The notes beneath the pieces are model-generated. The model ran no database searches. It had not been told where the DNA came from and saw only the letters and a list, made by a program, of their open reading frames with translations. 64,000 nucleotides of DNA. Origin: a virus. Positions 1-64,000 of this stretch are shown piece after piece. How positions within the stretch are numbered: the stretch's first letter is position 1; every line of letters begins with the position of its first letter. Both the position numbers and the translations under genes were made by a program. The stretch is taken from IMG/VR virus record IMGVR_UViG_3300007960_000015, positions 1-64,000 of that record. The stretch is one strand, 5' to 3'.

Positions 1-2
1 CT

Positions 3-608
3 GACGACGTCTCATTATATGAATACATAGTAGTAACTGACGGACAAAGACCTGACCAGCTAAGTTATGCTTTATATGGAAACACCAAATACTATTGGAC
101 ATTTTTATTAACTAATCCTTGGCTTAGAAATTTTTGGAATGATTGGCCAAAGGATGATAGTCAGTTATTAGATTATTCTTTAACCAGACATTATGGTGTA
201 GCTGCTATGACTAACGATAGTTTGTCTAATAAATTTACATTAGGTGAGACAGTTAGAGGAATATTATCTAATGCCACGGGTATTATTAATGAGATATACG
301 TTAATAATGGATATATTAACATAGATGTTACTTCTGGTACATTTAGAGAAAGTGGAGAGGATATTCTAGGATTAAGTTCTCAAGATGCTGTTACTGCCAC
401 CTCAGTTAGAAACTATGCTTATTCACCTAAGTATCACGTAGACGATGCAACATTACAAGTTGTACCTAAGAGATTAGCAGGAACCACACCTAAGACACAT
501 TTAGATTTAGATACTGCTGATAACGCTAGACATCAACGTTTAAAGGTAATTAAACCGCAGCATATCGAAGCAATATACGAAGAGTTCCTGCAAGAGATTA
601 ATGGCTAA
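3..608 (+). CDS. gp53: Baseplate wedge protein gp53, 5'-truncated by the window edge
   Basis: The frame is open from base 3 without a stop, so the gene starts before the window; the Met at 207 is internal. The upstream codons read YEYIVVTDGQRPDQLSYALY, followed by YYWTFLLTNPW. This is the conserved core of T4 gp53, a small wedge protein that helps join the baseplate wedges around the hub. The last eight bases overlap the next start (ATGGCTAA), indicating coupled translation. Its place at the head of gp27-like, gp5, gp25 and gp6 fits marine T4-like phages. The N-terminal part is not visible. Confidence 0.85.
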   Translation, partial: DDVSLYEYIVVTDGQRPDQLSYALYGNTKYYWTFLLTNPWLRNFWNDWPKDDSQLLDYSLTRHYGVAAMTNDSLSNKFTLGETVRGILSNATGIINEIYVNNGYINIDVTSGTFRESGEDILGLSSQDAVTATSVRNYAYSPKYHVDDATLQVVPKRLAGTTPKTHLDLDTADNARHQRLKVIKPQHIEAIYEEFLQEING

Positions 609-1716
609 TATTTCGAAATACAGAGTTATTATCTCCGTTCAGGGTGGAGAGGGTGTTGACATTACAAAAAATGTCGATAAAATTACTATCAGAGAATCGC
701 TAGGAGATGAGTTAATCGGTGAAATTCATTATGATGATTCTAATGGTTTAGCAGATACTATATCTTGGTTTAATGAGGCGGTGTCCATCTCATTTGAATA
801 TTTAGGTGTGTCTTATCATAGTACCTTTATTACTGATGGTATTAGAGGTGTAACTAAAAAATCTAGTTCTAAAACGTTTGTGATTGATCTTAAAGCTGTA
901 AACCATTTAAAAGATTCTATGGCATTATGTGCAAAGAGTTTTTCTGGCACAGCCACTAATGTTATTAAAAAGATTCATGAAGAGTTTTTTGATAATGATT
1001 TATTGGTTAAGGATGAAGCCTTAAATAGAGGTATGTTTATTAGTCCTAATATAAGTCCGAAGAAAGCTATTAATATGATTTTAAATAAGAGTTATAATAA
1101 AGAAGACTCTCCATTTATGCAATTTCAACATTTTATTGGAAAGAAGAGTCCTGTTATTATTAATTCATTACAGAAGATGATAGCAAATGATCCGATATGT
1201 AACTTTACACAATTAAATTCCTTAGATAAAACTAATCTTAAGGCTATTATGGGGCAGGCGGAGAAGTTAGTTATCGATGGCGATGTAACAGCTGCTGTAG
1301 CCAAAAGAGCTGCTGGGGAATTTGGAAGAACTGTGATAGGTTATAATTTAGAAAAGCAAGAGGTTGAGGCTGTAGCTCTTGGCAACGATGTTAATGGTGT
1401 TAATACAATGATACCATTTAGAAGTAACATGTATAATCACAGAGAACAACCTCTACTAAATAATGGTGATGCTGTACATATCTTTACAGCCAAGTTTGTG
1501 AATAGTTTTCTGAATCAACAAACTATGTCAATATACGATTGCCATCCTAATCACTGCGGTGTTGGTGATACAGCAGAAATAACAGTAGACGCTGTTGTCG
1601 GAGATCATGATGTACCTTCAGAAAAGTATTCGGGAAAATATCTTATTAAAGACATCATACATAATATTATTGGTGATGAGTTTAGACAAAACCTTAGGAT
1701 GAATAAAGTTGAATAA
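601..1716 (+). CDS. Baseplate central hub protein, gp27-like
   Basis: This 371-residue protein is close in length to T4 gp27 (about 390). It lies between gp53 and the OB-fold hub protein gp5, with which gp27 forms the (gp27)3-(gp5)3 hub. The N-terminal half is beta-rich, as in tail-tube-like hub domains; the middle (about residues 115-240) is helical and lysine-rich. No catalytic motif is seen. It overlaps the next gene by eight bases. I identify it by position, length and partner rather than by a clear sequence motif. Another hub or tail-tube-initiator protein is possible. Confidence 0.5.
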   Translation: MANISKYRVIISVQGGEGVDITKNVDKITIRESLGDELIGEIHYDDSNGLADTISWFNEAVSISFEYLGVSYHSTFITDGIRGVTKKSSSKTFVIDLKAVNHLKDSMALCAKSFSGTATNVIKKIHEEFFDNDLLVKDEALNRGMFISPNISPKKAINMILNKSYNKEDSPFMQFQHFIGKKSPVIINSLQKMIANDPICNFTQLNSLDKTNLKAIMGQAEKLVIDGDVTAAVAKRAAGEFGRTVIGYNLEKQEVEAVALGNDVNGVNTMIPFRSNMYNHREQPLLNNGDAVHIFTAKFVNSFLNQQTMSIYDCHPNHCGVGDTAEITVDAVVGDHDVPSEKYSGKYLIKDIIHNIIGDEFRQNLRMNKVE

Positions 1717-2662
1717 ATTATATTTTGGTATTGTAGAGAGTTTGCAAGATCCTTTAAAATTAGGGAGGATACAGGTACGGGTATATAATGTCCATCCTGT
1801 AGATAAAACTAAGGTACCTACAGATTCTTTAGTATGGTCATTAGTAGTTACTCCTACCACATCTCCTTCTATATCAGGACTTGGACATAGCCCATTTTTA
1901 GTTAATGGATCTACAGTAGTTGGTTACTATATTGATGATGCCTACCAAGACTTTTTAATTTTAGGTACTATATCAGGCACACAATCTAGTTCGACACAAA
2001 TTATCCCTTCACAGGGCTTTGCTGATCCCGAAGGACAGTATCCAAGAGCTCTTGAGGATCCGGATTTAAATATTAGATCTAGGGAAGGTGATGATCCAGA
2101 TGCGGAGTTTGATATAACAAGGGGTACTTATCAACCGTATTCTACCTATAACCCTCAATACCCTCATAACCATGTATATGAAACAACCTCAGGTCATTTA
2201 AAAGAGTATGATGATACACCCGGGGCTGAACGTATTAGAGAGAAACACACTTCAGGTACTTATTACGAAATACAGTCTAATGGCACTAAGGTAGAAAGAA
2301 TACAAAGAGACAATTACCAATTAATCATCGGCGATGATACTATAGAGGTAAAGGGAAGTGTTAATGTTATAGTATCTGGTAATGCTAATGTGGCTGTGGC
2401 AGGTAATGTGGATGCTCATGTTCAAGGTAATATCACAGCTGTAGGGGAACAAAACCTATCCGCATCTATTACCGATAAGATCAACGTGACAGCAGGTAAT
2501 GATATTAACATTACAACTAATAAGAGTGCACATATACAAGCCTCTGATAATATTAACATTAGAGCTGATAAAGCTATGGAAATATACGCTAAGGATGACA
2601 TTTTAATTAAATCTGATAAGAATATCCAATTAAAAGGCGAGAATATTTATATAAATGAATAA
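1709..2662 (+). CDS. gp5: Baseplate hub spike gp5-like: OB-fold plus beta-helix, no lysozyme domain
   Basis: Residues 1-90 read as the gp5/VgrG-type OB fold (KLYFGIVESLQDPLKLGRIQ, then a GxGHSPFL and VVGYY core). Residues about 205-317 are short repeats rich in V, I, N and D, typical of the triple-stranded beta-helix needle. T4 gp5 is 575 residues with a T4-lysozyme domain between these parts. Here the linker (about residues 100-200) has no lysozyme signature, so this is a structural spike only. A separate transglycosylase-like gene at 56696 may supply cell-wall cleavage. gp25 follows directly. Confidence 0.8.
   Translation: MNKLYFGIVESLQDPLKLGRIQVRVYNVHPVDKTKVPTDSLVWSLVVTPTTSPSISGLGHSPFLVNGSTVVGYYIDDAYQDFLILGTISGTQSSSTQIIPSQGFADPEGQYPRALEDPDLNIRSREGDDPDAEFDITRGTYQPYSTYNPQYPHNHVYETTSGHLKEYDDTPGAERIREKHTSGTYYEIQSNGTKVERIQRDNYQLIIGDDTIEVKGSVNVIVSGNANVAVAGNVDAHVQGNITAVGEQNLSASITDKINVTAGNDINITTNKSAHIQASDNINIRADKAMEIYAKDDILIKSDKNIQLKGENIYINE
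2650..2657 (+). promoter_or_regulatory. Possible late promoter -10 (TATAAATG) before gp25
   Basis: TATAAATG differs by one base from the T4 late consensus TATAAATA. It sits at the end of gp5, 13 bases before the gp25 start. The short spacing and the mismatch make it weak. Confidence 0.25.
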
Positions 2663-2670
2663 ATACTAAT

Positions 2671-3072
2671 ATGGCTATAACAGTAAGTACATCTACACTA
2701 CATAAGGATCTGGATTTTCATTTCGATATTAATCCTATTACTAATGATGTGCCTGTAGTAGTTGATGTAAAGGCTATCAAACAAAGTGTACTAAATATAT
2801 TATTAACTAACCACGGTGAGAGACCATTTAAACCTACCTTTGGTGCTAATCTAAGGTCTTATTTATTTGAGCCTATTGACAATGTAACGATTGTATTAAT
2901 TGCTAATCAAATAAAAGAAGCAATTACCAATTGGGAACCAAGAGTACGGGTTGTAGACATAAAGGTAAGTAGTAAAGCGGATAGGAATGCTATAGACATA
3001 TCAGCCGAAATAAAAATTATTGGTACAGGTGATGTAGTAACAATAGAAACTTCTTTAGAGAGAATACGATAA
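2671..3072 (+). CDS. gp25: Baseplate wedge protein gp25 (GPW/gp25 family)
   Basis: This 133-residue protein matches the usual length of gp25 (132 in T4). It carries the family core: an N-terminal DLDFHF segment, V-x-A-I-K-Q-S-V-x-N-I-L, and N-H-G-E-R-P-F-x-P-x-F-G near residues 45-60. The EPR element of gp25/gpW proteins is seen as WEPRVRV near residue 95. gp25 has a lysozyme-like fold without enzyme activity and nucleates sheath attachment on the wedge. The gene stop overlaps the gp6 start by one base (TAATG). Confidence 0.9.
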   Translation: MAITVSTSTLHKDLDFHFDINPITNDVPVVVDVKAIKQSVLNILLTNHGERPFKPTFGANLRSYLFEPIDNVTIVLIANQIKEAITNWEPRVRVVDIKVSSKADRNAIDISAEIKIIGTGDVVTIETSLERIR

Positions 3073-4928
3073 TGGCGACAAATAGACAAATTAATGTTTC
3101 AGAACTAGATTTTAATCAAATAAAGAGTAATCTGATAGAGTACATGGAGGCTCAACCAGCTCCATTCTCTGATTATAACTTTGAAGGTTCTGCTATGTCA
3201 ACTGTAATTGACGTGTTAGCATATATTACACATATTAATGCTGTTAATGCTCACTTTGCTTTAAATGAAACATTTATTGATACAGCACAACTTAGAGAAA
3301 GCGTTGTATCACATGCGAAGCTTCTAGGATATACACCACATTCTACCAAGCCTGCTTTAGCAAAGATTAATTTACTTATTAATAATCCTATTAATGTTTT
3401 GGATGAGAATAATAAGAATCTTCCTCTCACTATAACAAGAGGCACAGCATTCACTACAACAATCAACTCGGTCACTTATCCTTTTATGGTTTCAGATACT
3501 ACTACTATTAATGTTAATTCAGAGGGTAACTATATATTTGAAGACCTTATTATAGAACAAGGGCAATTAAAAACAACTACCTATGTGTATGACGACAGAG
3601 GATTTGAACACTATTATCTTTTTGATGATGCTGTTAATACCAATTCTGTAAAGGTTACTATCTTTGAATCAGACTCATCAACACAAAGCGAGATTTATGT
3701 TCCTGCTGGAAATGTAGCATCCTTATCTAATACGACTCCGATATTCTTTTTAGAAGAGAGTAGAGAGGGTTTGTATGAAATTAAATTTGGTGATGGTGTT
3801 ATCGGAAAGAAACCTAAGAACGGTAATATTATATCAATAAGTTATTCTGTGGTGGGTAATAATAATGTCAATGGTGCTTCACAATTTGCTTTAGCCGGAG
3901 ATATTAATGGTAATACTAATGCTACAGTAACTGTGATTGATAATGCCTCAGGATATAGTAAGAGGGAAACAAAGGATTCTATTAAATTTAATGCACCTCT
4001 CGGTTATGTAGCTCAAAATAGAGCGGTTACGCCAGATGACTATAAGGCTATTATCCAGAATAATTGGGGTGACATTGAAACACTAACTGTTTGGGGCGGT
4101 GAAGATAATATTCCACCTGATTATGGAAAAGTATATGTATCCATTAAACCTTTATCCGGACCAGCTTTATCAGATACAGATAAAGCTGCTATTATTCATA
4201 ACTATTTAAAACCAAAGAATGTGGTGTCAATTACCCCTGTATTAGTAGATCCGGATTACACATATATTAAATTAGACATACACTTTAAATATAATCCTAA
4301 TGTATCTGATGTTACTTCAGCCGGTCTTTCTAATAATATAAGAACAGAAATCAATACTTATAAACAAGATCAATTAGATAACTTCGGTGGTGTATTTAGA
4401 TATTCAAACCTATCTAAAAGAATAGATGATTCTCATATTGCTATTATATCTAACGTAACTAGAGTACAAGTATATAAGGAGTTTACTCCCGCATTAAATA
4501 CAGAGAAACTATATACGTTTAATTTTAATCAGCCGCTGCGTGATTATGATGGATCTGATAGTACAATCAAATCTTCAGAATTTACTTATATGGGTCATGT
4601 ATGTTATTTACAAGATTATTACGATTCAGAAAAAGAAAAGTATATCGTTAGAGTGGTGACTACAGATGAAACAATACTAGCTACTAACGTTGGTGAAGTA
4701 AATAGATTAACTGGTCACGTAAGTCTTACCGGATTCGTACCACAATCTGTTATAGATATTTCTGGTGTTCTTAAATTATTTGCTAAGACGGCTTCTAATG
4801 ATATTAAACCAAGTAGAAATGAATTAATTACTATTGATGTTAATGAAACCACAATTCAAGGGGAAGTAGATACTATGGTGACAGGAGGTACTACTGCAGG
4901 TATTGATTATAATACAGTGAATAGCTAA
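3072..4928 (+). CDS. gp6: Baseplate wedge protein gp6 (baseplate J-like)
   Basis: The length (618 residues) is close to T4 gp6 (660). The N-terminus (INVSELDFNQIKSNLIEYM, then FSDYNFEGSAMSTVIDVLAY) is the characteristic gp6 start. The middle has the baseplate-J-like segment with LGYVAQNRAVTPDDYKAII near residue 315 and KVYVSIKPLSG. gp6 dimers form the inner wedge ring and hold gp25 and gp53. It is packed between gp25 and the gp7-like gene with one-base overlaps on both sides. Confidence 0.9.
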   Translation: MATNRQINVSELDFNQIKSNLIEYMEAQPAPFSDYNFEGSAMSTVIDVLAYITHINAVNAHFALNETFIDTAQLRESVVSHAKLLGYTPHSTKPALAKINLLINNPINVLDENNKNLPLTITRGTAFTTTINSVTYPFMVSDTTTINVNSEGNYIFEDLIIEQGQLKTTTYVYDDRGFEHYYLFDDAVNTNSVKVTIFESDSSTQSEIYVPAGNVASLSNTTPIFFLEESREGLYEIKFGDGVIGKKPKNGNIISISYSVVGNNNVNGASQFALAGDINGNTNATVTVIDNASGYSKRETKDSIKFNAPLGYVAQNRAVTPDDYKAIIQNNWGDIETLTVWGGEDNIPPDYGKVYVSIKPLSGPALSDTDKAAIIHNYLKPKNVVSITPVLVDPDYTYIKLDIHFKYNPNVSDVTSAGLSNNIRTEINTYKQDQLDNFGGVFRYSNLSKRIDDSHIAIISNVTRVQVYKEFTPALNTEKLYTFNFNQPLRDYDGSDSTIKSSEFTYMGHVCYLQDYYDSEKEKYIVRVVTTDETILATNVGEVNRLTGHVSLTGFVPQSVIDISGVLKLFAKTASNDIKPSRNELITIDVNETTIQGEVDTMVTGGTTAGIDYNTVNS

Positions 4929-6094
4929 TGAGCATTACTAGTCCATTTGAAAAGAGAGAGACTTATAACATTTCGTCGTTTATCGATGATTTGGTACCAC
5001 AGCATATTGTAGATGATCACCCAGAACTTATTGAGTTCATTAAAGTATATGCTTATTATATGGAGAAGGTTAATGCTTCTGGCTTTTACCTAAACCAATT
5101 AGATATTCAACGAGATATTGATCATATTGAAACGAAATTATTGAATGAACTACAAAATGAAATTGGTGCACCGATACCAAGAACATTCGCTTCCGATCCA
5201 CGATTATTTTATAGAAGGTTAGGTGAATTTTATAGAAGTAGAGGTACTCCTGAATCTATCGATGCCTTTTTCAGATTAATATACAATGATGATGTAGAGG
5301 TTTATTTTCCGAAGGAGGATATGCTTATTCCTTCTGATGGCAAATTCTACTCACAAGAAGATGATATTGTTAATCACTATCAAGATCATACACCGGTATT
5401 TACATTTACATTAACGTCTAATACAAATACAATTGACTTTAATGATGATTATGGATATAAACCTAAGTTTGATGATGACGTTGTATTTGTTAATAATATA
5501 ATACAATATCCAACGGAAAAGATTGTATATAATAATTCAACAGAAGAATTAGATCATAGTTTAGTATTTGATTATGATTTAACCTCAGGTGATGTTATAA
5601 CGGTTTATCGTCGTGGATTATTTACTACAGCTGATGGATTTATATCAGATAAAAAATATATTCAAGATAGTTATTTCTATCAGAAATTCTCTTATGTTCT
5701 GAAGACGGGTAAGAATATAACAGAATGGAAGAATTCATTTACAAGATTAATTCACCCTGCAGGATTTATATTCTTCGGTGAGATCTTAATCTTAGTAGAG
5801 GCGTTTGACTTAGGTATCCCATCAATACAGCCGGGATACCAAAGAGAAGGTCTTCCCAGAACTATTAATATACAGCCTGCTTATGCAACATCTTCATTTG
5901 TTGCAACAGGTCATTATATAGAAAAAGAGTATACTCATATAGCCAGCGCTAATAAGTTCGGCTCGTGGGACCACTTTGATAACACGAAGTTTGTTAATTG
6001 GAGACAAATTTCAGAATACCAAAACATTTCTTTCGGAGATGTTATAAATAAAACTATTGGTACCCATATCGGTTGCCAGATTATAGAATCATAA
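4928..6094 (+). CDS. gp7: Short gp7-like baseplate wedge protein
   Basis: T4 gp7 is over 1000 residues; this one has 388. The N-terminal 130 residues read as the marine gp7-type opening: LVPQHIVDDHPELIEFIKVY, then FYRSRGTPESIDAFFRLIYN and PKEDMLIPSDGKFY. The position between gp6 and gp8 is the gp7 slot. The C-terminal part (about residues 270-388) looks like an independent region. In the T4 baseplate gp7 bridges gp6 to gp8 and gp10, so a short form implies a simplified wedge. Identity rests on motif and position. Confidence 0.65.
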   Translation: MSITSPFEKRETYNISSFIDDLVPQHIVDDHPELIEFIKVYAYYMEKVNASGFYLNQLDIQRDIDHIETKLLNELQNEIGAPIPRTFASDPRLFYRRLGEFYRSRGTPESIDAFFRLIYNDDVEVYFPKEDMLIPSDGKFYSQEDDIVNHYQDHTPVFTFTLTSNTNTIDFNDDYGYKPKFDDDVVFVNNIIQYPTEKIVYNNSTEELDHSLVFDYDLTSGDVITVYRRGLFTTADGFISDKKYIQDSYFYQKFSYVLKTGKNITEWKNSFTRLIHPAGFIFFGEILILVEAFDLGIPSIQPGYQREGLPRTINIQPAYATSSFVATGHYIEKEYTHIASANKFGSWDHFDNTKFVNWRQISEYQNISFGDVINKTIGTHIGCQIIES

Positions 6095-6109
6095 CGGAGT
6101 TAAATAAAA

Positions 6110-7432
6110 ATGTCAGCAATTATTACCAGTGAATTTCGCCTGAATACTACGAGTGTTTTCGTAGATGCTTTAGGCACGGATTCGTATTACATGGGATTAG
6201 GTCGTCCGAATAATTGGACAGATGAGCTAAATCCTGATGTTCCTTACGAAAATGTATACACAACAAACACAGTGTGGGAAAATATGTACGCTATGAAAAA
6301 ACTAGATAGTACAGATATTACTTACACTTGCCCACGAAACGTATGGGTATCAGGTCAAACATATTCTGAATATGATGACAGGGACAGTAATTTAGAAGGA
6401 AAGCAGTATTATGTCATTTCCGATAATAATAACGTATACCTTTGCTTAAAATCTGGTGGTGTTTCCACTAAAGATCCTGATATTGAAGGTGTAACCACAT
6501 CGGGTGTTATCGACTATACCAACGCTGACGGGTATATTTGGAAATACTTGTTTACGGTTCCAGTAGATACAGGTACTAAATTCTTAACAGCTTCGTTTAT
6601 TCCAGTGGTACATTTAGATACTCAACCAACTCCGGGTTCAGATACAGCATTATTAAATCAATGGGCTGTGCAACAAAACACTGTGGATGGCGCTATTTAC
6701 AATGTTAAGATTGATAATGCAGGTACAGGTTATACCTCAGCTCCGACTGTTACTATTGAAGGTGATGGTACTAATGCTACAGCAACTGCTACAGTATCTG
6801 GTGGTGTTATTACTGATATTGAAGTAACTAACATTGGTTCTGGATATACAAAAGCAATAGTAACTTTATCTGGCGGTGGTGGTTCTAATGGTTCGGTAAG
6901 AGCTGTTATAGGTCCGAAGGGTGGCTTTGGTGCTGATCCTCGCGTTGATTTAAGAACTCATTACGTTATTATTAATAAGGTGTTTAACGGTAATGAAGCT
7001 GGTACTATTCCAAGTGCTAATGACTTTAGACAAATTACATTAGTAAAAAATCCTATAGAGGACGGTGGTTCTCCAGCAGCTGCTAATGCTTATACAGTAG
7101 CACATTCATTAGAAGTATCATTGGGTTCAACATTTGATCCTGATGATGTTATTGAAGGTACTGTTACTGGCGCGAAAGGTTTTGTTGTTGAATATGATAG
7201 TGTGAATGGTATTATCAAATATGTTCAAAATGAGGATACTGGATATACACCATTTACTACTTCCGATCTAATTAGATTGGAAACTGCATCAACCGGTGGT
7301 GAAACATGTACGGCGGTAGTAGATCCTGAAGTCCAACATTATTCAGGCGATGTTGTTTTTGTTGAAAACAGAACAGCTGTAACAAGAGCTTCAGATCAAA
7401 TTGAAACAATCAGATTAGTTATTGAATTTTAA
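6110..7432 (+). CDS. gp8: Baseplate wedge protein gp8 with an inserted beta-repeat module
   Basis: The N-terminus matches T4-like gp8 (ITSEFRLNTTSVFVDALG, YYMGLGRPNNW, then YVISDNNNVYLCLKSGG and TNADGYIWKYLFTVPVDTG). The length is 440 residues against 334 in T4. The excess is mostly a module at about residues 198-265 with two tandem G-T/S-G-Y-T repeats of the sort found in cell-surface beta proteins. gp8 is a wedge dimer contacting gp7 and gp10. A ribosome site (CGGAG) precedes the start. Confidence 0.8.
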   Translation: MSAIITSEFRLNTTSVFVDALGTDSYYMGLGRPNNWTDELNPDVPYENVYTTNTVWENMYAMKKLDSTDITYTCPRNVWVSGQTYSEYDDRDSNLEGKQYYVISDNNNVYLCLKSGGVSTKDPDIEGVTTSGVIDYTNADGYIWKYLFTVPVDTGTKFLTASFIPVVHLDTQPTPGSDTALLNQWAVQQNTVDGAIYNVKIDNAGTGYTSAPTVTIEGDGTNATATATVSGGVITDIEVTNIGSGYTKAIVTLSGGGGSNGSVRAVIGPKGGFGADPRVDLRTHYVIINKVFNGNEAGTIPSANDFRQITLVKNPIEDGGSPAAANAYTVAHSLEVSLGSTFDPDDVIEGTVTGAKGFVVEYDSVNGIIKYVQNEDTGYTPFTTSDLIRLETASTGGETCTAVVDPEVQHYSGDVVFVENRTAVTRASDQIETIRLVIEF

Positions 7433-7442
7433 GGAATAAGAG

Positions 7443-10400
7443 ATGGCAATAAAATTTAACATTGAACCGTATTGGGATGATTATAATACACCTACGGCTG
7501 TAGATGGATTAACTCCTAAGGAGAAGTATAATAGAGTCCTCTTCAGACCAGGACATGCTGTTCAGGCAAGGGAATTAACTCAACTACAATCAATGCTTCA
7601 AAATCAAGTATCTTCAGTTGGAGATCACTTGTTTAAAGAAGGTTCAGTTGTTATTCCTGGTAGTGTAAGTGTATTTAATGACATTGATTATTTAAAATTA
7701 AGTGCGTTAAACGTTACAGCTAATGCCGCAATCGGACTTACCTTTACAGACGGAACAAACAGCGCGAAGGTTATTCATGCTGTAGAAGCTGAAGGTACAG
7801 ATCCAATTACTCTTTTCGTTCAATATGTTGAAGGATCAGCCAAATTTGCTGATGCCGCCAACCTTACTACATCTACTTTAGAGACAGCCACCGTAGATAC
7901 TTCAGGAAAGGGTTCTATTGTATCTATTGACGATGGTATCTATTACGTAAAGAAACATTTTGTAATTGTTAAAGCAGCTACTGTTGTATTGTCAAAATAT
8001 ACTACTGATGTATCATATGATGTAGGTTTATTAGTTAATGAGGAATTAGTAAGTGCTGGTGAAGATGTATCATTAAATGATAATGCACAAGGTACTCCTA
8101 ATGAATCAGCTCCTGGCGCTCATAGATATGCTATTAAAACATCTTTAGTTAAACAAGCCAATAATGCTAATAATGGTAATTTCGTTTTATTAGCGCGATT
8201 ACAAAATGGTATTGTTTCACATCAAGTAAGAGCTACTGATTATTCTGTTATTGAAGAAACATTAGCCAGAAGAACTTATGATGAATCAGGTAACTATACA
8301 GTTAATCCATTTACAGCTTCTGCGAAAGATCATGTTGGCGCGGATACCACTAAATTATCATTAGGTATCGAGCCATCTAAAGCCTATGTTCGTGGTTATG
8401 AAATCCAAACATTAGACACAACCAATGTTGATATTAATAAAGCTAGAGATACAGCCTTAGTTACAGATAGAGTTACAGAGTTAACTCATGATAATTATAT
8501 CATTGTATCCTCATTAATTAGTACTCCAGATACTACAACATTCGAAAAATTTGATATTACAAATGGTTCTGTTGTAATTGGTTCAGCCAGAGCTAGATTA
8601 TTAAATTCTGAAAATACAAGTCCTGCTACATATAAGATACATGTATTTGATGTATCATTCACAGGATCTTATTCAATTGATGATGCTACCGCAATTGAGA
8701 ATTCGGGTAATTTATCTGCAACGATTGATTCACATAATCTTTCAAAAGATTCATTAGTTTATCCGCTTCCATACGAAAGGATTTCTACTTGTTCTGCGGA
8801 AACTGATCCTTTAAATCCACCTGATTATAACTATAGATTTGAGACTAATAGAGACGTAGGCCAATCTCAAGTTGCCAACCATGAAGCTATTTTCTATTGT
8901 GCTACCACTAACGAAGTATTTGGTTCTACAAGTAATGAAGCTAATTGGATATTAGAAGTAGTATCATTTGGTACTGGCACTGATGGTACAATTTTAGATT
9001 TAACTGCGAGTGATATAGTTGTTGATAATAACAACGTTCCGCCCAAAGTTACTGTAACAATGCCTACTGGTCCACACGGCACACACGATGGTGATACAGT
9101 TAAATTAATCGCTCCTACTATTAGAACATTAACTCATAAGACTAAATCAAAGATTTCTGCTTCTACTGTATTATCAGTAGCATTAAACTTTAATAATTGG
9201 CAAAATTTAGGACATGCTGATGTATTAAGAATTGTCTCTATCGATGATAACGGTGTTGATGTTACAAGACATTTTGATTTAGATAACGGTCAAAGAGATA
9301 CTCATTATGGTGTAGGTGCTATCAGAATTAAATCTACATCATTATATGTACCAAGTGCTGATCTTACTGTTGATTATGAATACTTTTCACATACAACAGG
9401 TGATTTCTTTACAGTAGATTCCTATTCAGGTGCTGTAGATTATGAAGATATTCCTAATTATAATGGTATTGAATTAAGATCTTCAGTTGATTTCAGACCA
9501 AGAATGGATAACTCTGGTGGTAATTATACAGGCACTGGAGCTTCAACTTCTATTTGTCCAAGACCATTATCTCAGTTTGAGACGGACATTCAATATTACT
9601 TAAATCGTATTGATAAAGTATACTTAGATAAAGACGGTGAGTTTGGTGTATTAGAAGGTGTAGCAGATTTAAATCCTGAATTGCCTGGTGAACCTAAAGA
9701 TGCTATGGTATTATACCATGTATTTGTTCCTGCTTACACACTAAATCCTGAAGAAGTTATTATTAATTATATTGATAATAGACGTTATACAATGAGAGAT
9801 ATTGGTAAGCTAGAATCAAGAATTAATAATCTTGAATATTATACAACATTAAATATGTTGGAAGCTGCTGCCGAACAACGTCAAATTTTAGATAACGCTG
9901 GTCTTCCACGATTTAAATCAGGACTTTTAGTAGATTCATTTACTGATACCACAGTCGGACGTGTTAACTCACAAGAGTATCGTGCTTCAATTGATAGATC
10001 TACAGGTACATTAAGACCTTTATTTAGTGAGGGTAATTCGAAGTTATTGTTTGACAATTCACTTTCTGATACTCAAAAGACTGGTGATTTAGTTACTCTT
10101 CCATATACCGTAAGTGCATTGATTGATCAATCACAATACTCTGGTTCTATTAATGTTAACCCATTTGATGTATTTAACTGGACAGGTACTTTAAAATTAA
10201 CTCCTGCCACAGATGAATGGAAAGATATTGATAGAAGACCACAACTAATTGTTAATCAAGATGGTGTATTTGATGCATTAAGAGATATTCTAGATGAAAA
10301 TGTAGCTACTGGTACTGTATGGAACTCATGGCAAACTAACTGGACAGGTGCTACAACAAGAACTTCAAATAATTTTAATTGGGGTTGGGCCGCTGGAGTT

Positions 10401-12413
10401 GATACCACAACAACTCGTTCAGGTACAAGAACAAGAACTGGAGTTAATACTTCTATTGGCACAGAGAATGTAACTACTAATGTAGGTGATAGAGTAGTAG
10501 AAGTTAATTTTGCCCCGTTCATGAGATCACGTTGGGTATCATTCGAAGGTACTCGTTTAAAACCTAATTCAACATTATACGCATTCTTTGATGATGTAGA
10601 TGTTTCTGATTGGGTTAATATGAAAGATTTAGATAATCTTTCTGCAGGCGATCAAACAACACATGACGAAGCAATTATTGTAGGCGAAAATACATTTACT
10701 GCTAATCCACTAGGTGCATCAGCTTTAACTACCGATGCTAATGGTTATATTAAAGGTTCATTTTATGTACCTAATAACAGTTCATTAAACTTTAGAACAG
10801 GTGATAAGAAATTCTTATTAACTGATTCTTCTACTAATAATAATGATCTAACTAATACATCAGCCGCGGCAGTATACACAGCCAGAGGATTAATAGAAAC
10901 ACAAGAGAATGTGGTATTAAGTACTCGTGTTCCTGCTATTCAAAGGACTACAGTTCAGCAAAGTCGTGTAGTAACATCTACATCTACTGCCAGAAGATTT
11001 ACTTGGGTGGATCCTTTAGCACAATCATTTATGGTAGACATTGATGGCGGTGCGTTTATTACTTCACTTGAATTATATTTCACTACTAAAGATGATAATA
11101 TTCCGGTTCAAGTGCAGATTCGTAAGATGGATCAAGGTATTCCTACACAAGAAATCATTCCATTTAGTGACGTTACATTAAATAGCAGTGACGTTAGTAC
11201 AACAGGTACTACAACATTTACATTCGATAGCCCTGTATATTTACAAGATGGTGTCGAATATTGTTTTGTTGTATTATCTAATTCAAATCAATATACTGTT
11301 AAGTATGCAGAGATTGGTGAAGAAGATGATAACGGTAATAGAATTTCTAAACAACCTTATAATGGTGTGTTATTTAAATCACAAAATGCTTCAACTTGGA
11401 CGCCAGATCAAAATAAAGATCTTGCATTTAAGTTAAACAGAGCTGTATTTGATGTATCTACTGAAAGAGAAGTTGTATTATATAACGAAGCTTCTCCAAC
11501 TCGTGCTTTAACATACGATCCATTATATACTACTAATGCATCAGCCGATGTAATTGTTGCACATAAGAATCATGGATTGTTGGATGGTAATTCAGTAACA
11601 TTATCTGGTATAACAGCTGACGTAAATGGTATTCCATTTGCTGAATTAAATACTTCTCATACAGTTTCTTCTGTTAAGAGAGATCAATATACAATCACAG
11701 TAACTACACCAGCCACAGGAACAGGTATTGGTGGTAATTCAGTAATGGCTACTCAAAACTTAGCTTGGGATGTATTGCTTCCGTTAGTACAAGAAATTAC
11801 ACTTCCTAATACAGGTATGACTTGGGGAGTTAGAGGAACAGATGCATCTACACATACTACTGCGAGTACATATAATCCTATTATTATTAATCAGAATCAT
11901 ATGTCATTAACACCTCAAGTAGTATTACCAGGTTCAACTGCTTCTTTATTCTTAAAGGGAACATTAAGTTCATCGAAAGATAATGTAAGTCCGGTAATTG
12001 ACTTAGATCGTTGTTCTGGTATTACGATTTCTAATAGAATTGATGAGAATACAGATGTGGCAGAAACAGATCCTGTTGGAGGTTCTGCTTTAGCCAAATA
12101 CGTTACTAAAACAGTTTCATTAGATAATACTTCCAATGAAATTAAATTGTTCTTGGATGTTAACAGACCGAGTAGAACTGATATTGAAGTATACTACAAA
12201 TCAGGTAATGATTTAGCTACTTTCGATACTCAAAATTGGACATTAAGCAGTAAGGTTATTCCTTTTAATGATTCGGGTTCTTATGAAGAAGTAGCTTATA
12301 GTATTACTCCTGCATCTTCATTTACGTTGTTTGCTATTAAGATTGTGTTTAAATCACAAACAACAAGTTCTATTCCTTCAATTAGAAACTTTAGGGCTAT
12401 TGCGGTAATATGA
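7443..12413 (+). CDS. Very large baseplate/tail protein with DUF4815 N-terminus
   Basis: This is the largest gene in the window, 1656 residues. It begins with the DUF4815 signature of marine myophages (AIKFNIEPYWDDYNTPTAVD, then RVLFRPGHAVQARELTQLQS and LFKEGSVVIPG). About residues 775-870 hold a conserved helical stretch (YTMRDIGKLESRINNLEYYT). The rest is beta-rich with many T, S and N residues. It lies directly after gp8, where T4 has gp9-gp10, so a role as wedge pin or fibre-attachment protein is inferred. It overlaps the next small gene by four bases (ATGATAA). Confidence 0.7.
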   Translation: MAIKFNIEPYWDDYNTPTAVDGLTPKEKYNRVLFRPGHAVQARELTQLQSMLQNQVSSVGDHLFKEGSVVIPGSVSVFNDIDYLKLSALNVTANAAIGLTFTDGTNSAKVIHAVEAEGTDPITLFVQYVEGSAKFADAANLTTSTLETATVDTSGKGSIVSIDDGIYYVKKHFVIVKAATVVLSKYTTDVSYDVGLLVNEELVSAGEDVSLNDNAQGTPNESAPGAHRYAIKTSLVKQANNANNGNFVLLARLQNGIVSHQVRATDYSVIEETLARRTYDESGNYTVNPFTASAKDHVGADTTKLSLGIEPSKAYVRGYEIQTLDTTNVDINKARDTALVTDRVTELTHDNYIIVSSLISTPDTTTFEKFDITNGSVVIGSARARLLNSENTSPATYKIHVFDVSFTGSYSIDDATAIENSGNLSATIDSHNLSKDSLVYPLPYERISTCSAETDPLNPPDYNYRFETNRDVGQSQVANHEAIFYCATTNEVFGSTSNEANWILEVVSFGTGTDGTILDLTASDIVVDNNNVPPKVTVTMPTGPHGTHDGDTVKLIAPTIRTLTHKTKSKISASTVLSVALNFNNWQNLGHADVLRIVSIDDNGVDVTRHFDLDNGQRDTHYGVGAIRIKSTSLYVPSADLTVDYEYFSHTTGDFFTVDSYSGAVDYEDIPNYNGIELRSSVDFRPRMDNSGGNYTGTGASTSICPRPLSQFETDIQYYLNRIDKVYLDKDGEFGVLEGVADLNPELPGEPKDAMVLYHVFVPAYTLNPEEVIINYIDNRRYTMRDIGKLESRINNLEYYTTLNMLEAAAEQRQILDNAGLPRFKSGLLVDSFTDTTVGRVNSQEYRASIDRSTGTLRPLFSEGNSKLLFDNSLSDTQKTGDLVTLPYTVSALIDQSQYSGSINVNPFDVFNWTGTLKLTPATDEWKDIDRRPQLIVNQDGVFDALRDILDENVATGTVWNSWQTNWTGATTRTSNNFNWGWAAGVDTTTTRSGTRTRTGVNTSIGTENVTTNVGDRVVEVNFAPFMRSRWVSFEGTRLKPNSTLYAFFDDVDVSDWVNMKDLDNLSAGDQTTHDEAIIVGENTFTANPLGASALTTDANGYIKGSFYVPNNSSLNFRTGDKKFLLTDSSTNNNDLTNTSAAAVYTARGLIETQENVVLSTRVPAIQRTTVQQSRVVTSTSTARRFTWVDPLAQSFMVDIDGGAFITSLELYFTTKDDNIPVQVQIRKMDQGIPTQEIIPFSDVTLNSSDVSTTGTTTFTFDSPVYLQDGVEYCFVVLSNSNQYTVKYAEIGEEDDNGNRISKQPYNGVLFKSQNASTWTPDQNKDLAFKLNRAVFDVSTEREVVLYNEASPTRALTYDPLYTTNASADVIVAHKNHGLLDGNSVTLSGITADVNGIPFAELNTSHTVSSVKRDQYTITVTTPATGTGIGGNSVMATQNLAWDVLLPLVQEITLPNTGMTWGVRGTDASTHTTASTYNPIIINQNHMSLTPQVVLPGSTASLFLKGTLSSSKDNVSPVIDLDRCSGITISNRIDENTDVAETDPVGGSALAKYVTKTVSLDNTSNEIKLFLDVNRPSRTDIEVYYKSGNDLATFDTQNWTLSSKVIPFNDSGSYEEVAYSITPASSFTLFAIKIVFKSQTTSSIPSIRNFRAIAVI

Positions 12414-12604
12414 TAAAGGTAAAGGGATATGATACATTATACCGAGATCGAGCTTCGGGTGCTATTATAAATAAAGATAGGATGGGAGCTCAAGCTGCTA
12501 TGGAGAGATATGAGCTTCGTGAAGTACAATCAGATAGAATTTCAGCACTGGAAGATAAATTATCAAGAGTTGAAATGTTATTAGAAAAATTAATAGAGAA
12601 ATAA
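12410..12604 (+). CDS. Small coiled-coil protein of the tail module
   Basis: This 64-residue protein starts inside the stop of the DUF4815 gene (four-base overlap). The C-terminal half (about residues 34-64) is a charged heptad-like helix ending LEDKLSRVEMLLEKLIEK; the N-terminal half is basic. I recognise no family. The fixed position between the giant tail protein and the first fibre suggests a small connector or assembly factor. Confidence 0.6.
   Translation: MIKVKGYDTLYRDRASGAIINKDRMGAQAAMERYELREVQSDRISALEDKLSRVEMLLEKLIEK
12466..12473 (+). promoter_or_regulatory. Intragenic TATAAATA, possible late promoter for the fibre gene at 12606
   Basis: This is an exact TATAAATA inside the 64-residue gene, about 130 bases before the first fibre gene. 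It could be chance in AT-rich DNA. Confidence 0.25.
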
Positions 12605-12605
12605 T

Positions 12606-14705
12606 ATGGCCAATACTATTAACGTTAATCTTACAGATACTTTTGAAATTTGGAGAACCAAGACTAATGAGATTGGTACTGCAGTAGGTGATCTTGATAA
12701 TTTAAATCTTGCTGGTGAATCTGGTGAAGATACAGTAATAGATACTTTAAATAATCTACGAAGTGAGGCGGATGACCATGAAAGTTGGATTGGTAATATT
12801 AACAACCTCCATACTAGTCATACAGATTTAACAAGTGCTTCTAATGCTAATAAAGCAGATATTGATACAATAGCATTAGCTGGCGGTATCGACTTGGTTA
12901 ATGGCGGATTATCAGGATATAATGGAAGTGAGTCAGCTGCTGTAGATATCTTTAATGCTCACTTATCAGCTATTCAATCAAATGATAGTGATATCTTAAC
13001 ACTCCAAACAGATTTAAATACTGCTGAAACAGATATCGTAGCTATTGAAACTGATATCGGTGATTTCTCTACATACACAGGAAGTCAGAGTGATATTACA
13101 TCAGTATTAAATGATTTCAAAACAGCCTTAGATGGTACTTCAGGCACTTATGTAGACGCTACTGGTGATACCATGACGGGTGATTTATACTTTACCTCTG
13201 GCGGGGTTCAAGCTTCTGGACAATACTTAAATTTAGGTGTTGGTGGTACACAAACTATTCGTATTAATACATCAAATAGAATTGGTATTGGTAAGGCAGC
13301 ACATACATCTTATAAAATGGATGTTTCAGGAACATTAAATGCTACTGAATTGAGAGTTGGCGGACAAGATACTGACGATCGTTATATTATGAACTCAACC
13401 GGTGGTGGTACTTCTACTATTGGTTCTGATATTGAATTATCGGGTGATGTTACTATTTCACAAAAATTATTAATTGGTTCTGAGACAGTATTTGATGACT
13501 CAGCATTCTCATTTAGTGAATACATTGAAGATGTTGCTGGTAATATGTTCGAATTAAATGCAGAATCTGGTGGTATCGCGGCAGCCTACAATGATACTAC
13601 AGGTAAGATTACATTATCTATTGCTGACGACGGCCACAATCACGTTATTGGTAATATTGATAACTTCACAGAAGAAGTACAAGATATCGTTGGTAATATG
13701 ATATCTAACAATTCAGAGTCTGGTATATCCGTAGATTATGATGATATAACAGGTACTTTAGATTTTAATGTAAATGATCCAACTATTACTTTAACAGGTG
13801 ATGTTACAGGTTCAGCTACAATGTCAAATCTAGGTTCTATTACTATTGCCACTACAGTTGGTAGTAATAATGTGGCGTTAGGTACTGATACAACAGGCAA
13901 TTATGTTAAACAAGGTGCAACGAGCGGTAACGGTATTTCTGGATCTGTTAATAGTGAAGGGGGAACATTTACTGTAACCTCGAACGCTACTTCTAATAAT
14001 ACAGCTTCAACAATTATCTTTAGAGATGCTTCTGGTGATTTCGCAGCTGGTTCTGCAAGTCTTACTGGTTTATCTGTTACTAATGATGCTACTTTTAATG
14101 GTAATATTACTGTTAATGCTGATGACGCGGCATCTACTATTGTGATGGGTGATTCTGATGAAGGTAATAGAACTATTAAGAATGATTCGAATCAAATAGG
14201 TTTCTTGAAGCAGGATGGTGCTTGGGCTGCTTATGCTGACGATAATGGTAATTGGACAGCCGCAGGAGATATAACAGCTTCTGGTGGTGATATGTATGCT
14301 ACTTATTTCCACGGTCAGGCTACTTCTGCTACTTACGCCGACCTAGCAGAGAATTATGTGGCAGATGATAATTATCAACCAGGAACAGTATTAGTTTTAG
14401 GTGGCGAAGAAGAAGTTACTCAAGCAGTTAATCAAAATGATAGGGCTGTTATAGGAGTTGTTTCAACACAACCAGCACACTTAATGAACTCTGGTTTACA
14501 AGGGCCAATGGTAGTTGCTGTTGCATTAGTAGGACGTGTTCCTTGTAAAGTAACCGGACCAATTAAGAAAGGTGATCTTTTAGTTTCAGCAGGACACGGC
14601 GCTGCTATGGCAAATAATAATCCTCAAGTAGGAACTGTAATTGGAAAGGCATTAGAAGATTCAGACGGTGAGAATGTCATTGAAGTCGTAGTCGGTAAAT
14701 TATAA
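12606..14705 (+). CDS. Tail fibre protein with C-terminal YADLAE module
   Basis: This 699-residue protein has an N-terminal helical part (residues 1-170, LNNLRSEADDHESWIGN type) and then beta repeats. One repeat (QDIVGNMISNNSESGISV followed by VNDPTITLTGDVTGSATM) recurs in the fibre at 17450. The last 125 residues start at a YADLAENY motif and contain GRVPCKVTGPIKKGDLLV. The same module ends the protein at 28315. Such terminal modules are commonly trimerisation or chaperone units, possibly related to G2-type autoproteolytic domains; I cannot show cleavage here. It is probably a trimeric fibre or distal baseplate decoration. Confidence 0.75.
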   Translation: MANTINVNLTDTFEIWRTKTNEIGTAVGDLDNLNLAGESGEDTVIDTLNNLRSEADDHESWIGNINNLHTSHTDLTSASNANKADIDTIALAGGIDLVNGGLSGYNGSESAAVDIFNAHLSAIQSNDSDILTLQTDLNTAETDIVAIETDIGDFSTYTGSQSDITSVLNDFKTALDGTSGTYVDATGDTMTGDLYFTSGGVQASGQYLNLGVGGTQTIRINTSNRIGIGKAAHTSYKMDVSGTLNATELRVGGQDTDDRYIMNSTGGGTSTIGSDIELSGDVTISQKLLIGSETVFDDSAFSFSEYIEDVAGNMFELNAESGGIAAAYNDTTGKITLSIADDGHNHVIGNIDNFTEEVQDIVGNMISNNSESGISVDYDDITGTLDFNVNDPTITLTGDVTGSATMSNLGSITIATTVGSNNVALGTDTTGNYVKQGATSGNGISGSVNSEGGTFTVTSNATSNNTASTIIFRDASGDFAAGSASLTGLSVTNDATFNGNITVNADDAASTIVMGDSDEGNRTIKNDSNQIGFLKQDGAWAAYADDNGNWTAAGDITASGGDMYATYFHGQATSATYADLAENYVADDNYQPGTVLVLGGEEEVTQAVNQNDRAVIGVVSTQPAHLMNSGLQGPMVVAVALVGRVPCKVTGPIKKGDLLVSAGHGAAMANNNPQVGTVIGKALEDSDGENVIEVVVGKL

Positions 14706-14708
14706 ATA
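14701..14708 (+). promoter_or_regulatory. TATAAATA overlapping the stop of the first fibre gene
   Basis: This is an exact late-promoter octamer, but it ends only five bases before the next ATG (14714), which would leave almost no leader. It may serve a gene further down or be chance. Confidence 0.25.
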
Positions 14709-14713
14709 TTAAC

Positions 14714-15055
14714 ATGGCGATATACTCAAACATAACAATAGACCAAGGTTCAGACTTTTCAACGGAAGTTACTGTTGAAGATGCGACCGGTAATCCAGCA
14801 GACCTTACTGGGTATATCGCCGCTGGACAAATTAGAAAAACATATACAAGTAGTACAGCATATGATTTTATATGCACTATTGCTTATCCTGTACAAGGTA
14901 AAATTAATGTGGCTATGTTAAATAATATAACCGAAACAATAAAACCTGGCAGATATGTATATGATATAGAAATTAAAGAAGGTGTTAATGGCCCTATTAC
15001 AAGAGTTGTAGAAGGTCAGGTAGAAGTAACACCAAGTGTAACTAGGAGCTTATAA
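14714..15055 (+). CDS. Small beta-sandwich-like structural protein
   Basis: This 113-residue protein has an alternating beta pattern (NITIDQGSDFSTEVTVED, DLTGYIAAGQIRKTY, ITRVVEGQVEVTPSVTRSL). It resembles the small BppU/Ig-like structural proteins placed beside fibres in marine myophages. It has no catalytic residues or signal peptide. The stop overlaps the next start by one base. It is probably a fibre-attachment or decoration subunit; the family assignment is tentative. Confidence 0.6.
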   Translation: MAIYSNITIDQGSDFSTEVTVEDATGNPADLTGYIAAGQIRKTYTSSTAYDFICTIAYPVQGKINVAMLNNITETIKPGRYVYDIEIKEGVNGPITRVVEGQVEVTPSVTRSL

Positions 15056-15267
15056 TGGCACTAAAAGGCCGTATTAAAAATACAAGGACGATTCAGGCCA
15101 AGCAAATGTCGTATACTCCTACGCAGAAATTGAGCGATTTATTAGATGTAGATACAACTAATAGACGCGACGGATCGGTACTTATTTGGGACGAACAAAC
15201 TCAAACATTTAAGGTTATCGGCGAAGTAGAAAATGATGGTTTAAATATAATAGGCGGAAGTTTCTAG
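15055..15267 (+). CDS. Small conserved fibre-associated protein
   Basis: This 70-residue protein starts at TAATG of the preceding gene. It contains LSDLLDVDTTNRRDGSVLIW, the 'DGSVLIWDEQTQTF' type of motif often found at fibre N-termini, and ends in a glycine-rich tail. It may be a separate version of a fibre attachment peptide. No enzyme features are seen. It is followed by a 50-base gap carrying the strong ribosome site of the next gene. Confidence 0.6.
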   Translation: MALKGRIKNTRTIQAKQMSYTPTQKLSDLLDVDTTNRRDGSVLIWDEQTQTFKVIGEVENDGLNIIGGSF

Positions 15268-15317
15268 CTAAATAGCAAACTTACTTTCGGTATAACTTAA
15301 TTAAGGAGAAATAAAAT

Positions 15318-17063
15318 ATGTCAGGTACAGTAATTATTACTAAGTTTTCCTTGACTAATGCCCAACCGATAAGTAATGCATTAGCCCAAGGTGAACAGGC
15401 TTATTCGTTTGTCTCAGATAAACTCTGGATTGGCGAAGATAACGGCGGAACTATCGATCCAATTGCGATTGGTGGTAAGTTTTATACAGATCAACTCCCA
15501 GCTGCTTCATCAGGTTTTGGTACCCTAGTTGCTAACCAAGCACTTGTAGTTGATTCAAATAAGAAAATTGATGTTATTAATGTTGATAATATTACCCTTG
15601 ATGGTAATACTATTTCAACAACAAATACTAATGGTGATTTAACTATTAGTCCTAACGGTACTGGTTCTGTTGGTATTCAAGCCAGCACAGATATCGTTGG
15701 TAATTTAACAGTTTCGGGTACAGCATCCATAACTGGTCAATCATCTTTTACATCAATAAATGTTACAGATCTAACAGATGGTAGAGTACTATTAGCTGGT
15801 ACTAATGGTGAATTAGAAGATTCTGGTAATTTAACATTTGATGGATCAACATTAACAGTAACTGGTATTATAGATGCTGATAATGTAAGAATTGATGGTA
15901 ATACAATTTCAGCTATCAATACAAATGGTGGATTAACATTAACACCAGCAGGCTCAGGACTTGTTACAGTCGATACTGATCAAGCTATGGTTGTACCGTA
16001 TGGTACTTTAGGTACTAGACCTTCAGCGGGAACAATTGGTGATGGTGCTATTCGATATAACACAACAGATAATAGATTTGAAGGATCAGTAAACGGTAAT
16101 TGGACTGGTTTAGGTGGTGTAGTTGATATTGATCAAGACACTTATATTACTGCTGAAGCTACTTCAGATGATGATACACTAACATTTGTTACTGCTGGCA
16201 CTACAGAAATGACAGTCGACTCTACAGGAGTTGATATTACAGATAGAGTTACTGTTCCTACAGCAAATATTACCACAGCTAATACTACTACTGAAAATGT
16301 TGGTACTATTAATGTATCCACTCAAATGCAAGTTAATGCTGATGCTAACTTCGCAGCTGGTATTGATGTTACTGCTGGTAATGTAGATATTGCAGATAAC
16401 TTAAACGTCGATGGTAATACAATCATTGGTGGTAACCTAACAGTTAATGGTACTACAACTACAGTTAATTCGACAGTTACTGAATTATCAGATCCTGTAA
16501 TTAAAGTTGGTGAAGGTTCTTTAGCTGCTGGTGATGCTAATGATCGTGGTGTTAGCTTTGATTGGGGCGATGGTACTGATGTTAAGACTGGTTTCTTCGG
16601 TATGGATATCCAAACTGGAAGATTCTCTTTCAAGAAAGACGTTGATACTGGAGATGAAAACTATGTAGCTACTTGGAGTGATGCTCAGTTTGATAAGTTA
16701 TTCCTATCAGGTGATGCTTCAGTAGATGATAACTTAATATTAAGTGCTAATGATATTACTACAACTACTGGTGATTTAACAATTGCACCAGCTGGTGGTG
16801 ATACTAATGTTACTGGTACTTTATCAGTTTCTACTGACTTAACGGTTAATGGTGATGTAACATTTGCTAATGACGTTCCAGTAACATCTGGTGGTACTGG
16901 CATGAGTTCATTTACAGGTAATTCAATCTTTGTATCTAATAGTCAAGGCGATGCAATTGCATTTATTGCACCTCCAAGTACTGATCCTGAAGATTATATT
17001 ATTAAATTTAATTCAGCAGGTGTTCCAGTTGCTTCTAACACAATTGATGGAGGTACATTCTAG
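15318..17063 (+). CDS. Repetitive tail fibre protein
   Basis: This 581-residue protein is preceded by AAGGAGAAATAAA AT. Residues 1-75 form a fibre-type N-terminus (ALAQGEQAYSFVSDKLWIGE). Then come repeated beta units of about 20-30 residues: GNTISTTNTNGDLTISPNG near 95 and GNTISAINTNGGLTLTPAG near 195, with VTTPT/NVDGNTIIGGNLTVNG units later. A TELSDPVIKVGEG segment near residue 390 is common in marine phage fibres. The C-terminus is a GTGMSSFTGNSIFVSN unit. A terminator follows directly, so it closes a transcription unit. Confidence 0.75.
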   Translation: MSGTVIITKFSLTNAQPISNALAQGEQAYSFVSDKLWIGEDNGGTIDPIAIGGKFYTDQLPAASSGFGTLVANQALVVDSNKKIDVINVDNITLDGNTISTTNTNGDLTISPNGTGSVGIQASTDIVGNLTVSGTASITGQSSFTSINVTDLTDGRVLLAGTNGELEDSGNLTFDGSTLTVTGIIDADNVRIDGNTISAINTNGGLTLTPAGSGLVTVDTDQAMVVPYGTLGTRPSAGTIGDGAIRYNTTDNRFEGSVNGNWTGLGGVVDIDQDTYITAEATSDDDTLTFVTAGTTEMTVDSTGVDITDRVTVPTANITTANTTTENVGTINVSTQMQVNADANFAAGIDVTAGNVDIADNLNVDGNTIIGGNLTVNGTTTTVNSTVTELSDPVIKVGEGSLAAGDANDRGVSFDWGDGTDVKTGFFGMDIQTGRFSFKKDVDTGDENYVATWSDAQFDKLFLSGDASVDDNLILSANDITTTTGDLTIAPAGGDTNVTGTLSVSTDLTVNGDVTFANDVPVTSGGTGMSSFTGNSIFVSNSQGDAIAFIAPPSTDPEDYIIKFNSAGVPVASNTIDGGTF

Positions 17064-17064
17064 A

Positions 17065-17072
17065 TATAAATA
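17065..17072 (+). promoter_or_regulatory. TATAAATA in a small hairpin just upstream of the terminator
   Basis: This exact octamer forms most of the loop between CTAGAT and ATCTAG (17060-17078). A terminator lies between it and the next gene, so its role as a promoter is doubtful. Confidence 0.3.
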
Positions 17073-17088
17073 ATCTAGAAGTTAATTT

Positions 17089-17129
17089 AAAAGCCGAGAT
17101 AAATTAACTTTTGCCTCGGCTTTTTTTTA
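17089..17129 (+). terminator. Rho-independent terminator after the fibre gene
   Basis: AAAAGCCGAG (17089-17098) pairs with CTCGGCTTTT (17115-17124) in a ten-base stem with a 16-base loop, followed by more T residues. GTTAATTT (17081-17088) can also pair with AAATTAAC (17101-17108). That alternative stem would trap the 5' arm of the terminator. Confidence 0.85.
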
Positions 17130-17130
17130 T

Positions 17131-17138
17131 TATAAATA
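17131..17138 (+). promoter_or_regulatory. T4-type late promoter for the fibre genes at 17171-21524
   Basis: This exact TATAAATA begins two bases after the terminator T-run. It lies 32 bases before the ATG at 17171, a normal late leader length. The terminator and promoter together separate two fibre transcription units. Confidence 0.7.
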
Positions 17139-17170
17139 AGAGTAATAAGGTAAATTTCTCATAGGAAAAG

Positions 17171-17440
17171 ATGGCAGGAACCGTTTTAAAAATTAAACAA
17201 ACATCAGTAGCCGGTAGAGTCCCTACCCATAATACTGGTAATAACACTGATATCGAACAGGGTGAATTAGCCTTAAATACAGCAGACCAAAAATTATTTT
17301 CAAAAGATGCTAATGGCAATATATTTACTATTGGTGATCCAGAAATTTCATTGACATCAGACGGTATAATAAGCAAATTAATGAATTTGGGCCACAGTGC
17401 TGATGAAGACGGGGCTACTATAACATTCGATTTAAATTAA
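17171..17440 (+). CDS. Short fibre N-terminal-type protein
   Basis: This 89-residue protein has the fibre-anchor motif near residues 30-50 (IEQGELALNTADQKLFSKDA), known from N-terminal domains of phage tropism and fibre proteins. Here it stands alone, without a shaft. It may be a small adaptor between the baseplate and the following 953-residue fibre, which begins with a related motif (LAEAELGFDTTKKQFKVGDG). The ribosome site AGGAAAAG lies just upstream. Confidence 0.6.
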   Translation: MAGTVLKIKQTSVAGRVPTHNTGNNTDIEQGELALNTADQKLFSKDANGNIFTIGDPEISLTSDGIISKLMNLGHSADEDGATITFDLN

Positions 17441-17449
17441 AGGTAAACT

Positions 17450-20311
17450 ATGGCAATTAAAATTCAATTTCGTAGAGACACATCAGCAAATTGGAGTAGT
17501 AATAATCCAATTCTAGCAGAGGCTGAATTAGGTTTTGATACTACTAAAAAACAATTTAAGGTTGGTGATGGTGTAACTGCATGGAATTCATTAGGTTGGT
17601 TAAAAACCGAACAAGAAGACATAGAAGATATTATCGGTGCGATGACATCAGGAAATACCGAATCAGGTATTTCTGTTACATATGACGACGCAAATGGTGT
17701 TATTAATTTTGATGTAAATGATCCTACATTAAGCATCTCGGGTGATGCTACCGGTTCTTCTACAATGACTAATTTGGGTAATACCGATATCGTTATTACA
17801 CATGCTAATACAGGAGTTACCGCGGGATCTTATGGTTCAGCTTCTGAGGTTCCTATTATCGCAGTTGATTCTAAAGGTAGAATTACATCTGCATCTACAA
17901 CAAGTGTTGCTGGTGTTACCGATTTCGATTATAATACTTCTACCGGTGAATTAGATATTGATACAGCCGATGGTGCTAATTTTGCTACTACGGTTACTTT
18001 AGATCCATTTAGTACTGATGACCTAGTAGAGGGTTCTACTAATCAATATTATACTGATACTAGAGTTAGAAACGCTATATCTTTAACAGATAACGGTGGC
18101 GATGGATCTTTCACATACAATTCAACAACGGGTGAATTAGCATATACAGGTCCGAGTTCTGCAGAAGTCAGGGCTCATTTAAGCGCAGGTACTGGTGTTA
18201 GTTACGCGGGCGGTCAGTTCTCTATTGGCCAGGCAGTAGCTACTACAGATTCACCAGAATTTGCTGATGTTACTATTAGCGGTGATTCAGTGGCTACACA
18301 AGCCTATGTTAATACTGAAGTAACTAATTTAATTAATGGCGCGCCTGGTGTTTTAGATACGTTAGATGAATTAGCAGCTGCTATTAATGATGATGCTAAC
18401 TTTGCAGCTACAATGACTAATAGCCTTGCATTAAAGGCTGATAAAGCAGTAACATTAACTGCTGGCACAGGATTAACAGGCGGTGGAGATTTATCTCAAA
18501 GTAGAACATTTAATTTATCAAATACAACTGTTACCGCTGGAACTTATGGAGATGCATCAAATGTCGCGTCGTTTACTGTAAACGCACAAGGACGTATTAC
18601 AGGCGCTTCTGATACAGCTTTAGTTACTACTAATATTACTGAAGGTACTAATCTTTATTATACTGATGCAAGAGTCCACGCTGCAGTAAGTGGTACTGGA
18701 GATCTTCAATACGATGCGGCTGGTAACTTTAGTTTCTCATTAAGTGATCACGATACAGACGATGTTGCAGAAGGTTCAACTAACCTTTATTATACAGATA
18801 CAAGAGTTAAAAATGCTATTCAAGCTTCTACAGGTTTAACATATAATTCAACAAGTGGTGCTTTTTCTATAACAGATACAACAGTTACGGCAGGATCTTA
18901 CGGTTCAGCATCAGAAGTTCCTGTTATTACAGTAAATGCTCAAGGACAATTAACAGCGGCTTCTACAGTTGCAGTAGCTGGTGTTACAGATTTTGATTAT
19001 GATACCACAACTGGTGTTTTAGATATTGATACTGCTGATGGCGGTAATTTTGCTGCTACTGTTACTTTAGATCCATTTAGTACGACTGATTTAGTAGAAG
19101 GTTCTAATCTTTATTATACTGATACAAGAGCAAAAGCAGCTATTACAGTTTCTAATGCTGGTGGATTTGGTAACCTTAGTATAACGACGAGTGGACAAAT
19201 AGATTATCAAGGTATTACTACGGAAGAAGTACAAGATGTTGTTGGTGATATGATATCTACTAATACCGAATCAGGTATTTCTGTTACTTATGATGATACC
19301 AATGGTAAATTAGATTTTGATGTAAACGATCCTACAATTACTTTAACTGGTGATGTATCTGGTTCTGCTACTATGACAGATCTCGGAAATGTTTCAATTA
19401 CTACAACTGTTGCAGATGATTCACATGATCATACAATTGCTAATGTAGATGGTTTACAAGCAGCTTTAGATACTAAAGCCACTATTACTTATGTAGATAA
19501 TGAAATTACAACATTAATTGGTGGTGCACCAGGTACATTAGATACATTAAACGAATTAGCCGCGGCTATTAATGATGATGCTAATTATGCTTCTACATTA
19601 ACTACCGCTTTAGCAACAAAAGCCGATAAATCAACTACATTAACTGCAGGTACTGGTTTAACAGGTGGTGGTGATTTATCAACAGATAGAACTATATCAT
19701 TAGATACTTCTGGTGTAACTGCTGCTTCATATGGTTCAGCAACGCAAGTTCCTGTTATAACTGTTGATACATATGGTAGAATTACATCTGCATCTACAAC
19801 AAGTGTTGCGGGAGTATCATCTGTTAGTTATACAGGATCTACTGGAGAATTAACTATTAATACTTCTGATGGTTCAACTTATACAAATGATTTGGGAGTT
19901 GGTACTGGTGATTCACCTACATTTGCTGGATTAACCGCTAATGGTAATATTACTGTGACAGGTACAGTCGACGGTAGAGATGTAGCCACTGATGGTACTA
20001 AATTAGATGGTATTGAAGCAGGAGCTACAGGAGATCAAACAGCAGCAGAAATATTAACAGCTCTTAAAACTGTCGATGGTGCGGGATCGGGATTAGATGC
20101 TGATACATTGGATGGAAAGCATGCTAGTAATTTTGCATCATATACAGAAGCTACTACAGCACCTAGTACTGGCGTGAATAATGGTGATATGTGGTATGAT
20201 ACAGCAACTGAAGTTTTATCACAATATCAAGATGGTGTTTGGGTACAGATTTCTACACAAAGTGCTCCGGCAATTATAGTATATGATGTTGCGGGTACAA
20301 TTGTTAACTAA
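17450..20311 (+). CDS. Long repetitive tail fibre protein
   Basis: This is a 953-residue fibre. Residues 1-50 carry the attachment motif (AEAELGFDTTKKQFKVGDGV). The shaft is built from repeats: a Y-Y-T-D-T/A-R-V/A unit occurs four times; TAGTGLTGGGDLS occurs twice; GAPG-x-LDTL-x-ELAAAINDDAN occurs twice; ESGISVTYDD occurs twice. Near the end are GTVDGRDVATDGTKLDGIEA and ADTLDGKHASNF, motifs typical of marine phage fibres. The protein is probably trimeric and a main receptor-binding candidate. It has no S74 chaperone of its own; the next gene carries one. Confidence 0.8.
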   Translation: MAIKIQFRRDTSANWSSNNPILAEAELGFDTTKKQFKVGDGVTAWNSLGWLKTEQEDIEDIIGAMTSGNTESGISVTYDDANGVINFDVNDPTLSISGDATGSSTMTNLGNTDIVITHANTGVTAGSYGSASEVPIIAVDSKGRITSASTTSVAGVTDFDYNTSTGELDIDTADGANFATTVTLDPFSTDDLVEGSTNQYYTDTRVRNAISLTDNGGDGSFTYNSTTGELAYTGPSSAEVRAHLSAGTGVSYAGGQFSIGQAVATTDSPEFADVTISGDSVATQAYVNTEVTNLINGAPGVLDTLDELAAAINDDANFAATMTNSLALKADKAVTLTAGTGLTGGGDLSQSRTFNLSNTTVTAGTYGDASNVASFTVNAQGRITGASDTALVTTNITEGTNLYYTDARVHAAVSGTGDLQYDAAGNFSFSLSDHDTDDVAEGSTNLYYTDTRVKNAIQASTGLTYNSTSGAFSITDTTVTAGSYGSASEVPVITVNAQGQLTAASTVAVAGVTDFDYDTTTGVLDIDTADGGNFAATVTLDPFSTTDLVEGSNLYYTDTRAKAAITVSNAGGFGNLSITTSGQIDYQGITTEEVQDVVGDMISTNTESGISVTYDDTNGKLDFDVNDPTITLTGDVSGSATMTDLGNVSITTTVADDSHDHTIANVDGLQAALDTKATITYVDNEITTLIGGAPGTLDTLNELAAAINDDANYASTLTTALATKADKSTTLTAGTGLTGGGDLSTDRTISLDTSGVTAASYGSATQVPVITVDTYGRITSASTTSVAGVSSVSYTGSTGELTINTSDGSTYTNDLGVGTGDSPTFAGLTANGNITVTGTVDGRDVATDGTKLDGIEAGATGDQTAAEILTALKTVDGAGSGLDADTLDGKHASNFASYTEATTAPSTGVNNGDMWYDTATEVLSQYQDGVWVQISTQSAPAIIVYDVAGTIVN
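17876..17910 (+). repeat. 35-base direct repeat, copy 1, in the long fibre gene
   Basis: The stretch encoding GRITSASTTSVA is identical to bases 19775-19809. It is part of a longer diverged repeat of the shaft and could support recombination between repeats. Confidence 0.75.
19775..19809 (+). repeat. 35-base direct repeat, copy 2, in the long fibre gene
   Basis: This is the second copy of the repeat at 17876-17910, about 1.9 kb downstream in the same reading frame. Confidence 0.75.
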
Positions 20312-20321
20312 GGAGAATTAA

Positions 20322-21170
20322 ATGGGTTGGTCAGGATTTAGAAGTGGAATGTCGGATGGTCAGATTAGAACCCATACCGACGGCCGTAAATGGCAATGGA
20401 GTTCCTCAAATGGAAGATGGAATGTAGTAAGGAACACGACGACCACACTTGGTAACACAGGCCCAATGCCTGATCACCAATGGAATGGATACGAACTTAG
20501 ATTCGAGTCTGATACTGGTGTTTGGGGAAGTTATACCAATCTTCGTGGTGCCACTGGCCCCCAAGGACCTACATTTACAGGTGGAACAAATCAACAAGTT
20601 ACGGATGATGCTTATTTCCTTAGCGAAATATATTATAATAAATGGGCAAGAAATGATGGAACAGAAGGTTTATACTGGACCGCTCATGGCAATCATTTTC
20701 ATGCTATCAATTCACAAGACATCAGAGTAAGAACCGGCTCAGGTAACGGTGGATTACAATTTACTGTTTCTGATACTACTGCTAGAGGATATATACATGC
20801 TACTACGTCTAATGAAATTGGATTCTTAAATTCAAGTAGAAGTTGGTCCTTTAGATGTGATAATTCAGGAAATGTTACTGCAACATCTAATGTTACAGCT
20901 TATTCTGATAAGCGTCTAAAAGATAATATAAATACTATTGAGAACGGACTTGAGAAAGTAGAAGCCTTACGAGGCGTAACTTATACAAGGAAAGATAATG
21001 GTGAAGCAGGTATTGGTGTTATCGCCCAAGAGATCCAAGAGGTTTTACCTGAGTTAGTAAAAGATAATGGTGAAGCGTTATCTGTAGCCTATGGTAATAT
21101 TACGGGCGTACTTATTGAAGCTGTTAAGGAATTATCAGCACGTGTTAAAGAACTAGAAGATAATAAATAG
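20322..21170 (+). CDS. Fibre protein with C-terminal S74 intramolecular chaperone
   Basis: This 282-residue protein has an N-terminal domain (residues 1-80), a short collagen-like GATGPQGP stretch, and a beta shaft. The C-terminal peptidase S74 domain starts at AYSDKRLKDNI. The Ser-Lys pair of this family (S-D-x-R-L-K) is S195 and K200, and GIGVIAQEIQEVLPELV follows. S74 domains trimerise the fibre and then cut themselves off before the serine, so the mature product would be about 194 residues. It ends in a coiled coil (VKELSARVKELEDNK). AAGGAG precedes the start. Confidence 0.85.
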   Translation: MGWSGFRSGMSDGQIRTHTDGRKWQWSSSNGRWNVVRNTTTTLGNTGPMPDHQWNGYELRFESDTGVWGSYTNLRGATGPQGPTFTGGTNQQVTDDAYFLSEIYYNKWARNDGTEGLYWTAHGNHFHAINSQDIRVRTGSGNGGLQFTVSDTTARGYIHATTSNEIGFLNSSRSWSFRCDNSGNVTATSNVTAYSDKRLKDNINTIENGLEKVEALRGVTYTRKDNGEAGIGVIAQEIQEVLPELVKDNGEALSVAYGNITGVLIEAVKELSARVKELEDNK

Positions 21171-21179
21171 GAATAAAAT

Positions 21180-21524
21180 ATGGCAATTCAATCAACAAAC
21201 CATACAACGTCATCTGGAGTGGAGCTATCTAATGGCTATGCTGTAGTAATTAATGTAATGGTTAATAAAATCCTAAATGATGTGGAACAGGAAAATCCTG
21301 AAACAGGATTTACAGATACAATTCCCGCACATTATGGGATCACCTATTCTGCACAAATCTTTAAGGATGCTGCAGCTAGAGAAGCAGGATTAAATCCTGT
21401 TGAATCTATTGGTGATGCTCCAGGAGATTTATTTTTCACTACAGAAGATATGACTACAGATGTTATAGCGCAGTGTTATGCGCATCTAGCCGGTGTTTTA
21501 GAAACCGATAATACAGAGGTATAA
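21180..21524 (+). CDS. Small tail-module protein of unknown function
   Basis: This 114-residue acidic protein lies nine bases after the S74 fibre. It has a mixed pattern (LSNGYAVVINVMVNKILNDV, then HYGITYSAQIFKDAAAREAG) and no signal peptide or known motif. It is two bases upstream of the first asparagine-synthetase-like gene, so the fibre and PP-loop genes share one transcript. It could be a structural adaptor; I cannot assign a family. Confidence 0.55.
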   Translation: MAIQSTNHTTSSGVELSNGYAVVINVMVNKILNDVEQENPETGFTDTIPAHYGITYSAQIFKDAAAREAGLNPVESIGDAPGDLFFTTEDMTTDVIAQCYAHLAGVLETDNTEV

Positions 21525-21526
21525 TT

Positions 21527-22618
21527 ATGAAATACTACTATCAGCATCCGGACGAAATACACGTCGAGGAAGGAAGTAAAGAAGAAGCAGAAAAAATGAT
21601 TACAAAGATTCTGTCGAAAGAATTTAATGCTGCCGTAGTAGATCGAACAGGTAATATTAATACTTTTGTAGAGAATTTATATCCATTACCTGCCCCTGCG
21701 GACAGTCCTATTGATTTTAATCAGTTAATGGATGAAAGAGCAGAAGAAATCGTTGAATATGCAGCGGATAGAGGCAAAGAAATTCGTATGGAATGGAACG
21801 GTCTTATGACACAAACAGCTGCTTTATTATCTATTATTCGCTATATCACAGATAAGGAAAACATGCCTAAACTTACAGTATTTATTGTGGGTAAGGCTGA
21901 TACTAAACGTCCTGACTTTTATAAGAAATGGATTGAAGATATTGATTTTGTGAATGTAGTACATGTTACTAAGCTGTCCAATAGACTTAATATGGGTAAA
22001 CCTGGTAATTATATTACAGTAAATGATGCTGGAGGCCAGAACTTATTTGCTGTAGGATATATGACATTCGCAGATCATAAAACACCTTTCGTAGATGTTT
22101 GTGAACCTGAATTTTATGAAATTATTAAACCCATTTTAGATGAGATGCCTCAAGATTGGAACAACGAAGATCCTCTTACAACAACATATACAAGTAGTGC
22201 TATGCATTGGTTGAACTTTGTATTGAAATGGCAATGGGTGGCTGTAAAGAGATATATTAAAACACCTGATAATATAACATTCGATGATATTAAATGTTTC
22301 TATCATACAGATAAATTCCAGCAATGGTTTTATCAGGTACCTCCTTTAGCTAAACATGTTGATTTACAGAATAAGAAATCACATTGGCATTGTCGTCAAT
22401 ATATTTGGCAATTCCATGATGATGAATCTATGCAACAATGCCAGTATGTAACAGGTCGTTCGTACAGAAATATGGAGAGTCAACAACAAGAAACTAATCC
22501 TATTTTACATAGAGGCAGATATTGTATTGCTATTGATGAGAATTGGGGTAAACACTGGAGGGATCGAGGAAATATTCAATTCGAAGTGGTTGAAGATGAT
22601 GAGTCTTTAGCATCTTAA
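21527..22618 (+). CDS. Asparagine-synthetase-like protein 1 (degenerate PP-loop, probable pseudoenzyme)
   Basis: This 363-residue protein is homologous to the proteins at 22632 and 24654. It shares the order of segments, the MHWLNFVLKWQW helix (compare LHWMNFILKWQW in protein 3) and the FY-x3-x-FQ-x-W motif. The ATP-binding PP-loop SGGIDS of its relatives is replaced by NGLMTQ (residues 91-96). The second motif (G-x-x-G-D-E/Q-I-F-G) is replaced by NDAGGQNLFA. It therefore probably does not adenylate a substrate and may be a scaffold or regulatory subunit. It lacks the N-terminal glutaminase domain of AsnB. It lies between tail proteins and protein 2. Confidence 0.65.
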   Translation: MKYYYQHPDEIHVEEGSKEEAEKMITKILSKEFNAAVVDRTGNINTFVENLYPLPAPADSPIDFNQLMDERAEEIVEYAADRGKEIRMEWNGLMTQTAALLSIIRYITDKENMPKLTVFIVGKADTKRPDFYKKWIEDIDFVNVVHVTKLSNRLNMGKPGNYITVNDAGGQNLFAVGYMTFADHKTPFVDVCEPEFYEIIKPILDEMPQDWNNEDPLTTTYTSSAMHWLNFVLKWQWVAVKRYIKTPDNITFDDIKCFYHTDKFQQWFYQVPPLAKHVDLQNKKSHWHCRQYIWQFHDDESMQQCQYVTGRSYRNMESQQQETNPILHRGRYCIAIDENWGKHWRDRGNIQFEVVEDDESLAS

Positions 22619-22631
22619 AGGAAAATATATA

Positions 22632-24065
22632 ATGTCATATCAACGTAAAGCAGATTTAGATTATCAAATAGATACGTATCAGGGTGGAGTACAAGAACTT
22701 CACCCTCGTATTACGATTCAAAATTTAATACGTCGTATTAAATTCTTAAAGACTAAACAAACAGATCAGGCTTTTTTGCATCCAACTAAAATCAAAATCA
22801 TGGACGATACTATTGCCATGATAAAAGAGCAAACAAATATTAGAGATGCTTATGCCATTTTTTTAAGGAGTTTTACCTGGCATCCTAACGCAACGAGTCC
22901 GGTTGAGATTTCTTTTGAGAAGGAATACAGAATGGTTTGCGGCGATGAAATGGTTGACACTTATTGTCCCGAAATATATGCGAGAAATAGAAATGATGAT
23001 GAATTTAATGTAGCTGATATTATATTCGGAAGACCTTTAAATAGATTAAATCCTAAAGAAGGTAAGGAAGTATTATCTCCAATTCCTACAGTTACACCGG
23101 ATACTCCTCGACAAACATTAGAAGAAATTTGTAATGACAGAGCACAAGAAATAGGAGCGATAGGAAAAGATGTTTATGTTCTTTGGTCTGGTGGTATTGA
23201 TTCAACATTAGCATTACACTCATTAAATAATAATAATGTCTCATTCCATATTATTATGGATAATGATACTATCATGGAATATCCTGATTTAGCTGATCAA
23301 ATTACAGGCGAAGAATGGCCTAATTGCGCTGGTATCGTATTTAATCCTAAGCCAGATAAATATAAAGAAATCTTAGATAACCCTGGGATTATTTTAATAT
23401 CTGGGGGACAGGGTGATGAAATCTTTGGTGGTGAACCTAATTGTGCTGGAGAGTTAAAGAACGCTGACCAGCAATATGATTATTATGTGCCGAGTTATGC
23501 AATAGAGGGTACAGATCCATATATTAAACAACTTCTCTCACCTTTATATGGAGAAGATGTTCTTCAGGATATGACCGTTTGTGAATGGCGTTGGGCTATT
23601 AATTTCATATACAGATATCAACAAATTCAAATCTCATCTGCGTATATGTTGGGTATGAATATGTTAAGGAAAGAAGGAAAGGCGGATGCTCTACATTTCT
23701 ATGATACTGATGCTTTCCAGATTTGGTCAATTCAAAACTATAGGTCATTATGCGGAGACGGTGAAGACAAACAAGTAGCCAAAGATTTAATATATAAGTA
23801 TGATGGGAATGAGTGGTTCCATAAGGACAAAACTAAAGTTTGTTCTATGAAGAAAACCAGATATAGATCCGGAAGGGATTATATAGGTACTGGTGGTGCT
23901 GTCGGCACTGATGTGGGAGTTCTTAGACAGGTAGGTCCTGGAGAATTAGCGCAAGGAACACATTCAAGTTATAGTGATTCGATACTTATAACAGGCGGAG
24001 ACTATACTAGATTATTAAAACCTGGTGTTTTAATTAATGCACTAGATAGAGCAGGAGACAATTAA
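22632..24065 (+). CDS. Asparagine-synthetase-like PP-loop protein 2
   Basis: This 477-residue protein carries an intact PP-loop SGGIDS at residues 186-191 and the second AsnB-type motif SGGQGDEIFGG at 257-267. It belongs to the asparagine-synthase C-terminal domain superfamily, which adenylates a carboxylate and passes it to an amine or ammonia. The N-terminal 120 residues are not a glutaminase (no N-terminal Cys2). The substrate is unknown: candidates are a uronic acid, an amino acid or a peptide carboxylate. It has a FYDTDAFQIWSIQNY motif shared with its paralogues. The stop overlaps the start of a tail protein. Confidence 0.75.
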   Translation: MSYQRKADLDYQIDTYQGGVQELHPRITIQNLIRRIKFLKTKQTDQAFLHPTKIKIMDDTIAMIKEQTNIRDAYAIFLRSFTWHPNATSPVEISFEKEYRMVCGDEMVDTYCPEIYARNRNDDEFNVADIIFGRPLNRLNPKEGKEVLSPIPTVTPDTPRQTLEEICNDRAQEIGAIGKDVYVLWSGGIDSTLALHSLNNNNVSFHIIMDNDTIMEYPDLADQITGEEWPNCAGIVFNPKPDKYKEILDNPGIILISGGQGDEIFGGEPNCAGELKNADQQYDYYVPSYAIEGTDPYIKQLLSPLYGEDVLQDMTVCEWRWAINFIYRYQQIQISSAYMLGMNMLRKEGKADALHFYDTDAFQIWSIQNYRSLCGDGEDKQVAKDLIYKYDGNEWFHKDKTKVCSMKKTRYRSGRDYIGTGGAVGTDVGVLRQVGPGELAQGTHSSYSDSILITGGDYTRLLKPGVLINALDRAGDN

Positions 24066-24634
24066 TGGCTACTTTACCTAATACTAATTTAACGTGGTCG
24101 GCTATTCAGGCTGAATATGGCGGATCAAATCCTATCAGTTTAAGTGAATATTACGGTATTGATAGTGGAATTCCTGGTTCTGGTTCAATTTCTGCTTCTC
24201 AATTTAGAGGTGCTACGCGTGACGTATATTTGAGTATTGGATCATATTCACGTTCACCTACTCCTCATAATCCATCAGGAAATAATGGTGATAAGTATTT
24301 CAGAAACGTTTCTGTTTCACGTTCTCATACGGTCGGTAGTATTTCATTATCCCAACAAATGAGATTAGATAATCTACACATACGAGGTAATGGTTCAAAT
24401 AACGTAGAGACTTATATTGATAAAATATATGTTGGTGGTACTTTAGTATGGGACGGAACACATTATGATGTGTCCACAAGTTCACCTGGTACTAACTTCG
24501 AGACTAACCATGTGTTTAATTCTGGAAGCCATTCTATCAGAATTGATACTTGGGCACAACATGAAAGTACAGATTCGCTATATATTTCATCAATACGATT
24601 TGATTTTAGGCAGCCAGGTATTGACGGCGTTTAA
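24065..24634 (+). CDS. Small tail structural protein between PP-loop genes
   Basis: This 189-residue protein has an N-terminus (LPNTNLTWSAIQAEYGGSNP, ISLSEYYG, then SGSISASQFRGA) that is the 'ISLSxYYG ... ISxSxFRG' motif of many marine myophage virion proteins. The rest is a beta-sandwich-like domain. It overlaps the end of PP-loop protein 2 by one base and lies 20 bases before PP-loop protein 3. It is therefore the closest virion protein to those enzymes and a candidate for their target. Confidence 0.65.
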   Translation: MATLPNTNLTWSAIQAEYGGSNPISLSEYYGIDSGIPGSGSISASQFRGATRDVYLSIGSYSRSPTPHNPSGNNGDKYFRNVSVSRSHTVGSISLSQQMRLDNLHIRGNGSNNVETYIDKIYVGGTLVWDGTHYDVSTSSPGTNFETNHVFNSGSHSIRIDTWAQHESTDSLYISSIRFDFRQPGIDGV

Positions 24635-24653
24635 CTATGGAGTTTATTAAAAT

Positions 24654-25949
24654 ATGGCAAATGAATTGTATGGTATTAACATACCATCACTAAGTGATGA
24701 TCACAATAGGGTATTACGTTTAAGAGCTAATAATACCAAATACACAGAGTTAGAAATAGATAAATCACATGGTTATTATTATGTAAGAAAGCGCCGTGCT
24801 GAAGAAAATGACGATGAAACCCATGAAAGGTTTGAAAGAGGTTGGGCTCCAATCGACACCTTAGGTAATATATTAAAGGCATTTCTTGTTGATAGAACAA
24901 GAACGATTGATGATTTCTACGCTATTCTAGGGCCTCTTCCACCTTATCCAGACTACGAAGTAGATTATACAGCAGCTTGTGATAGAAAAGCCATAGAACT
25001 TCTACGAGAATGTAAAGACAAGAATTATGAGATGAGGATCTCATGGTCTGGTGGTATTGATTCTACTAATGGATTTGCTGCGATATACAAGTGGTTAGAT
25101 ACTGATGAATTTAAGGATATGAATATTTGGGTATGCTTAAATGAAAAGAGTATAATGGAGTATCCATGGTTTTATGAAAATATTATTCAGAAACATCCTC
25201 GTATTCATGAATATAGAGGTGAGTTCTTTGAAGATGCTGAAGACGGTGAAAATGAAGCATTAGGTCTTAATATGAATAGACCTGTACAGGAAGGATACGA
25301 TGACTTTGTAGTAGTTACTGGTGAACTTGGAGATCAGATATTTGGTGCAAAGATTCTTATACCAGATATTAAAGAAAATGGTACAGAAGGTTTAGTTAAG
25401 AAACCATATACTGATGTATTCTCACCTGATATGTGCCGTTATTTAAAACCATTGATTGATGCAATGCCTGAACATTGGGAAAGAGATTGTGGACATGTTC
25501 TGCATTGGATGAACTTTATTCTCAAGTGGCAATGGTGTCAGATAAGAATGTTTATTATGTATCCTATTCCATATACAAAGTACAGACATTTTTATGATGA
25601 TAATATTATACAGCAATGGTCATTACAGAATAATATGGATGTGAAGTTTCCTGAATATGATTTAAAGAGATATAAAGAACCAGCGAAGAGATATATTGCG
25701 AATGTTACTGGTGATGAAGAATACTTTACTAATAAAGAAAAGGAAGATTCACAAAGATGTACAATTAATGTATTTGATACTTCTCCTGAAATTGAAGGGA
25801 TGGATCCTACAGTGAGGAGACATTGGACTGCTATGGATATTAATTATAAGAAAGAATGGAAGCAGTGCATTCAAAATAATGTAACACATAATGTCGATGA
25901 TGAAAAGGGTATAGAAAGTTTCGAATTAAAAACCACATTGGATCTTTAA
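24654..25949 (+). CDS. Asparagine-synthetase-like PP-loop protein 3
   Basis: This 431-residue protein has PP-loop SGGIDS at 132-137 and second motif TGELGDQIFGA at 222-232. Like protein 2, it has no N-terminal glutaminase domain, so it would use free ammonia, another amine, or a separate amidotransferase subunit not seen here. It shares LHWMNFILKWQW and FYDDNIIQQWSLQNN with the other two copies. Chemistry known in the superfamily includes amide formation (AsnB), lactam closure and lasso-peptide ring closure. The substrate cannot be told from sequence. It is the last gene before a promoter. Confidence 0.75.
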   Translation: MANELYGINIPSLSDDHNRVLRLRANNTKYTELEIDKSHGYYYVRKRRAEENDDETHERFERGWAPIDTLGNILKAFLVDRTRTIDDFYAILGPLPPYPDYEVDYTAACDRKAIELLRECKDKNYEMRISWSGGIDSTNGFAAIYKWLDTDEFKDMNIWVCLNEKSIMEYPWFYENIIQKHPRIHEYRGEFFEDAEDGENEALGLNMNRPVQEGYDDFVVVTGELGDQIFGAKILIPDIKENGTEGLVKKPYTDVFSPDMCRYLKPLIDAMPEHWERDCGHVLHWMNFILKWQWCQIRMFIMYPIPYTKYRHFYDDNIIQQWSLQNNMDVKFPEYDLKRYKEPAKRYIANVTGDEEYFTNKEKEDSQRCTINVFDTSPEIEGMDPTVRRHWTAMDINYKKEWKQCIQNNVTHNVDDEKGIESFELKTTLDL

Positions 25950-25957
25950 ATCTTATA

Positions 25958-25965
25958 TATAAATG
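25958..25965 (+). promoter_or_regulatory. Late-promoter-like TATAAATG before the DctP-like gene
   Basis: This is one mismatch from TATAAATA, 51 bases upstream of the ATG at 26017. A small hairpin (ATACGA/TCGTAT, about 25968-25984) lies in the leader. Confidence 0.4.
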
Positions 25966-26016
25966 CATACGAGTAATTCGTATATTAACTAGTTAATAAG
26001 TAAGGAGTAAAATAAC

Positions 26017-26964
26017 ATGGCAAAACAAAATATCAAGTGGGTAATTGCCCATGAGCCAATTGATTTGTTCTTGCGTGCTGCGAAGAAATTTTCAGACGAG
26101 ATCAATTCAAAAACTGATAAGTTCTCTTTCGAGTGTTTAACTCTTAAAGAATATTCAGACAAGTATAACGGTGGCGTACAAATCAATAAGTACGATCTTC
26201 TTGACCATATGGATCAAGGTAAAGTAGAAATGGCACAAATGTATACAACTACATTAGGTCAAAAGCACAATAGAGATATGTGGGCTTTGGATATGCCTTT
26301 CCTATTTAAAGATCATGATCACGCTGCTCGTGTTTTAGATGGTCAAATCGGTCAAAAGATTCTATCTGAAATGACTAATGAAGGCAATGTTAGAGGTCTA
26401 GCATTTACATATTCTGGTGGATTCAGAATGTTACCTTCTGATCGTGATATTAATGTATTGAGCGATCTTCAAGGTATGAGAGTTCGTGTACACGAGCATT
26501 CTCCAGTTGCTTCTGAAACATTTAAAGCTGTTGGTGCAGAGCCAGTTCAGTTAATGTTAGAGGAAATTAACGAGGGTGTTGCTAAAGATATGATTGACGC
26601 AGGTGAGTCTACTTACCCACGTTACTATTCTCTAAAGCAAAACGAAGCTCTTCCTACTATTAATGATACACAACATTCACTATTCTTAACTTCAGTTCTT
26701 ATCAATGATAATTTCTGGGCTGAGATGGATGCTGCGGACCAAGAAGTCATTCAATCAGCTGCTTTATCTGCTGCTGTAACTGAGCGTGCTGAATCAATCG
26801 CTGATATTAAGAAGGTTGAAGAAGTATGTGCTAAGGATGGTATCAACATTAATAAGATGAGCGAGTCTGTAACTGCAGAGTGGAAAGCTGCTACTGCACA
26901 CTTATATGACAAGTTCGAAGATATGTTCACACCAGGTCTTCTAAAAGCTATTCAAAAAGCTTAA
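26017..26964 (+). CDS. TRAP-transporter DctP-like solute-binding protein without signal peptide
   Basis: This 315-residue protein reads as the mature DctP/TAXI-type fold. Segments include FLRAAKKFSDEINSKT, a VEMAQMYTTTLG segment, DMPFLFKDHDHAARVLDG, and the hallmark LSDLQGMRVRVHEHS with the conserved Arg pair. Normal DctP proteins are exported and bind carboxylates for a DctQM permease. Here the fold begins at residue 5 with no export signal, and no DctQM is seen. It is alone between a late-like promoter and a terminator, with a strong ribosome site (AAGGAG). It could be cytoplasmic, virion-borne or a recruited binding domain. Confidence 0.8.
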   Translation: MAKQNIKWVIAHEPIDLFLRAAKKFSDEINSKTDKFSFECLTLKEYSDKYNGGVQINKYDLLDHMDQGKVEMAQMYTTTLGQKHNRDMWALDMPFLFKDHDHAARVLDGQIGQKILSEMTNEGNVRGLAFTYSGGFRMLPSDRDINVLSDLQGMRVRVHEHSPVASETFKAVGAEPVQLMLEEINEGVAKDMIDAGESTYPRYYSLKQNEALPTINDTQHSLFLTSVLINDNFWAEMDAADQEVIQSAALSAAVTERAESIADIKKVEEVCAKDGININKMSESVTAEWKAATAHLYDKFEDMFTPGLLKAIQKA

Positions 26965-26972
26965 AACTTTAA

Positions 26973-26997
26973 GGGGGCTCTTCAACAGAGCCCTTTT
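26973..26997 (+). terminator. Rho-independent terminator after the DctP-like gene
   Basis: GGGCTC (26975-26980) pairs with GAGCCC (26988-26993) across the loop TTCAACA and is followed by TTTT. The next ATG is only six bases further on (27003). Confidence 0.8.
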
Positions 26998-27002
26998 ATA
27001 TT

Positions 27003-27845
27003 ATGCCCACAATTGAAAAAAACTATATTAATATTAATGAGCTATCCACTGCTTTAAATTGGATGGTTGATCAATATTGGTATGTTAATATTAAACAAGA
27101 TAGAACTCAATGGAATAATGAGGAATCTATCTTATCTGATTCATTAATAACCCAATTAACACCCGATGGAAAGATGAGAGATCCGATGGTTATTGGTGCC
27201 CATGACCCAAGGCCACCTAGACCTAATGAAGTTTCTTCTATTAAAGGTGTTTGGAGAATGCCATTTGGATGGGATGATGAATCAACTAAAAGAAGATCAC
27301 CTATCATATACGATGTATTTGAAAATATTAATAAACAATTCTTTAATAATGAATTTACATTAGATGGTTATGGGGAAGGTATTAGAGCTACAAGATTAAT
27401 GTGGCAAAGTCCTAAACATAAAGATATACCTGGCTGGGGTAATTTTCTGAGGAGAGGCCATACTCCTCCGATTTGGACTTGTTATGCTAATGGAAGACCT
27501 AATGGTATGCATTGTCATGGTAATCTACCTGAACAAAAAAGTAATGCCCATATGGATAGTCCTGCTAATCCAGATCCTGACGCCTTGCCAGATAAAGATA
27601 CATATACTATATTAGTTAATTTAAATCCTGTGTGGAGACCCAATTCGGGTGGGGAAGTTATTTTCCATAAATTAGGAGATGATAATGGTGTGGGTTATGC
27701 TGAAGAAATTGTCCCACATGAACCTGGTTTAGTCTTGTTGTACTCATCTGACTATATACATAGAACTATACCAAATGTTGTTGCTAATAATAAAGAAAGG
27801 TTTCAACAGAAATTAGCATTTAGAGTAAGGAGAAAACATGATTGA
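27003..27845 (+). CDS. 2OG-Fe(II) dioxygenase-like protein 1
   Basis: In 280 residues the double-stranded beta-helix iron triad is visible: H183-x-D185 in NAHMDSP and H253 in DYIHRTIPNV. The 2-oxoglutarate-binding arginine is probably R274 in KLAFRVRRK. The GGEVIFHKLGDDN and PGLVLLYSS strands are typical of phage and prolyl-4-hydroxylase-like enzymes. Such enzymes hydroxylate proteins, sugars or small molecules using 2-oxoglutarate and O2. The target is unknown. It overlaps the next gene by eight bases. Confidence 0.75.
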   Translation: MPTIEKNYININELSTALNWMVDQYWYVNIKQDRTQWNNEESILSDSLITQLTPDGKMRDPMVIGAHDPRPPRPNEVSSIKGVWRMPFGWDDESTKRRSPIIYDVFENINKQFFNNEFTLDGYGEGIRATRLMWQSPKHKDIPGWGNFLRRGHTPPIWTCYANGRPNGMHCHGNLPEQKSNAHMDSPANPDPDALPDKDTYTILVNLNPVWRPNSGGEVIFHKLGDDNGVGYAEEIVPHEPGLVLLYSSDYIHRTIPNVVANNKERFQQKLAFRVRRKHD

Positions 27846-28275
27846 TGAAGGTGAATTCAAAGATGAATTAGAGCAAGATTTTAAGAAGGCTATGAGGTAT
27901 GATAATATTAAGTTTGAAAATCCTGATAGACTTCGTGAAATAGATAAAAAGAATAATCTATTATCAAGACGAGGTGCTCATATTACATTGCATGATGTAG
28001 CAAGTTTTATAAAGTTTATTGATATTTCAATGCAAAGGGGTATTGTACAAGACCCAGGAGAAAAAGAAGATATTATTGCACTTAAGCAAAGATTGATCAA
28101 ATTCTTAAATTTAGCTACTCCAGAAAACTATGATATTTTAGCCGATGCAGAACTGACTCAGAAGTTTGCAGAAGAAGAAAGAGCTAGGATTGAAGCGACT
28201 AGAAGACCGGATGGATCCCTACCGGCTGATGATGACAAGCAAAAAAAGACTGGAGGAGCTCCATTCCCGATATAA
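27838..28275 (+). CDS. Unknown 145-residue helical protein
   Basis: It is coupled to the oxygenase (eight-base overlap). It is strongly charged and helical (FKDELEQDFKKAMRYDNI, LTQKFAEEERARIEATRRP), ending in a disordered basic tail. I see no known domain. The TATAAATA at 28271 begins inside its last codons. Confidence 0.5.
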   Translation: MIDEGEFKDELEQDFKKAMRYDNIKFENPDRLREIDKKNNLLSRRGAHITLHDVASFIKFIDISMQRGIVQDPGEKEDIIALKQRLIKFLNLATPENYDILADAELTQKFAEEERARIEATRRPDGSLPADDDKQKKTGGAPFPI

Positions 28276-28289
28276 ATATCTTATAAATA
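28271..28289 (+). promoter_or_regulatory. Two tandem late promoters (TATAAATA twice)
   Basis: Exact octamers lie at 28271-28278 and 28282-28289, 36 and 25 bases before the ATG at 28315. They are the best promoter for the long coupled operon of sugar and radical SAM genes. Confidence 0.7.
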
Positions 28290-28314
28290 TAATTAAACTC
28301 TTATAGGTGTAACT

Positions 28315-28944
28315 ATGGCTCGTCCTTTACAAATTAAATATAATTCTGGCTCATTCCAAGGCATCCAAGAAATTGGATCAAATATGACTTTGGGTGATGA
28401 ATCTACTGCCACTACTAAAATTACTTTTAAGGGGCACACAACTCAACATGGTGAGTTTTATTCACAACATGTTGATACAGATACAGGTTCGCCGAATGCT
28501 GGATATTCTTTCCACTTTAATTCGACAGAAACCTCCACAAATGTAGTTCTTGATAATGGTGGATATTTCATTGGAACTGCTACTTCAGTTGATTATGCGG
28601 ACTTGGCAGAGAAATATTTACCCGATGCAGAATATGGCGAAGGTGTTGTATTAGCTATTGGTGGTGAGAACGAAGTTACTGAATATAAATCAGGCATGCC
28701 TTTAGCAGGCGTTGTTTCTCTTATACCAGCATTTGAAATGAATTCAAGTTTAGAAGGTGGTGTATTTGTAGCACTAAAAGGACGTGTTCCATGTAAGATT
28801 AATGGTTCGGCAAAGAAAGGCGATATTATCATTGCTGATGATAATGGTGCTGGAAAGGCTGTTGATGCTATTACCACATTTGCTGATCAAAAGATTGGTA
28901 TTGCTTTAGAAGACGGTGAGGGAATAATTGAAGTAAAAATTTAA
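28315..28944 (+). CDS. Short fibre-like protein with YADLAE module
   Basis: This 209-residue protein has a short beta region (residues 1-95, GHTTQHGEFYSQHVDTDTG) and then the same C-terminal module as the fibre at 12606. The module runs from VDYADLAEKYL through VFVALKGRVPCKINGSAKKG to a GIALEDGEGIIEVKI end. It may be a compact trimeric tip or a chaperone supplied in trans. It begins the accessory operon, followed six bases later by the UDP-glucose-dehydrogenase-like gene. Confidence 0.65.
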   Translation: MARPLQIKYNSGSFQGIQEIGSNMTLGDESTATTKITFKGHTTQHGEFYSQHVDTDTGSPNAGYSFHFNSTETSTNVVLDNGGYFIGTATSVDYADLAEKYLPDAEYGEGVVLAIGGENEVTEYKSGMPLAGVVSLIPAFEMNSSLEGGVFVALKGRVPCKINGSAKKGDIIIADDNGAGKAVDAITTFADQKIGIALEDGEGIIEVKI

Positions 28945-28950
28945 TATATA

Positions 28951-29685
28951 ATGATTGGTATTATTGGTTATGGTATGGTTGGCTCTGCCTTAAAAGAAGC
29001 CTTCTACAAAGAAACAATAGTTGTTGTAGATCCTAAATTTAATGATGTAACTATTAAAGATTTAGTTAATCGCAAACCCAAAGCAATATTTGTTTGTGTT
29101 CCTACTCCAACAGATAATTCAAACTACATTATAATAAGAAGTGTTCTGGATGAACTCAAACTCTTATATGATGGTTTGGTTATAGTAAAATCTACAATTC
29201 TTCCTGAAGTTCTTGAACCCTATGATGTTATATACAATCCTGAGTTTTTAAGTAGGGCTACAGCTAAAGACGATATGGTTAAACCTCCGATGGTAGTGAT
29301 TGGTGGTGATTCAGAAGAAAAATGTAACAAGTTGGCTGCATTATATGCGAAGCACTCTATTATTGATTTAAGTAATTTATTCTTTTGTACAGTAAGACAA
29401 GCTTGCTATATTAAATATATGATGAATACATTTTATGCAACGAAGATAACGTTTATGAATGAAATGTATGATATAATTAATTCAGCTGAAGATTTTGAGG
29501 TAGTAACTCAGGCTTGCGCAGCACATCCTTGGATGGGTACACATCATTTTCAAGTACCAGGTCCAGATGGAAAGCGTGGATTCGGTGGCCCTTGCCTTCC
29601 CAAGGATACTAAGGCATTAAATGATATGAATCCGGATTCTTTATTAGGAAAGGTATTGGAGTTAAACGAAACATATAGAAAATGA
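28951..29685 (+). CDS. UDP-glucose/GDP-mannose dehydrogenase-like protein, short form
   Basis: It has an N-terminal Rossmann motif (IGIIGYGMVGSAL, residues 2-14), FVCVPTPT, VIVKSTILPEV, YNPEFLSRATA, and the catalytic-cysteine motif FGGPCLPKD with C215. Family members oxidise the C6 alcohol of a nucleotide sugar twice to give a uronic acid. Usual length is about 390-440; this one stops at 244, soon after the cysteine, and lacks the C-terminal UDP-binding domain. The stop and next start overlap (ATGA). It could be a minimal enzyme or use a different sugar carrier. Confidence 0.8.
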   Translation: MIGIIGYGMVGSALKEAFYKETIVVVDPKFNDVTIKDLVNRKPKAIFVCVPTPTDNSNYIIIRSVLDELKLLYDGLVIVKSTILPEVLEPYDVIYNPEFLSRATAKDDMVKPPMVVIGGDSEEKCNKLAALYAKHSIIDLSNLFFCTVRQACYIKYMMNTFYATKITFMNEMYDIINSAEDFEVVTQACAAHPWMGTHHFQVPGPDGKRGFGGPCLPKDTKALNDMNPDSLLGKVLELNETYRK

Positions 29686-30689
29686 AAACATTATTAGTTG
29701 TAATGAGTGAACAATGCAATTTAAATTGTTCTTATTGCAATGTAGATAAATGGTCAAAGACAAAGATTGACGTTAATACCTTTATAGATTATTATAAAGA
29801 CCAAAGAAAGAAATATCCTGATGAGATGTTTAAGATTGATTTCTTTGGTGGTGAACCCCTCCTGCAGTTTGATGTTATGAAGGATATCGTGGCAAGAACA
29901 GAACACGATCCTTTAGTAAAATATTTTATGCCTACTAATGGATTGGTTATCACCCAGGAGAAATTAGACTTTATAATTGATAAGCAAATAGAAGTATCAT
30001 TATCATTTGATGGTTTATGGCAAGATGATAATAGACCACAATTAAGTGGAAGTGGTACATTAACTAAATACCTAGCCAAGAAAGATATATTAAAACAAAT
30101 TCCTAATCTTAGATGCCACTCTATGATAGGTTCTGGTAATCATAATTTATTAGAAAATCATTTGTTTATTGAAGATGTGTTTGGTGTTGCCTCTGAATTT
30201 ACATTAGTTAGAGACATTGGTATTTGGGATAAAGAAGGTGTTGAATCATTAAAGGAAGGTATAAAGGAATTAATGGAATGGTATTCTGTTAATACCCATA
30301 GAGAAATGCCTTTTTATATACGCTATTATTTAAGACATATGATAATGGCAAAGTATAAACAAGAAGAGGTTGATTCTTGTGGGGCTGGTGAATCTTTATT
30401 TACATTTAATGAAGATAATTCAGTAGTACCTTGTAATAGATTTAAAGATCAACCGGATGTTATTGCGAAGATACCTGAATTTAGAAAGATGTCCCCTTGT
30501 CAAACCTGCGAAGTAAGATCTTACTGCAGAAAGGGATGTTTATATGAGCAGATAAATAATAATGGACCTATTGAAGAATTGTGTGAGATATACAAATATA
30601 CCTATAAAAGTATTGGTCAGCTGGTAGCTAATGTACAGGATGATCCAAACTTCCAAGCCGTAGTGAAGGAGGAAATTGAAAATGGCTAG
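29682..30689 (+). CDS. Radical SAM/SPASM enzyme 1
   Basis: This 335-residue protein has the [4Fe-4S]-SAM motif C12-x3-C16-x2-C19 (EQCNLNCSYCN) and a GGEP SAM-binding motif (IDFFGGEPLLQ). A full SPASM region follows: CGAG near 233, VVPC near 251, then CQTCEVRSYCRKGC and a later Cys. SPASM enzymes hold auxiliary Fe-S clusters and usually modify peptides (thioether, formylglycine, C-C bonds). This gene is coupled to its neighbours and lies two genes before the cysteine-rich fibre protein. The peptide target is inferred. Confidence 0.85.
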   Translation: MKTLLVVMSEQCNLNCSYCNVDKWSKTKIDVNTFIDYYKDQRKKYPDEMFKIDFFGGEPLLQFDVMKDIVARTEHDPLVKYFMPTNGLVITQEKLDFIIDKQIEVSLSFDGLWQDDNRPQLSGSGTLTKYLAKKDILKQIPNLRCHSMIGSGNHNLLENHLFIEDVFGVASEFTLVRDIGIWDKEGVESLKEGIKELMEWYSVNTHREMPFYIRYYLRHMIMAKYKQEEVDSCGAGESLFTFNEDNSVVPCNRFKDQPDVIAKIPEFRKMSPCQTCEVRSYCRKGCLYEQINNNGPIEELCEIYKYTYKSIGQLVANVQDDPNFQAVVKEEIENG

Positions 30690-30900
30690 TATTAAACAAA
30701 TGAATAAGGCTTTATTTAAGTCTTCTGCTCATCTATTTGAAGCAGCAAAATATCTATCAAATGTAGAGGAATTTCGTGAAGAGGCGGTGATGCTTCTTGA
30801 AATGGCAGACGAAATGTCTAGTATTATCCAACCTGAAAAAGAGAAAGTATCAAAGGATAAAATGGCCGATATATTATCAGAGATTACAAAAAATGCATGA
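30682..30900 (+). CDS. 72-residue helical protein between the two SPASM enzymes
   Basis: The start at ATG 30682 is supported by AAGGAGGA eight bases upstream. The protein is almost entirely helical (MNKALFKSSAHLFEAAKYLS, then EEAVMLLEMADEMSSI) with no cysteines. It overlaps both flanking radical SAM genes by eight bases. It may be an accessory or docking subunit. It does not look like the winged-helix RRE of RiPP clusters or like a modified precursor. No family recognised. Confidence 0.6.
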   Translation: MASIKQMNKALFKSSAHLFEAAKYLSNVEEFREEAVMLLEMADEMSSIIQPEKEKVSKDKMADILSEITKNA

Positions 30901-32029
30901 AATAAGTAACCAATTTACGTTAGAAATTACCACAGCAGCTCTATGTAACTTAGACTGTACTTATTGCTTTGAAGGTGCAAAGACAAATAAGAGACGTTTA
31001 GATACAGAACAAGTAGCAGCCTTGAAAAAAAGAATCTATGATTTTTTAGATAGTGATTTCTTTAAAGATAATTACGACAATCTGAATATATCTTTTTGGG
31101 GTGGTGAACCCACTCTAAATCCTGATTTAATTATTAACATTATGCAAGAGTATCAGCATATAGACAATGTCGGTTTCCATATTTACACTAATGCTTATGA
31201 AAGAAGAAGATTAGATAAGATTGTAGATAATATTGATAAGAGTAAACTTAATGTACAGATATCATATGATGGCCGGGATATTAATGATGTGTTTAGAGTA
31301 ACTGCTACTGGTAAGTCATCTGCTGATAAAGTATTAGAGAATCTTGAATACTTTGCTAAGAAAGGTGTTGCTATTTCGATGAAATCGACTATACCTCTTA
31401 AATCAATGAGAACATTATATTCTACTTGGAAAGACTTTGAAAGAATGTATGAGAAGTATAATGCTATTGGTGATCATGTACAAATATCTTATGCCCCTAC
31501 TATTGACTATGTTGATGAATTACCTAGAGATGAAGCAGAAAAGCTTGTTGAAATATTCCGTGAGCAGATGATTAAAGTTGCTGCCGAAGAAATTAAATTT
31601 GTTAACAAACACCAAAGACATTTATGCACTTGGTTTAATGGTTCTGATTCCAAACAGCATTGTGCTGCTGGTGCACACATGCATGCTATTGATGTGGATG
31701 GTAATAGTTATGCTTGCCATGGTGCTTTATACTCTCCTAATAAAGAAAAGATGCACGGAGGTAATATTGAGGATGAAAACTTTATAAATAAGATTGAGAA
31801 GATGAGTAATGAATATTCATCAGTAATTGGCCGCGGAGTAAGCGACGTCTGTAAAGACTGTGTCGCTACAACGTGTATGATTTGCCCGGTAGCCTCATTC
31901 GATATGAGTAATAAAGAAGACCACATGGATAGGTGGACCGATAGATGGGTAAACAACATGTGCGGATTTTTTAAGGCGTTTGGAGAAATAGATAGAACAG
32001 TTCAAGCGCATTTAGACGGAGATTTATAA
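30893..32029 (+). CDS. Radical SAM/SPASM enzyme 2
   Basis: The start at ATG 30893 overlaps the previous stop (ATGCATGA); an in-frame upstream extension from 30797 only shadows the 72-residue gene. The cluster motif is C18-x3-C22-x2-C25 (ALCNLDCTYCFEGAK), with FWGGEPTLNP. The C-terminal SPASM region includes QHCAAGAHMHAIDVDGNSYA, then CH, then CKDCVATTCMICP and MCGFF. It is related to enzyme 1 and to anaerobic maturases. The stop overlaps the start of the cysteine-rich fibre (TAATG), so the two are made together. Confidence 0.85.
   Translation: MHEISNQFTLEITTAALCNLDCTYCFEGAKTNKRRLDTEQVAALKKRIYDFLDSDFFKDNYDNLNISFWGGEPTLNPDLIINIMQEYQHIDNVGFHIYTNAYERRRLDKIVDNIDKSKLNVQISYDGRDINDVFRVTATGKSSADKVLENLEYFAKKGVAISMKSTIPLKSMRTLYSTWKDFERMYEKYNAIGDHVQISYAPTIDYVDELPRDEAEKLVEIFREQMIKVAAEEIKFVNKHQRHLCTWFNGSDSKQHCAAGAHMHAIDVDGNSYACHGALYSPNKEKMHGGNIEDENFINKIEKMSNEYSSVIGRGVSDVCKDCVATTCMICPVASFDMSNKEDHMDRWTDRWVNNMCGFFKAFGEIDRTVQAHLDGDL
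31783..31790 (+). promoter_or_regulatory. Intragenic TATAAATA upstream of the cysteine-rich fibre gene
   Basis: This is an exact octamer within radical SAM enzyme 2, about 240 bases before 32029. It could give extra late transcription of the virion protein, or be chance. Confidence 0.25.
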
Positions 32030-32748
32030 TGGCATGTTCAGGAAGTCATTGCAGTAATCATGGAACTGGTACTTCTACTTGTTCCAACCATAGAGGTACT
32101 TGCTCTACTAACAGGGCTTATAGCCCCTCTAGTGAGTTCACTGGAGGTTCAATTACAGCAGCAGATATCAATCTACTAAGAACTAATATTAGAGATGAGA
32201 TAACACGTTATAATCTTCATGCGGATCATTCTCACACACTACGCCAGGGCTCTGCTTATCAAACATCAACTGTAATAGATAATGCTCATATTAATGATAT
32301 GGAGCAAATGGTATATGATGGTGAGAATAGAAAAGAAAGAGTTGGATCTAACTATGCATCTGTAGCTGGTGCTACTACCTGGGGTAATAAATCTATATCT
32401 TCATATTCGGAAGGTTCTGTAATTAATGCATCACACTGGACAACACTTAAATCAAGATACGATAATCTAAGAACAGATTGTATATGTAATTCGGATTGTT
32501 CATGTAATCTAGTTTGTGCTTGTCATAATGACTGTGGTTGTAACTACTCTGATATTAGATTAAAGAGAGAGATTCAATTCCTTGAAAAACGTGGTGATAT
32601 TAATTATTATTCATTTAAGTATATTTGGGATAATGTTAGAAGAACTGGTGTTATGGCACAAGAGATTCTTGAATCTAAGTGGAAAGATGCTGTGAAACAA
32701 GATAAGAAAGGTTATTATATGGTAGACTATTCAATGCTGCCTCAATAA
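32029..32748 (+). CDS. Cysteine-rich fibre protein with CxC repeats and S74-type C-terminal chaperone
   Basis: This is a 239-residue protein. The N-terminus has Cys 3, 8, 18 and 25 among S, H, N and G. Residues 35-150 are a helical/beta fibre body. Residues 151-171 hold eight cysteines in exact C-x-C-x3 period: 151, 153, 157, 159, 163, 165, 169 and 171. Directly after, NYSDIRLKREI matches the S74 start with S174 and K179 as the Ser-Lys pair, followed by TGVMAQEIL. Self-cleavage before S174 would leave the cysteine repeats at the very tip of the mature fibre. Two SPASM enzymes lie directly upstream. Confidence 0.75.
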   Translation: MACSGSHCSNHGTGTSTCSNHRGTCSTNRAYSPSSEFTGGSITAADINLLRTNIRDEITRYNLHADHSHTLRQGSAYQTSTVIDNAHINDMEQMVYDGENRKERVGSNYASVAGATTWGNKSISSYSEGSVINASHWTTLKSRYDNLRTDCICNSDCSCNLVCACHNDCGCNYSDIRLKREIQFLEKRGDINYYSFKYIWDNVRRTGVMAQEILESKWKDAVKQDKKGYYMVDYSMLPQ

Positions 32749-32764
32749 AAAAAGGAGTTATATT

Positions 32765-33376
32765 ATGATGCTTTATGAACTCGCGTTGGTCGAAGACCGC
32801 GGATCCTATTGGTTTGTTACAAACGTAACAAGAAACACCCTAGACAATTTAGCAGAGGAAGGAGAAACAGTCCTTAAACTTTCTGCTAACTCATTTAAAA
32901 TTATTAGTGATGCTATCAATGATGGTAAGGCTGTACATATTACAAAAACACGTATGGCTAGTGAAGTACTACCAATGGAGATTGAGGTACTAGATCATAG
33001 TGAGACTGATCCATTAGATGAAGCTAGAAAGGCAGCTCTTATTAAGGTTAGAATGTTAGTTACGCCTGAGTTAGCTAAAATATCGGGTTTCGCATTATAT
33101 GGATTTATGATGCTTAATAATGATCTGGCTAATGCAGGATTCTTTATTACTAACGATAATAGGGAAGAGAAGTATCTCTCTATTCTTGAAACAGGTAATG
33201 AAGATTTAATTGAGAAGTTAGAAGATTATTTAAATTATAAAGACGAGATTGAAAATGTAGCTCATCTAGAAAGAAAGTTTTCTAAATTCAAAAAAGATCT
33301 TAGAATTGCAACCACTGTAGAGGATGTACAAGGAATCCAAGATAGATTCCTAGATAAATTCTATTCAAATTTCTAA
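32765..33376 (+). CDS. Unknown 203-residue protein after the cysteine-rich fibre
   Basis: AAAAAAAGGAG precedes the start; ATG at 32765 or 32768 is possible. The N-terminal part (1-80) is beta-rich and the C-terminal part a charged helical bundle (LEDYLNYKDEIENVAHLERK, KFKKDLRIATTVEDVQGIQD). No cysteines or catalytic motif. It may be an assembly factor for the fibre; no family recognised. It ends in TAATG shared with the next gene. Confidence 0.5.
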   Translation: MMLYELALVEDRGSYWFVTNVTRNTLDNLAEEGETVLKLSANSFKIISDAINDGKAVHITKTRMASEVLPMEIEVLDHSETDPLDEARKAALIKVRMLVTPELAKISGFALYGFMMLNNDLANAGFFITNDNREEKYLSILETGNEDLIEKLEDYLNYKDEIENVAHLERKFSKFKKDLRIATTVEDVQGIQDRFLDKFYSNF

Positions 33377-34170
33377 TGAGACTTGCTGTAGTCTATAAGT
33401 TTAAAAATCATAATAAACTTAACGGAACACTCTTTTATTGCTACGAATACTATAGAAAATTAAGGGAAAGTTATCCTTGTACAAAGTTTGTTATTATAGG
33501 CATTGAACCTGATAATATTAAACTTATTGAGAAGGTATTTAAAGAAAAGTATAATAACTTTTATCCGATGGATATCATTCCATTCAAATCAGTAATTAGT
33601 TTATGGAAACAAAAGTTTGATCGAACTCTAATATTGGACATTGATACCTTTTATCAATGTAAAGAGTTTTGCACTAACGAAGTCCATGTGTTTAGTAATG
33701 ATACTCATGAGATGTATCGATACCCTGATGATAGACAAGTAACATACTATGGTGTGTATCCATACCAAAGATTCGATAAAGAATGTATGTTAAAACTCAA
33801 CTTTAATATAATGACTCCGGCTCAGAATAAACCTGGTGTGTTTGTTTCCTGTTTAGATATGACTCATCTAAAAAATAATATAAACAGATATGAAAGAGAG
33901 TTTCAAAGGCCTATTATATTAAAGAAAAGTCATGAGGGGTCTGGTTCAATTTTTGATGAAATTAACCAGGTGCATTATGTCCATGTACAAAGAGATACAA
34001 ATAATAGAATTATACCCGAAGCATTCTTTCATAATAAGAAACTAACAATAGAAGAAGTATATAATGAAGATGATTCTATTATGAGGCGATATAATGATAT
34101 TATTAATAATGGATTAGATAATTATACTTTAAGTGATAGTGATTTGATGATTAAGGCATGTCTGCGATAG
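33376..34170 (+). CDS. Possible glycosyltransferase-related protein
   Basis: This 264-residue protein has alternating beta/alpha segments (RLAVVYKFKNHNKLNGTLFY, TKFVIIGIEPDNIKLIEKVF, FDRTLILDIDTFYQCKEF) resembling one Rossmann half of a GT-B enzyme. It overlaps by 13 bases the next gene, which has the matching second-half signature, so the pair may work as a split enzyme. No donor-binding motif is clear. This is a low-confidence call from pattern and context. Confidence 0.35.
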   Translation: MRLAVVYKFKNHNKLNGTLFYCYEYYRKLRESYPCTKFVIIGIEPDNIKLIEKVFKEKYNNFYPMDIIPFKSVISLWKQKFDRTLILDIDTFYQCKEFCTNEVHVFSNDTHEMYRYPDDRQVTYYGVYPYQRFDKECMLKLNFNIMTPAQNKPGVFVSCLDMTHLKNNINRYEREFQRPIILKKSHEGSGSIFDEINQVHYVHVQRDTNNRIIPEAFFHNKKLTIEEVYNEDDSIMRRYNDIINNGLDNYTLSDSDLMIKACLR

Positions 34171-35036
34171 TAAAATTAGAAAATAAAGATCTTTGGCTTA
34201 CCTATTCATGGAGTAATAATAACCATGGAATATGTGGACATACCTATGAAGTTATTGATTATTGGTATATCTTAAAAGATAAAATGAATGTGGGTATTGT
34301 CTTATGTGAAGACATTGACTCAGATACATTATTTAAAGCTGTGAGGTGTAGATATAACTTTAATACTTTAGAGATATCGGAATTAGAAAACTCAGTTGTA
34401 TTTCATAATAGACCAAAGATACTTACTGGAGGCTCTAAAATATTATTTACAGATGGTGGTATTGTAAATATGAGTAATGTCACATTATTATATGATAAGA
34501 TATATTATATGGCTTGTGGTAATAAACAGGTAAAAGATAATAATAAAGATAATGTGTATATTCTACAAGATGATAGAGTATATGAGAGAGTTAAAAAGAA
34601 TGGAATACATTATGTTAAGAAGATTCTATTTGATAAGTTAAAGAAGCCAAGAGGGCAGTTAAATAATACTTTGGTTTATGGAACTAAGAATTGCAGACAT
34701 ATTGAAGATTATAGTGATTTACATCAATATGGCAATCTTTTAATTGTAACTAATAAAGAGAATAAACCTAAGGGATTGGTATCACTCCAGCCTCCAGTGC
34801 CTGATATATTCAGATTATTTAAGACATATGTGTATACACCAGTAGCTAGGAAATGGGATTGTTCTCCAAGATTTTTAGCAGAATGTGTATACTTCAATAA
34901 AGAAGTTATCTTTCATAATATAGATTATTGGGAAGAGGATCACGGATTAAGAGTTAGATGGGACGATATCCAAAATAATTTTGAGAGTTTATATCTTAAA
35001 GAAGATGATCCAATAATAGAGATTTTAAATGATTAG
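34158..35036 (+). CDS. Possible glycosyltransferase (GT-B-like)
   Basis: In this 292-residue protein the C-terminal part reads TYVYTPVARKWDCSPRFLAE, followed by CVYFNKEVIFHNIDYWEEDHGL. This resembles the region of phage and bacterial GT-B enzymes that selects the donor sugar. The N-terminal part starts TYSWSNNNHGICGHTYEVID and carries HNRPKILTGGSKILFTDGG. It overlaps both neighbours. It could add a sugar to host glycan or to a virion protein. Confidence 0.45.
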   Translation: MSAIVKLENKDLWLTYSWSNNNHGICGHTYEVIDYWYILKDKMNVGIVLCEDIDSDTLFKAVRCRYNFNTLEISELENSVVFHNRPKILTGGSKILFTDGGIVNMSNVTLLYDKIYYMACGNKQVKDNNKDNVYILQDDRVYERVKKNGIHYVKKILFDKLKKPRGQLNNTLVYGTKNCRHIEDYSDLHQYGNLLIVTNKENKPKGLVSLQPPVPDIFRLFKTYVYTPVARKWDCSPRFLAECVYFNKEVIFHNIDYWEEDHGLRVRWDDIQNNFESLYLKEDDPIIEILND

Positions 35037-35862
35037 CATTGAGATTATCGAAGGCTGTAATTTTAAGTGTTACTTTTGTGCGGCCAAAGATATTGACAAA
35101 TATAAGTTTATGGATATTGATGTCTTTAAGAAAGCTGTGCTTGAGGCGAGGGAACTAGGTATTAAGACAGTTGATATGATTCCTTCCAGAGGTGATCCAT
35201 TTCTTCATCCGCACATTTATGAGATGTTAGACTTCATAAATGAGCATATGGAAGAGATTTTAATATTTACTAATGCTACTCCTGTTAATGTAGCTAAGCT
35301 AAGTCAGTGTAATCTATCCCACACTATATTATCCATCTCTCTTTATGGAAAGACAACAGAAAAATTTATTGAGTTAACAAAGACAGATGAGAGAATGTTT
35401 AATAAATTTAATAAAAAGCTGAGGGAACTAGATGAGGCTGGTATAAAATATAACATAGAGAGAAGGGATGAGGACTATGAATTCGATACTCATGGAGTAG
35501 CAAAAAACGATTTTGATGCGTCTCAGAAGTGTAAATTTCATCATATACCGAAGATTCTTGTGGATGGTAGTGTAACATTCTGCCGTACTGCCTGGAGTAG
35601 TAATGGTCTTTCTATTGGTAATCTATCTAACAAAGACCTACATGATATGTTATCAGATCCTATAAGATATAAGTTTATGGACTCCCAAAGTATATGTGAA
35701 CATGCATGTGATTCATATGAGATTAATTGTAACACAAAGACAACATTCGCTGCTATAAAACTGATGAGTGAAAGCAGAGCTAGATACTTAAGTAGTCATG
35801 TTGATACTGAAATTAGATATAAGAAATTAGAAAATGAGACTATACAACGAACTGAGTCATAG
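35029..35862 (+). CDS. Radical SAM enzyme 3
   Basis: This 277-residue protein has C10-x3-C14-x2-C17 (EGCNFKCYFCAA). The GGE motif is replaced by SRGDPFLHP. The C-terminal region holds further cysteines (QKCKFHH; VDGSVTFCR; SICEHACDSYEINC) that could bind an auxiliary cluster, and a typical SPASM-type GNLSNKDLHDMLSD segment. Peptide or sugar chemistry is possible. It is coupled to the upstream glycosyltransferase-like gene and overlaps the next radical SAM gene by 29 bases. Confidence 0.8.
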   Translation: MISIEIIEGCNFKCYFCAAKDIDKYKFMDIDVFKKAVLEARELGIKTVDMIPSRGDPFLHPHIYEMLDFINEHMEEILIFTNATPVNVAKLSQCNLSHTILSISLYGKTTEKFIELTKTDERMFNKFNKKLRELDEAGIKYNIERRDEDYEFDTHGVAKNDFDASQKCKFHHIPKILVDGSVTFCRTAWSSNGLSIGNLSNKDLHDMLSDPIRYKFMDSQSICEHACDSYEINCNTKTTFAAIKLMSESRARYLSSHVDTEIRYKKLENETIQRTES

Positions 35863-36841
35863 AGAAATTGAAATAGATTATGATACTCCATATTGTAATC
35901 GTGGTAAATTAGATACAGGAACTCACTGTAACTATCGCTGTGGCTTTTGTTATTACTATAATCAGTTAGACCAGAAGACTCCCTTTAAGGAAGTTAAAAA
36001 AAGAATAGATCATTTGGTTGAATGTGGTATTGCTGAAGCAGATTTATCTGGTGGTGAGAGCTCTATACATGCAGACTGGTTTAATATCCTGGATTACTGT
36101 AAAGAAAAAGGATTGAAAGTTTCTTGTCTCTCAAATGGATCAATGTTTTCTAAGTATGAATTTTTAGAGAAATCAAAGCAGCATGGATTAGATGAGATAC
36201 TTTTTTCTTTACATGGCTTTGATGAAGAAAGTCATAATAAATTAGTTGGTGTTAAGGCCGGCTTCAGAAAGATAACTCAATCAATAGTGTTTGCAAATCA
36301 GTTAGGTATTAAGGTAAGACTTAATTGTACTGTAACAAAAGACAATTATAAGGAACTAGATAACAAGTTTGTTGATCTTGTCCATCAGTTTGATGTAGCA
36401 CAAGTTAATTTTCTAACTCTAAACTATTGGGACGATGCAAATGCACAGGATGCATTCCCATATAAGGAAGCAACAGAGTCAATAAAAAGAGCTATTGATA
36501 AGTTAGAAGTACCAGACAAAAGAGTACGTTATACTCCCTTCTGCTATCTTAAGGGTTACGAAAAACACCTCTTCGGGTATTATCAACATATCTATGACCT
36601 CTCTGATTGGAATATCGCTACCTATGGACATACTATTGATCCGAGAGAGTATGTCGGTAACGAGTTAAAGCATTTATATTTAGCTGCTGAGAGGCAGAGA
36701 AACGCAACTTATAAGAAAAATAAAGAGTGCCTGGATTGTAAACATTATTATATCTGTGATGGATATGAAAAGAAACATGGTGAACTGGAAGTGTTTCCAG
36801 AGCCTGGGGAAAAGATTAAGAAGGTAACACATTACTTATGA
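35834..36841 (+). CDS. Radical SAM enzyme 4
   Basis: This 335-residue protein has C32-x3-C36-x2-C39 (THCNYRCGFCYYYN) and LSGGESSIH in the GGE position. SLHGFDEESHNKLVGV and the NCTVTK strand are typical of MoaA/SPASM-like barrels. Near the end ECLDCKHYYICDGYE gives three cysteines for a possible extra cluster. The N-terminal 30 residues before the cluster motif are longer than in the neighbouring copies. It is followed by an SDR reductase with an ATGA overlap. Confidence 0.8.
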   Translation: MRLYNELSHREIEIDYDTPYCNRGKLDTGTHCNYRCGFCYYYNQLDQKTPFKEVKKRIDHLVECGIAEADLSGGESSIHADWFNILDYCKEKGLKVSCLSNGSMFSKYEFLEKSKQHGLDEILFSLHGFDEESHNKLVGVKAGFRKITQSIVFANQLGIKVRLNCTVTKDNYKELDNKFVDLVHQFDVAQVNFLTLNYWDDANAQDAFPYKEATESIKRAIDKLEVPDKRVRYTPFCYLKGYEKHLFGYYQHIYDLSDWNIATYGHTIDPREYVGNELKHLYLAAERQRNATYKKNKECLDCKHYYICDGYEKKHGELEVFPEPGEKIKKVTHYL

Positions 36842-37479
36842 ATATTCTAGTTATTGGTGGTGGCGAATATGGAAAGTTCGGCAACGACTTTGTAATAAAG
36901 GCAAGAGAAGATGGACATAGAGTCCTTGTCTTATCTCATAGAAGAAGAGCAGATGATCCAGATCAGGTTATTGCTAACTTCACATCAACAAATGATATTA
37001 TAGAGAAGGTAAATTTTTTATGTAAATTAGTTGACCAAATCGATATTATGTTGTATAATACATCTGCCGATGGGGAGCCCAGGGTGCCTATAGCCTATAC
37101 GAGTGGTGGTGTTATTAATGAGAGTCTTTATCTGTTTAACTTCAGACTTCATGCTGTTATTCCTCATGTAATTGCTAATACTGTAATGGAATATATGAGG
37201 GGCGGAAAGATGATCTTTATTACTACCGACATGATTCATGATAGAGAAAGAAGTAAGTATCTTGAGAATGTTGGTTATTGTGGCGGTAAGGCATTCCAGC
37301 ATCAGTTAATGTTAGCGTTAGCTGAATATAATGATAGGAACTTAACTGTATCTTCTATCTCTCCTTTCTTTGATTATAATAATAAAGAGTGTTATAAGTC
37401 AGTATTTGATGCCGCATACAATTATATTTTTGATCATGGAGAAGAGATGAATGGAAAGATATTCGAGTGTTTTGATTAA
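36838..37479 (+). CDS. Short-chain dehydrogenase/reductase (SDR)
   Basis: This 213-residue protein has a Rossmann start (MNILVIGGGEYGKFGNDFV). KMIFITTD is the serine-bearing strand position. The catalytic Y-x3-K is Y147-CGG-K151. It is slightly shorter than the usual 240-250. It would reduce or oxidise a keto or hydroxyl group with NAD(P), probably on a sugar given the context. It lies between radical SAM genes. Confidence 0.7.
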   Translation: MNILVIGGGEYGKFGNDFVIKAREDGHRVLVLSHRRRADDPDQVIANFTSTNDIIEKVNFLCKLVDQIDIMLYNTSADGEPRVPIAYTSGGVINESLYLFNFRLHAVIPHVIANTVMEYMRGGKMIFITTDMIHDRERSKYLENVGYCGGKAFQHQLMLALAEYNDRNLTVSSISPFFDYNNKECYKSVFDAAYNYIFDHGEEMNGKIFECFD

Positions 37480-38114
37480 TGCATGATGATTACTACCTTG
37501 GTGGATATGATGATGAAGGAACATACACCTTATATGTTACCTATAAGTGTAACTGGAGATGTGACTATTGCTCAGAAGATACATGGAATAGACCGAGGGT
37601 TAATAACCTGCAGGAGAAACTTGACGCCATTGTAGAAGGATCGGATGTATCAATTACTGGTGGAGAGCCAGGTATCCTTCCTAAGGATATAATGGAAGAT
37701 GTCATTAGGCAACTGAAAGAAAAGAAATGTATAATAAATGTCAATACAAATGGAACATTTTTTAAGAGGTTTAAGTATCTTGATGAACAGGTAGATAGTT
37801 ATCTCTATCATTGTTCAGAGCAATTAGAGGATGAAGAGATTATTATCCCTGACATTGATCAGAATAAGATACAATACATGTTAGTCATTACAGATGACAA
37901 TATGGATAGGTTAGAATATTATGTAAGTAAGTATCCTAATATAAACTTTTTAGTGTTTGGAGCTGATAATGTTATTGGTAAAGGACTATCAAGGAAGAAT
38001 GGTTTTGAGATATCAAGAAAGTACAGGGGAAGGATAGATGATGATTCACATATACATTTGATTACAACCTGCTGGGAAGTAAATCAGATGAGGAATCTAA
38101 GAGCATTACGATGA
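37479..38114 (+). CDS. Mini radical SAM protein 5 (tandem family A, copy 1)
   Basis: This 211-residue protein has C24-x3-C28-x2-C31 (YKCNWRCDYCSEDTWNRP) and SITGGEPG. It is homologous to the next two genes: all have C-x-W-x-C-x-Y-C, a D-x-x-N-x-P motif, TGGEPG/SGGEPG, NGLF/NGTF-x-K-R/KF and a Y/YHC(S/V)E motif. The length is short for a radical SAM barrel and there is no SPASM domain. The substrate is unknown. This copy has a longer N-terminus than the other two. Confidence 0.8.
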   Translation: MHDDYYLGGYDDEGTYTLYVTYKCNWRCDYCSEDTWNRPRVNNLQEKLDAIVEGSDVSITGGEPGILPKDIMEDVIRQLKEKKCIINVNTNGTFFKRFKYLDEQVDSYLYHCSEQLEDEEIIIPDIDQNKIQYMLVITDDNMDRLEYYVSKYPNINFLVFGADNVIGKGLSRKNGFEISRKYRGRIDDDSHIHLITTCWEVNQMRNLRALR

Positions 38115-38683
38115 AGGAAGTAGAATTATCATTAACTAATAAGTGTCAATGGCACTGTGATTATTGTGTAGCTGATATACATAATCAACCTCTTCGTAAA
38201 TATAAAGATGTATTAGAAGATGCGAGGAATATATTACCTAAAACAGAAGTAACTTTTTCTGGTGGTGAGCCTGGCCTTCTTAAAAGAGAACAGATTAAGG
38301 AGTTAATTTCTATACTGGAAGAAAAAAACTGTCCGATAGATCTATTAACTAACGGACTTTTCATAAAGAGATTTCCTGATTTATTAAAACATTTTGGAAA
38401 GGTTCATTATCATTGTGTAGAATATATCGGAGATGACATTGAATTTCCTAATAGAGATGATGTAATATATTGTGTTGTGGTTGAAGATAAGAACTTATTA
38501 GACGGAAGTTTAATTAAGATGATTAATAGATATCCTCATATTAAATTTTTAACTTTATTTGACGTAAGGAACCAACACAAGATTAATCTTAATAATATGA
38601 AGAAGTTTGTTAATGAATATAAAGATAAGATACATCCTACGGCTTTAGATGAATTCATTACTGTAGTGAGTAGGTGGCATTGA
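38111..38683 (+). CDS. Mini radical SAM protein 6 (tandem family A, copy 2)
   Basis: This 190-residue protein has C12-x3-C16-x2-C19 (NKCQWHCDYCVADIHNQP), FSGGEPGLLKREQIKEL, NGLFIKRFPDL and VHYHCVEY. It starts within the ATGA overlap of copy 1 and ends in a TGATG overlap with copy 3. No auxiliary-cluster cysteines. It is the most compact of the ten and barely long enough for a partial barrel, so dimerisation or partner subunits are plausible. Confidence 0.8.
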   Translation: MKEVELSLTNKCQWHCDYCVADIHNQPLRKYKDVLEDARNILPKTEVTFSGGEPGLLKREQIKELISILEEKNCPIDLLTNGLFIKRFPDLLKHFGKVHYHCVEYIGDDIEFPNRDDVIYCVVVEDKNLLDGSLIKMINRYPHIKFLTLFDVRNQHKINLNNMKKFVNEYKDKIHPTALDEFITVVSRWH

Positions 38684-39288
38684 TGGCTATACAAGCGAAA
38701 GAAAAAGAAATTGAATTAGTTATTACTTGGACTTGTCAATGGCATTGTGAATATTGTTGTGTAGATACTCATAACAGGCCTAAATTATCTTTTGATGAAG
38801 TTAAAAAGAAATTAGATAAAATTATACCCGGATATAATGTGACATTATCTGGCGGTGAACCTGGTGCTCTAAAAAGAGAGCAATTAGAATTTTTATTAGA
38901 TGAGCTTGAGAAGAGAGGATGTGAACCTTCTATCAATACTAATGGTTTATTCTTAAAGAAGTATCCAGATCTTATTGATAGATTCGCCACGATATTGTAT
39001 CATTGTAGTGAAGATATTAATTTGGATGATCCATTGTTAATAGGTGATTATGAATATCTATTAATAGTAACCGATAATAACTTTGAAAGGCTAGGACCAT
39101 TTTTAGACAAGTATCCGGATATACAATTTAATTTAGTAGCTGCTACCAATCCGAAGGGAATATACGGTGTTACTTTATCTATTGAAAACAAACATAAAAT
39201 GTTAAAACTATACCATAATAGAATGACTAAAGAATCTATTAAGAGAGTATTTAAAGAGAAAGATTTTGATGCAATCACCTATCTATAA
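38683..39288 (+). CDS. Mini radical SAM protein 7 (tandem family A, copy 3)
   Basis: I start it at ATG 38683, which overlaps the previous stop (TGATG), rather than at the in-frame GTG at 38674. In 201 residues it has C18-x3-C22-x2-C25 (WTCQWHCEYCCVDTHNRP), LSGGEPGALKREQLEFLLDE, NGLFLKKYPDL and LYHCSED. An extra Cys26 follows the cluster motif. It is closest to copy 2. The 3' end overlaps the next radical SAM gene by 20 bases. Confidence 0.8.
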   Translation: MAIQAKEKEIELVITWTCQWHCEYCCVDTHNRPKLSFDEVKKKLDKIIPGYNVTLSGGEPGALKREQLEFLLDELEKRGCEPSINTNGLFLKKYPDLIDRFATILYHCSEDINLDDPLLIGDYEYLLIVTDNNFERLGPFLDKYPDIQFNLVAATNPKGIYGVTLSIENKHKMLKLYHNRMTKESIKRVFKEKDFDAITYL

Positions 39289-40153
39289 AGAACAAAATAA
39301 AGAAGACATAATCAGGATTGAATTAGAATTAACTTCTCTTTGCAATCTTAAATGTCCCTTATGTGTAAGAGAAACATTTCCGGTTGCCAAATATGATACA
39401 AGAGGGTATAATAGTATTATTGAGCAATTAAATGAGTATTCGAATCTTAAATTTGTAACTATAGCCGGTGCGATAAGTGAACCTACTAGTCATCCCGATC
39501 TATTTAAAATAATACAGTATCTTAATGATAGAGATATTGAAATTTCATTATACATTAACGGTGATACTAAAACAGATTTATATTACTCTAAATTAGGATT
39601 AATATTTAGGGGATGTAAGGGCCATGTCTATTTCACTATTGCTGGATCAACACAAGAACTCCATGAGAGATATAGAGTAGGATCAGATAGACAAAGGGTA
39701 TTAAGGCGTTTAGATTTAGTTAACAAATATTCTGGTAATAAAGGCATATTAACGTGGTTGGTATTTAATTATAATCAGGAGGATTTTGAACAGAACTATC
39801 AATATTATAAAGACAGATATAATACTGAGTTCTTTCATACTCTTCCTTTCCAAGAACATTTTAATTGGGATATAGATATACACCTACCTAAAAAAGAACA
39901 TGAATTGTATATAACTCAGATTAATAGAAATGTATATCCAACAACTTGCGTATCTAATCAAAATAACTTTGTACAGATATTACATGATGGGGAGGTAACT
40001 CCCTGTTCTTTATATAGACTCCATGGTGAAAAACATTGTTGGGAGTGCCATAAAGAAAACCTGGATATGTTAAGAAAGAATAAGATTTATAATATAGCAG
40101 AGAGTGAAACTGAGACCTCTGAAATACCATTAAGGTTGTATTATGATTGTTAG
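39269..40153 (+). CDS. Radical SAM enzyme 8 (tandem family B, copy 1)
   Basis: The start is ATG 39269. In 294 residues it has C25-x3-C29-x2-C32 (SLCNLKCPLCVRE). The GGE position reads AGAISEPTSHPD, shared in form by copies 2 and 3. It also shares NGDTKT and FTIAGSTQELHERYRVGS with them. C-terminal cysteines (TTCVSNQ; GEVTPCSLYR; HCWECH) suggest an auxiliary cluster of SPASM or twitch type. Substrate unknown. It overlaps copy 2 by 11 bases. Confidence 0.8.
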   Translation: MQSPIYKEQNKEDIIRIELELTSLCNLKCPLCVRETFPVAKYDTRGYNSIIEQLNEYSNLKFVTIAGAISEPTSHPDLFKIIQYLNDRDIEISLYINGDTKTDLYYSKLGLIFRGCKGHVYFTIAGSTQELHERYRVGSDRQRVLRRLDLVNKYSGNKGILTWLVFNYNQEDFEQNYQYYKDRYNTEFFHTLPFQEHFNWDIDIHLPKKEHELYITQINRNVYPTTCVSNQNNFVQILHDGEVTPCSLYRLHGEKHCWECHKENLDMLRKNKIYNIAESETETSEIPLRLYYDC

Positions 40154-41054
40154 TAAAGCGGATATTGAAGAAATAGAAATGGATTTGGTGGGGATGTGTA
40201 ATCTATCGTGTCCTCTGTGTACTAGAAATTATGTTCATGCAGAACATATGCTATCTAAAAATGTACGCCATATTGATGAGATAATTAAACAATTAGATCA
40301 ATATCCCAACTTACAAAGGTTCTTTGTTGCTGGCGCTGTATCTGAACCTACTATGTACAAATACTTCGATGAATTTATTGATTATTTAAATAGCAGAGAC
40401 ATATATTATGAAATATTCACTAATGGTAATACAAGAAGTGAAGATTGGTGGTATCAATTAGGACAGAAGGTTCCTTCAAAATGTTTTACAGCATTTACTA
40501 TATGTGGAAGCAATCAAGAAATGCATGAGAAATATAGAGTAGGTTCTTCATTAGATGAAATCCTAAGGCATGCCAGGGCTTATAGAAAGGCCGGAAAGAA
40601 TAATGATATGATACAAACTATTAGATTTGATTATAATAAAGAAGATTTAGAGTCATCTCAAATGAAAGAACTTATTGATGAGTTCTCTCTTCATCTTCCT
40701 GTTGATACTGAAGGAATAAGAAGGCGTAATGAATATCAAGAAGATGTAGCAGATGGTGTACAGCCCATTGAGATTAGAGATCAACTTATTAAACAATTAT
40801 TTGCGAGAAGACCTAAACCAGATGATGGAAAGGAATATACTATACAATGTAACTCCATAAAGAATAAAAAAATATACATTAATCAATATGGACAGGTAGC
40901 TGCTTGTTATATCCACGCAGAGAATGAACAGGATTATTTTGACGATGTAATGGATTATGGTGATATTTTAGAATTTAAATACCCGGATTGTTTTGTATGT
41001 GAAAAACAAACGAGAACATTTATTGAAAAAATGGGATTAGAATTTATATGTTAA
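40143..41054 (+). CDS. Radical SAM enzyme 9 (tandem family B, copy 2)
   Basis: This 303-residue protein has C19-x3-C23-x2-C26 (GMCNLSCPLCTRN), AGAVSEPTMYKYFDE, NGNTRSEDWW and FTICGSNQEMHEKYRVGSS. The C-terminal part has IQCNSIKNKKIYINQYGQVA, then ACYIH and DCFVCEKQ, the auxiliary-cluster pattern. It contains an extra segment at about residues 190-235 compared with copy 1. It is packed by overlaps with both neighbours. Confidence 0.8.
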   Translation: MIVSKADIEEIEMDLVGMCNLSCPLCTRNYVHAEHMLSKNVRHIDEIIKQLDQYPNLQRFFVAGAVSEPTMYKYFDEFIDYLNSRDIYYEIFTNGNTRSEDWWYQLGQKVPSKCFTAFTICGSNQEMHEKYRVGSSLDEILRHARAYRKAGKNNDMIQTIRFDYNKEDLESSQMKELIDEFSLHLPVDTEGIRRRNEYQEDVADGVQPIEIRDQLIKQLFARRPKPDDGKEYTIQCNSIKNKKIYINQYGQVAACYIHAENEQDYFDDVMDYGDILEFKYPDCFVCEKQTRTFIEKMGLEFIC

Positions 41055-41926
41055 TTGAAGAAATTGAAATTGAATTAACCTCTATATGTAATGCGAAATG
41101 CCAATTGTGTTATAGGAATTATAAAAGTTATAAGCCCACTAAAATCATTAGACCTATTGATGATGTTATATCTCAATTGGATAGTTATAAGTCACTTAAA
41201 CGCATTAAATTAGTAGGAGTAGAATCGGAGCCTACTATCCATCCTGAGTTTCTTAAATTGATTACTTGGCTAAAATCAGAGGATATTCATATTGAAATAT
41301 GTACTAACGGCGATACTAAAACACCTGCCTTTTGGAGAAAATTGGGTATACTATTAGATAAGGACGATGAAGTTTATTTTACTATATGTGGAAGTACTCA
41401 AGAGCTACATCAAAGATATAGAAGAAATACCAGATTAGATAAAATACTTAGGAATGCGGCTGCTATGAGGGAAGCAGGAAAGCCGACCGATTATGCACAA
41501 TGTATTAGATTCTCATATAATGACGAGGACTTTAATAGTAAGAAATTTCAGGATATGGTATCTGTATTCTCCAACGTCTATTGGACTGAAACCTATCTCC
41601 ATAAAGATTTAAATAATTATGTTGATATTGAAGGGATGGAATATTTAACCCCACCTATACAAAAGCAAGATAGTTATTATAAGGTAGAATTATTAGCTGA
41701 TGCTTTATATAAAGCAGATGGATTTAAAGAGACATTATGTATGGCTGAAGAAAGTAAGTCGATTCAGATAGATGTTCATGGTAATCTATATCCGTGTTAT
41801 CTTCATAAAGAAGCTGATATTCCGTGGACGGGTGAGTATGGAAGTGGAGAGATTGAAACATGCAAGTTTTGTATTAAAGGCGTTAGACAATTATGTCATG
41901 ATAAACAATTGGAGTATGTAATATGA
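41048..41926 (+). CDS. Radical SAM enzyme 10 (tandem family B, copy 3)
   Basis: This 292-residue protein has C14-x3-C18-x2-C21 (SICNAKCQLCYRNYK), VGVESEPTIHPEFL, NGDTKTPAFWRKLG and FTICGSTQELHQRYRRNT. C-terminal ETLCMAEESKSIQIDVHGNL, PCYLH and CKFCIKG carry the cysteines of a likely auxiliary cluster. It is clearly descended from the same ancestor as copies 1 and 2. It is followed, in an ATGA overlap, by a nucleotide-sugar dehydratase. Confidence 0.8.
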   Translation: MLIEEIEIELTSICNAKCQLCYRNYKSYKPTKIIRPIDDVISQLDSYKSLKRIKLVGVESEPTIHPEFLKLITWLKSEDIHIEICTNGDTKTPAFWRKLGILLDKDDEVYFTICGSTQELHQRYRRNTRLDKILRNAAAMREAGKPTDYAQCIRFSYNDEDFNSKKFQDMVSVFSNVYWTETYLHKDLNNYVDIEGMEYLTPPIQKQDSYYKVELLADALYKADGFKETLCMAEESKSIQIDVHGNLYPCYLHKEADIPWTGEYGSGEIETCKFCIKGVRQLCHDKQLEYVI

Positions 41927-42714
41927 AAAATATATTAATTACTGGGGGCGGAGGAACTATAGGTGCTGGCTTAGTTAAAAGTTTATATGAAAGATATAAT
42001 GTAATAGCACAAGATATTTCTGAATATAATTTATATAAGTTAAAGCGCGAAATACCCTCGTTAAAGATATCTTGTGGTGATTTAAAAAATAGAAATTATG
42101 TGCGTCGTCTATTTGATAATAATGAGATAGATACCGTATTCCATTGCGCTGCCTATAAACATGTGGATTTACAAGAAGAGGATTTTCAAACGACCTGGGA
42201 TAATAATGTTAAGCCTGTTATTAATATTCTTAATCATGAGTTTGATACATTCGTTTTATTATCTACAGATAAGGCGGTGGACGCTGTGAATAATATGGGG
42301 AAGACAAAGAGAAAATGCGAAACCTTAACAAAATCATCTGATAATCAGAAGAATAGAAAAATCGTAAGGTTTGGTAATGTATATGGATCTTCAGGATCAT
42401 TTATTGAGACTATGAATTGGCAAATAGAAAATAATATGCCGGTTACCATTACTGATGTGGACATGTCAAGATATTTTCTTACATTAGATGAGGCTGTAGA
42501 AATGTTAGAAAAGGTGGTTGAAATCGATGAGGGAAATGGGACATATATATTAGACATGGGAGAAGAGGTTAAGATTATTGACCTTGTGCCACCTTTGCAT
42601 CCTATTGATATTATCGGAATAAGACCTGGTGAAAAGATTAAAGAAGTATTGTATTCCGGAAACCAGGAATTAATTGATACAAGTGATGAGAAAATTAAAA
42701 AAATATTATGGTAA
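41923..42714 (+). CDS. FlaA1/CapD-like nucleotide-sugar 4,6-dehydratase
   Basis: This 263-residue SDR has the NAD motif TGGGGTIGAG (residues 7-16), HCAAYKHVDLQE, LLSTDKAVDAVNNMGKTK and RFGNVYGSSGS. In place of the usual catalytic tyrosine it has M125-x3-K129, as in the CapD/FlaA1 branch of UDP-GlcNAc 4,6-dehydratases. These make 4-keto-6-deoxy nucleotide sugars, the entry step to amino sugars of capsules and O-antigens. The C-terminus keeps GIRPGEKIKEVLYS. It stands next to an aminotransferase, the logical next step. Confidence 0.85.
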   Translation: MKNILITGGGGTIGAGLVKSLYERYNVIAQDISEYNLYKLKREIPSLKISCGDLKNRNYVRRLFDNNEIDTVFHCAAYKHVDLQEEDFQTTWDNNVKPVINILNHEFDTFVLLSTDKAVDAVNNMGKTKRKCETLTKSSDNQKNRKIVRFGNVYGSSGSFIETMNWQIENNMPVTITDVDMSRYFLTLDEAVEMLEKVVEIDEGNGTYILDMGEEVKIIDLVPPLHPIDIIGIRPGEKIKEVLYSGNQELIDTSDEKIKKILW

Positions 42715-43307
42715 ATAATAATGATTTTATAGAATTATTTGAAAAGAGGTTATGTGAATTTACCGGTGCACCTTACGCTGTTGCAGTAGATTGTTGTACT
42801 AATGCTATCCTCCTTAGTGTAGTTGCTTCTAATATTAATAGTATAATCACTCTTCCAAGTAATACCTATCTTTCTGTTCCTATGACGTTAATTAATAATG
42901 GCTATGATATATCATTCCATGATTATAAGTGGAATGAGTCTTATAAAGTAACACACAATATATGGGATTGTGCTGTTGGTTTTAAAGAAGGCATGTATTC
43001 AGTAGGACAAGTTCAATGTTTATCCTTCCAACAAAAAAAGAGATTACCTATAGGGAAGGGAGGAGCCATATTAACTGATGATATGGAGTTAGCAAAGAAA
43101 CTTCGTAGATTAAGGCACGATGGTAGAGACTCTTCAATTCCTGTTGTTGATGATGATCCCAAGAAAATTACAATAGGTTATCATATGTACATGAGCCCCG
43201 ATCAGGCTGCGAAGGGTATACTCCTTCTTAATCAAATCCAAGAATATAAAAAATCAGGATGGTATGATTATCCTGACATTTCTAAATTACCATGCTTTAC
43301 GCCTTAA
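42708..43307 (+). CDS. Small DegT/DnrJ/EryC1-type sugar aminotransferase
   Basis: In 199 residues: FEKRLCEFTGAPYAVAVDCC near the start, LPSNTYLSVPMTLINNGYDI, and the PLP-lysine region LSFQQKKRLPIGKGGAILTD near residues 107-126, then LRHDGRDS. Family members (about 370 residues) place an amine on a keto sugar. This one lacks the C-terminal small domain, so it is a minimal form or acts with a partner. It directly follows the 4,6-dehydratase with a seven-base overlap, matching a keto-sugar to amino-sugar pathway. Confidence 0.75.
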   Translation: MVNNNDFIELFEKRLCEFTGAPYAVAVDCCTNAILLSVVASNINSIITLPSNTYLSVPMTLINNGYDISFHDYKWNESYKVTHNIWDCAVGFKEGMYSVGQVQCLSFQQKKRLPIGKGGAILTDDMELAKKLRRLRHDGRDSSIPVVDDDPKKITIGYHMYMSPDQAAKGILLLNQIQEYKKSGWYDYPDISKLPCFTP

Positions 43308-44116
43308 TTGCTGCTATAGAATCTGAGTTTAACGACACTAACGTTAATACAGGAATATGTGAATCTTGTAAAAGACGTTTGGAAAGTGAAGCTATTGAAT
43401 GTTTTAGTAAGTGGAGAGAGAATGGCGGATGGTTAAAAGATATTCCGATCTATGCTGTATGCCCCACTAAAAACGTTATATCAGAAGATACAAAAGAGAA
43501 ATTCAATGAATTGAATGTAACTTATATTGAAGAATATAAAAGTGTAACCGAAACATTTACTTCAGGATTCTTAAATATTCCTTTAATAGGAATGATGATG
43601 GAAGAAAGATTAAAAGAAGATTTCTTTATTAAAATAGATTTGGATATGAATCTAATTAAACCTCTTCCGAAGAGTATGTTTGAAAATGATATTACATTAG
43701 GACAGTATGATGATTATTGTACGAAGATGCAAAGAGGTGGTTTAGACGGCTCTAATCCTATGGATACCGGATTCTTAATATCTAAAAGAAAGAGCGGCAT
43801 ATACAAACATTGGTTTGATATAGTAATGAGTATAATGGGAAGTGATGATCCTGAGTGGTTAAAGGTAAAAGCACAAACAGGGGAATACTTTTTAGAAGAA
43901 TTCTGTATGGATAAAATAGTATCATCAAATAAATTTGATATTAAATTAATTCAGAAATATCAAATAGGGGAATGGTACACACCTGTGAAAGAATATAGCG
44001 ACGCGGAATTAGAAAATGTATATTTTTGGCATGAACATATCGAATATGATAAACAAGGATATGATAAGATTCGTGAGAAAATAGAATATCTAAAGAGAAT
44101 AAATGGTAAACAGTAA
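43292..44116 (+). CDS. Probable glycosyltransferase (GT-A-like)
   Basis: In this 274-residue protein FIKIDLDMNLIKPLP near residues 110-124 has the D-x-D metal motif (DLD). It follows an N-terminal half with beta/alpha alternation (IPIYAVCPTKN) and precedes a GGLDGSNPMDTGFLISKR acceptor-side segment. The fold suggests a nucleotide-sugar-dependent transferase. N-terminal cysteines (GICESCKRR) are unusual. It overlaps both neighbours by more than ten bases. Confidence 0.55.
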   Translation: MLYALIAAIESEFNDTNVNTGICESCKRRLESEAIECFSKWRENGGWLKDIPIYAVCPTKNVISEDTKEKFNELNVTYIEEYKSVTETFTSGFLNIPLIGMMMEERLKEDFFIKIDLDMNLIKPLPKSMFENDITLGQYDDYCTKMQRGGLDGSNPMDTGFLISKRKSGIYKHWFDIVMSIMGSDDPEWLKVKAQTGEYFLEEFCMDKIVSSNKFDIKLIQKYQIGEWYTPVKEYSDAELENVYFWHEHIEYDKQGYDKIREKIEYLKRINGKQ

Positions 44117-45155
44117 TACATCATTTGGAAAACTTAATAAGGTTGTTGTTGGAAGAGAACTACAATTAGAAAGAAGATTATCTGATATAACATTCAGACA
44201 ATTTTATCGTGAAGCCATAGGTGAAAAGATATACGAAAGTCCTATTGACGAATATCATGTTACTATGGACCTTATTGATTTAAGAAATAAGGAATTAGAT
44301 GATTTAGAAAAAACACTTTCAAAATATTGTAAGGTATACAGACCCGAACCTTTAACTAAGATTATTCCATTTTCTACACCGTCATTTAAATCAGAATTAT
44401 CTTCAGCTTCTAATGTTAGAGATTTAACGTTAGTGTATAATGATAAGTTAATAGAAACACCTACCTTTGTTAGAAATAGGTATTATGAAAATACTTTATT
44501 ATATGATGTATATGATGAAGTAACGGGTGGGCATAATTGGATTAAAGCCCCTCATACTAAACTAACTGAAGATACTATTGATTTAGAACATTGGGGGGAT
44601 AAGAGAGATTATAATAACCCTCCTAAAAATTATGTTATGGCTATTGATGGTGCACAATTCCTTAGAATAGGAAGAGATTGTATTGTTAATGTAAATAGTT
44701 ATAATCACTATAAAGGTTATCAATGGGTTAAATCATTCTTTCCTGAAACTGATTTTCATATGATACATGTTGCAGATAATCATATAGATGGTGCAATAGT
44801 AAGCTTATGTCCTGGTAAATTTTTAGTTGACCCGAAGTATAAAGGAATAGAGAAGTTAATGCCTGACCAATTTAAAAATTGGGAATATCTTTATCCTGAA
44901 AATTTAACTGAAGAATATAATGGACCTGATATTGAAATGCGGTTAGCTTCATCTCGTGGAATGGATATTAATGTATTAAGTATCGACGAAAATACTGTTG
45001 TTGTAAATAAGAGAGCTGTTGGTGTTAAGGATATATTAGATAAACATGGATTCAATGTTATTGAAGTTACATTAGAGAATGGTGAAATCTTTGCTGGGGG
45101 TATTCATTGTTCTACCCTGGACTTAGATAGAGATGATGAATACATATATTATTAA
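44103..45155 (+). CDS. Amidinotransferase (glycine/inosamine amidinotransferase family)
   Basis: This 350-residue protein retains the AGAT/StrB active site: the MAIDGAQFLRIGRDCIVNVN segment with the catalytic Asp region, H227 in NHIDGAIVSLCPGK, and nucleophile C336 in AGGIHCSTLDLDRD. Further family motifs are LVYNDKLIETPTFVRNRY and SSRGMDINVLSID. The enzyme moves an amidino group from arginine to an amine, giving a guanidino compound. Next to amino-sugar genes, a guanidino sugar is a sensible product, but an amino acid acceptor cannot be excluded. Confidence 0.85.
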   Translation: MVNSNTSFGKLNKVVVGRELQLERRLSDITFRQFYREAIGEKIYESPIDEYHVTMDLIDLRNKELDDLEKTLSKYCKVYRPEPLTKIIPFSTPSFKSELSSASNVRDLTLVYNDKLIETPTFVRNRYYENTLLYDVYDEVTGGHNWIKAPHTKLTEDTIDLEHWGDKRDYNNPPKNYVMAIDGAQFLRIGRDCIVNVNSYNHYKGYQWVKSFFPETDFHMIHVADNHIDGAIVSLCPGKFLVDPKYKGIEKLMPDQFKNWEYLYPENLTEEYNGPDIEMRLASSRGMDINVLSIDENTVVVNKRAVGVKDILDKHGFNVIEVTLENGEIFAGGIHCSTLDLDRDDEYIYY

Positions 45156-45777
45156 TGAAAAGGTTAGATTAATTAGACAAGCACAATCTGATTATAAAAA
45201 AGACTTTGGATTAGATTACACACCATTTACTCGGAAGAATTTCTTTTATTTTTTCGTAAGAGATAATAAGAAATACGTTCATAAAGAATCATTGCGATTT
45301 GTATACACTAATGCAGATACATTCCATAATGATTCAGATCCAACGTTTTGTTATTTACAAAAACAAGTGGATATTCCTGATGTTGTATCTTTCTTAGGAT
45401 CTGCTAAATCCAATCTCCTTCCAACTCTATTAGAAGAAACCAATAGCTTTCTGGTATTTGATTATATTCCGGGTGAGCCTGTAAAATCGTTAAATGAAAA
45501 AGATTATAAATACATTAGAAATGAGGTGGATAAACTTGAGTTGACACCATTCTACAATTCGATGACTTATAATCTTTTAAAGAATAATAATAAAGTATAT
45601 CTCATTGATTTGAAGCATTTTGAAAAGAAAGTTGATATTCCTTTCTTTATTTACTTTTATAACTATGATTTTGGTATAAATACATTATACACGGACGAAC
45701 GAAGTAACGTCAGTTTAATTAAGGAAATTATCGATGTTGATTATCCATTCGATAAAGCCAATATAATTTATTATTAG
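45133..45777 (+). CDS. Protein-kinase-fold-like protein
   Basis: In this 214-residue protein FLVFDYIPGEPVKSLNEKDY looks like a kinase hinge region. YNLLKNNNKVYLIDLKHFEK resembles the N-(V/L)L...(V/L)IDx catalytic-loop end and metal-binding Asp of aminoglycoside/choline-kinase-like folds. The HxD catalytic motif is not clear. It could phosphorylate a sugar or be an inactive relative. It starts within the end of the amidinotransferase gene. Confidence 0.4.
   Translation: MMNTYIINEKVRLIRQAQSDYKKDFGLDYTPFTRKNFFYFFVRDNKKYVHKESLRFVYTNADTFHNDSDPTFCYLQKQVDIPDVVSFLGSAKSNLLPTLLEETNSFLVFDYIPGEPVKSLNEKDYKYIRNEVDKLELTPFYNSMTYNLLKNNNKVYLIDLKHFEKKVDIPFFIYFYNYDFGINTLYTDERSNVSLIKEIIDVDYPFDKANIIYY
45675..45682 (+). 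promoter_or_regulatory. Intragenic TATAAATA upstream of 45788
   Basis: This exact octamer lies near the end of the kinase-like gene, about 105 bases before the next gene. It may start an extra late transcript for 45788-48106. Confidence 0.3.
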
Positions 45778-45787
45778 GAACGAGTTT

Positions 45788-46546
45788 ATGTCAATTATTA
45801 CGCCAGAAGAAGAGAACGCCATAGATCCAGTATATGGAGATGTCAGAACATCTTTAGATAGGTTTTGTGAATATGATGAGTCATTACAAGAAGGATGCAG
45901 AAGAACACAAACTATGTTGGCAATTGAGGAATTATATGACACCGCAGTAATTCCAGAAATGGATTGGGGTCATTGGGATCTTTTCTGTGTTTTAGATAAT
46001 AAAGTATATGTAGATAAGACATGGCTTGAATGGAATATTGAACTCGATGCGAGTGAGGATAATTCTAATGATCCAGTCAATGATGATTTAGAGTATGTTC
46101 AAGAGAAAGCTGGAGCGGATTGGCTGGTTATTGATATGGATAAGATACAAGCAATTGTCGACGATAATAATCATTGCCTTCCTGCTTTAAAAGATTCTAA
46201 TGATAGATTTTATAGATTTAATGATGTAGGCGATTTCGTTGTTACAACTGACAATATCACTAGAGATATATTAACAATGATTGAGTCTGATCTCGCCAGT
46301 GAAGACGTTAACCCTCTTCTTAATGATTTAAAAGGCTCTGTATACTTGTTAAATGATAGAGCTTATTGTCCAAACCTATTAGCTTATGGCCATAATCCTT
46401 TAGCTAAATTTGGTTTATTATTAACTGATAATAACGATGATGTTTTCTTTTATCCATTTAATGAACTTACTGCTGAACAAGAGGAGTTTGTTAATAAACT
46501 AGTTTCTTCAGAAGGCTTAACAGGAGTAGAAATAGTCAATTTATAA
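45788..46546 (+). CDS. Unknown acidic 252-residue protein
   Basis: The start is preceded by AGGAACGAG. It is very rich in D and E (IITPEEENAIDPVYGDVRTS; ELDASEDNSNDPVNDDLEYV) with a few W residues in the first third. No signal peptide, membrane segment or known motif. It sits two bases before an epimerase gene. No function can be offered. Confidence 0.5.
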   Translation: MSIITPEEENAIDPVYGDVRTSLDRFCEYDESLQEGCRRTQTMLAIEELYDTAVIPEMDWGHWDLFCVLDNKVYVDKTWLEWNIELDASEDNSNDPVNDDLEYVQEKAGADWLVIDMDKIQAIVDDNNHCLPALKDSNDRFYRFNDVGDFVVTTDNITRDILTMIESDLASEDVNPLLNDLKGSVYLLNDRAYCPNLLAYGHNPLAKFGLLLTDNNDDVFFYPFNELTAEQEEFVNKLVSSEGLTGVEIVNL

Positions 46547-46547
46547 T

Positions 46548-47453
46548 ATGAATTATTTGTTATTGGGTGGTGCTGGTTTTATAGGTACCCACCTGGCGAG
46601 GCGTCTCTTAGAGGCAGGCCATAAAGTCACTATTATTGATAACCTTAGCACTTCAGAGATGCCTGAGGATTTTTCTTATTTTCACCAACAGGATATTAGA
46701 GATGGAGGACCAATACTGGATTTCTTCATTGAAAAATCCGATGTTGTTTATTTTTTAGCTGCTTCGGTTGGAGTACAACATATTGATAAAGATCCTAAGG
46801 GAACTTTGGAAAATAATATCGAATTAATTCAGGCTGTAATTCCTCTTTTAGAAAAATATAATAAGAAATGTATATTTGCCTCTAGTTCTGAGGTATATGG
46901 AGATGGTCCGTTTTTAGAAGATGGAAACTTATCTATAGGAAACCCTCAAGTATTAAGATGGGGTTATGCAGCTGCTAAATTAACTACAGAGTTTATGATA
47001 GCAGCCTCTTCCTTTCCTTTTATTATTGCTAGATTCTTTAATATAGTAGGACCGGGCCAACTTCCTGACTATGGGATGGTGCTTCCTAATTTTATTAAGG
47101 CTATTAAAAATAAAGAAGATTTAATTGTTCATGGTGATGGAAAGCAAGTTAGATCATTCTGTCATGTTAAAGATGCGGTTGACTTTTTGTTACAATTAGA
47201 GTATAATAATAGTAAGGAGTTTCCAATTTATAATATTGGAAATGATCAACCAATAACTATTAAGCAATTAGCTGAGAAGGTTATTGAATTATCAGATTCA
47301 TCTTGTAAGTTATCAATGACTCCTTATAAAGAAGTGTTTAGTGAGAATACTAAAGACATTAATTATAGAGTACCTGATTTAACAAAACTCAGAAGAAATA
47401 TAATGTATGCCCCGAAGTATTCATTAGATGATATAATAAAGGATATGTTATGA
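46548..47453 (+). CDS. NAD-dependent nucleotide-sugar epimerase/dehydratase
   Basis: This 301-residue extended SDR has GGAGFIG at 7-13, IDNLSTSEMPE, CIFASSSEVYGDG and the catalytic Y140-x3-K144 (WGYAAAK). RFFNIVGPGQ and VHGDGKQVRSFCHVKDAVD are typical of GalE/RmlB-type enzymes. The likely activity is epimerisation or dehydration of a UDP- or dTDP-sugar. It is coupled (ATGA) to the PIG-L deacetylase. Confidence 0.85.
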   Translation: MNYLLLGGAGFIGTHLARRLLEAGHKVTIIDNLSTSEMPEDFSYFHQQDIRDGGPILDFFIEKSDVVYFLAASVGVQHIDKDPKGTLENNIELIQAVIPLLEKYNKKCIFASSSEVYGDGPFLEDGNLSIGNPQVLRWGYAAAKLTTEFMIAASSFPFIIARFFNIVGPGQLPDYGMVLPNFIKAIKNKEDLIVHGDGKQVRSFCHVKDAVDFLLQLEYNNSKEFPIYNIGNDQPITIKQLAEKVIELSDSSCKLSMTPYKEVFSENTKDINYRVPDLTKLRRNIMYAPKYSLDDIIKDML

Positions 47454-48106
47454 AAATATTATTTGTATTTGCCCATCCAGATGATGAGGCTTATGGTCCG
47501 GCAGGAACTATTAATAAACTCGCGCAGAGTCATGAAGTAGAAATATTTGTATTGTGTAGAGGTGATCGATTTGGTAACGAAGATGTATCTCGTGCAAGAA
47601 TTGAACAATTTAAACAATCATGTGAACATCTGGGGGTGAAGGGAACAATTCTTAATCACTCCGATTGTAATCTTACCTATAATCAGGTTTGCAGTGATAT
47701 AACAAAGAAAGTTATGCAATTTGAACCAGATGTAGTATATACACATTCTAATACAGATATACATTTAGATCATAGATTAGTATCTGAGGCTACTATGGTA
47801 GCTTGTCGTCCAACGGCAAATTCTACAGTTAATGCTGTGTATATGTGTGAGATTCCATCTTCTACTGATTGGTCATTTGGTAAGATAAATGGTTCATTTA
47901 CACCAAATGTATATAAAGATGTAACTGATTTTATTCATAAGAAACAACAAGTAATGTCATTATATAAGACTGAATTACATGATTATCCAGATGCTAGATC
48001 AACGGAGTCTATGGAAGTATTAGCTATGCATCGTGGAAAACAGATTGGTGTGCATCGTGCAGAAGCTTTTCAATTGGTGTTCTCTCACGACCGTGGAATT
48101 CAGTAA
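47450..48106 (+). CDS. PIG-L/LmbE-type N-deacetylase
   Basis: This 218-residue protein has the zinc motif AHPDDE at residues 8-13, the CRGDRFGNED loop and a distal histidine motif HSNTDIHLDHR. Family members remove N-acetyl groups from GlcNAc-containing molecules. It follows the epimerase in an ATGA overlap. Its 3' end overlaps, on the other strand, the end of the NodB-type deacetylase by 83 bases. Confidence 0.85.
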   Translation: MKILFVFAHPDDEAYGPAGTINKLAQSHEVEIFVLCRGDRFGNEDVSRARIEQFKQSCEHLGVKGTILNHSDCNLTYNQVCSDITKKVMQFEPDVVYTHSNTDIHLDHRLVSEATMVACRPTANSTVNAVYMCEIPSSTDWSFGKINGSFTPNVYKDVTDFIHKKQQVMSLYKTELHDYPDARSTESMEVLAMHRGKQIGVHRAEAFQLVFSHDRGIQ

Positions 48107-48602
48107 AGCCATAACCTTTCAATAATCCTTTATATAAACCATCCATATCATCATTATATGGAAAACAAAATGATGTTGGAACAAAGTTTAAATTTTTATT
48201 AAACCATTCTAACATCATTTCTGTATCTCGTTTTATATAATCTACCTTCTCCTTCAACGTACTAAAACTTGTTAAGCGTGTATGTGAATGTGAGTGACAC
48301 CCTATATTTGTTCTATATTGTTCCGATAATTCTTTAATTTGATCAATAGTCATATATTGTGAAAAATCACCTTTAAATGCTTGTTGATGTGCCTGATGGC
48401 AAGGAAAGAATAAATCTGATTGTTTATTATTATTACATACTATTCCTGAAGATATAAAGTATGTTTTATCAGTATCGATTTTCTCGAACCGATGCGAATA
48501 ATAATATTGAGAATATAAACCGTCATCGAATGTTAGATTATAATCTTCAAGATTTAACGAAAACATATCTTCGTTAATAACTTCATGAATCATCAGCGTC
48601 AT
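48024..48602 (-). CDS. Polysaccharide deacetylase (CE4/NodB-like)
   Basis: This 192-residue protein has CE4 motif 1 at residues 23-28 (LTFDDG), motif 2 H103-S-x-x-H107 (CHSHSHTRL) and motif 3 CFPYNDDMDGLYK, the metal and catalytic set of NodB-type enzymes. No signal peptide is seen, so it probably acts on cytoplasmic precursors or is released at lysis. It is a single minus-strand gene convergent with the PIG-L gene. The start is ATG 48602; later in-frame ATGs are possible. Confidence 0.8.
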   Translation of the reverse strand: MTLMIHEVINEDMFSLNLEDYNLTFDDGLYSQYYYSHRFEKIDTDKTYFISSGIVCNNNKQSDLFFPCHQAHQQAFKGDFSQYMTIDQIKELSEQYRTNIGCHSHSHTRLTSFSTLKEKVDYIKRDTEMMLEWFNKNLNFVPTSFCFPYNDDMDGLYKGLLKGYGFTEFHGRERTPIEKLLHDAHQSVFHDA

Positions 48603-48607
48603 AATTT

Positions 48608-48615
48608 TATAAATA
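48608..48615 (+). promoter_or_regulatory. Late promoter for the membrane-protein cluster
   Basis: An exact TATAAATA lies 20 bases before ATG 48636. It lies downstream of the open-frame start at 48585, which rules that start out for late transcripts. Confidence 0.65.
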
Positions 48616-48630
48616 AAATAGATTATTTTT

Positions 48631-48638
48631 TATTTATG
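48631..48638 (-). promoter_or_regulatory. Late-promoter-like CATAAATA for the NodB-type gene
   Basis: Read on the minus strand this is CATAAATA, 28 bases before the minus-strand ATG at 48602. With the plus-strand octamer at 48608 it forms an overlapping divergent promoter pair. Confidence 0.4.
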
Positions 48639-49073
48639 GGTAAAATTATGACTTATGTAATTGCGTTAGTGGGAGCCTGTTTTTTATCGGGTTGTGCCAC
48701 ATTAGGTGAAGGTTCATTAGATCTTAAAAATTTAGGAAAAACCGTAACAACTACGGCGGTTACTAATGTTGTGGCAGGACCAACTGCTGCCGCGGCTAAT
48801 CTGCTTACATCTATGGCTTATGATGAAGTGGCTGAAGAGATATCTCCAGAAAAACCTCAAATTTCTGAAATAGAAGAGGGTAATACAGAACAATTGGTAG
48901 CTTATATTTGGAGTGAGGCGAAGGAATTAATACTGTATAGTATTATAGGATTTTTGATATTCACTAATATTATAGGGCCTTGGGCTGCTCAAAGAAGAGC
49001 TAGGCGCAGGATGAAATACGAACAATACAAGATCGAAGCTAAAGCTTCAAGGGTTAAGAAAGATGGGCCTTGA
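48636..49073 (+). CDS. Lipoprotein with C-terminal membrane segment, candidate unimolecular spanin
   Basis: Start 48636 (145 residues) is chosen because the promoter excludes 48585; ATG 48648 is an alternative. MGKIMTYVIALVGACFLSGC is a lipoprotein signal with lipobox LSGC and acylated C20 (Ala at +2). Residues 21-97 would be periplasmic. Residues 98-116 form a transmembrane helix, and a basic tail follows (QRRARRRMKYEQYKIEAKAS). An outer-membrane lipid anchor plus an inner-membrane helix in one chain is the u-spanin layout. It overlaps a tiny membrane gene by 11 bases. Confidence 0.6.
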   Translation: MGKIMTYVIALVGACFLSGCATLGEGSLDLKNLGKTVTTTAVTNVVAGPTAAAANLLTSMAYDEVAEEISPEKPQISEIEEGNTEQLVAYIWSEAKELILYSIIGFLIFTNIIGPWAAQRRARRRMKYEQYKIEAKASRVKKDGP

Positions 49074-49146
49074 ATTATTTTTAGAAATATTATTCATTGC
49101 TGGTTTAATCGGCGTGGCTGTATGGTTTCATAGTTTAATACCATGA
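49063..49146 (+). CDS. 27-residue membrane microprotein
   Basis: ATG 49063 to TGA 49146 encodes MGLELFLEILFIAGLIGVAV followed by WFHSLIP, a single hydrophobic helix with a short charged start. It begins inside the lipoprotein gene (11-base overlap, AAGAAAG ribosome site). It ends in an ATGA overlap with the DUF1353 gene, so it is exactly fitted between two coupled genes. It could be a pinholin-like or regulatory peptide; no homologue is recognised. Confidence 0.55.
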   Translation: MGLELFLEILFIAGLIGVAVWFHSLIP

Positions 49147-49718
49147 TAGATTTATTATTACAATTTTGGCAATTTACTTTAGTAGGGCTTTTAATTATTA
49201 TCGGTTTCATTATAAACCGTTTCGGCATAGATAGTGATGCTGATAGAGTAGGTTTTTCATACAAAGAAATGCCACATATGAAACCAATTGCTATTCCTAC
49301 AGCAGGCAAAGGCTTTTGGGGTGCTATTTGGCTATGGCTAATGGGGACACGTCAATGGGAAATTGCCAAAGATTTTCACTACAGTATTAACGGTGAAGAT
49401 TTTGTAATCCCGAAAGGATTTCAATTTGATGGTGCTAGTATTCCTAAGTTTTTACACACTTGGTTATCACCAACTGGTGTATTACTAATGGGTGGATTAA
49501 TTCACGATTATGGATACAAATACGCAACACTACTTAAAAAAGATAAGAAAACCACTATCGGCATCAAAGATCAAAAGTGGATGGATCAAACATTCAGAGA
49601 TATTAATATTGAACAAAACGGATTTCATTTCTTAAATTATTTGGCTTATTGGGCATTGCGATTGGGCGGTTTCGTTGCATGGAATGGACACAGGAGGAAC
49701 AATGAGAAATGTATTTAA
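49143..49718 (+). CDS. DUF1353 protein with N-terminal membrane anchor
   Basis: In 191 residues, residues 3-24 form a transmembrane helix (LLLQFWQFTLVGLLIIIGFI). The DUF1353 core follows: DFVIPKGFQFDGASIPKFLH, then GLIHDYGYKYATLL. DUF1353 proteins are common next to phage lysis or tail genes, but their role is not established. The conserved H-D-x-x-Y is present. It is coupled to the microprotein upstream and overlaps the next gene by 17 bases. Confidence 0.75.
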   Translation: MIDLLLQFWQFTLVGLLIIIGFIINRFGIDSDADRVGFSYKEMPHMKPIAIPTAGKGFWGAIWLWLMGTRQWEIAKDFHYSINGEDFVIPKGFQFDGASIPKFLHTWLSPTGVLLMGGLIHDYGYKYATLLKKDKKTTIGIKDQKWMDQTFRDINIEQNGFHFLNYLAYWALRLGGFVAWNGHRRNNEKCI

Positions 49719-50088
49719 GTTTTTAATAATCAGTTTATTAATTCAACCTGTCGCAGCCTTAGACGATTATAATTTAAGGTATTTTGGTCCGGATGCCAAG
49801 ATAGAAATAGGCAGAACTGCAGTTATTGTAAAGGTGATATTCCATCCTGATGAGGAAGCATTAAATGAGGAGTGGATGAGATATAACGAAGGGGATAGAT
49901 TCGATAAACACTTTCCGGGTATTAGAGGTTTTACCCTAGTAAATAGTGAAGATCCTGTATGTTATATTCATATGGAAAAGGCTGAAATTTGGGATGATAG
50001 AGAGAATATGACTATTTTAGGTCATGAGATGTATCATTGTCTGTTAGCAAGCCATCAGGAAGCTGATGAAAGCTCAACTGAAGATTAG
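49702..50088 (+). CDS. Exported HExxH metalloprotein
   Basis: Start ATG 49702 is chosen because AGGAGG stands four bases upstream; the in-frame start at 49675 has no such site. In 128 residues, MRNVFKFLIISLLIQPVAA is a signal peptide. H108-E-x-x-H112 (ILGHEMYHCLLASH) is a zincin motif with E109 as the catalytic base. No downstream third ligand is obvious (E120 region possible). It probably acts in the periplasm. Its 3' end overlaps the convergent 2OG oxygenase gene by 77 bases. Confidence 0.65.
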   Translation: MRNVFKFLIISLLIQPVAALDDYNLRYFGPDAKIEIGRTAVIVKVIFHPDEEALNEEWMRYNEGDRFDKHFPGIRGFTLVNSEDPVCYIHMEKAEIWDDRENMTILGHEMYHCLLASHQEADESSTED

Positions 50089-50623
50089 ACCTTCTCTCTG
50101 TAATATTTTCAACACTGTGGATAATCCGAGTATCTAAAATATACCAGCAGTTTAAAGGTCCTTTTATTGACTCCAATAATTTAAGATCAGCACTTCTATC
50201 TATAGCTAACCCCCTTTCTCTTTCAATAGGATATCCATTTTCTTGCCAAAATGAAAGGGTGGCGTCAGGTCCTCCTACTTCAAAATTATACAACATAACA
50301 TAACGTCGTGTAGTATCCGTATGTGGGAGTTGTTCGTGATCGAAAAACATCACCCCAGAATTGTCTCTTATAAAATCCGGAGTAATATTATTACTCATCC
50401 ATTCTTCGTCTTCTCGATTAAATCTATACCTAAGATTGTTATTAGACACCATAGGTTTAATCCAATCATAAGACTGATCCTTCCAATCTTCAACTTCATC
50501 GATAGAGACATAGTCATCCGCAGTAGGACTAAACAGATCTAAATCTGGACGATATCTCATATCGATTTTATTGATCATCCAATCGGGTGGATGAGGTAAA
50601 TTGGGAAGGAGCTTAAAGTACAC
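50012..50623 (-). CDS. 2OG-Fe(II) dioxygenase-like protein 2
   Basis: The start is a GTG that overlaps the TctC stop (TAGTG), so it is coupled. In 203 residues, H101-x-D103 (PHTDTTRRYVMLYNF) and H169 (TRIIHSVENI) form the iron triad, and R178 is the 2-oxoglutarate arginine. It differs from protein 1 at 27003 in length and spacing, so they are separate acquisitions or deeply diverged. Being in the transporter operon, it may process the imported acid or need 2-oxoglutarate supplied by it. Both ideas are inference. Confidence 0.65.
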   Translation of the reverse strand: MYFKLLPNLPHPPDWMINKIDMRYRPDLDLFSPTADDYVSIDEVEDWKDQSYDWIKPMVSNNNLRYRFNREDEEWMSNNITPDFIRDNSGVMFFDHEQLPHTDTTRRYVMLYNFEVGGPDATLSFWQENGYPIERERGLAIDRSADLKLLESIKGPLNCWYILDTRIIHSVENITERRSNLQLSFHQLPDGLLTDNDTSHDLK

Positions 50624-51471
50624 TACTTCTTATCTAACCAATGAGCTGTCATCTTATCTACGAATGTTGCCATGTTGTCAATATCATCTTGTGTTACATT
50701 GAAAGTACCATCAACTAATGACTTTTTCATATAAGCTTGAAATTCAGGATCAGTCGACCATGCTTTTAGTTTTGCTAACAAATCTTCGTTTTTAGTATTT
50801 GTATATACTAGGTAACCAATTTTAAAATCAGGTACTTTTAATCCTGGTAGTGCCTTTCCGATATAGTTGTCTTTTTTAGGATCTGTAGTATATAAACATT
50901 CTAGATTACCTTTTGCCACTTGTTTTTTAGCTAAACCAGAACCAATCCAACCTAAAGAAATATCACCAGCACGTAAAGCATTTACAACAGTCTTTGAACC
51001 TGAGTAAGGAACAATAGTTAGATCGCCTGCACCTGCATCACGCATCTTACTTTCATGTGCCTTTGTTGCATACATAGATGCCATGCCCAAAGCATTTGTT
51101 TGTCCTACAACTAAATCGTTATCTGTACCAGGTCTACGACAAATCCAAATAGGAGTACCGCCGGCAAATAAAGTATTTTCAGGTGTGGCTAAACTAGGAC
51201 AATTTAAACCTTTATTACGAGCACCAAATTCCATTGAGGAGTTGTAAATAAATACAGCATCTTTCTTCTCTTCATAAGCCCTTCCTGCATCTTCACAATT
51301 TGAACCTTGATAATATTTACCACCAACAGACTTCTTTACACCCATAGCAAATACAGTAGTAGGACTTGCTTTAGAGCTAGGCGATACAATTGTTAATTGA
51401 TCCTCTCCAAAAAAGGCCATACTTGTTGTAGCGATTGCTGTAAGTATGATTGTAGATAACGTTTTCTTCAT
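50623..51471 (-). CDS. Tripartite tricarboxylate transporter receptor, TctC-like
   Basis: In 282 residues, MKKTLSTIILTAIATTSMA is a signal peptide. The mature part has the TctC-type LTIVPYSGSKTVVNALRAGD followed by ISLGWIGSG, and a C-terminal FQAYMKKSLV helix. TctC proteins capture carboxylic acids in the periplasm and hand them to TctAB. The ribosome site AAAGGAG precedes the start. It directly follows tctA on the minus strand. Several cysteines (NCEDAG; LNCPSL; WICRR) are more than usual for the family. Confidence 0.7.
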   Translation of the reverse strand: MKKTLSTIILTAIATTSMAFFGEDQLTIVSPSSKASPTTVFAMGVKKSVGGKYYQGSNCEDAGRAYEEKKDAVFIYNSSMEFGARNKGLNCPSLATPENTLFAGGTPIWICRRPGTDNDLVVGQTNALGMASMYATKAHESKMRDAGAGDLTIVPYSGSKTVVNALRAGDISLGWIGSGLAKKQVAKGNLECLYTTDPKKDNYIGKALPGLKVPDFKIGYLVYTNTKNEDLLAKLKAWSTDPEFQAYMKKSLVDGTFNVTQDDIDNMATFVDKMTAHWLDKK

Positions 51472-51486
51472 TATATTATTTCTCCT

Positions 51487-52788
51487 TTAATAAAAATAAA
51501 TGTTATAGGTCTGTATATATAACCAAACCAGCTTATCCCCTAAAATTGTGGCGAATAAAAACGGAAGGGGTGATACGTTTTTATATTTTAGAATAAACCC
51601 GAGTAATGTAAATAATCCTAAAAGGATAAAGTACATTAGGATGGTCAATTCAGATGCCCATAAGTCAACAATAATTAACGAACCCAATAAAACTGCTAGT
51701 ATGATTTTCATCTTATGATGAATGGCAACGATGAATTTCGCATACCAGTCAATTAAATGAGTTGATAATATATAGTAAAGTCCTAAACACAATAATAAGA
51801 TTAACATAGAAGCGTCTACTACTCTTAATCCTTCAATAACACTCGGCTCATATATTTCATCAAATATAGTCATACCTTTCATGTCTACAATATTACTCAT
51901 TAATAACGCATTAAAGTTAATAGGTAATGCTAATAACATTAAAGGAATTGAACAAGTAATTACTGAGGAATTATTTGCTGTTTCAGCCGCAATAATCTTT
52001 TTCTTTACATCTTTCCCTGCTGTCTTGTATGCGGCAATAGCAGCTAAAGAGGAACTTGGACCTGGTATAAGTCCTGCGATAGATCCAATCACCGCTGATT
52101 TTATAGCCAGATAGAATGAATAGGTTTTATCTTTAATAGCTTCGTAGTGATCATCCAATACAGCCCTCCTATCAGTACTCATAAAGACGTCTGGAAGAAC
52201 CACAGCCCCTAATGCTAACATATAGAACGTATATCCTTGAGTATAATATTGTAAATTAAACCAAGTATCAGGAATAGCATAATTTTGTTTAGGACCTAGC
52301 ATTATACCGAGTAATACTAAACCTATTGTCCACCACCATCTCTTATCTAAAAATACAAAGGATAACATAGCTAAAGTATACAATGAGGCCTGGAATGGAA
52401 TACCCATTAACCAAGGCATATTAGCAATATTAATATATTCTATACAGAACCATACAAATAATGTAGATAGAGTTCCAGCAATCCAAGAACCATAAGCGGT
52501 GGAATGAAGGAGTGAATTTTTAACTTCATGTGTTAAATTATCTAAGTCACGAATATAAACTAGACTTGATTCTTCTCCAGGTATTTTTGTTGTGATAACG
52601 GCGATTGAGCCGAAGAATTGTGATCCAGATACAACAGCTAACCAAAAGGTAATTAGATGTTCTAAAGGGAAATCATTATAAAAGTAAAATAATAGGAAAG
52701 GGCCTGTGAATACCGGTAATGCAGGTAATAATCCTGTTAATACACCAACGCCTACACCAGCTAAGGCCAATAATAATAATTCGATCAT
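51487..52788 (-). CDS. Tripartite tricarboxylate transporter permease, TctA-like
   Basis: This 433-residue protein has about ten or more hydrophobic helices. The family signatures are LTGLLPALPVFTGPFLLFY near the N-terminus, WLAVVSGSQFFGSIAVITTK, IPGEESS and GLIPGPSSSLAAIAAYKTA near residue 240. TctA is the large permease subunit (usually about 500). No small TctB subunit is encoded nearby, so a host TctB or none would be used. It is first in the minus-strand unit with TctC and the 2OG oxygenase. Confidence 0.8.
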   Translation of the reverse strand: MIELLLLALAGVGVGVLTGLLPALPVFTGPFLLFYFYNDFPLEHLITFWLAVVSGSQFFGSIAVITTKIPGEESSLVYIRDLDNLTHEVKNSLLHSTAYGSWIAGTLSTLFVWFCIEYINIANMPWLMGIPFQASLYTLAMLSFVFLDKRWWWTIGLVLLGIMLGPKQNYAIPDTWFNLQYYTQGYTFYMLALGAVVLPDVFMSTDRRAVLDDHYEAIKDKTYSFYLAIKSAVIGSIAGLIPGPSSSLAAIAAYKTAGKDVKKKIIAAETANNSSVITCSIPLMLLALPINFNALLMSNIVDMKGMTIFDEIYEPSVIEGLRVVDASMLILLLCLGLYYILSTHLIDWYAKFIVAIHHKMKIILAVLLGSLIIVDLWASELTILMYFILLGLFTLLGFILKYKNVSPLPFLFATILGDKLVWLYIQTYNIYFY

Positions 52789-52794
52789 AATATA

Positions 52795-52820
52795 GATTTA
52801 TAAAATCACTATATTATATA
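52795..52820 (-). promoter_or_regulatory. Weak promoter region for the TctA-TctC-oxygenase unit
   Basis: On the minus strand TATAAT- and TATAAATC-like boxes occur before ATG 52788. The late-like box is too close to the ATG for a normal leader. Only the general position of the promoter is supported. Confidence 0.25.
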
Positions 52821-52834
52821 TAAGGGTAAGAACG

Positions 52835-52842
52835 TATAAATA
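52835..52842 (+). promoter_or_regulatory. Late promoter for the MscS-like gene
   Basis: An exact TATAAATA lies 20 bases before ATG 52863. Confidence 0.65.
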
Positions 52843-52862
52843 TAGTTAATGTGGAGAATAAA

Positions 52863-53198
52863 ATGGAAATTTTAACTTTAGATACGTTTAGTTTACAGGT
52901 AGCTGATTTAATAACACCCTTTTTGGCGTTATTGATCGTTATCATTACGGGTATATTTGTGAAGGATTTGGCCATTGATTTAGCTAATGGAGTCGCATTT
53001 AAACTCTTTAGTCCTTTCAAAGAGGGTGACGAAGTAATCCTAGATGATAAGAGAGCTACTATAATAAGGATAGGACTAACTGTAACAGTTTTTGGATATA
53101 ATGATGACGCGAAAGGTTACATTTGGAGATACGTCCCTAATGATAAAATTGGCAATTTAAGGCTCGGTAAAATCATTTCTAAGGCAAATAAAATATAA
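52863..53198 (+). CDS. Minimal MscS-like membrane protein
   Basis: I start it at ATG 52863 with GGAG at 52853-52856; an in-frame GTG at 52851 is unlikely. In 111 residues there is one transmembrane helix (about 15-32). Then come an amphipathic segment and beta domain like MscS TM3/beta: DLANGVAFKLFSPFKEGDEV, a beta hairpin, and YVPNDKIGN. MscS channels need three helices per subunit, so this is a core fragment. It may form a small channel, modify a host MscS, or anchor a beta ring. Confidence 0.65.
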   Translation: MEILTLDTFSLQVADLITPFLALLIVIITGIFVKDLAIDLANGVAFKLFSPFKEGDEVILDDKRATIIRIGLTVTVFGYNDDAKGYIWRYVPNDKIGNLRLGKIISKANKI

Positions 53199-53201
53199 AT
53201 A
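53194..53201 (+). promoter_or_regulatory. Late promoter overlapping the MscS-like stop
   Basis: An exact TATAAATA lies 28 bases before ATG 53230. Confidence 0.6.
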
Positions 53202-53229
53202 TTAATAGTATTTGTTAGAAGGAAAACAG

Positions 53230-53616
53230 ATGGAGCATAAGGATTTAAGCGCACTGGAAATAGAATTAGCAGTATTGCAAAGGGATGTGAAGAATTACGA
53301 GAATAAAAAAGCGGAAGTCCCCAATTGGGTTAAGAACTCTTCTGCGGCAATTATATTAGCTATTTTCACACAAACAATAGCTTCAGTTTGGTGGGCTTCG
53401 GCTATAACCGCCAATGTAGACAATCTACGAAAAGAGGTTAGACTAAATACAGAGTTTAGATTATTGTTTCCTAAAATGAAAGAAGACATAATGATCGAAT
53501 TGAATAAACTGGGATCACAAAATAGTCATTTATCTGAAAAAATTGATACAATTAAAGGCATAGTTATTGGTCCTGATAGTGGCCATAATTTTAAAATCAC
53601 CCCATTAACGGAATAA
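53230..53616 (+). CDS. Small protein with coiled coil and membrane helix
   Basis: Start ATG 53230 is supported by AGAAGGA six bases upstream, in preference to a TTG at 53212. In 128 residues there is an N-terminal coiled coil (LEIELAVLQRDVKNYENKKA), one membrane helix near 40-60 (AAIILAIFTQTIASVWWASA), and a second helical part. The layout is like XhlA-type or other holin accessory proteins. No family is certain. It is four bases before the next gene. Confidence 0.5.
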   Translation: MEHKDLSALEIELAVLQRDVKNYENKKAEVPNWVKNSSAAIILAIFTQTIASVWWASAITANVDNLRKEVRLNTEFRLLFPKMKEDIMIELNKLGSQNSHLSEKIDTIKGIVIGPDSGHNFKITPLTE

Positions 53617-53620
53617 ATTT

Positions 53621-55042
53621 ATGAAATCATTTACTGAATCATTAAAAGGCGATAAAGAAGCATACCAGGCATTTTTTAAAAAAGCACTAAAGAAGTTTGG
53701 TGTTGATGAACCTGATCAATTATCTGGCGATAAGAAAAAGGAATTTTTTAATTACGTAGATAAAAATTGGAAGGCTGATAATGAGACAGATGTAGATGAG
53801 GGACTTTCTCCACTTTCTAAAGGCACTAGAAAACACATCGACCGTGTTCGTGATGATAATAATGAAAGATTAAAAAAGTTAAGAGCATCGAAGAGAAAGA
53901 AGAATCCTACTTTCATGGACAAGTTTAAAAAAGGATTTAAAAAAGAAGATTTAGATTTAGACGAAGCACTTAACAAAGATTGGATTAAAGCAGTAAATAA
54001 TCTCAGTAAGAAAATGGGTGCGAGTGTTGCTAAGTCATCTAAAGGTGGTATTATTCCTTTCGCATCAAGAGTTGGTAAAACTACTAATATTGGTTATACT
54101 GATTCTAAAGGAAAGAGACATGTAGTATTCTCTACTGATAAACCATTATCTAATAAAGAAGAAGATAAAATGATGGCTGATATTCGTAAGAAGTTTGCGA
54201 TTAAGGAAGCAAGAGTACCAAGTGATGATAACTTTAAAGGCGCTGGTTATTCTGGTGAAAAGGGTTTCAAAAATAAAGCAGTAGCATCGAGAGGTGGTTC
54301 GACTGCTGGAAGAAATCGTAGTCGAGCAGCACAGAGAAAAGCACAAGAAGGTATGATAGATGCCGCTATAAAACAAGATCTAAAAGCTTTTAGGAAACAT
54401 GCTGTAGCAATGTCTAAAAGTATAGCATCGCAGACTAAACAAAAAGAACCAATCCAAACAATGTGGACTAAAGAAAAAGCAAAAGCATTGAAAGACGGAA
54501 CTTGGTTTAAGATGAGTTACCAACAACAGAAAAAGATAGAGGGTGACAAACCAAGATATGAACCTTTTGATTGGGGTCAAAGAGAATCGGTAGAAGATAT
54601 GAATAAATTAAATGAAGCTTTTGATGTTCCGAACATAGATTATTCAAAATTAAAAGACTATAAAGGTTTCCAGAATATTAACATCAACAAGATGATTAAG
54701 GCAAATAATTTCGCTAAGTTTAATGTAAAGACAATACAAGATGTTATTGTTTGGTTAAACATGGTTGCGATGCAATGGAAAGCAGGTAATCTGAAAGAAG
54801 AAGTTGAAATCGAAGAAGCAGTGGCAGTTGATATGAGAACTAAAGGTTATAAGGAAGCGGTGAAGAGAGCTTTACTAAAGAAAAAGAAATGTAAGAAAGA
54901 TACTTATGAAGTAAAGAATGATGATGTTTTGGAAATCGATGGTGTTTCTTCAAAGCCTAAGACAGAGGATGTGACTACAGCTAATGTAGCAACAACCCCT
55001 AAACCATTATCAACAATGCGCCGTAAGAAGAAAGATTACTAG
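53621..55042 (+). CDS. Lysine-rich virion-associated protein of marine T4-like phages
   Basis: This 473-residue protein begins MKSFTESLKGDKEAYQAFFK and has KKALKKFGVDEPDQLSGDKK, a lysine-rich N-terminal unit that I associate with marine T4-like phages. It is highly basic, with K/R-rich stretches (KKLRASKRKKNPTFMDKFKK; RNRSRAAQRKAQEG) and a basic C-terminus (LLKKKKCKKDTY). It may bind DNA or act as an internal or structural protein. Function not assigned. It precedes the PAAR tip gene. Confidence 0.5.
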   Translation: MKSFTESLKGDKEAYQAFFKKALKKFGVDEPDQLSGDKKKEFFNYVDKNWKADNETDVDEGLSPLSKGTRKHIDRVRDDNNERLKKLRASKRKKNPTFMDKFKKGFKKEDLDLDEALNKDWIKAVNNLSKKMGASVAKSSKGGIIPFASRVGKTTNIGYTDSKGKRHVVFSTDKPLSNKEEDKMMADIRKKFAIKEARVPSDDNFKGAGYSGEKGFKNKAVASRGGSTAGRNRSRAAQRKAQEGMIDAAIKQDLKAFRKHAVAMSKSIASQTKQKEPIQTMWTKEKAKALKDGTWFKMSYQQQKKIEGDKPRYEPFDWGQRESVEDMNKLNEAFDVPNIDYSKLKDYKGFQNININKMIKANNFAKFNVKTIQDVIVWLNMVAMQWKAGNLKEEVEIEEAVAVDMRTKGYKEAVKRALLKKKKCKKDTYEVKNDDVLEIDGVSSKPKTEDVTTANVATTPKPLSTMRRKKKDY

Positions 55043-55050
55043 ATTATGAA

Positions 55051-56694
55051 ATGGCTAGCGCAGCAAGAATAGGGGATACAGTATCCGTACATGAATGTGG
55101 TGTAACCCCTACAGCAGCAACTGGTTCTCCAAATGTTTTTATTAATGGCATAGCTGCCCATAGAGTTGGGGATACAAATACTGCTCATCCATATGCTCCT
55201 GTTACCTGTCCAACGCATGAAACCGCGTTAACATCAGGTTCACCAAATGTATTTGTTAATGGACAACCATTAGGCAGAGTTGGTGATCCTTATTCCTGTG
55301 GAATAACTGTAACGTCAGGATCCCCTAATGTTCTTATAAACGAATCATACACACCAACTAAAACATCAGAACCTCTGATGAGGAGTTATACCGCATCTAA
55401 ACTTAATGTATTAGAGATGATAGCGGCTCTTACTATTTTCAATCAAGTAAAAGAACATAGTCAACTTACTAAAACACAAAGAAATGATGTTTTGGTAGGA
55501 GGTGTATTTAAAACTGTTAAAGAATATAATGATCAAATTGATGAAGTATTAAGTAGACAACCACAATACGCTAAAGATATACAATCATTTAGAGGTGCCC
55601 AAGGAGCTTATGTTAAAGGAAAGTGGATTCCATATGAGGAATTCATAACAAAATATAAAGATCAAATAGATAATTTTGGCAGATTAAATAGACAGAGGCG
55701 ATCTTTGCACGAAAAAATGTATGAATTTGATGCGACTACCAAAACATTAAAGCTTAAATCAGATATTGCATTAATACAAGCACAATATAGAACAATAAGC
55801 GATCTTATGATGGAAACTCAGAAGGTTATGATCGATAACATGCACCATCAAAACATTGCTGATGTATTATGGAAACATTCCTCTATTGTATTAGACAAGC
55901 CAATAATTATTGAAAGAATTCATAAGTTATATGACACATCTTTTGAAGATAATGCTAGTAAGCCTATAAAGAATGCTTCAACATATTCTGCCACAGTCGT
56001 GGATGCAAAGGATATTGAGGTGGGTAAAGAAAAAATGTTCTTTATTATACCAGCAGGCTCTAAGGTTATTCATACCGGAGGTTTATCTGATTTTGCTGAA
56101 ATACTAGTATCTGGTGATACTCTTAATGCTGCTAAAATTAAAATGAATGGTACAGTGTATGCCGCATTAAACACATTACAAGATGGTAAATTATTAGATT
56201 CTGAAACTATTAAAGAGATAAGAGACATATACGTTTCCAGAAATAATTCAGAGCCTCCGAAATGGTGGGCGGATTTAATGGATGATGTTGAAAATACTCC
56301 TAATAAATCATGGAGGCTTAATTTATTATTAGTAGTATTAACAGGTACTACGTCTTGGTTTAGTGATAACGAAGAATATTGGGATATTTGGAAGTCTAGT
56401 GATATGAAACAACTTAACAGTGCCTTAACCAAATATTATGGAGAGTCCACTTGGAATATGGCTCAATTTGGTAATACCGATATACCATTTCATGATAGAA
56501 TGGATAATCTAGCATTAGCTATGTTTGTACAAACAGTAGATGTTCTTTCTACGCTTCCATTTGCCGCATTTGGTGCTGCAGAAAAATATATTTGGGAAGA
56601 TAATATTGTTGAGGGCTGGATATATTTAATGGAAGGTTTAGGTGATTTAGAGGAAGCAATAGAAGATTTATTGACTCCTCCTGAGGGTTGGTAA
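55051..56694 (+). CDS. PAAR-domain tail tip protein with large C-terminal extension
   Basis: Residues 1-110 are a PAAR domain with three GSPNV(F/L)(I/V)N repeats and GIAAHRVGD, GQPLGRVGD and conserved Cys/His (ECG, CPTH, SCG) for a metal at the tip. PAAR proteins cap the gp5/VgrG spike and pierce the outer membrane. The remaining 430 residues are helical and end in a hydrophobic stretch (TVDVLSTLPFAAFGAAEKYI). The PAAR part is usually about 100 residues, so the extension may be a delivered or tail-plugging domain. A lysozyme-like gene follows two bases later. Confidence 0.8.
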   Translation: MASAARIGDTVSVHECGVTPTAATGSPNVFINGIAAHRVGDTNTAHPYAPVTCPTHETALTSGSPNVFVNGQPLGRVGDPYSCGITVTSGSPNVLINESYTPTKTSEPLMRSYTASKLNVLEMIAALTIFNQVKEHSQLTKTQRNDVLVGGVFKTVKEYNDQIDEVLSRQPQYAKDIQSFRGAQGAYVKGKWIPYEEFITKYKDQIDNFGRLNRQRRSLHEKMYEFDATTKTLKLKSDIALIQAQYRTISDLMMETQKVMIDNMHHQNIADVLWKHSSIVLDKPIIIERIHKLYDTSFEDNASKPIKNASTYSATVVDAKDIEVGKEKMFFIIPAGSKVIHTGGLSDFAEILVSGDTLNAAKIKMNGTVYAALNTLQDGKLLDSETIKEIRDIYVSRNNSEPPKWWADLMDDVENTPNKSWRLNLLLVVLTGTTSWFSDNEEYWDIWKSSDMKQLNSALTKYYGESTWNMAQFGNTDIPFHDRMDNLALAMFVQTVDVLSTLPFAAFGAAEKYIWEDNIVEGWIYLMEGLGDLEEAIEDLLTPPEGW

Positions 56695-56695
56695 T

Positions 56696-57436
56696 ATGAG
56701 CAATTGGTTTTTAGATTATTTTACATCAGCTGTTACTTCTCGTATTTTTCCTCCGAAGAAATTAAATGCTTGTAAGAAGAGCGATAACGCTTTAAAATAT
56801 TCTGGTCAATTATTTGGTAGATATACTAGATTCGCTATAATGCTTACTTACGATTCATTAATGAGAAGAAATAAATTAGTGGATGTTTCTTACGATGAAT
56901 TTGAATCTAATATGCTTTGGATGTTATCGGTTATTGTAGATGTAGAAAATGAACCTTGGGAATGGACATTAGCTAATAAGACATCAGGAGCTTATGGGTA
57001 TTTTCAAATATTAAATGTTGATTGGTTTCAAACCTCATTAAACAGAATGAATAATCAAATTGAAGCAGCTGCAAAATATAATAATAGAGATTGGTATATG
57101 CCAAAATTTGAATTTAAGTTACCTTTGGCTATGGAACAAATACAAAGAGATTTAGATGAGAAAAAGACAAAGGAATACATTATTGATGTTAGAAATCCAG
57201 ATTTAATTTCAGCGTTAGTAGTATCACATATAGCAGAAGCATCAGGGACAGATGAGGCATTAATAGGTCTTCAAACAAATCCTGTCGATTCAGCTAAAAT
57301 TGCTTATTATAGAGGTCATCATTTAGATGCTACGTTAATTAATAAATCTAATGCACAATTATTAAATGGTAAGGCTTTCTCTAGTAAAAATAAATCAGTT
57401 TACACCAATGTTGAATCAAAAATCAAATGCTTATAA
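56696..57436 (+). CDS. Lytic-transglycosylase/lysozyme-like protein
   Basis: This 246-residue protein has the signature SGAYGYFQILNVDW at 97-110, matching the G-A-x-G-x-x-Q-I core of SLT/goose-type lysozymes. It follows a candidate catalytic glutamate cluster (E84, E86, E89 in VENEPWEW). Downstream ISALVVSHIAEASG continues the fold. The enzyme would cut peptidoglycan. Since gp5 here has lost its lysozyme domain and this gene is tied to the PAAR tip, it may be the tail-associated wall hydrolase. Confidence 0.6.
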   Translation: MSNWFLDYFTSAVTSRIFPPKKLNACKKSDNALKYSGQLFGRYTRFAIMLTYDSLMRRNKLVDVSYDEFESNMLWMLSVIVDVENEPWEWTLANKTSGAYGYFQILNVDWFQTSLNRMNNQIEAAAKYNNRDWYMPKFEFKLPLAMEQIQRDLDEKKTKEYIIDVRNPDLISALVVSHIAEASGTDEALIGLQTNPVDSAKIAYYRGHHLDATLINKSNAQLLNGKAFSSKNKSVYTNVESKIKCL

Positions 57437-57439
57437 ATA
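57432..57439 (+). promoter_or_regulatory. Late promoter for the neck-terminase operon
   Basis: An exact TATAAATA overlaps the stop of the lysozyme-like gene, 24 bases before ATG 57464. Confidence 0.7.
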
Positions 57440-57463
57440 ACTGTATAAAATTAAGGAATTATT

Positions 57464-58204
57464 ATGGCTAAGGTAACCAGTAGAGCAGAATTGGCAGATC
57501 ATGCTTTAAGAGCATTGGGTGCACCTGTAATCGAAATTAATGTAGATCCAGATCAAGTAGAAGATAGAATTGATGATGCTATTCAATATTATCAAGAATA
57601 TCATACTGATGCTGTTATCAGGAACTATCGTAAACACCAGTTAACTGCCACAGATATTACTAACTCATATATTGATACCCCGGATTCTGTATTGACTGTT
57701 ATGCGTGTTTTAGACTTTGGCAATAGCAATATTAATTTGGAATTTAATGTAGAATATCAGATGAGACTTCATGACATTATGACTTGGGGTGCTTCTGGTA
57801 ATTTACAATTATATGATCAAAGAATGCAACATTTAAATCTGATTGATCATAGATTAAATTCAGCTGAATTATTAAGATTTAATAGGCATATGAATCGCCT
57901 TCATGTAGATCAGGGTTTTGGCGGTTTAGAAGCTGGAGATTATATTGTAATAGAAACTATAGAATCAATCGATCCGGAGCAATACAGTGACGTATATAAT
58001 GATATGTTTTTAAAGAGATACGTTACTGCCCTAATTAAAAGACAGTGGGGTGCTAACATGAGTAAGTTTGAAGGTATGCAATTACCTGGTGGAGTTACTA
58101 TGAATGGCCTTGAAATATATAATCAAGCAAATGAAGAAATTATGAGAATCGAAGAGGAAATGATTTTGAATTGGTCAGAGCCCGACACATTCCTCATGGG
58201 GTAA
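57464..58204 (+). CDS. gp13: Neck protein gp13
   Basis: This 246-residue protein has the T4-like gp13 pattern: ELADHALRALGAPVIEINVD, PDQVEDRIDDAIQYYQEYH, and the conserved end KRYVTALIKRQWGANMSKFE followed by GMQLPGGVTMNG. gp13 sits in the head-tail connector region and allows tail joining. T4 gp13 is 309 residues; marine forms are shorter. Start follows AAGGAATT. It is first in the gp13-gp17 operon. Confidence 0.9.
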   Translation: MAKVTSRAELADHALRALGAPVIEINVDPDQVEDRIDDAIQYYQEYHTDAVIRNYRKHQLTATDITNSYIDTPDSVLTVMRVLDFGNSNINLEFNVEYQMRLHDIMTWGASGNLQLYDQRMQHLNLIDHRLNSAELLRFNRHMNRLHVDQGFGGLEAGDYIVIETIESIDPEQYSDVYNDMFLKRYVTALIKRQWGANMSKFEGMQLPGGVTMNGLEIYNQANEEIMRIEEEMILNWSEPDTFLMG

Positions 58205-58207
58205 TAA

Positions 58208-59128
58208 ATGAAAAATGTTTACTTTTCTGGCAATGTAGTATCTGAACAAGATTTATATGAAGATTTAATTATTGAATCTATGCAAATCTATGGACAGGAT
58301 ATTGTCTATATTCCAAGACAAGAAATATCCTTGGATGAGATATTAAATGAATCTTATTCAAAATTCACCGATTCATACGTTGTTGAAATGTACATTGAAA
58401 ATGTGGATGGATTTGAAGGTGAAGGTGATCTTCTTACTAAATTTGGTTTAGAAATTAGAGATCAAGCCACATTTATTGTTGCCAAGAGAAGGTGGGAAAA
58501 ACAGGTAGGTGCTTATTTATCACCGGCAACAGGTAACTCTGATTCATTCAGACCTATGGAAGGTGATTTATTATATCTTCCAATGTCTAATTCAATATTT
58601 GAAATTAAGTTTGTTGAACATGAACAGCCTTTCTATCAGTTACAAAATCTTCCAGTATATAAATTACAAGCTGAATTATTTGAATATAATGATCAGCAAT
58701 TTGATACTGATATTCCTGGTATTGATAAGTTAGAAACTAATTATGCCACTTCATACACTTATATTATGGCAGCAGGTGCTGGTGATTATGAGATTGGTGA
58801 GACGGTTAGACAATGGACTGGAAATAATGATATAAATGGTGATCCAATTTATATTGAAGGTGAAGTTGCTGCTTGGGAAGATATGGGAGCATCCTCAGGT
58901 AATCTTACAGTTGTTTCATTAACTAGTGAAGGTAAATTTAGACAATTATATGTAGACGTTAATAATCCAGTTACAGGTACAGAATCTGGTGCTTCATATA
59001 ATGTATTAAGTTTGAAAACAGACGTAACAAATTTCAATAGAGATCCTTTAGCGGATAACGATGCTATTAATTTTGAAGCAGATGATATTATAGACTTTAC
59101 TGAAACAAATCCATTTGGAGAATTTTAA
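58208..59128 (+). CDS. gp14: Neck protein gp14
   Basis: This 306-residue protein starts KNVYFSGNVVSEQDLYEDLI, then SMQIYGQDIVYIPRQEI, the gp14 signature. An SYVVEMYIENVDGFEGEGDL segment follows. The C-terminal region (about 180-306) holds an extra beta module with YTYIMAAGAGDYEIGETVRQ, making it longer than T4 gp14 (256). gp14 completes the neck with gp13. The stop overlaps gp15 by one base. Confidence 0.9.
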   Translation: MKNVYFSGNVVSEQDLYEDLIIESMQIYGQDIVYIPRQEISLDEILNESYSKFTDSYVVEMYIENVDGFEGEGDLLTKFGLEIRDQATFIVAKRRWEKQVGAYLSPATGNSDSFRPMEGDLLYLPMSNSIFEIKFVEHEQPFYQLQNLPVYKLQAELFEYNDQQFDTDIPGIDKLETNYATSYTYIMAAGAGDYEIGETVRQWTGNNDINGDPIYIEGEVAAWEDMGASSGNLTVVSLTSEGKFRQLYVDVNNPVTGTESGASYNVLSLKTDVTNFNRDPLADNDAINFEADDIIDFTETNPFGEF

Positions 59129-59856
59129 TGTTTGGTGATCATTGGTATAACGAATCAACTAGAAGAATGGTATCTGTATTTGGATCTCTATTCTCTAATA
59201 TTTCAGTAAAGAAATATAATTCTGCTGGTGATGAATTGCAAACTACAAAAGTACCTTTGGCGTACGGACCTCGTCAAAAATTCTTAGCTAGGATGTCTGA
59301 TTTAACAGATACTAAAATGGCTATTAAATTGCCAAGGATGAGTTTTGAAATTGTTGATATGACTTACGATGGGGCGGCAAGAATTAATAAAACTAAAGTA
59401 TATGCTAAGGTAGATCCGAATGATCCTAAAAATAGAAAATCATTAGGAGCTCCAGCAGTATATAAAGTTGGTTTTGAATTAAATATTATGGCTAAGGCTC
59501 AAGATGAGGCTTTACAAATTCTAGAACAAATTCTTCCAGTATTTCAACCAGACTTTACCGTAACTATTAAAGATATTCCTGATTTAGATTTAACAAGTGA
59601 TGTACCGATTGTATTAACAGGTGTAACGTTAAATGATGAATATGAAGGTGACTTCTTATCGAGAAGAGCTGTAATATACACATTAACCTTTGAAACAAGA
59701 ATTAGATATTATAGAGGTATTCAAGATAGAGGTATTATTGAGAAGACCGAAGTATATTATTTAGATTCTGAATCCAGAGAAAATATTGAGGTACAGAAAG
59801 TAGACGGAACTACAGTACCATACACTGAAACTATTGACTTTTTTAATGAGCCGTAA
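59128..59856 (+). CDS. gp15: Tail terminator / sheath stabiliser gp15
   Basis: This 242-residue protein has the gp15 opening HWYNESTRRMVSVFGSLFSN and TKVPLAYGPRQKFLARM, then LPRMSFEIVDMTYDGAARIN. gp15 forms a hexamer on the last tube and sheath ring and connects the tail to the neck. The length is near T4 gp15 (272). It lies in the standard order and is followed by gp16 two bases later. Confidence 0.9.
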   Translation: MFGDHWYNESTRRMVSVFGSLFSNISVKKYNSAGDELQTTKVPLAYGPRQKFLARMSDLTDTKMAIKLPRMSFEIVDMTYDGAARINKTKVYAKVDPNDPKNRKSLGAPAVYKVGFELNIMAKAQDEALQILEQILPVFQPDFTVTIKDIPDLDLTSDVPIVLTGVTLNDEYEGDFLSRRAVIYTLTFETRIRYYRGIQDRGIIEKTEVYYLDSESRENIEVQKVDGTTVPYTETIDFFNEP

Positions 59857-59858
59857 TT

Positions 59859-60203
59859 ATGAGTGATTTAGATGATGATTATAAAAATATAAGAAAGAAT
59901 TTATATGATTTAGCCGCACAAGGTGATGAGGCTATTCAATTAATGATGGAGTTAGCTAGGGAATCAGAACATCCCAGAGCATTTGAAGTTCTCGGTCAAC
60001 TAATAAAGCAAAATGCTGAAATTAGCGAGAAATTAATGAAGTTACAAAAACAAACCAAAGAAGTTAAAAATGTTGGAAGTCTATCTAATACTGGCGGCAA
60101 TGATTCTATCACTAATAATAATATCTTTGTAGGATCTACTACTGATTTACAAAGAATATTACGCGATGAAACAGTGATTGAACATGACGACAACCAGACC
60201 TGA
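59859..60203 (+). CDS. gp16: Small terminase subunit gp16
   Basis: This 114-residue protein has YKNIRKNLYDLAAQGDEAIQ and HPRAFEVLGQLIKQNAEISE, the conserved coiled-coil core of T4-like gp16. The C-terminal third (NNNIFVGSTTDLQRILRD) is the gp17-contact type. gp16 assembles into rings and stimulates the packaging ATPase. The 3' end overlaps gp17 by 20 bases. Confidence 0.9.
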   Translation: MSDLDDDYKNIRKNLYDLAAQGDEAIQLMMELARESEHPRAFEVLGQLIKQNAEISEKLMKLQKQTKEVKNVGSLSNTGGNDSITNNNIFVGSTTDLQRILRDETVIEHDDNQT

Positions 60204-61743
60204 ATCATATCTAGGGAACGCCCAAGTTAAGAGAGACGGTGTTTCACAGAATTGGACTAAAGAAGATATACTTGAATATAAGAAGTGTATGGAAGATCCT
60301 GTACACTTCGCAGAAACCTATTGTAAAGTAATATCTTTGGATGATGGTTTAGTTCCATTCAAATTATATCCTTATCAAAAAGAAATGTTTAAACATTTCA
60401 ATGATAATAGATTTTCTATTGTTCTTGCATGTAGACAATCCGGTAAGTCTATATCTACTGTGGCTTATCTTTTATGGTACGCAATATTTAAATCAGAACA
60501 GACTATTGCTGTATTAGCTAATAAAGGTTCTACAGCTAGAGAAATGTTAGCACGTATAACATTAATGTTAGAGAATCTTCCATTCTTCTTACAACCGGGT
60601 TGTAAGGCATTAAATAAAGGTTCGATAGAATTTTCAAATAATAGTCGTGTTGTTGCAGCTGCAACTTCTGGTTCTTCTATTCGTGGTATGTCTATTAACT
60701 TATTGTATCTCGATGAGTTTGCTTTCGTAGAAAATGCTACTGAATTTTATACTTCAACTTATCCTGTAATTTCAGCTGGTAAATCTACTAAAGTTATTAT
60801 TACTTCTACAGCAAATGGTTTAGGAAACATATATCATAAGTTATATGAAGGAGCTGTGCAAGGTACAAATGAATTTAAACCATTCAGAGTAGATTGGTGG
60901 GATGTCCCTGGTAGAGATGATGAATGGAAACGCATGACTATTGCTAATACTTCCGAATTACAATTCGATCAGGAATTCGGCAATAATTTCCAGGGTACTG
61001 GTAATACTTTAATTAATGCAGAAACATTATTAGCATTAAAGTCAGTAGAGCCTAATTCTATTCATAATAATGTTAGAATATATGAAGATCCAATAGAGGG
61101 CCATCATTATTTAATGTTTGTTGATGTATCCAAAGGTAGAGGACAAGATTATTCTACATTTAATATTATTGATGTTTCTGCAAAACCCTTTAAACAAGTA
61201 GCGGTATTTCAAGATAATATGATATCACCTTTATTATTTCCTGATGTTATATACAAATATGCAAGTTATTATAATGAAGGTTATGTAGTAATTGAATCTA
61301 ATGATCAAGGGGCAGTTGTTTGCAATGGTTTATATTATGACTTAGAATATGAGAATGTTTATGTAGAATCCATGGTAAAGGCTAATGCTATTGGTGTTAC
61401 TATGACAAGAAAGATTAAAAGAGTCGGTTGTGCCACGATTAAAGATATTTTAGAGCAGAATAAAGTAGAAATTGTAGATGGGAATACTATTCATGAAATG
61501 TCAACGTTTGTTGCTAGAGGTTCTAGTTATGAAGCTGAACCAGGTAATTATGATGATTTAATGATGAATCTAGTATTGTTTGGATGGTTTACTACAACAC
61601 CATTTTTTCAAGAAGCCACTGATGTTAATATGAAAAATATGTTATATGCTGAGAAAGCAAAACAAATTGAAGATGATTTAATACCTGTTGGTATTATGCC
61701 CGAATCTGAACAAGATGATGGCTGGGTAGTATGGGAAGGATAG
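60184..61743 (+). CDS. gp17: Large terminase subunit gp17
   Basis: Start ATG 60184 is chosen; an in-frame TTG at 60178 adds two residues. In 519 residues, Walker A CRQSGKS lies at 83-89 (K88), Walker B LLYLDEFAF has D177-E178, coupling motif STAN, and the C-terminal RNase H-like nuclease begins FVDVSKGRGQDYS. It cuts and pumps DNA into the head. It is slightly shorter than T4 gp17 (610) but with all motifs. A late promoter follows before gp18. Confidence 0.95.
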   Translation: MTTTRPESYLGNAQVKRDGVSQNWTKEDILEYKKCMEDPVHFAETYCKVISLDDGLVPFKLYPYQKEMFKHFNDNRFSIVLACRQSGKSISTVAYLLWYAIFKSEQTIAVLANKGSTAREMLARITLMLENLPFFLQPGCKALNKGSIEFSNNSRVVAAATSGSSIRGMSINLLYLDEFAFVENATEFYTSTYPVISAGKSTKVIITSTANGLGNIYHKLYEGAVQGTNEFKPFRVDWWDVPGRDDEWKRMTIANTSELQFDQEFGNNFQGTGNTLINAETLLALKSVEPNSIHNNVRIYEDPIEGHHYLMFVDVSKGRGQDYSTFNIIDVSAKPFKQVAVFQDNMISPLLFPDVIYKYASYYNEGYVVIESNDQGAVVCNGLYYDLEYENVYVESMVKANAIGVTMTRKIKRVGCATIKDILEQNKVEIVDGNTIHEMSTFVARGSSYEAEPGNYDDLMMNLVLFGWFTTTPFFQEATDVNMKNMLYAEKAKQIEDDLIPVGIMPESEQDDGWVVWEG

Positions 61744-61748
61744 GAATG

Positions 61749-61756
61749 TATAAATA
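61749..61756 (+). promoter_or_regulatory. Late promoter for gp18
   Basis: An exact TATAAATA lies 61 bases before the gp18 ATG. The ribosome site TTAGGAGAA is near the start. Confidence 0.65.
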
Positions 61757-61817
61757 AGTGTATTGAAATATACGTATTATGAATAACATATTAAATCTTG
61801 ATTTAGGAGAATAACAC

Positions 61818-63536
61818 ATGGCCTTTTTAGTTTCACCTGGTGTACAGGTAAAAGAAATTGACCTTACTAATGTTGTTCCGGCTGTATCATCTTCGATTGG
61901 TGCAATTGCAGGCTCATTTCAATGGGGTCCGGCAGATGTTATCCAGACGGTTGGTTCAGAAGAGCAATTAGTTTCGGTTTTTGGGAAGCCGAATGATGAC
62001 ACTTTTAGTACATTTTTAACAGCTTCTCAATTTTTAGCATATGCGAACACTTTAAGAGTAGTTCGTAAGGTTGGATCATCCGCACTAAATGCTGGTGACG
62101 GTGGTTCAGGTTCATTAATTAAAAACGATGACGACGCTCAGGTATATTCAGGCGTTGATAATCTAGTAGCAAAATATCCAGGCGTAATTGGTAACTCAAT
62201 TATCGTTGAAATTTGTCCTGCTGATTCAGGTGCCTTCGCGGGTTGGGCCAGTAAAGACAATTTTAACTCTGCTCCGGGTACTTCAGCACAAGCAGAAGCA
62301 TTTAACTGTTCAAATGACGAAATGCATATCGTAGTTGCTGACGCTAATGGTGTAATTACAGGTGCTGCAGGTACAATTCTTGAGACATATTCATATGTTT
62401 CTCAAGCTTCAGATGCGAAATCATCAGATGGTACTTCAAACTACTGGAAGAATGTAATTAACACACAATCTAATTGGATTCGTGTAACAACAGCATTCAC
62501 AAGTGAGTTTGCAGATTCTGGTACTGCATTTACGGCAATGGGTGGTACAACTGGTAACGTTGTGGCTTATAATACAGCTCCTGCATCAGCTGGTGCTGGT
62601 TCTACATCTGATACTACTTTATCTGGTGGTGTTTCCGACGATACTCTAACTGTTGGTTTGGTTACTGATGGTATGGATATGTTTGGCGATGCTGAAACAG
62701 TAGAGATTTCACTATTAATGAATGGTGCTGATCTTTCTGGTGCAGATCATATAACAGCTTGTAATAAGGCAATTGCAATTGCTGAAGGTCGTAAAGACAC
62801 TGTTGCATTTGTTTCACCTAATACTTCAGATAGTATTTCAAATCCAAATGCTGCTACTGATATTATTACATGGAGATCATCGTTAACTTCATCTTCATAC
62901 GCATTTGCTGATTCTTCAGCTTTGTATGTTTATGATAAGTACAACGATACTTACCGTTGGGTTCCTGCTTCAGGTTCAATGGCTGGTCTTGCTGCTAACG
63001 CAGATCTAGTTGCTGATGCTTGGTTTAGTCCAGCTGGTTTTACTCGTGGTAATATTAGAAATGTAACTAAATTGGCATTCAATCCTAAACAAGCAGAAAG
63101 AGACGATCTATATAAGAATGGTATTAATCCTCTGGTTTCATTCCCGGGTGCTGGTACTCTTTTATATGGTGATAAGACTCTACAATATAAAGCTTCTGCA
63201 TTTGATAGAATCAATGTTCGCAGATTGTTCATCGTTCTTGAGAAAGCTATTTCAAGAGCTTCTAAAGCGTCTTTATTTGAATTCAATGATGAGTTCACAA
63301 GAGCACAATTTAGAAATATGGTTGAGCCATTCTTAAGGGATGTTAAGGGTAGACGTGGTGTTACAGACTTTAAAGTAGTTTGTGATGACACTAATAATAC
63401 TGGTGATATTATCGATACTAATCGTTTTGTTGCTGATATTTACATCAAACCTGCACGTTCTATTAACTTTATAACATTAAACTTCATCGCTACTAGAACT
63501 GGTGTTGAGTTTAGTGAAATTGCAGGAGGTAACTAA
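61818..63536 (+). CDS. gp18: Tail sheath protein gp18
   Basis: This 572-residue protein has the sheath N-terminus FLVSPGVQVKEIDLTNVVPA followed by VSSSIGAIAGSFQWGP. The C-terminal contractile core is present: NPLVSFPGAGTLLYGDKTLQ, RINVRRLFIVLEKAISRASK, and VVCDDTNNTGDIIDTNRFVA. The sheath contracts to drive the tube through the envelope. T4 gp18 is 659; the middle variable domains here are shorter. gp19 follows after one base. Confidence 0.95.
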   Translation: MAFLVSPGVQVKEIDLTNVVPAVSSSIGAIAGSFQWGPADVIQTVGSEEQLVSVFGKPNDDTFSTFLTASQFLAYANTLRVVRKVGSSALNAGDGGSGSLIKNDDDAQVYSGVDNLVAKYPGVIGNSIIVEICPADSGAFAGWASKDNFNSAPGTSAQAEAFNCSNDEMHIVVADANGVITGAAGTILETYSYVSQASDAKSSDGTSNYWKNVINTQSNWIRVTTAFTSEFADSGTAFTAMGGTTGNVVAYNTAPASAGAGSTSDTTLSGGVSDDTLTVGLVTDGMDMFGDAETVEISLLMNGADLSGADHITACNKAIAIAEGRKDTVAFVSPNTSDSISNPNAATDIITWRSSLTSSSYAFADSSALYVYDKYNDTYRWVPASGSMAGLAANADLVADAWFSPAGFTRGNIRNVTKLAFNPKQAERDDLYKNGINPLVSFPGAGTLLYGDKTLQYKASAFDRINVRRLFIVLEKAISRASKASLFEFNDEFTRAQFRNMVEPFLRDVKGRRGVTDFKVVCDDTNNTGDIIDTNRFVADIYIKPARSINFITLNFIATRTGVEFSEIAGGN

Positions 63537-63537
63537 A

Positions 63538-64000
63538 ATGGCGATCCTAGGCGTAGATGATTTTAAAGCAAAACTAACTGGTGGTGGTGCTCGTTCTAAT
63601 TTATTTAAAGCGACATTAGGTTTCCCAGGTTATGTTACTGCTGACGTAGAGAAAGCTTCATTCATGATCAAAGCTGCTCAATTACCAGCTTCTATTATTG
63701 CACCTATCATGGTACCTTTCCGTGGTAGACAATTACAGATTGCTGGTGATAGAACATTTGAACCTTGGAATATTACAATTATCAATGATACTGATTTTGA
63801 TGTTCGTAATTCTTTCGAGGAGTGGATGAATGGTATTAACCAACACAATGCTAATACTGGTTTAACTAATCCGTCTGACTATATGGCAGATATGATTGTG
63901 GCACAACTGGATAAAGATGGCACTGACTTAAAGAGCTATAATATCCGTGGTTGTTTCCCTACGAACTTAGGTGCTATTGAAGTATCTTATGATCAAGAGA
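63538..64000 (+). CDS. gp19: Tail tube protein gp19, 3'-truncated by the window edge
   Basis: ATG 63538 follows the gp18 stop. The visible 154 residues begin MAILGVDDFKAKLTGGGARS and include FMIKAAQLPASIIAPIMVPF, RGRQLQIAGDRTFEPWNITI and FDVRNSFEEWMNGIN, the conserved gp19 tube core. T4 gp19 is 163 residues, so only a short end is missing. The gene is in the expected place after gp18. Confidence 0.9.
   Translation, partial: MAILGVDDFKAKLTGGGARSNLFKATLGFPGYVTADVEKASFMIKAAQLPASIIAPIMVPFRGRQLQIAGDRTFEPWNITIINDTDFDVRNSFEEWMNGINQHNANTGLTNPSDYMADMIVAQLDKDGTDLKSYNIRGCFPTNLGAIEVSYDQE

What the first reader, a model, noticed from the sequence alone, without database searches (positions are those of the whole stretch)
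29682..32748. Two SPASM radical SAM enzymes coupled to a cysteine-repeat fibre protein: a candidate RiPP-like fibre-modification system
Seen: two adjacent radical SAM genes with full SPASM cysteine sets, a 72-residue helical protein between them, and then, sharing TAATG with the second enzyme, a protein with eight Cys in exact C-x-C-x3 period. Known: SPASM enzymes usually modify cysteines or neighbouring residues of peptides encoded next to them. Inferred: the phage modifies its own fibre tip, for example by thioether cross-links, which would stiffen it or create a new binding chemistry. I know of no described phage fibre matured by radical SAM enzymes.
Basis: partly seen in the sequence, partly recalled or inferred. 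Interest (0 to 1): 0.93.

Follow-up and report, generated by a model that had tools for sequence, protein, structure and literature searches.

The report
Radical-SAM-matured cysteine-repeat phage fibre
This phage carries two radical (SPASM) enzymes of the kind that cross-link cysteines in small bacterial peptides, but here they sit beside, and very probably act on, a cysteine-repeat protein of the virus's own fibre; the same pairing recurs across many unrelated-looking phages, so it looks like an undescribed way for viruses to chemically harden or decorate a structural protein.

Summary
UGD, rSAM1, a 72-aa protein, rSAM2 and a CxC-repeat protein with an S74 chaperone tail are all there. Both enzymes have the CxxxCxxC site and all seven SPASM cysteines, and eight Cys lie in perfect C-x-C-x3 period. 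Twelve IMG/VR relatives of the CxC protein all have both enzymes directly upstream. A separate pattern scan for CxCN(S/T)DCxCN gave 12 genuine contigs, all with rSAM2. A CNCNYCTC scan gave 37 of 43 contigs with the enzyme, the six misses being short fragments. S74-fibre contigs without CxC gave 0 of 27. Starting from the enzyme, 71 of 80 loci carry a Cys-rich ORF, against 1 of 741 control ORFs. The partners belong to unlike repeat families, yet 80% of 857 CxC motifs are followed by Asn/Asp. S74-less homologues stop where S74 self-cleavage would leave the tip. Nearest solved structure: the thioether maturase CteB. Best reading: the SPASM pair cross-links Cys to Asn/Asp at the C-terminal tip of a virion fibre. 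Enzyme-substrate coupling is strongly supported; bond chemistry and virion location are inferred. New variant of a known kind.

The parts
28951..29685 (+). UDP-glucose/GDP-mannose dehydrogenase-like protein (244 aa); overlaps the rSAM1 start; neighbour of uncertain role
   Evidence: Pfam PF00984 5e-14, PF03721 9e-11; in the same place in most relatives; a UDP-glucose dehydrogenase also lies near rSAM gp023 in Campylobacter phage CP220
29682..30689 (+). rSAM1: radical SAM/SPASM enzyme, no N-terminal RRE domain
   Evidence: PF04055 1e-9; NCBIfam PapB 8e-32 at 111 bits, cutoff 340; PDB 5wgg CteB 8e-33; CxxxCxxC and 7 SPASM Cys invariant
30682..30900 (+). 72-aa three-helix protein, no Cys; candidate partner or scaffold of the enzymes
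   Evidence: 15 homologues between rSAM1 and rSAM2; AlphaFold pLDDT 90, helices 4-25, 29-48, 58-71; no PDB match at E<=0.001
30893..32029 (+). rSAM2: radical SAM/SPASM enzyme directly before the CxC protein
   Evidence: PF04055 4e-12; PapB model 9e-31 at 107 bits; PDB 5wgg CteB 1e-18; CxxxCxxC and 7 SPASM Cys invariant
32029..32748 (+). CxC-repeat fibre-like protein with S74 chaperone tail (239 aa, 12 Cys): proposed substrate
   Evidence: relatives
32035..32103 (+). N-terminal Cys/His cluster (Cys 3, 8, 18, 25), possible second modification or metal site
   Evidence: conserved in most but not all homologues
32479..32547 (+). CxC block CICNSDCSCNLVCACHNDCGCNY (residues 151-173): four C-x-C-x3 units, each CxC followed by N or H
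32548..32745 (+). S74 intramolecular chaperone (SDIRLK..GVMAQE..), predicted to cut itself off before Ser174, leaving CxC as the mature C-terminus
   Evidence: PF13884 24.3 bits vs cutoff 22; phrog_6121 4e-12; S74-less homologues end at CNY
32765..33376 (+). 203-aa protein of unknown role, syntenic after the CxC protein in the relatives
   Evidence: phrog_25260 9e-15

Best explanation
A virus-encoded RiPP-like maturation system whose substrate is a structural (fibre) protein. Steps: (1) the CxC/S74 protein is made from a gene translationally coupled to rSAM2 [shown at sequence level]; (2) the SPASM pair, perhaps with the 72-aa three-helix protein in place of the missing RRE domain, acts on its Cys blocks [the coupling is strongly supported by co-occurrence; the reaction itself is inferred]; (3) the likely reaction is a 2-electron oxidation that links Cys sulfur to the Asn/Asp following the CxC unit, a ranthionine-like thioether repeated along the block [inferred]; (4) S74 drives trimer folding and cuts itself off before Ser174, leaving the modified CxC segment as the C-terminal tip [inferred]; (5) the result is a rigid, protease- and redox-proof tip or adhesin [inferred].
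For: Co-occurrence from three independent starts: 12/12 CxC homologues have rSAM1, the 72-aa gene (or a small ORF in its place) and rSAM2 upstream; 12/12 genuine CxCN(S/T)DCxCN contigs have rSAM2; 37/43 CNCNYCTC contigs have it, misses all 24.4 kb or shorter, vs 0/27 S74 contigs without CxC. Reverse direction: 71/80 rSAM2-like loci have a Cys-rich ORF; Cys-rich rate 18.7% at distance 1 falling below 1% at 6 or more ORFs, 1/741 in control loci. Unlike repeat families share CxC followed by N/D: 80% of 857, 67% without the CNYCT family vs 18% after shuffling and 31% in ordinary ORFs. Repeat type follows the enzyme tree, 9 changes vs 16 or more in 500 shuffles. Nearest structures/models are thioether makers CteB and PapB; PapB joins Cys to a downstream Asp/Glu at spacings 0-6 (PMC9413430). 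S74 present; S74-less homologues end at CNY; tail and baseplate genes upstream.
Against: No chemical or virion data. Both enzymes score far below the PapB cut-off (about 110 vs 340 bits) and lack an N-terminal RRE. The window repeat is not CX3D; Cys171-Asp175 is the only CX3D in the block. In CP220 the CxC protein and rSAM gp136 are separated by three genes. The 11 CP220 virion bands sequenced in PMC2853527 do not include it. AlphaFold leaves residues 153-170 unordered. Many contigs are related, so counts are not independent events; enzyme-substrate tree agreement also follows from inheritance of one locus.
Confidence: 0.62

Rival explanations
1. The SPASM enzymes modify the CxC protein, but not by Cys-Asn/Asp thioethers: for example sactionine (alpha-carbon) links, epimerisation, or modification of Asn/Asp with the Cys only positioning it or binding metal.
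For: SPASM enzymes do many reactions; NCBIfam hits include sulfatase and other maturases; the N/D positions after CxC could themselves be the target.
Against: The top structure and family matches are thioether makers, and targets are extremely Cys-rich across unlike families.
Confidence: 0.2
2. The Cys blocks are metal-binding or disulfide lattices of a fibre and are not enzymatically modified; the rSAM genes act on other things and merely share the operon.
For: CxC and CxxH are classic metal ligands; many other rSAM genes nearby clearly serve something else.
Against: Near-absolute co-occurrence with SPASM rSAMs in unlike Cys-repeat families, 0/27 in S74 controls, and the shared N/D after CxC.
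Confidence: 0.1
3. The product is a released or injected RiPP-like effector (bacteriocin-like) rather than a fibre part; S74 is only a folding aid.
For: Some relatives have no S74; jumbo phages carry short leader-plus-Cys-repeat ORFs that look like classic RiPP precursors.
Against: S74 is typical of trimeric fibres; the window locus follows baseplate and tail-fibre genes; proteins are 160-300 aa with predicted helical domains.
Confidence: 0.12

Closest known systems
PapA/PapB ranthipeptide system (NCBIfam NF047865)
   Same: SPASM radical SAM enzyme next to a Cys-rich target; best family-model match of both enzymes (8e-32, 9e-31); PapB joins Cys to a downstream Asp/Glu at spacing 0-6 (PMC9413430)
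   Different: Score about a third of the curated cut-off; no RRE domain; two enzymes plus a 72-aa helper; CxCN/D repeat instead of CX3D; target is a 239-aa S74 fibre-like protein in a virus
CteB, SCIFF maturase (PDB 5wgg)
   Same: Nearest solved structure of both enzymes (8e-33, 1e-18); thioether former (identity of 5wgg as CteB is from memory)
   Different: CteB's first ~97 residues (RRE region) have no counterpart; target is a short SCIFF peptide
CXXX-repeat radical SAM system (TIGR04115 maturase / TIGR04114 target)
   Same: Same principle of periodic-Cys target plus SPASM enzyme; Erwinia jumbo phage gp162 reaches the TIGR04114 cut-off
   Different: Window enzymes score 58-62 bits vs cut-off 350; the window CxC protein does not hit TIGR04114
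Firehammervirus (Campylobacter phage CP220 group) gp140/gp136/gp023
   Same: Closest isolated phages: rSAM2-like gp136 (30% id) and rSAM1-like gp023; gp140 has CDCNYCT repeats and 35 Cys
   Different: gp140 is not recognisably homologous over its body, has no S74, and three genes lie between it and gp136; function not assigned in the papers read
Peptidase S74 fibres (PF13884)
   Same: C-terminal chaperone with SDxRLK start
   Different: Ordinary S74 phages lack the CxC block and the SPASM enzymes (0/27)

Membership tests
Radical SAM/SPASM enzymes | CxxxCxxC cluster site | tested here: met
   Invariant in 7-member alignments of each enzyme; PF04055 above cut-off
Radical SAM/SPASM enzymes | Seven C-terminal SPASM cysteines | tested here: met
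   All seven invariant in both; note Pfam PF13186 itself not hit
PapB ranthipeptide maturase (NF047865) | Curated score cut-off 340 bits | tested here: not met
   110.8 and 107.3 bits
PapB ranthipeptide maturase (NF047865) | N-terminal RRE domain | tested here: not met
   Enzymes start at the rSAM core; CteB residues before about 98 have no match
PapB ranthipeptide maturase (NF047865) | CX3D/E repeats in an adjacent Cys-rich target | tested here: not met
   Adjacent Cys-rich target yes, but the repeat is CxC followed by N/D/H; single CX3D at Cys171-Asp175
PapB ranthipeptide maturase (NF047865) | Cys-to-beta/gamma-carbon thioether product | not testable with these tools
   Needs MS/MS
CXXX-repeat system TIGR04114/TIGR04115 | Curated model scores | tested here: not met
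   Enzymes 58.2 and 61.9 vs 350; target no hit. Met at threshold (20 vs 20) only by jumbo-phage gp162
RiPP pathway (general) | Modifying enzyme encoded with its ribosomal substrate | tested here: met
   Genes overlap by one base; neighbourhood kept in the relatives
RiPP pathway (general) | Leader recognition and removal | not tested
   No leader identified; helical domain or 72-aa protein may serve; S74 would remove a C-terminal part instead
Peptidase S74 fibre | PF13884 above gathering score, SD.RLK start | tested here: met
   24.3 vs 22 bits; S174 D175 R177 K179. That Ser and Lys are the catalytic pair is from memory
Peptidase S74 fibre | Self-cleavage and trimer | not testable with these tools
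   Indirect only: S74-less homologues end at the same point

The most novel reading that the evidence does not exclude
Phages as a group have evolved radical-SAM maturation of their own structural proteins: several repeat families (CxCNSD, CNCNYCT, CxCxxRT, CSCNSDCADGC, CSxx), most sharing a CxC-N/D code, are each converted into a polycyclic thioether-like tip by dedicated SPASM enzymes.
Probability: 0.5. Interest if true: 0.93.

Novelty: new variant of a known kind. Interest (0 to 1): 0.86.

Why it matters
Radical SAM genes in phages have been read as auxiliary metabolism or DNA protection (PMC2853527, PMC3322345, PMC5332604). If a large share instead matures a virion protein, it explains why these genes lie in tail or host-recognition regions, adds a chemistry not described for viral structural proteins in the library searched, links it to isolated phages (Campylobacter CP220 group, Salmonella SPN3US group) where it can be tested at once, and offers a large new set of thioether-type maturases and very long repeat substrates.

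Tried and rejected
Direct tblastn of the CxC protein in 50,697 phage records: no match; the CxC-S74 tail there matches only other S74 fibres weakly. PDB search with the CxC alignment: nothing. Foldseek of the CxC model (pLDDT 69) and of the 72-aa model: no significant match; the RRE idea for the 72-aa protein was dropped because the model is a plain three-helix bundle. A programmed -1 frameshift in relatives with a split S74 was considered; the downstream frames seem to carry their own start and ribosome-site-like sequences, so a split gene is the simpler reading. Prokaryote genomes: the CNCNYCTC pattern gave 11 stretches of which only two are real Cys-repeat ORFs, both with an A2-like enzyme on the same stretch, so the repeat is essentially viral. 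Two contigs of the CxCNSD scan without enzyme show no Cys-repeat ORF at the match and look like chance hits. IBB_35 virion proteomics table: the supplement could not be opened. Literature: no paper found linking phage radical SAM enzymes to a virion protein; the library lacks most subscription journals and preprints.
Full report
What is in the window. The window is part of a 79.5 kb virus record. It begins in baseplate and tail genes (baseplate wedge subunits at 3072-7432, tail-fibre-like genes at 17450-21170) and runs into a long array of radical SAM and sugar-type genes. The reported segment is exact: UGD-like 28951-29685, rSAM1 29682-30689, 72-aa ORF 30682-30900, rSAM2 30893-32029, CxC/S74 protein 32029-32748, all overlapping. 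The CxC protein has 12 Cys: four near the N-terminus and eight in C-x-C-x3 period at residues 151-171, directly before the S74 domain (PF13884, 24.3 bits vs cut-off 22).

The enzymes. Both have CxxxCxxC and seven C-terminal Cys that are invariant from the window to Campylobacter phage CP220. Their best NCBIfam model is the PapB ranthipeptide maturase (8e-32 and 9e-31) but at about 110 bits against a cut-off of 340. Their nearest solved structure is 5wgg, the SCIFF thioether maturase CteB (8e-33 and 1e-18). The first ~97 residues of CteB, where an RRE would be, have no counterpart. The 72-aa protein lies between the enzymes in 15 loci and is predicted as a three-helix bundle (pLDDT 90) without PDB relatives; a partner role is a guess.

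From the CxC alignment, 12 IMG/VR loci encode relatives and all 12 have rSAM1, a small ORF and rSAM2 directly upstream, mostly with the same genes downstream. A DNA pattern for C-hydrophobic-C-N-S/T-D-C-x-C-N found 14 contigs; the 12 with a real CxC protein all have rSAM2 at 1e-97 or better, the other two look like chance matches. A pattern for CNCNYCTC, a different repeat, found 43 contigs, of which 37 have an rSAM2-like enzyme and the six without are fragments of 4.1-24.4 kb. As control, contigs with an S74 fibre chosen by a pattern without CxC gave 0 of 27 (23.7-328 kb). In prokaryote genomes the CNCNYCTC pattern is nearly absent; the two real cases again share the stretch with the enzyme. 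Related contigs inflate these counts, so they are not independent events.

The reverse direction. Of the 80 best viral loci for rSAM2, 71 carry a Cys-rich ORF. Around A2/A3-type enzymes the Cys-rich rate is 18.7% for the next ORF, 11.4% at two, below 1% at six or more; in S74 control loci 1 of 741. The partners are not one family: besides the window type there are CNCNYCT, CxCxxRT, CSCNSDCADGC, YACSCNATC and CDGDxC repeats of up to 88 Cys; the members I scanned are unknown to NCBIfam and Pfam. Over 94 representatives with 857 CxC motifs the next residue is Asn in 59% and Asp in 21%. Leaving out the CNYCT family it is 67%, against 18% after shuffling within proteins and 31% in ordinary ORFs. 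Repeat type follows the enzyme tree with 9 changes against 16 or more in 500 shuffles; this also follows from shared inheritance of the locus.

How it likely works. Unlike repeats tied to the same enzymes, with a common CxC-N/D code, point to the repeats as the substrate. PapB links Cys to a downstream Asp/Glu at spacings from zero to six residues (PMC9413430), so a Cys-to-Asn/Asp thioether is the most economical guess; it is not shown. The CxC block is the best-conserved part of an otherwise divergent protein. S74 homologues are known, from memory, to cut themselves off before the Ser of SDxRLK. Five homologues without S74 (L004, L005, L015, L022, L024) end in CNY, CNYA, CNYS, CNYTQ or CNYTA, i.e. 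where the cut would fall. That supports the modified block being the free C-terminal tip of the mature fibre. AlphaFold gives three helices and a fairly confident S74 but leaves residues 153-170 unordered, which would fit a segment that only folds when trimeric or modified.

Links to isolated phages. The closest cultured relatives are Firehammerviruses: gp136 (30% to rSAM2) and gp023 (rSAM1), with gp140 carrying six CDCNYCT-type units, three genes between it and gp136. The 2010 paper counted 11-12 radical SAM proteins there as unusual and judged one five-gene module of them likely non-essential metabolism (PMC2853527); its 11 sequenced virion bands do not include gp140. Jumbo phages SPN3US, EarlPhillipIV and phiEaH2 have short Cys-repeat ORFs, mostly unannotated or read in the wrong frame, beside two rSAM genes, and EarlPhillipIV gp162 reaches the cut-off of TIGR04114, the curated CXXX radical-SAM target repeat. 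In pelagimyophages, radical SAM cassettes were noted inside the host-recognition cluster (PMC7029224).

Verdict. Observation confirmed; system-level interpretation well supported; chemistry and virion location inferred. It works like a ranthipeptide/CXXX system, but it is not a member of those curated families (scores and RRE tested and not met). New variant of a known kind, applied to a viral fibre protein, for which I found no description in the searchable literature.

Noticed in passing
L028 9615, L031 7681, L032 9787, L034 9821, L043 10154, L044 9696, L055 9588: In relatives the CxC protein ends 'SDxRLKxxIxY[IM]*' and the rest of S74 continues in another frame immediately after, apparently with its own start: a split S74 chaperone (or a frameshift) at one fixed point.
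   Followed up: partly
L341 (SPN3US) ~2085-3120; L175 1155-1541 and ~1502-1950; L176 ~1090-2143: Unannotated or wrong-frame ORFs of about 120-130 aa with about 20 Cys (leader-like start plus C-S/G-x-x repeat) directly upstream of paired radical SAM genes in Salmonella and Erwinia jumbo phages; SPN3US_0166 is annotated in the wrong frame over one.
   Followed up: partly
window 35029-41926: Eight further radical SAM-type genes, several of them tandem paralogues (37479/38111/38674 and 39266/40143/41048), followed by nucleotide-sugar epimerase genes; largely syntenic in close relatives, reminiscent of CP220's metabolic rSAM cassettes.
   Followed up: partly
window 26017-26964: TRAP-transporter solute-binding protein (DctP, PF03480 3e-46) encoded by a phage, starting without an obvious signal peptide.
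   Followed up: no
window 27003-27845: 2OG-Fe(II) oxygenase-like protein (PF13640 5.5e-4, below cut-off), another possible protein-modifying enzyme close to the fibre genes.
   Followed up: no
L001 3574-4959: ORF that by eye looks like 5-aminolevulinate synthase, next to the rSAM operon in a relative; not tested.
   Followed up: no
CP220 gp140, L008 9028-9153: Six 21-bp units encode the CDCNYCT repeats; the homologue in phage vB_CjeM_WX1 is 42 bp shorter, i.e. about two units, so the repeat number may vary between strains.
   Followed up: no
L007 22830-23201 (CP220): 123-aa protein with 27 Cys in CxNC/CxDC-like repeats in the same phage, not adjacent to a SPASM gene; possibly a second Cys-repeat target.
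   Followed up: no
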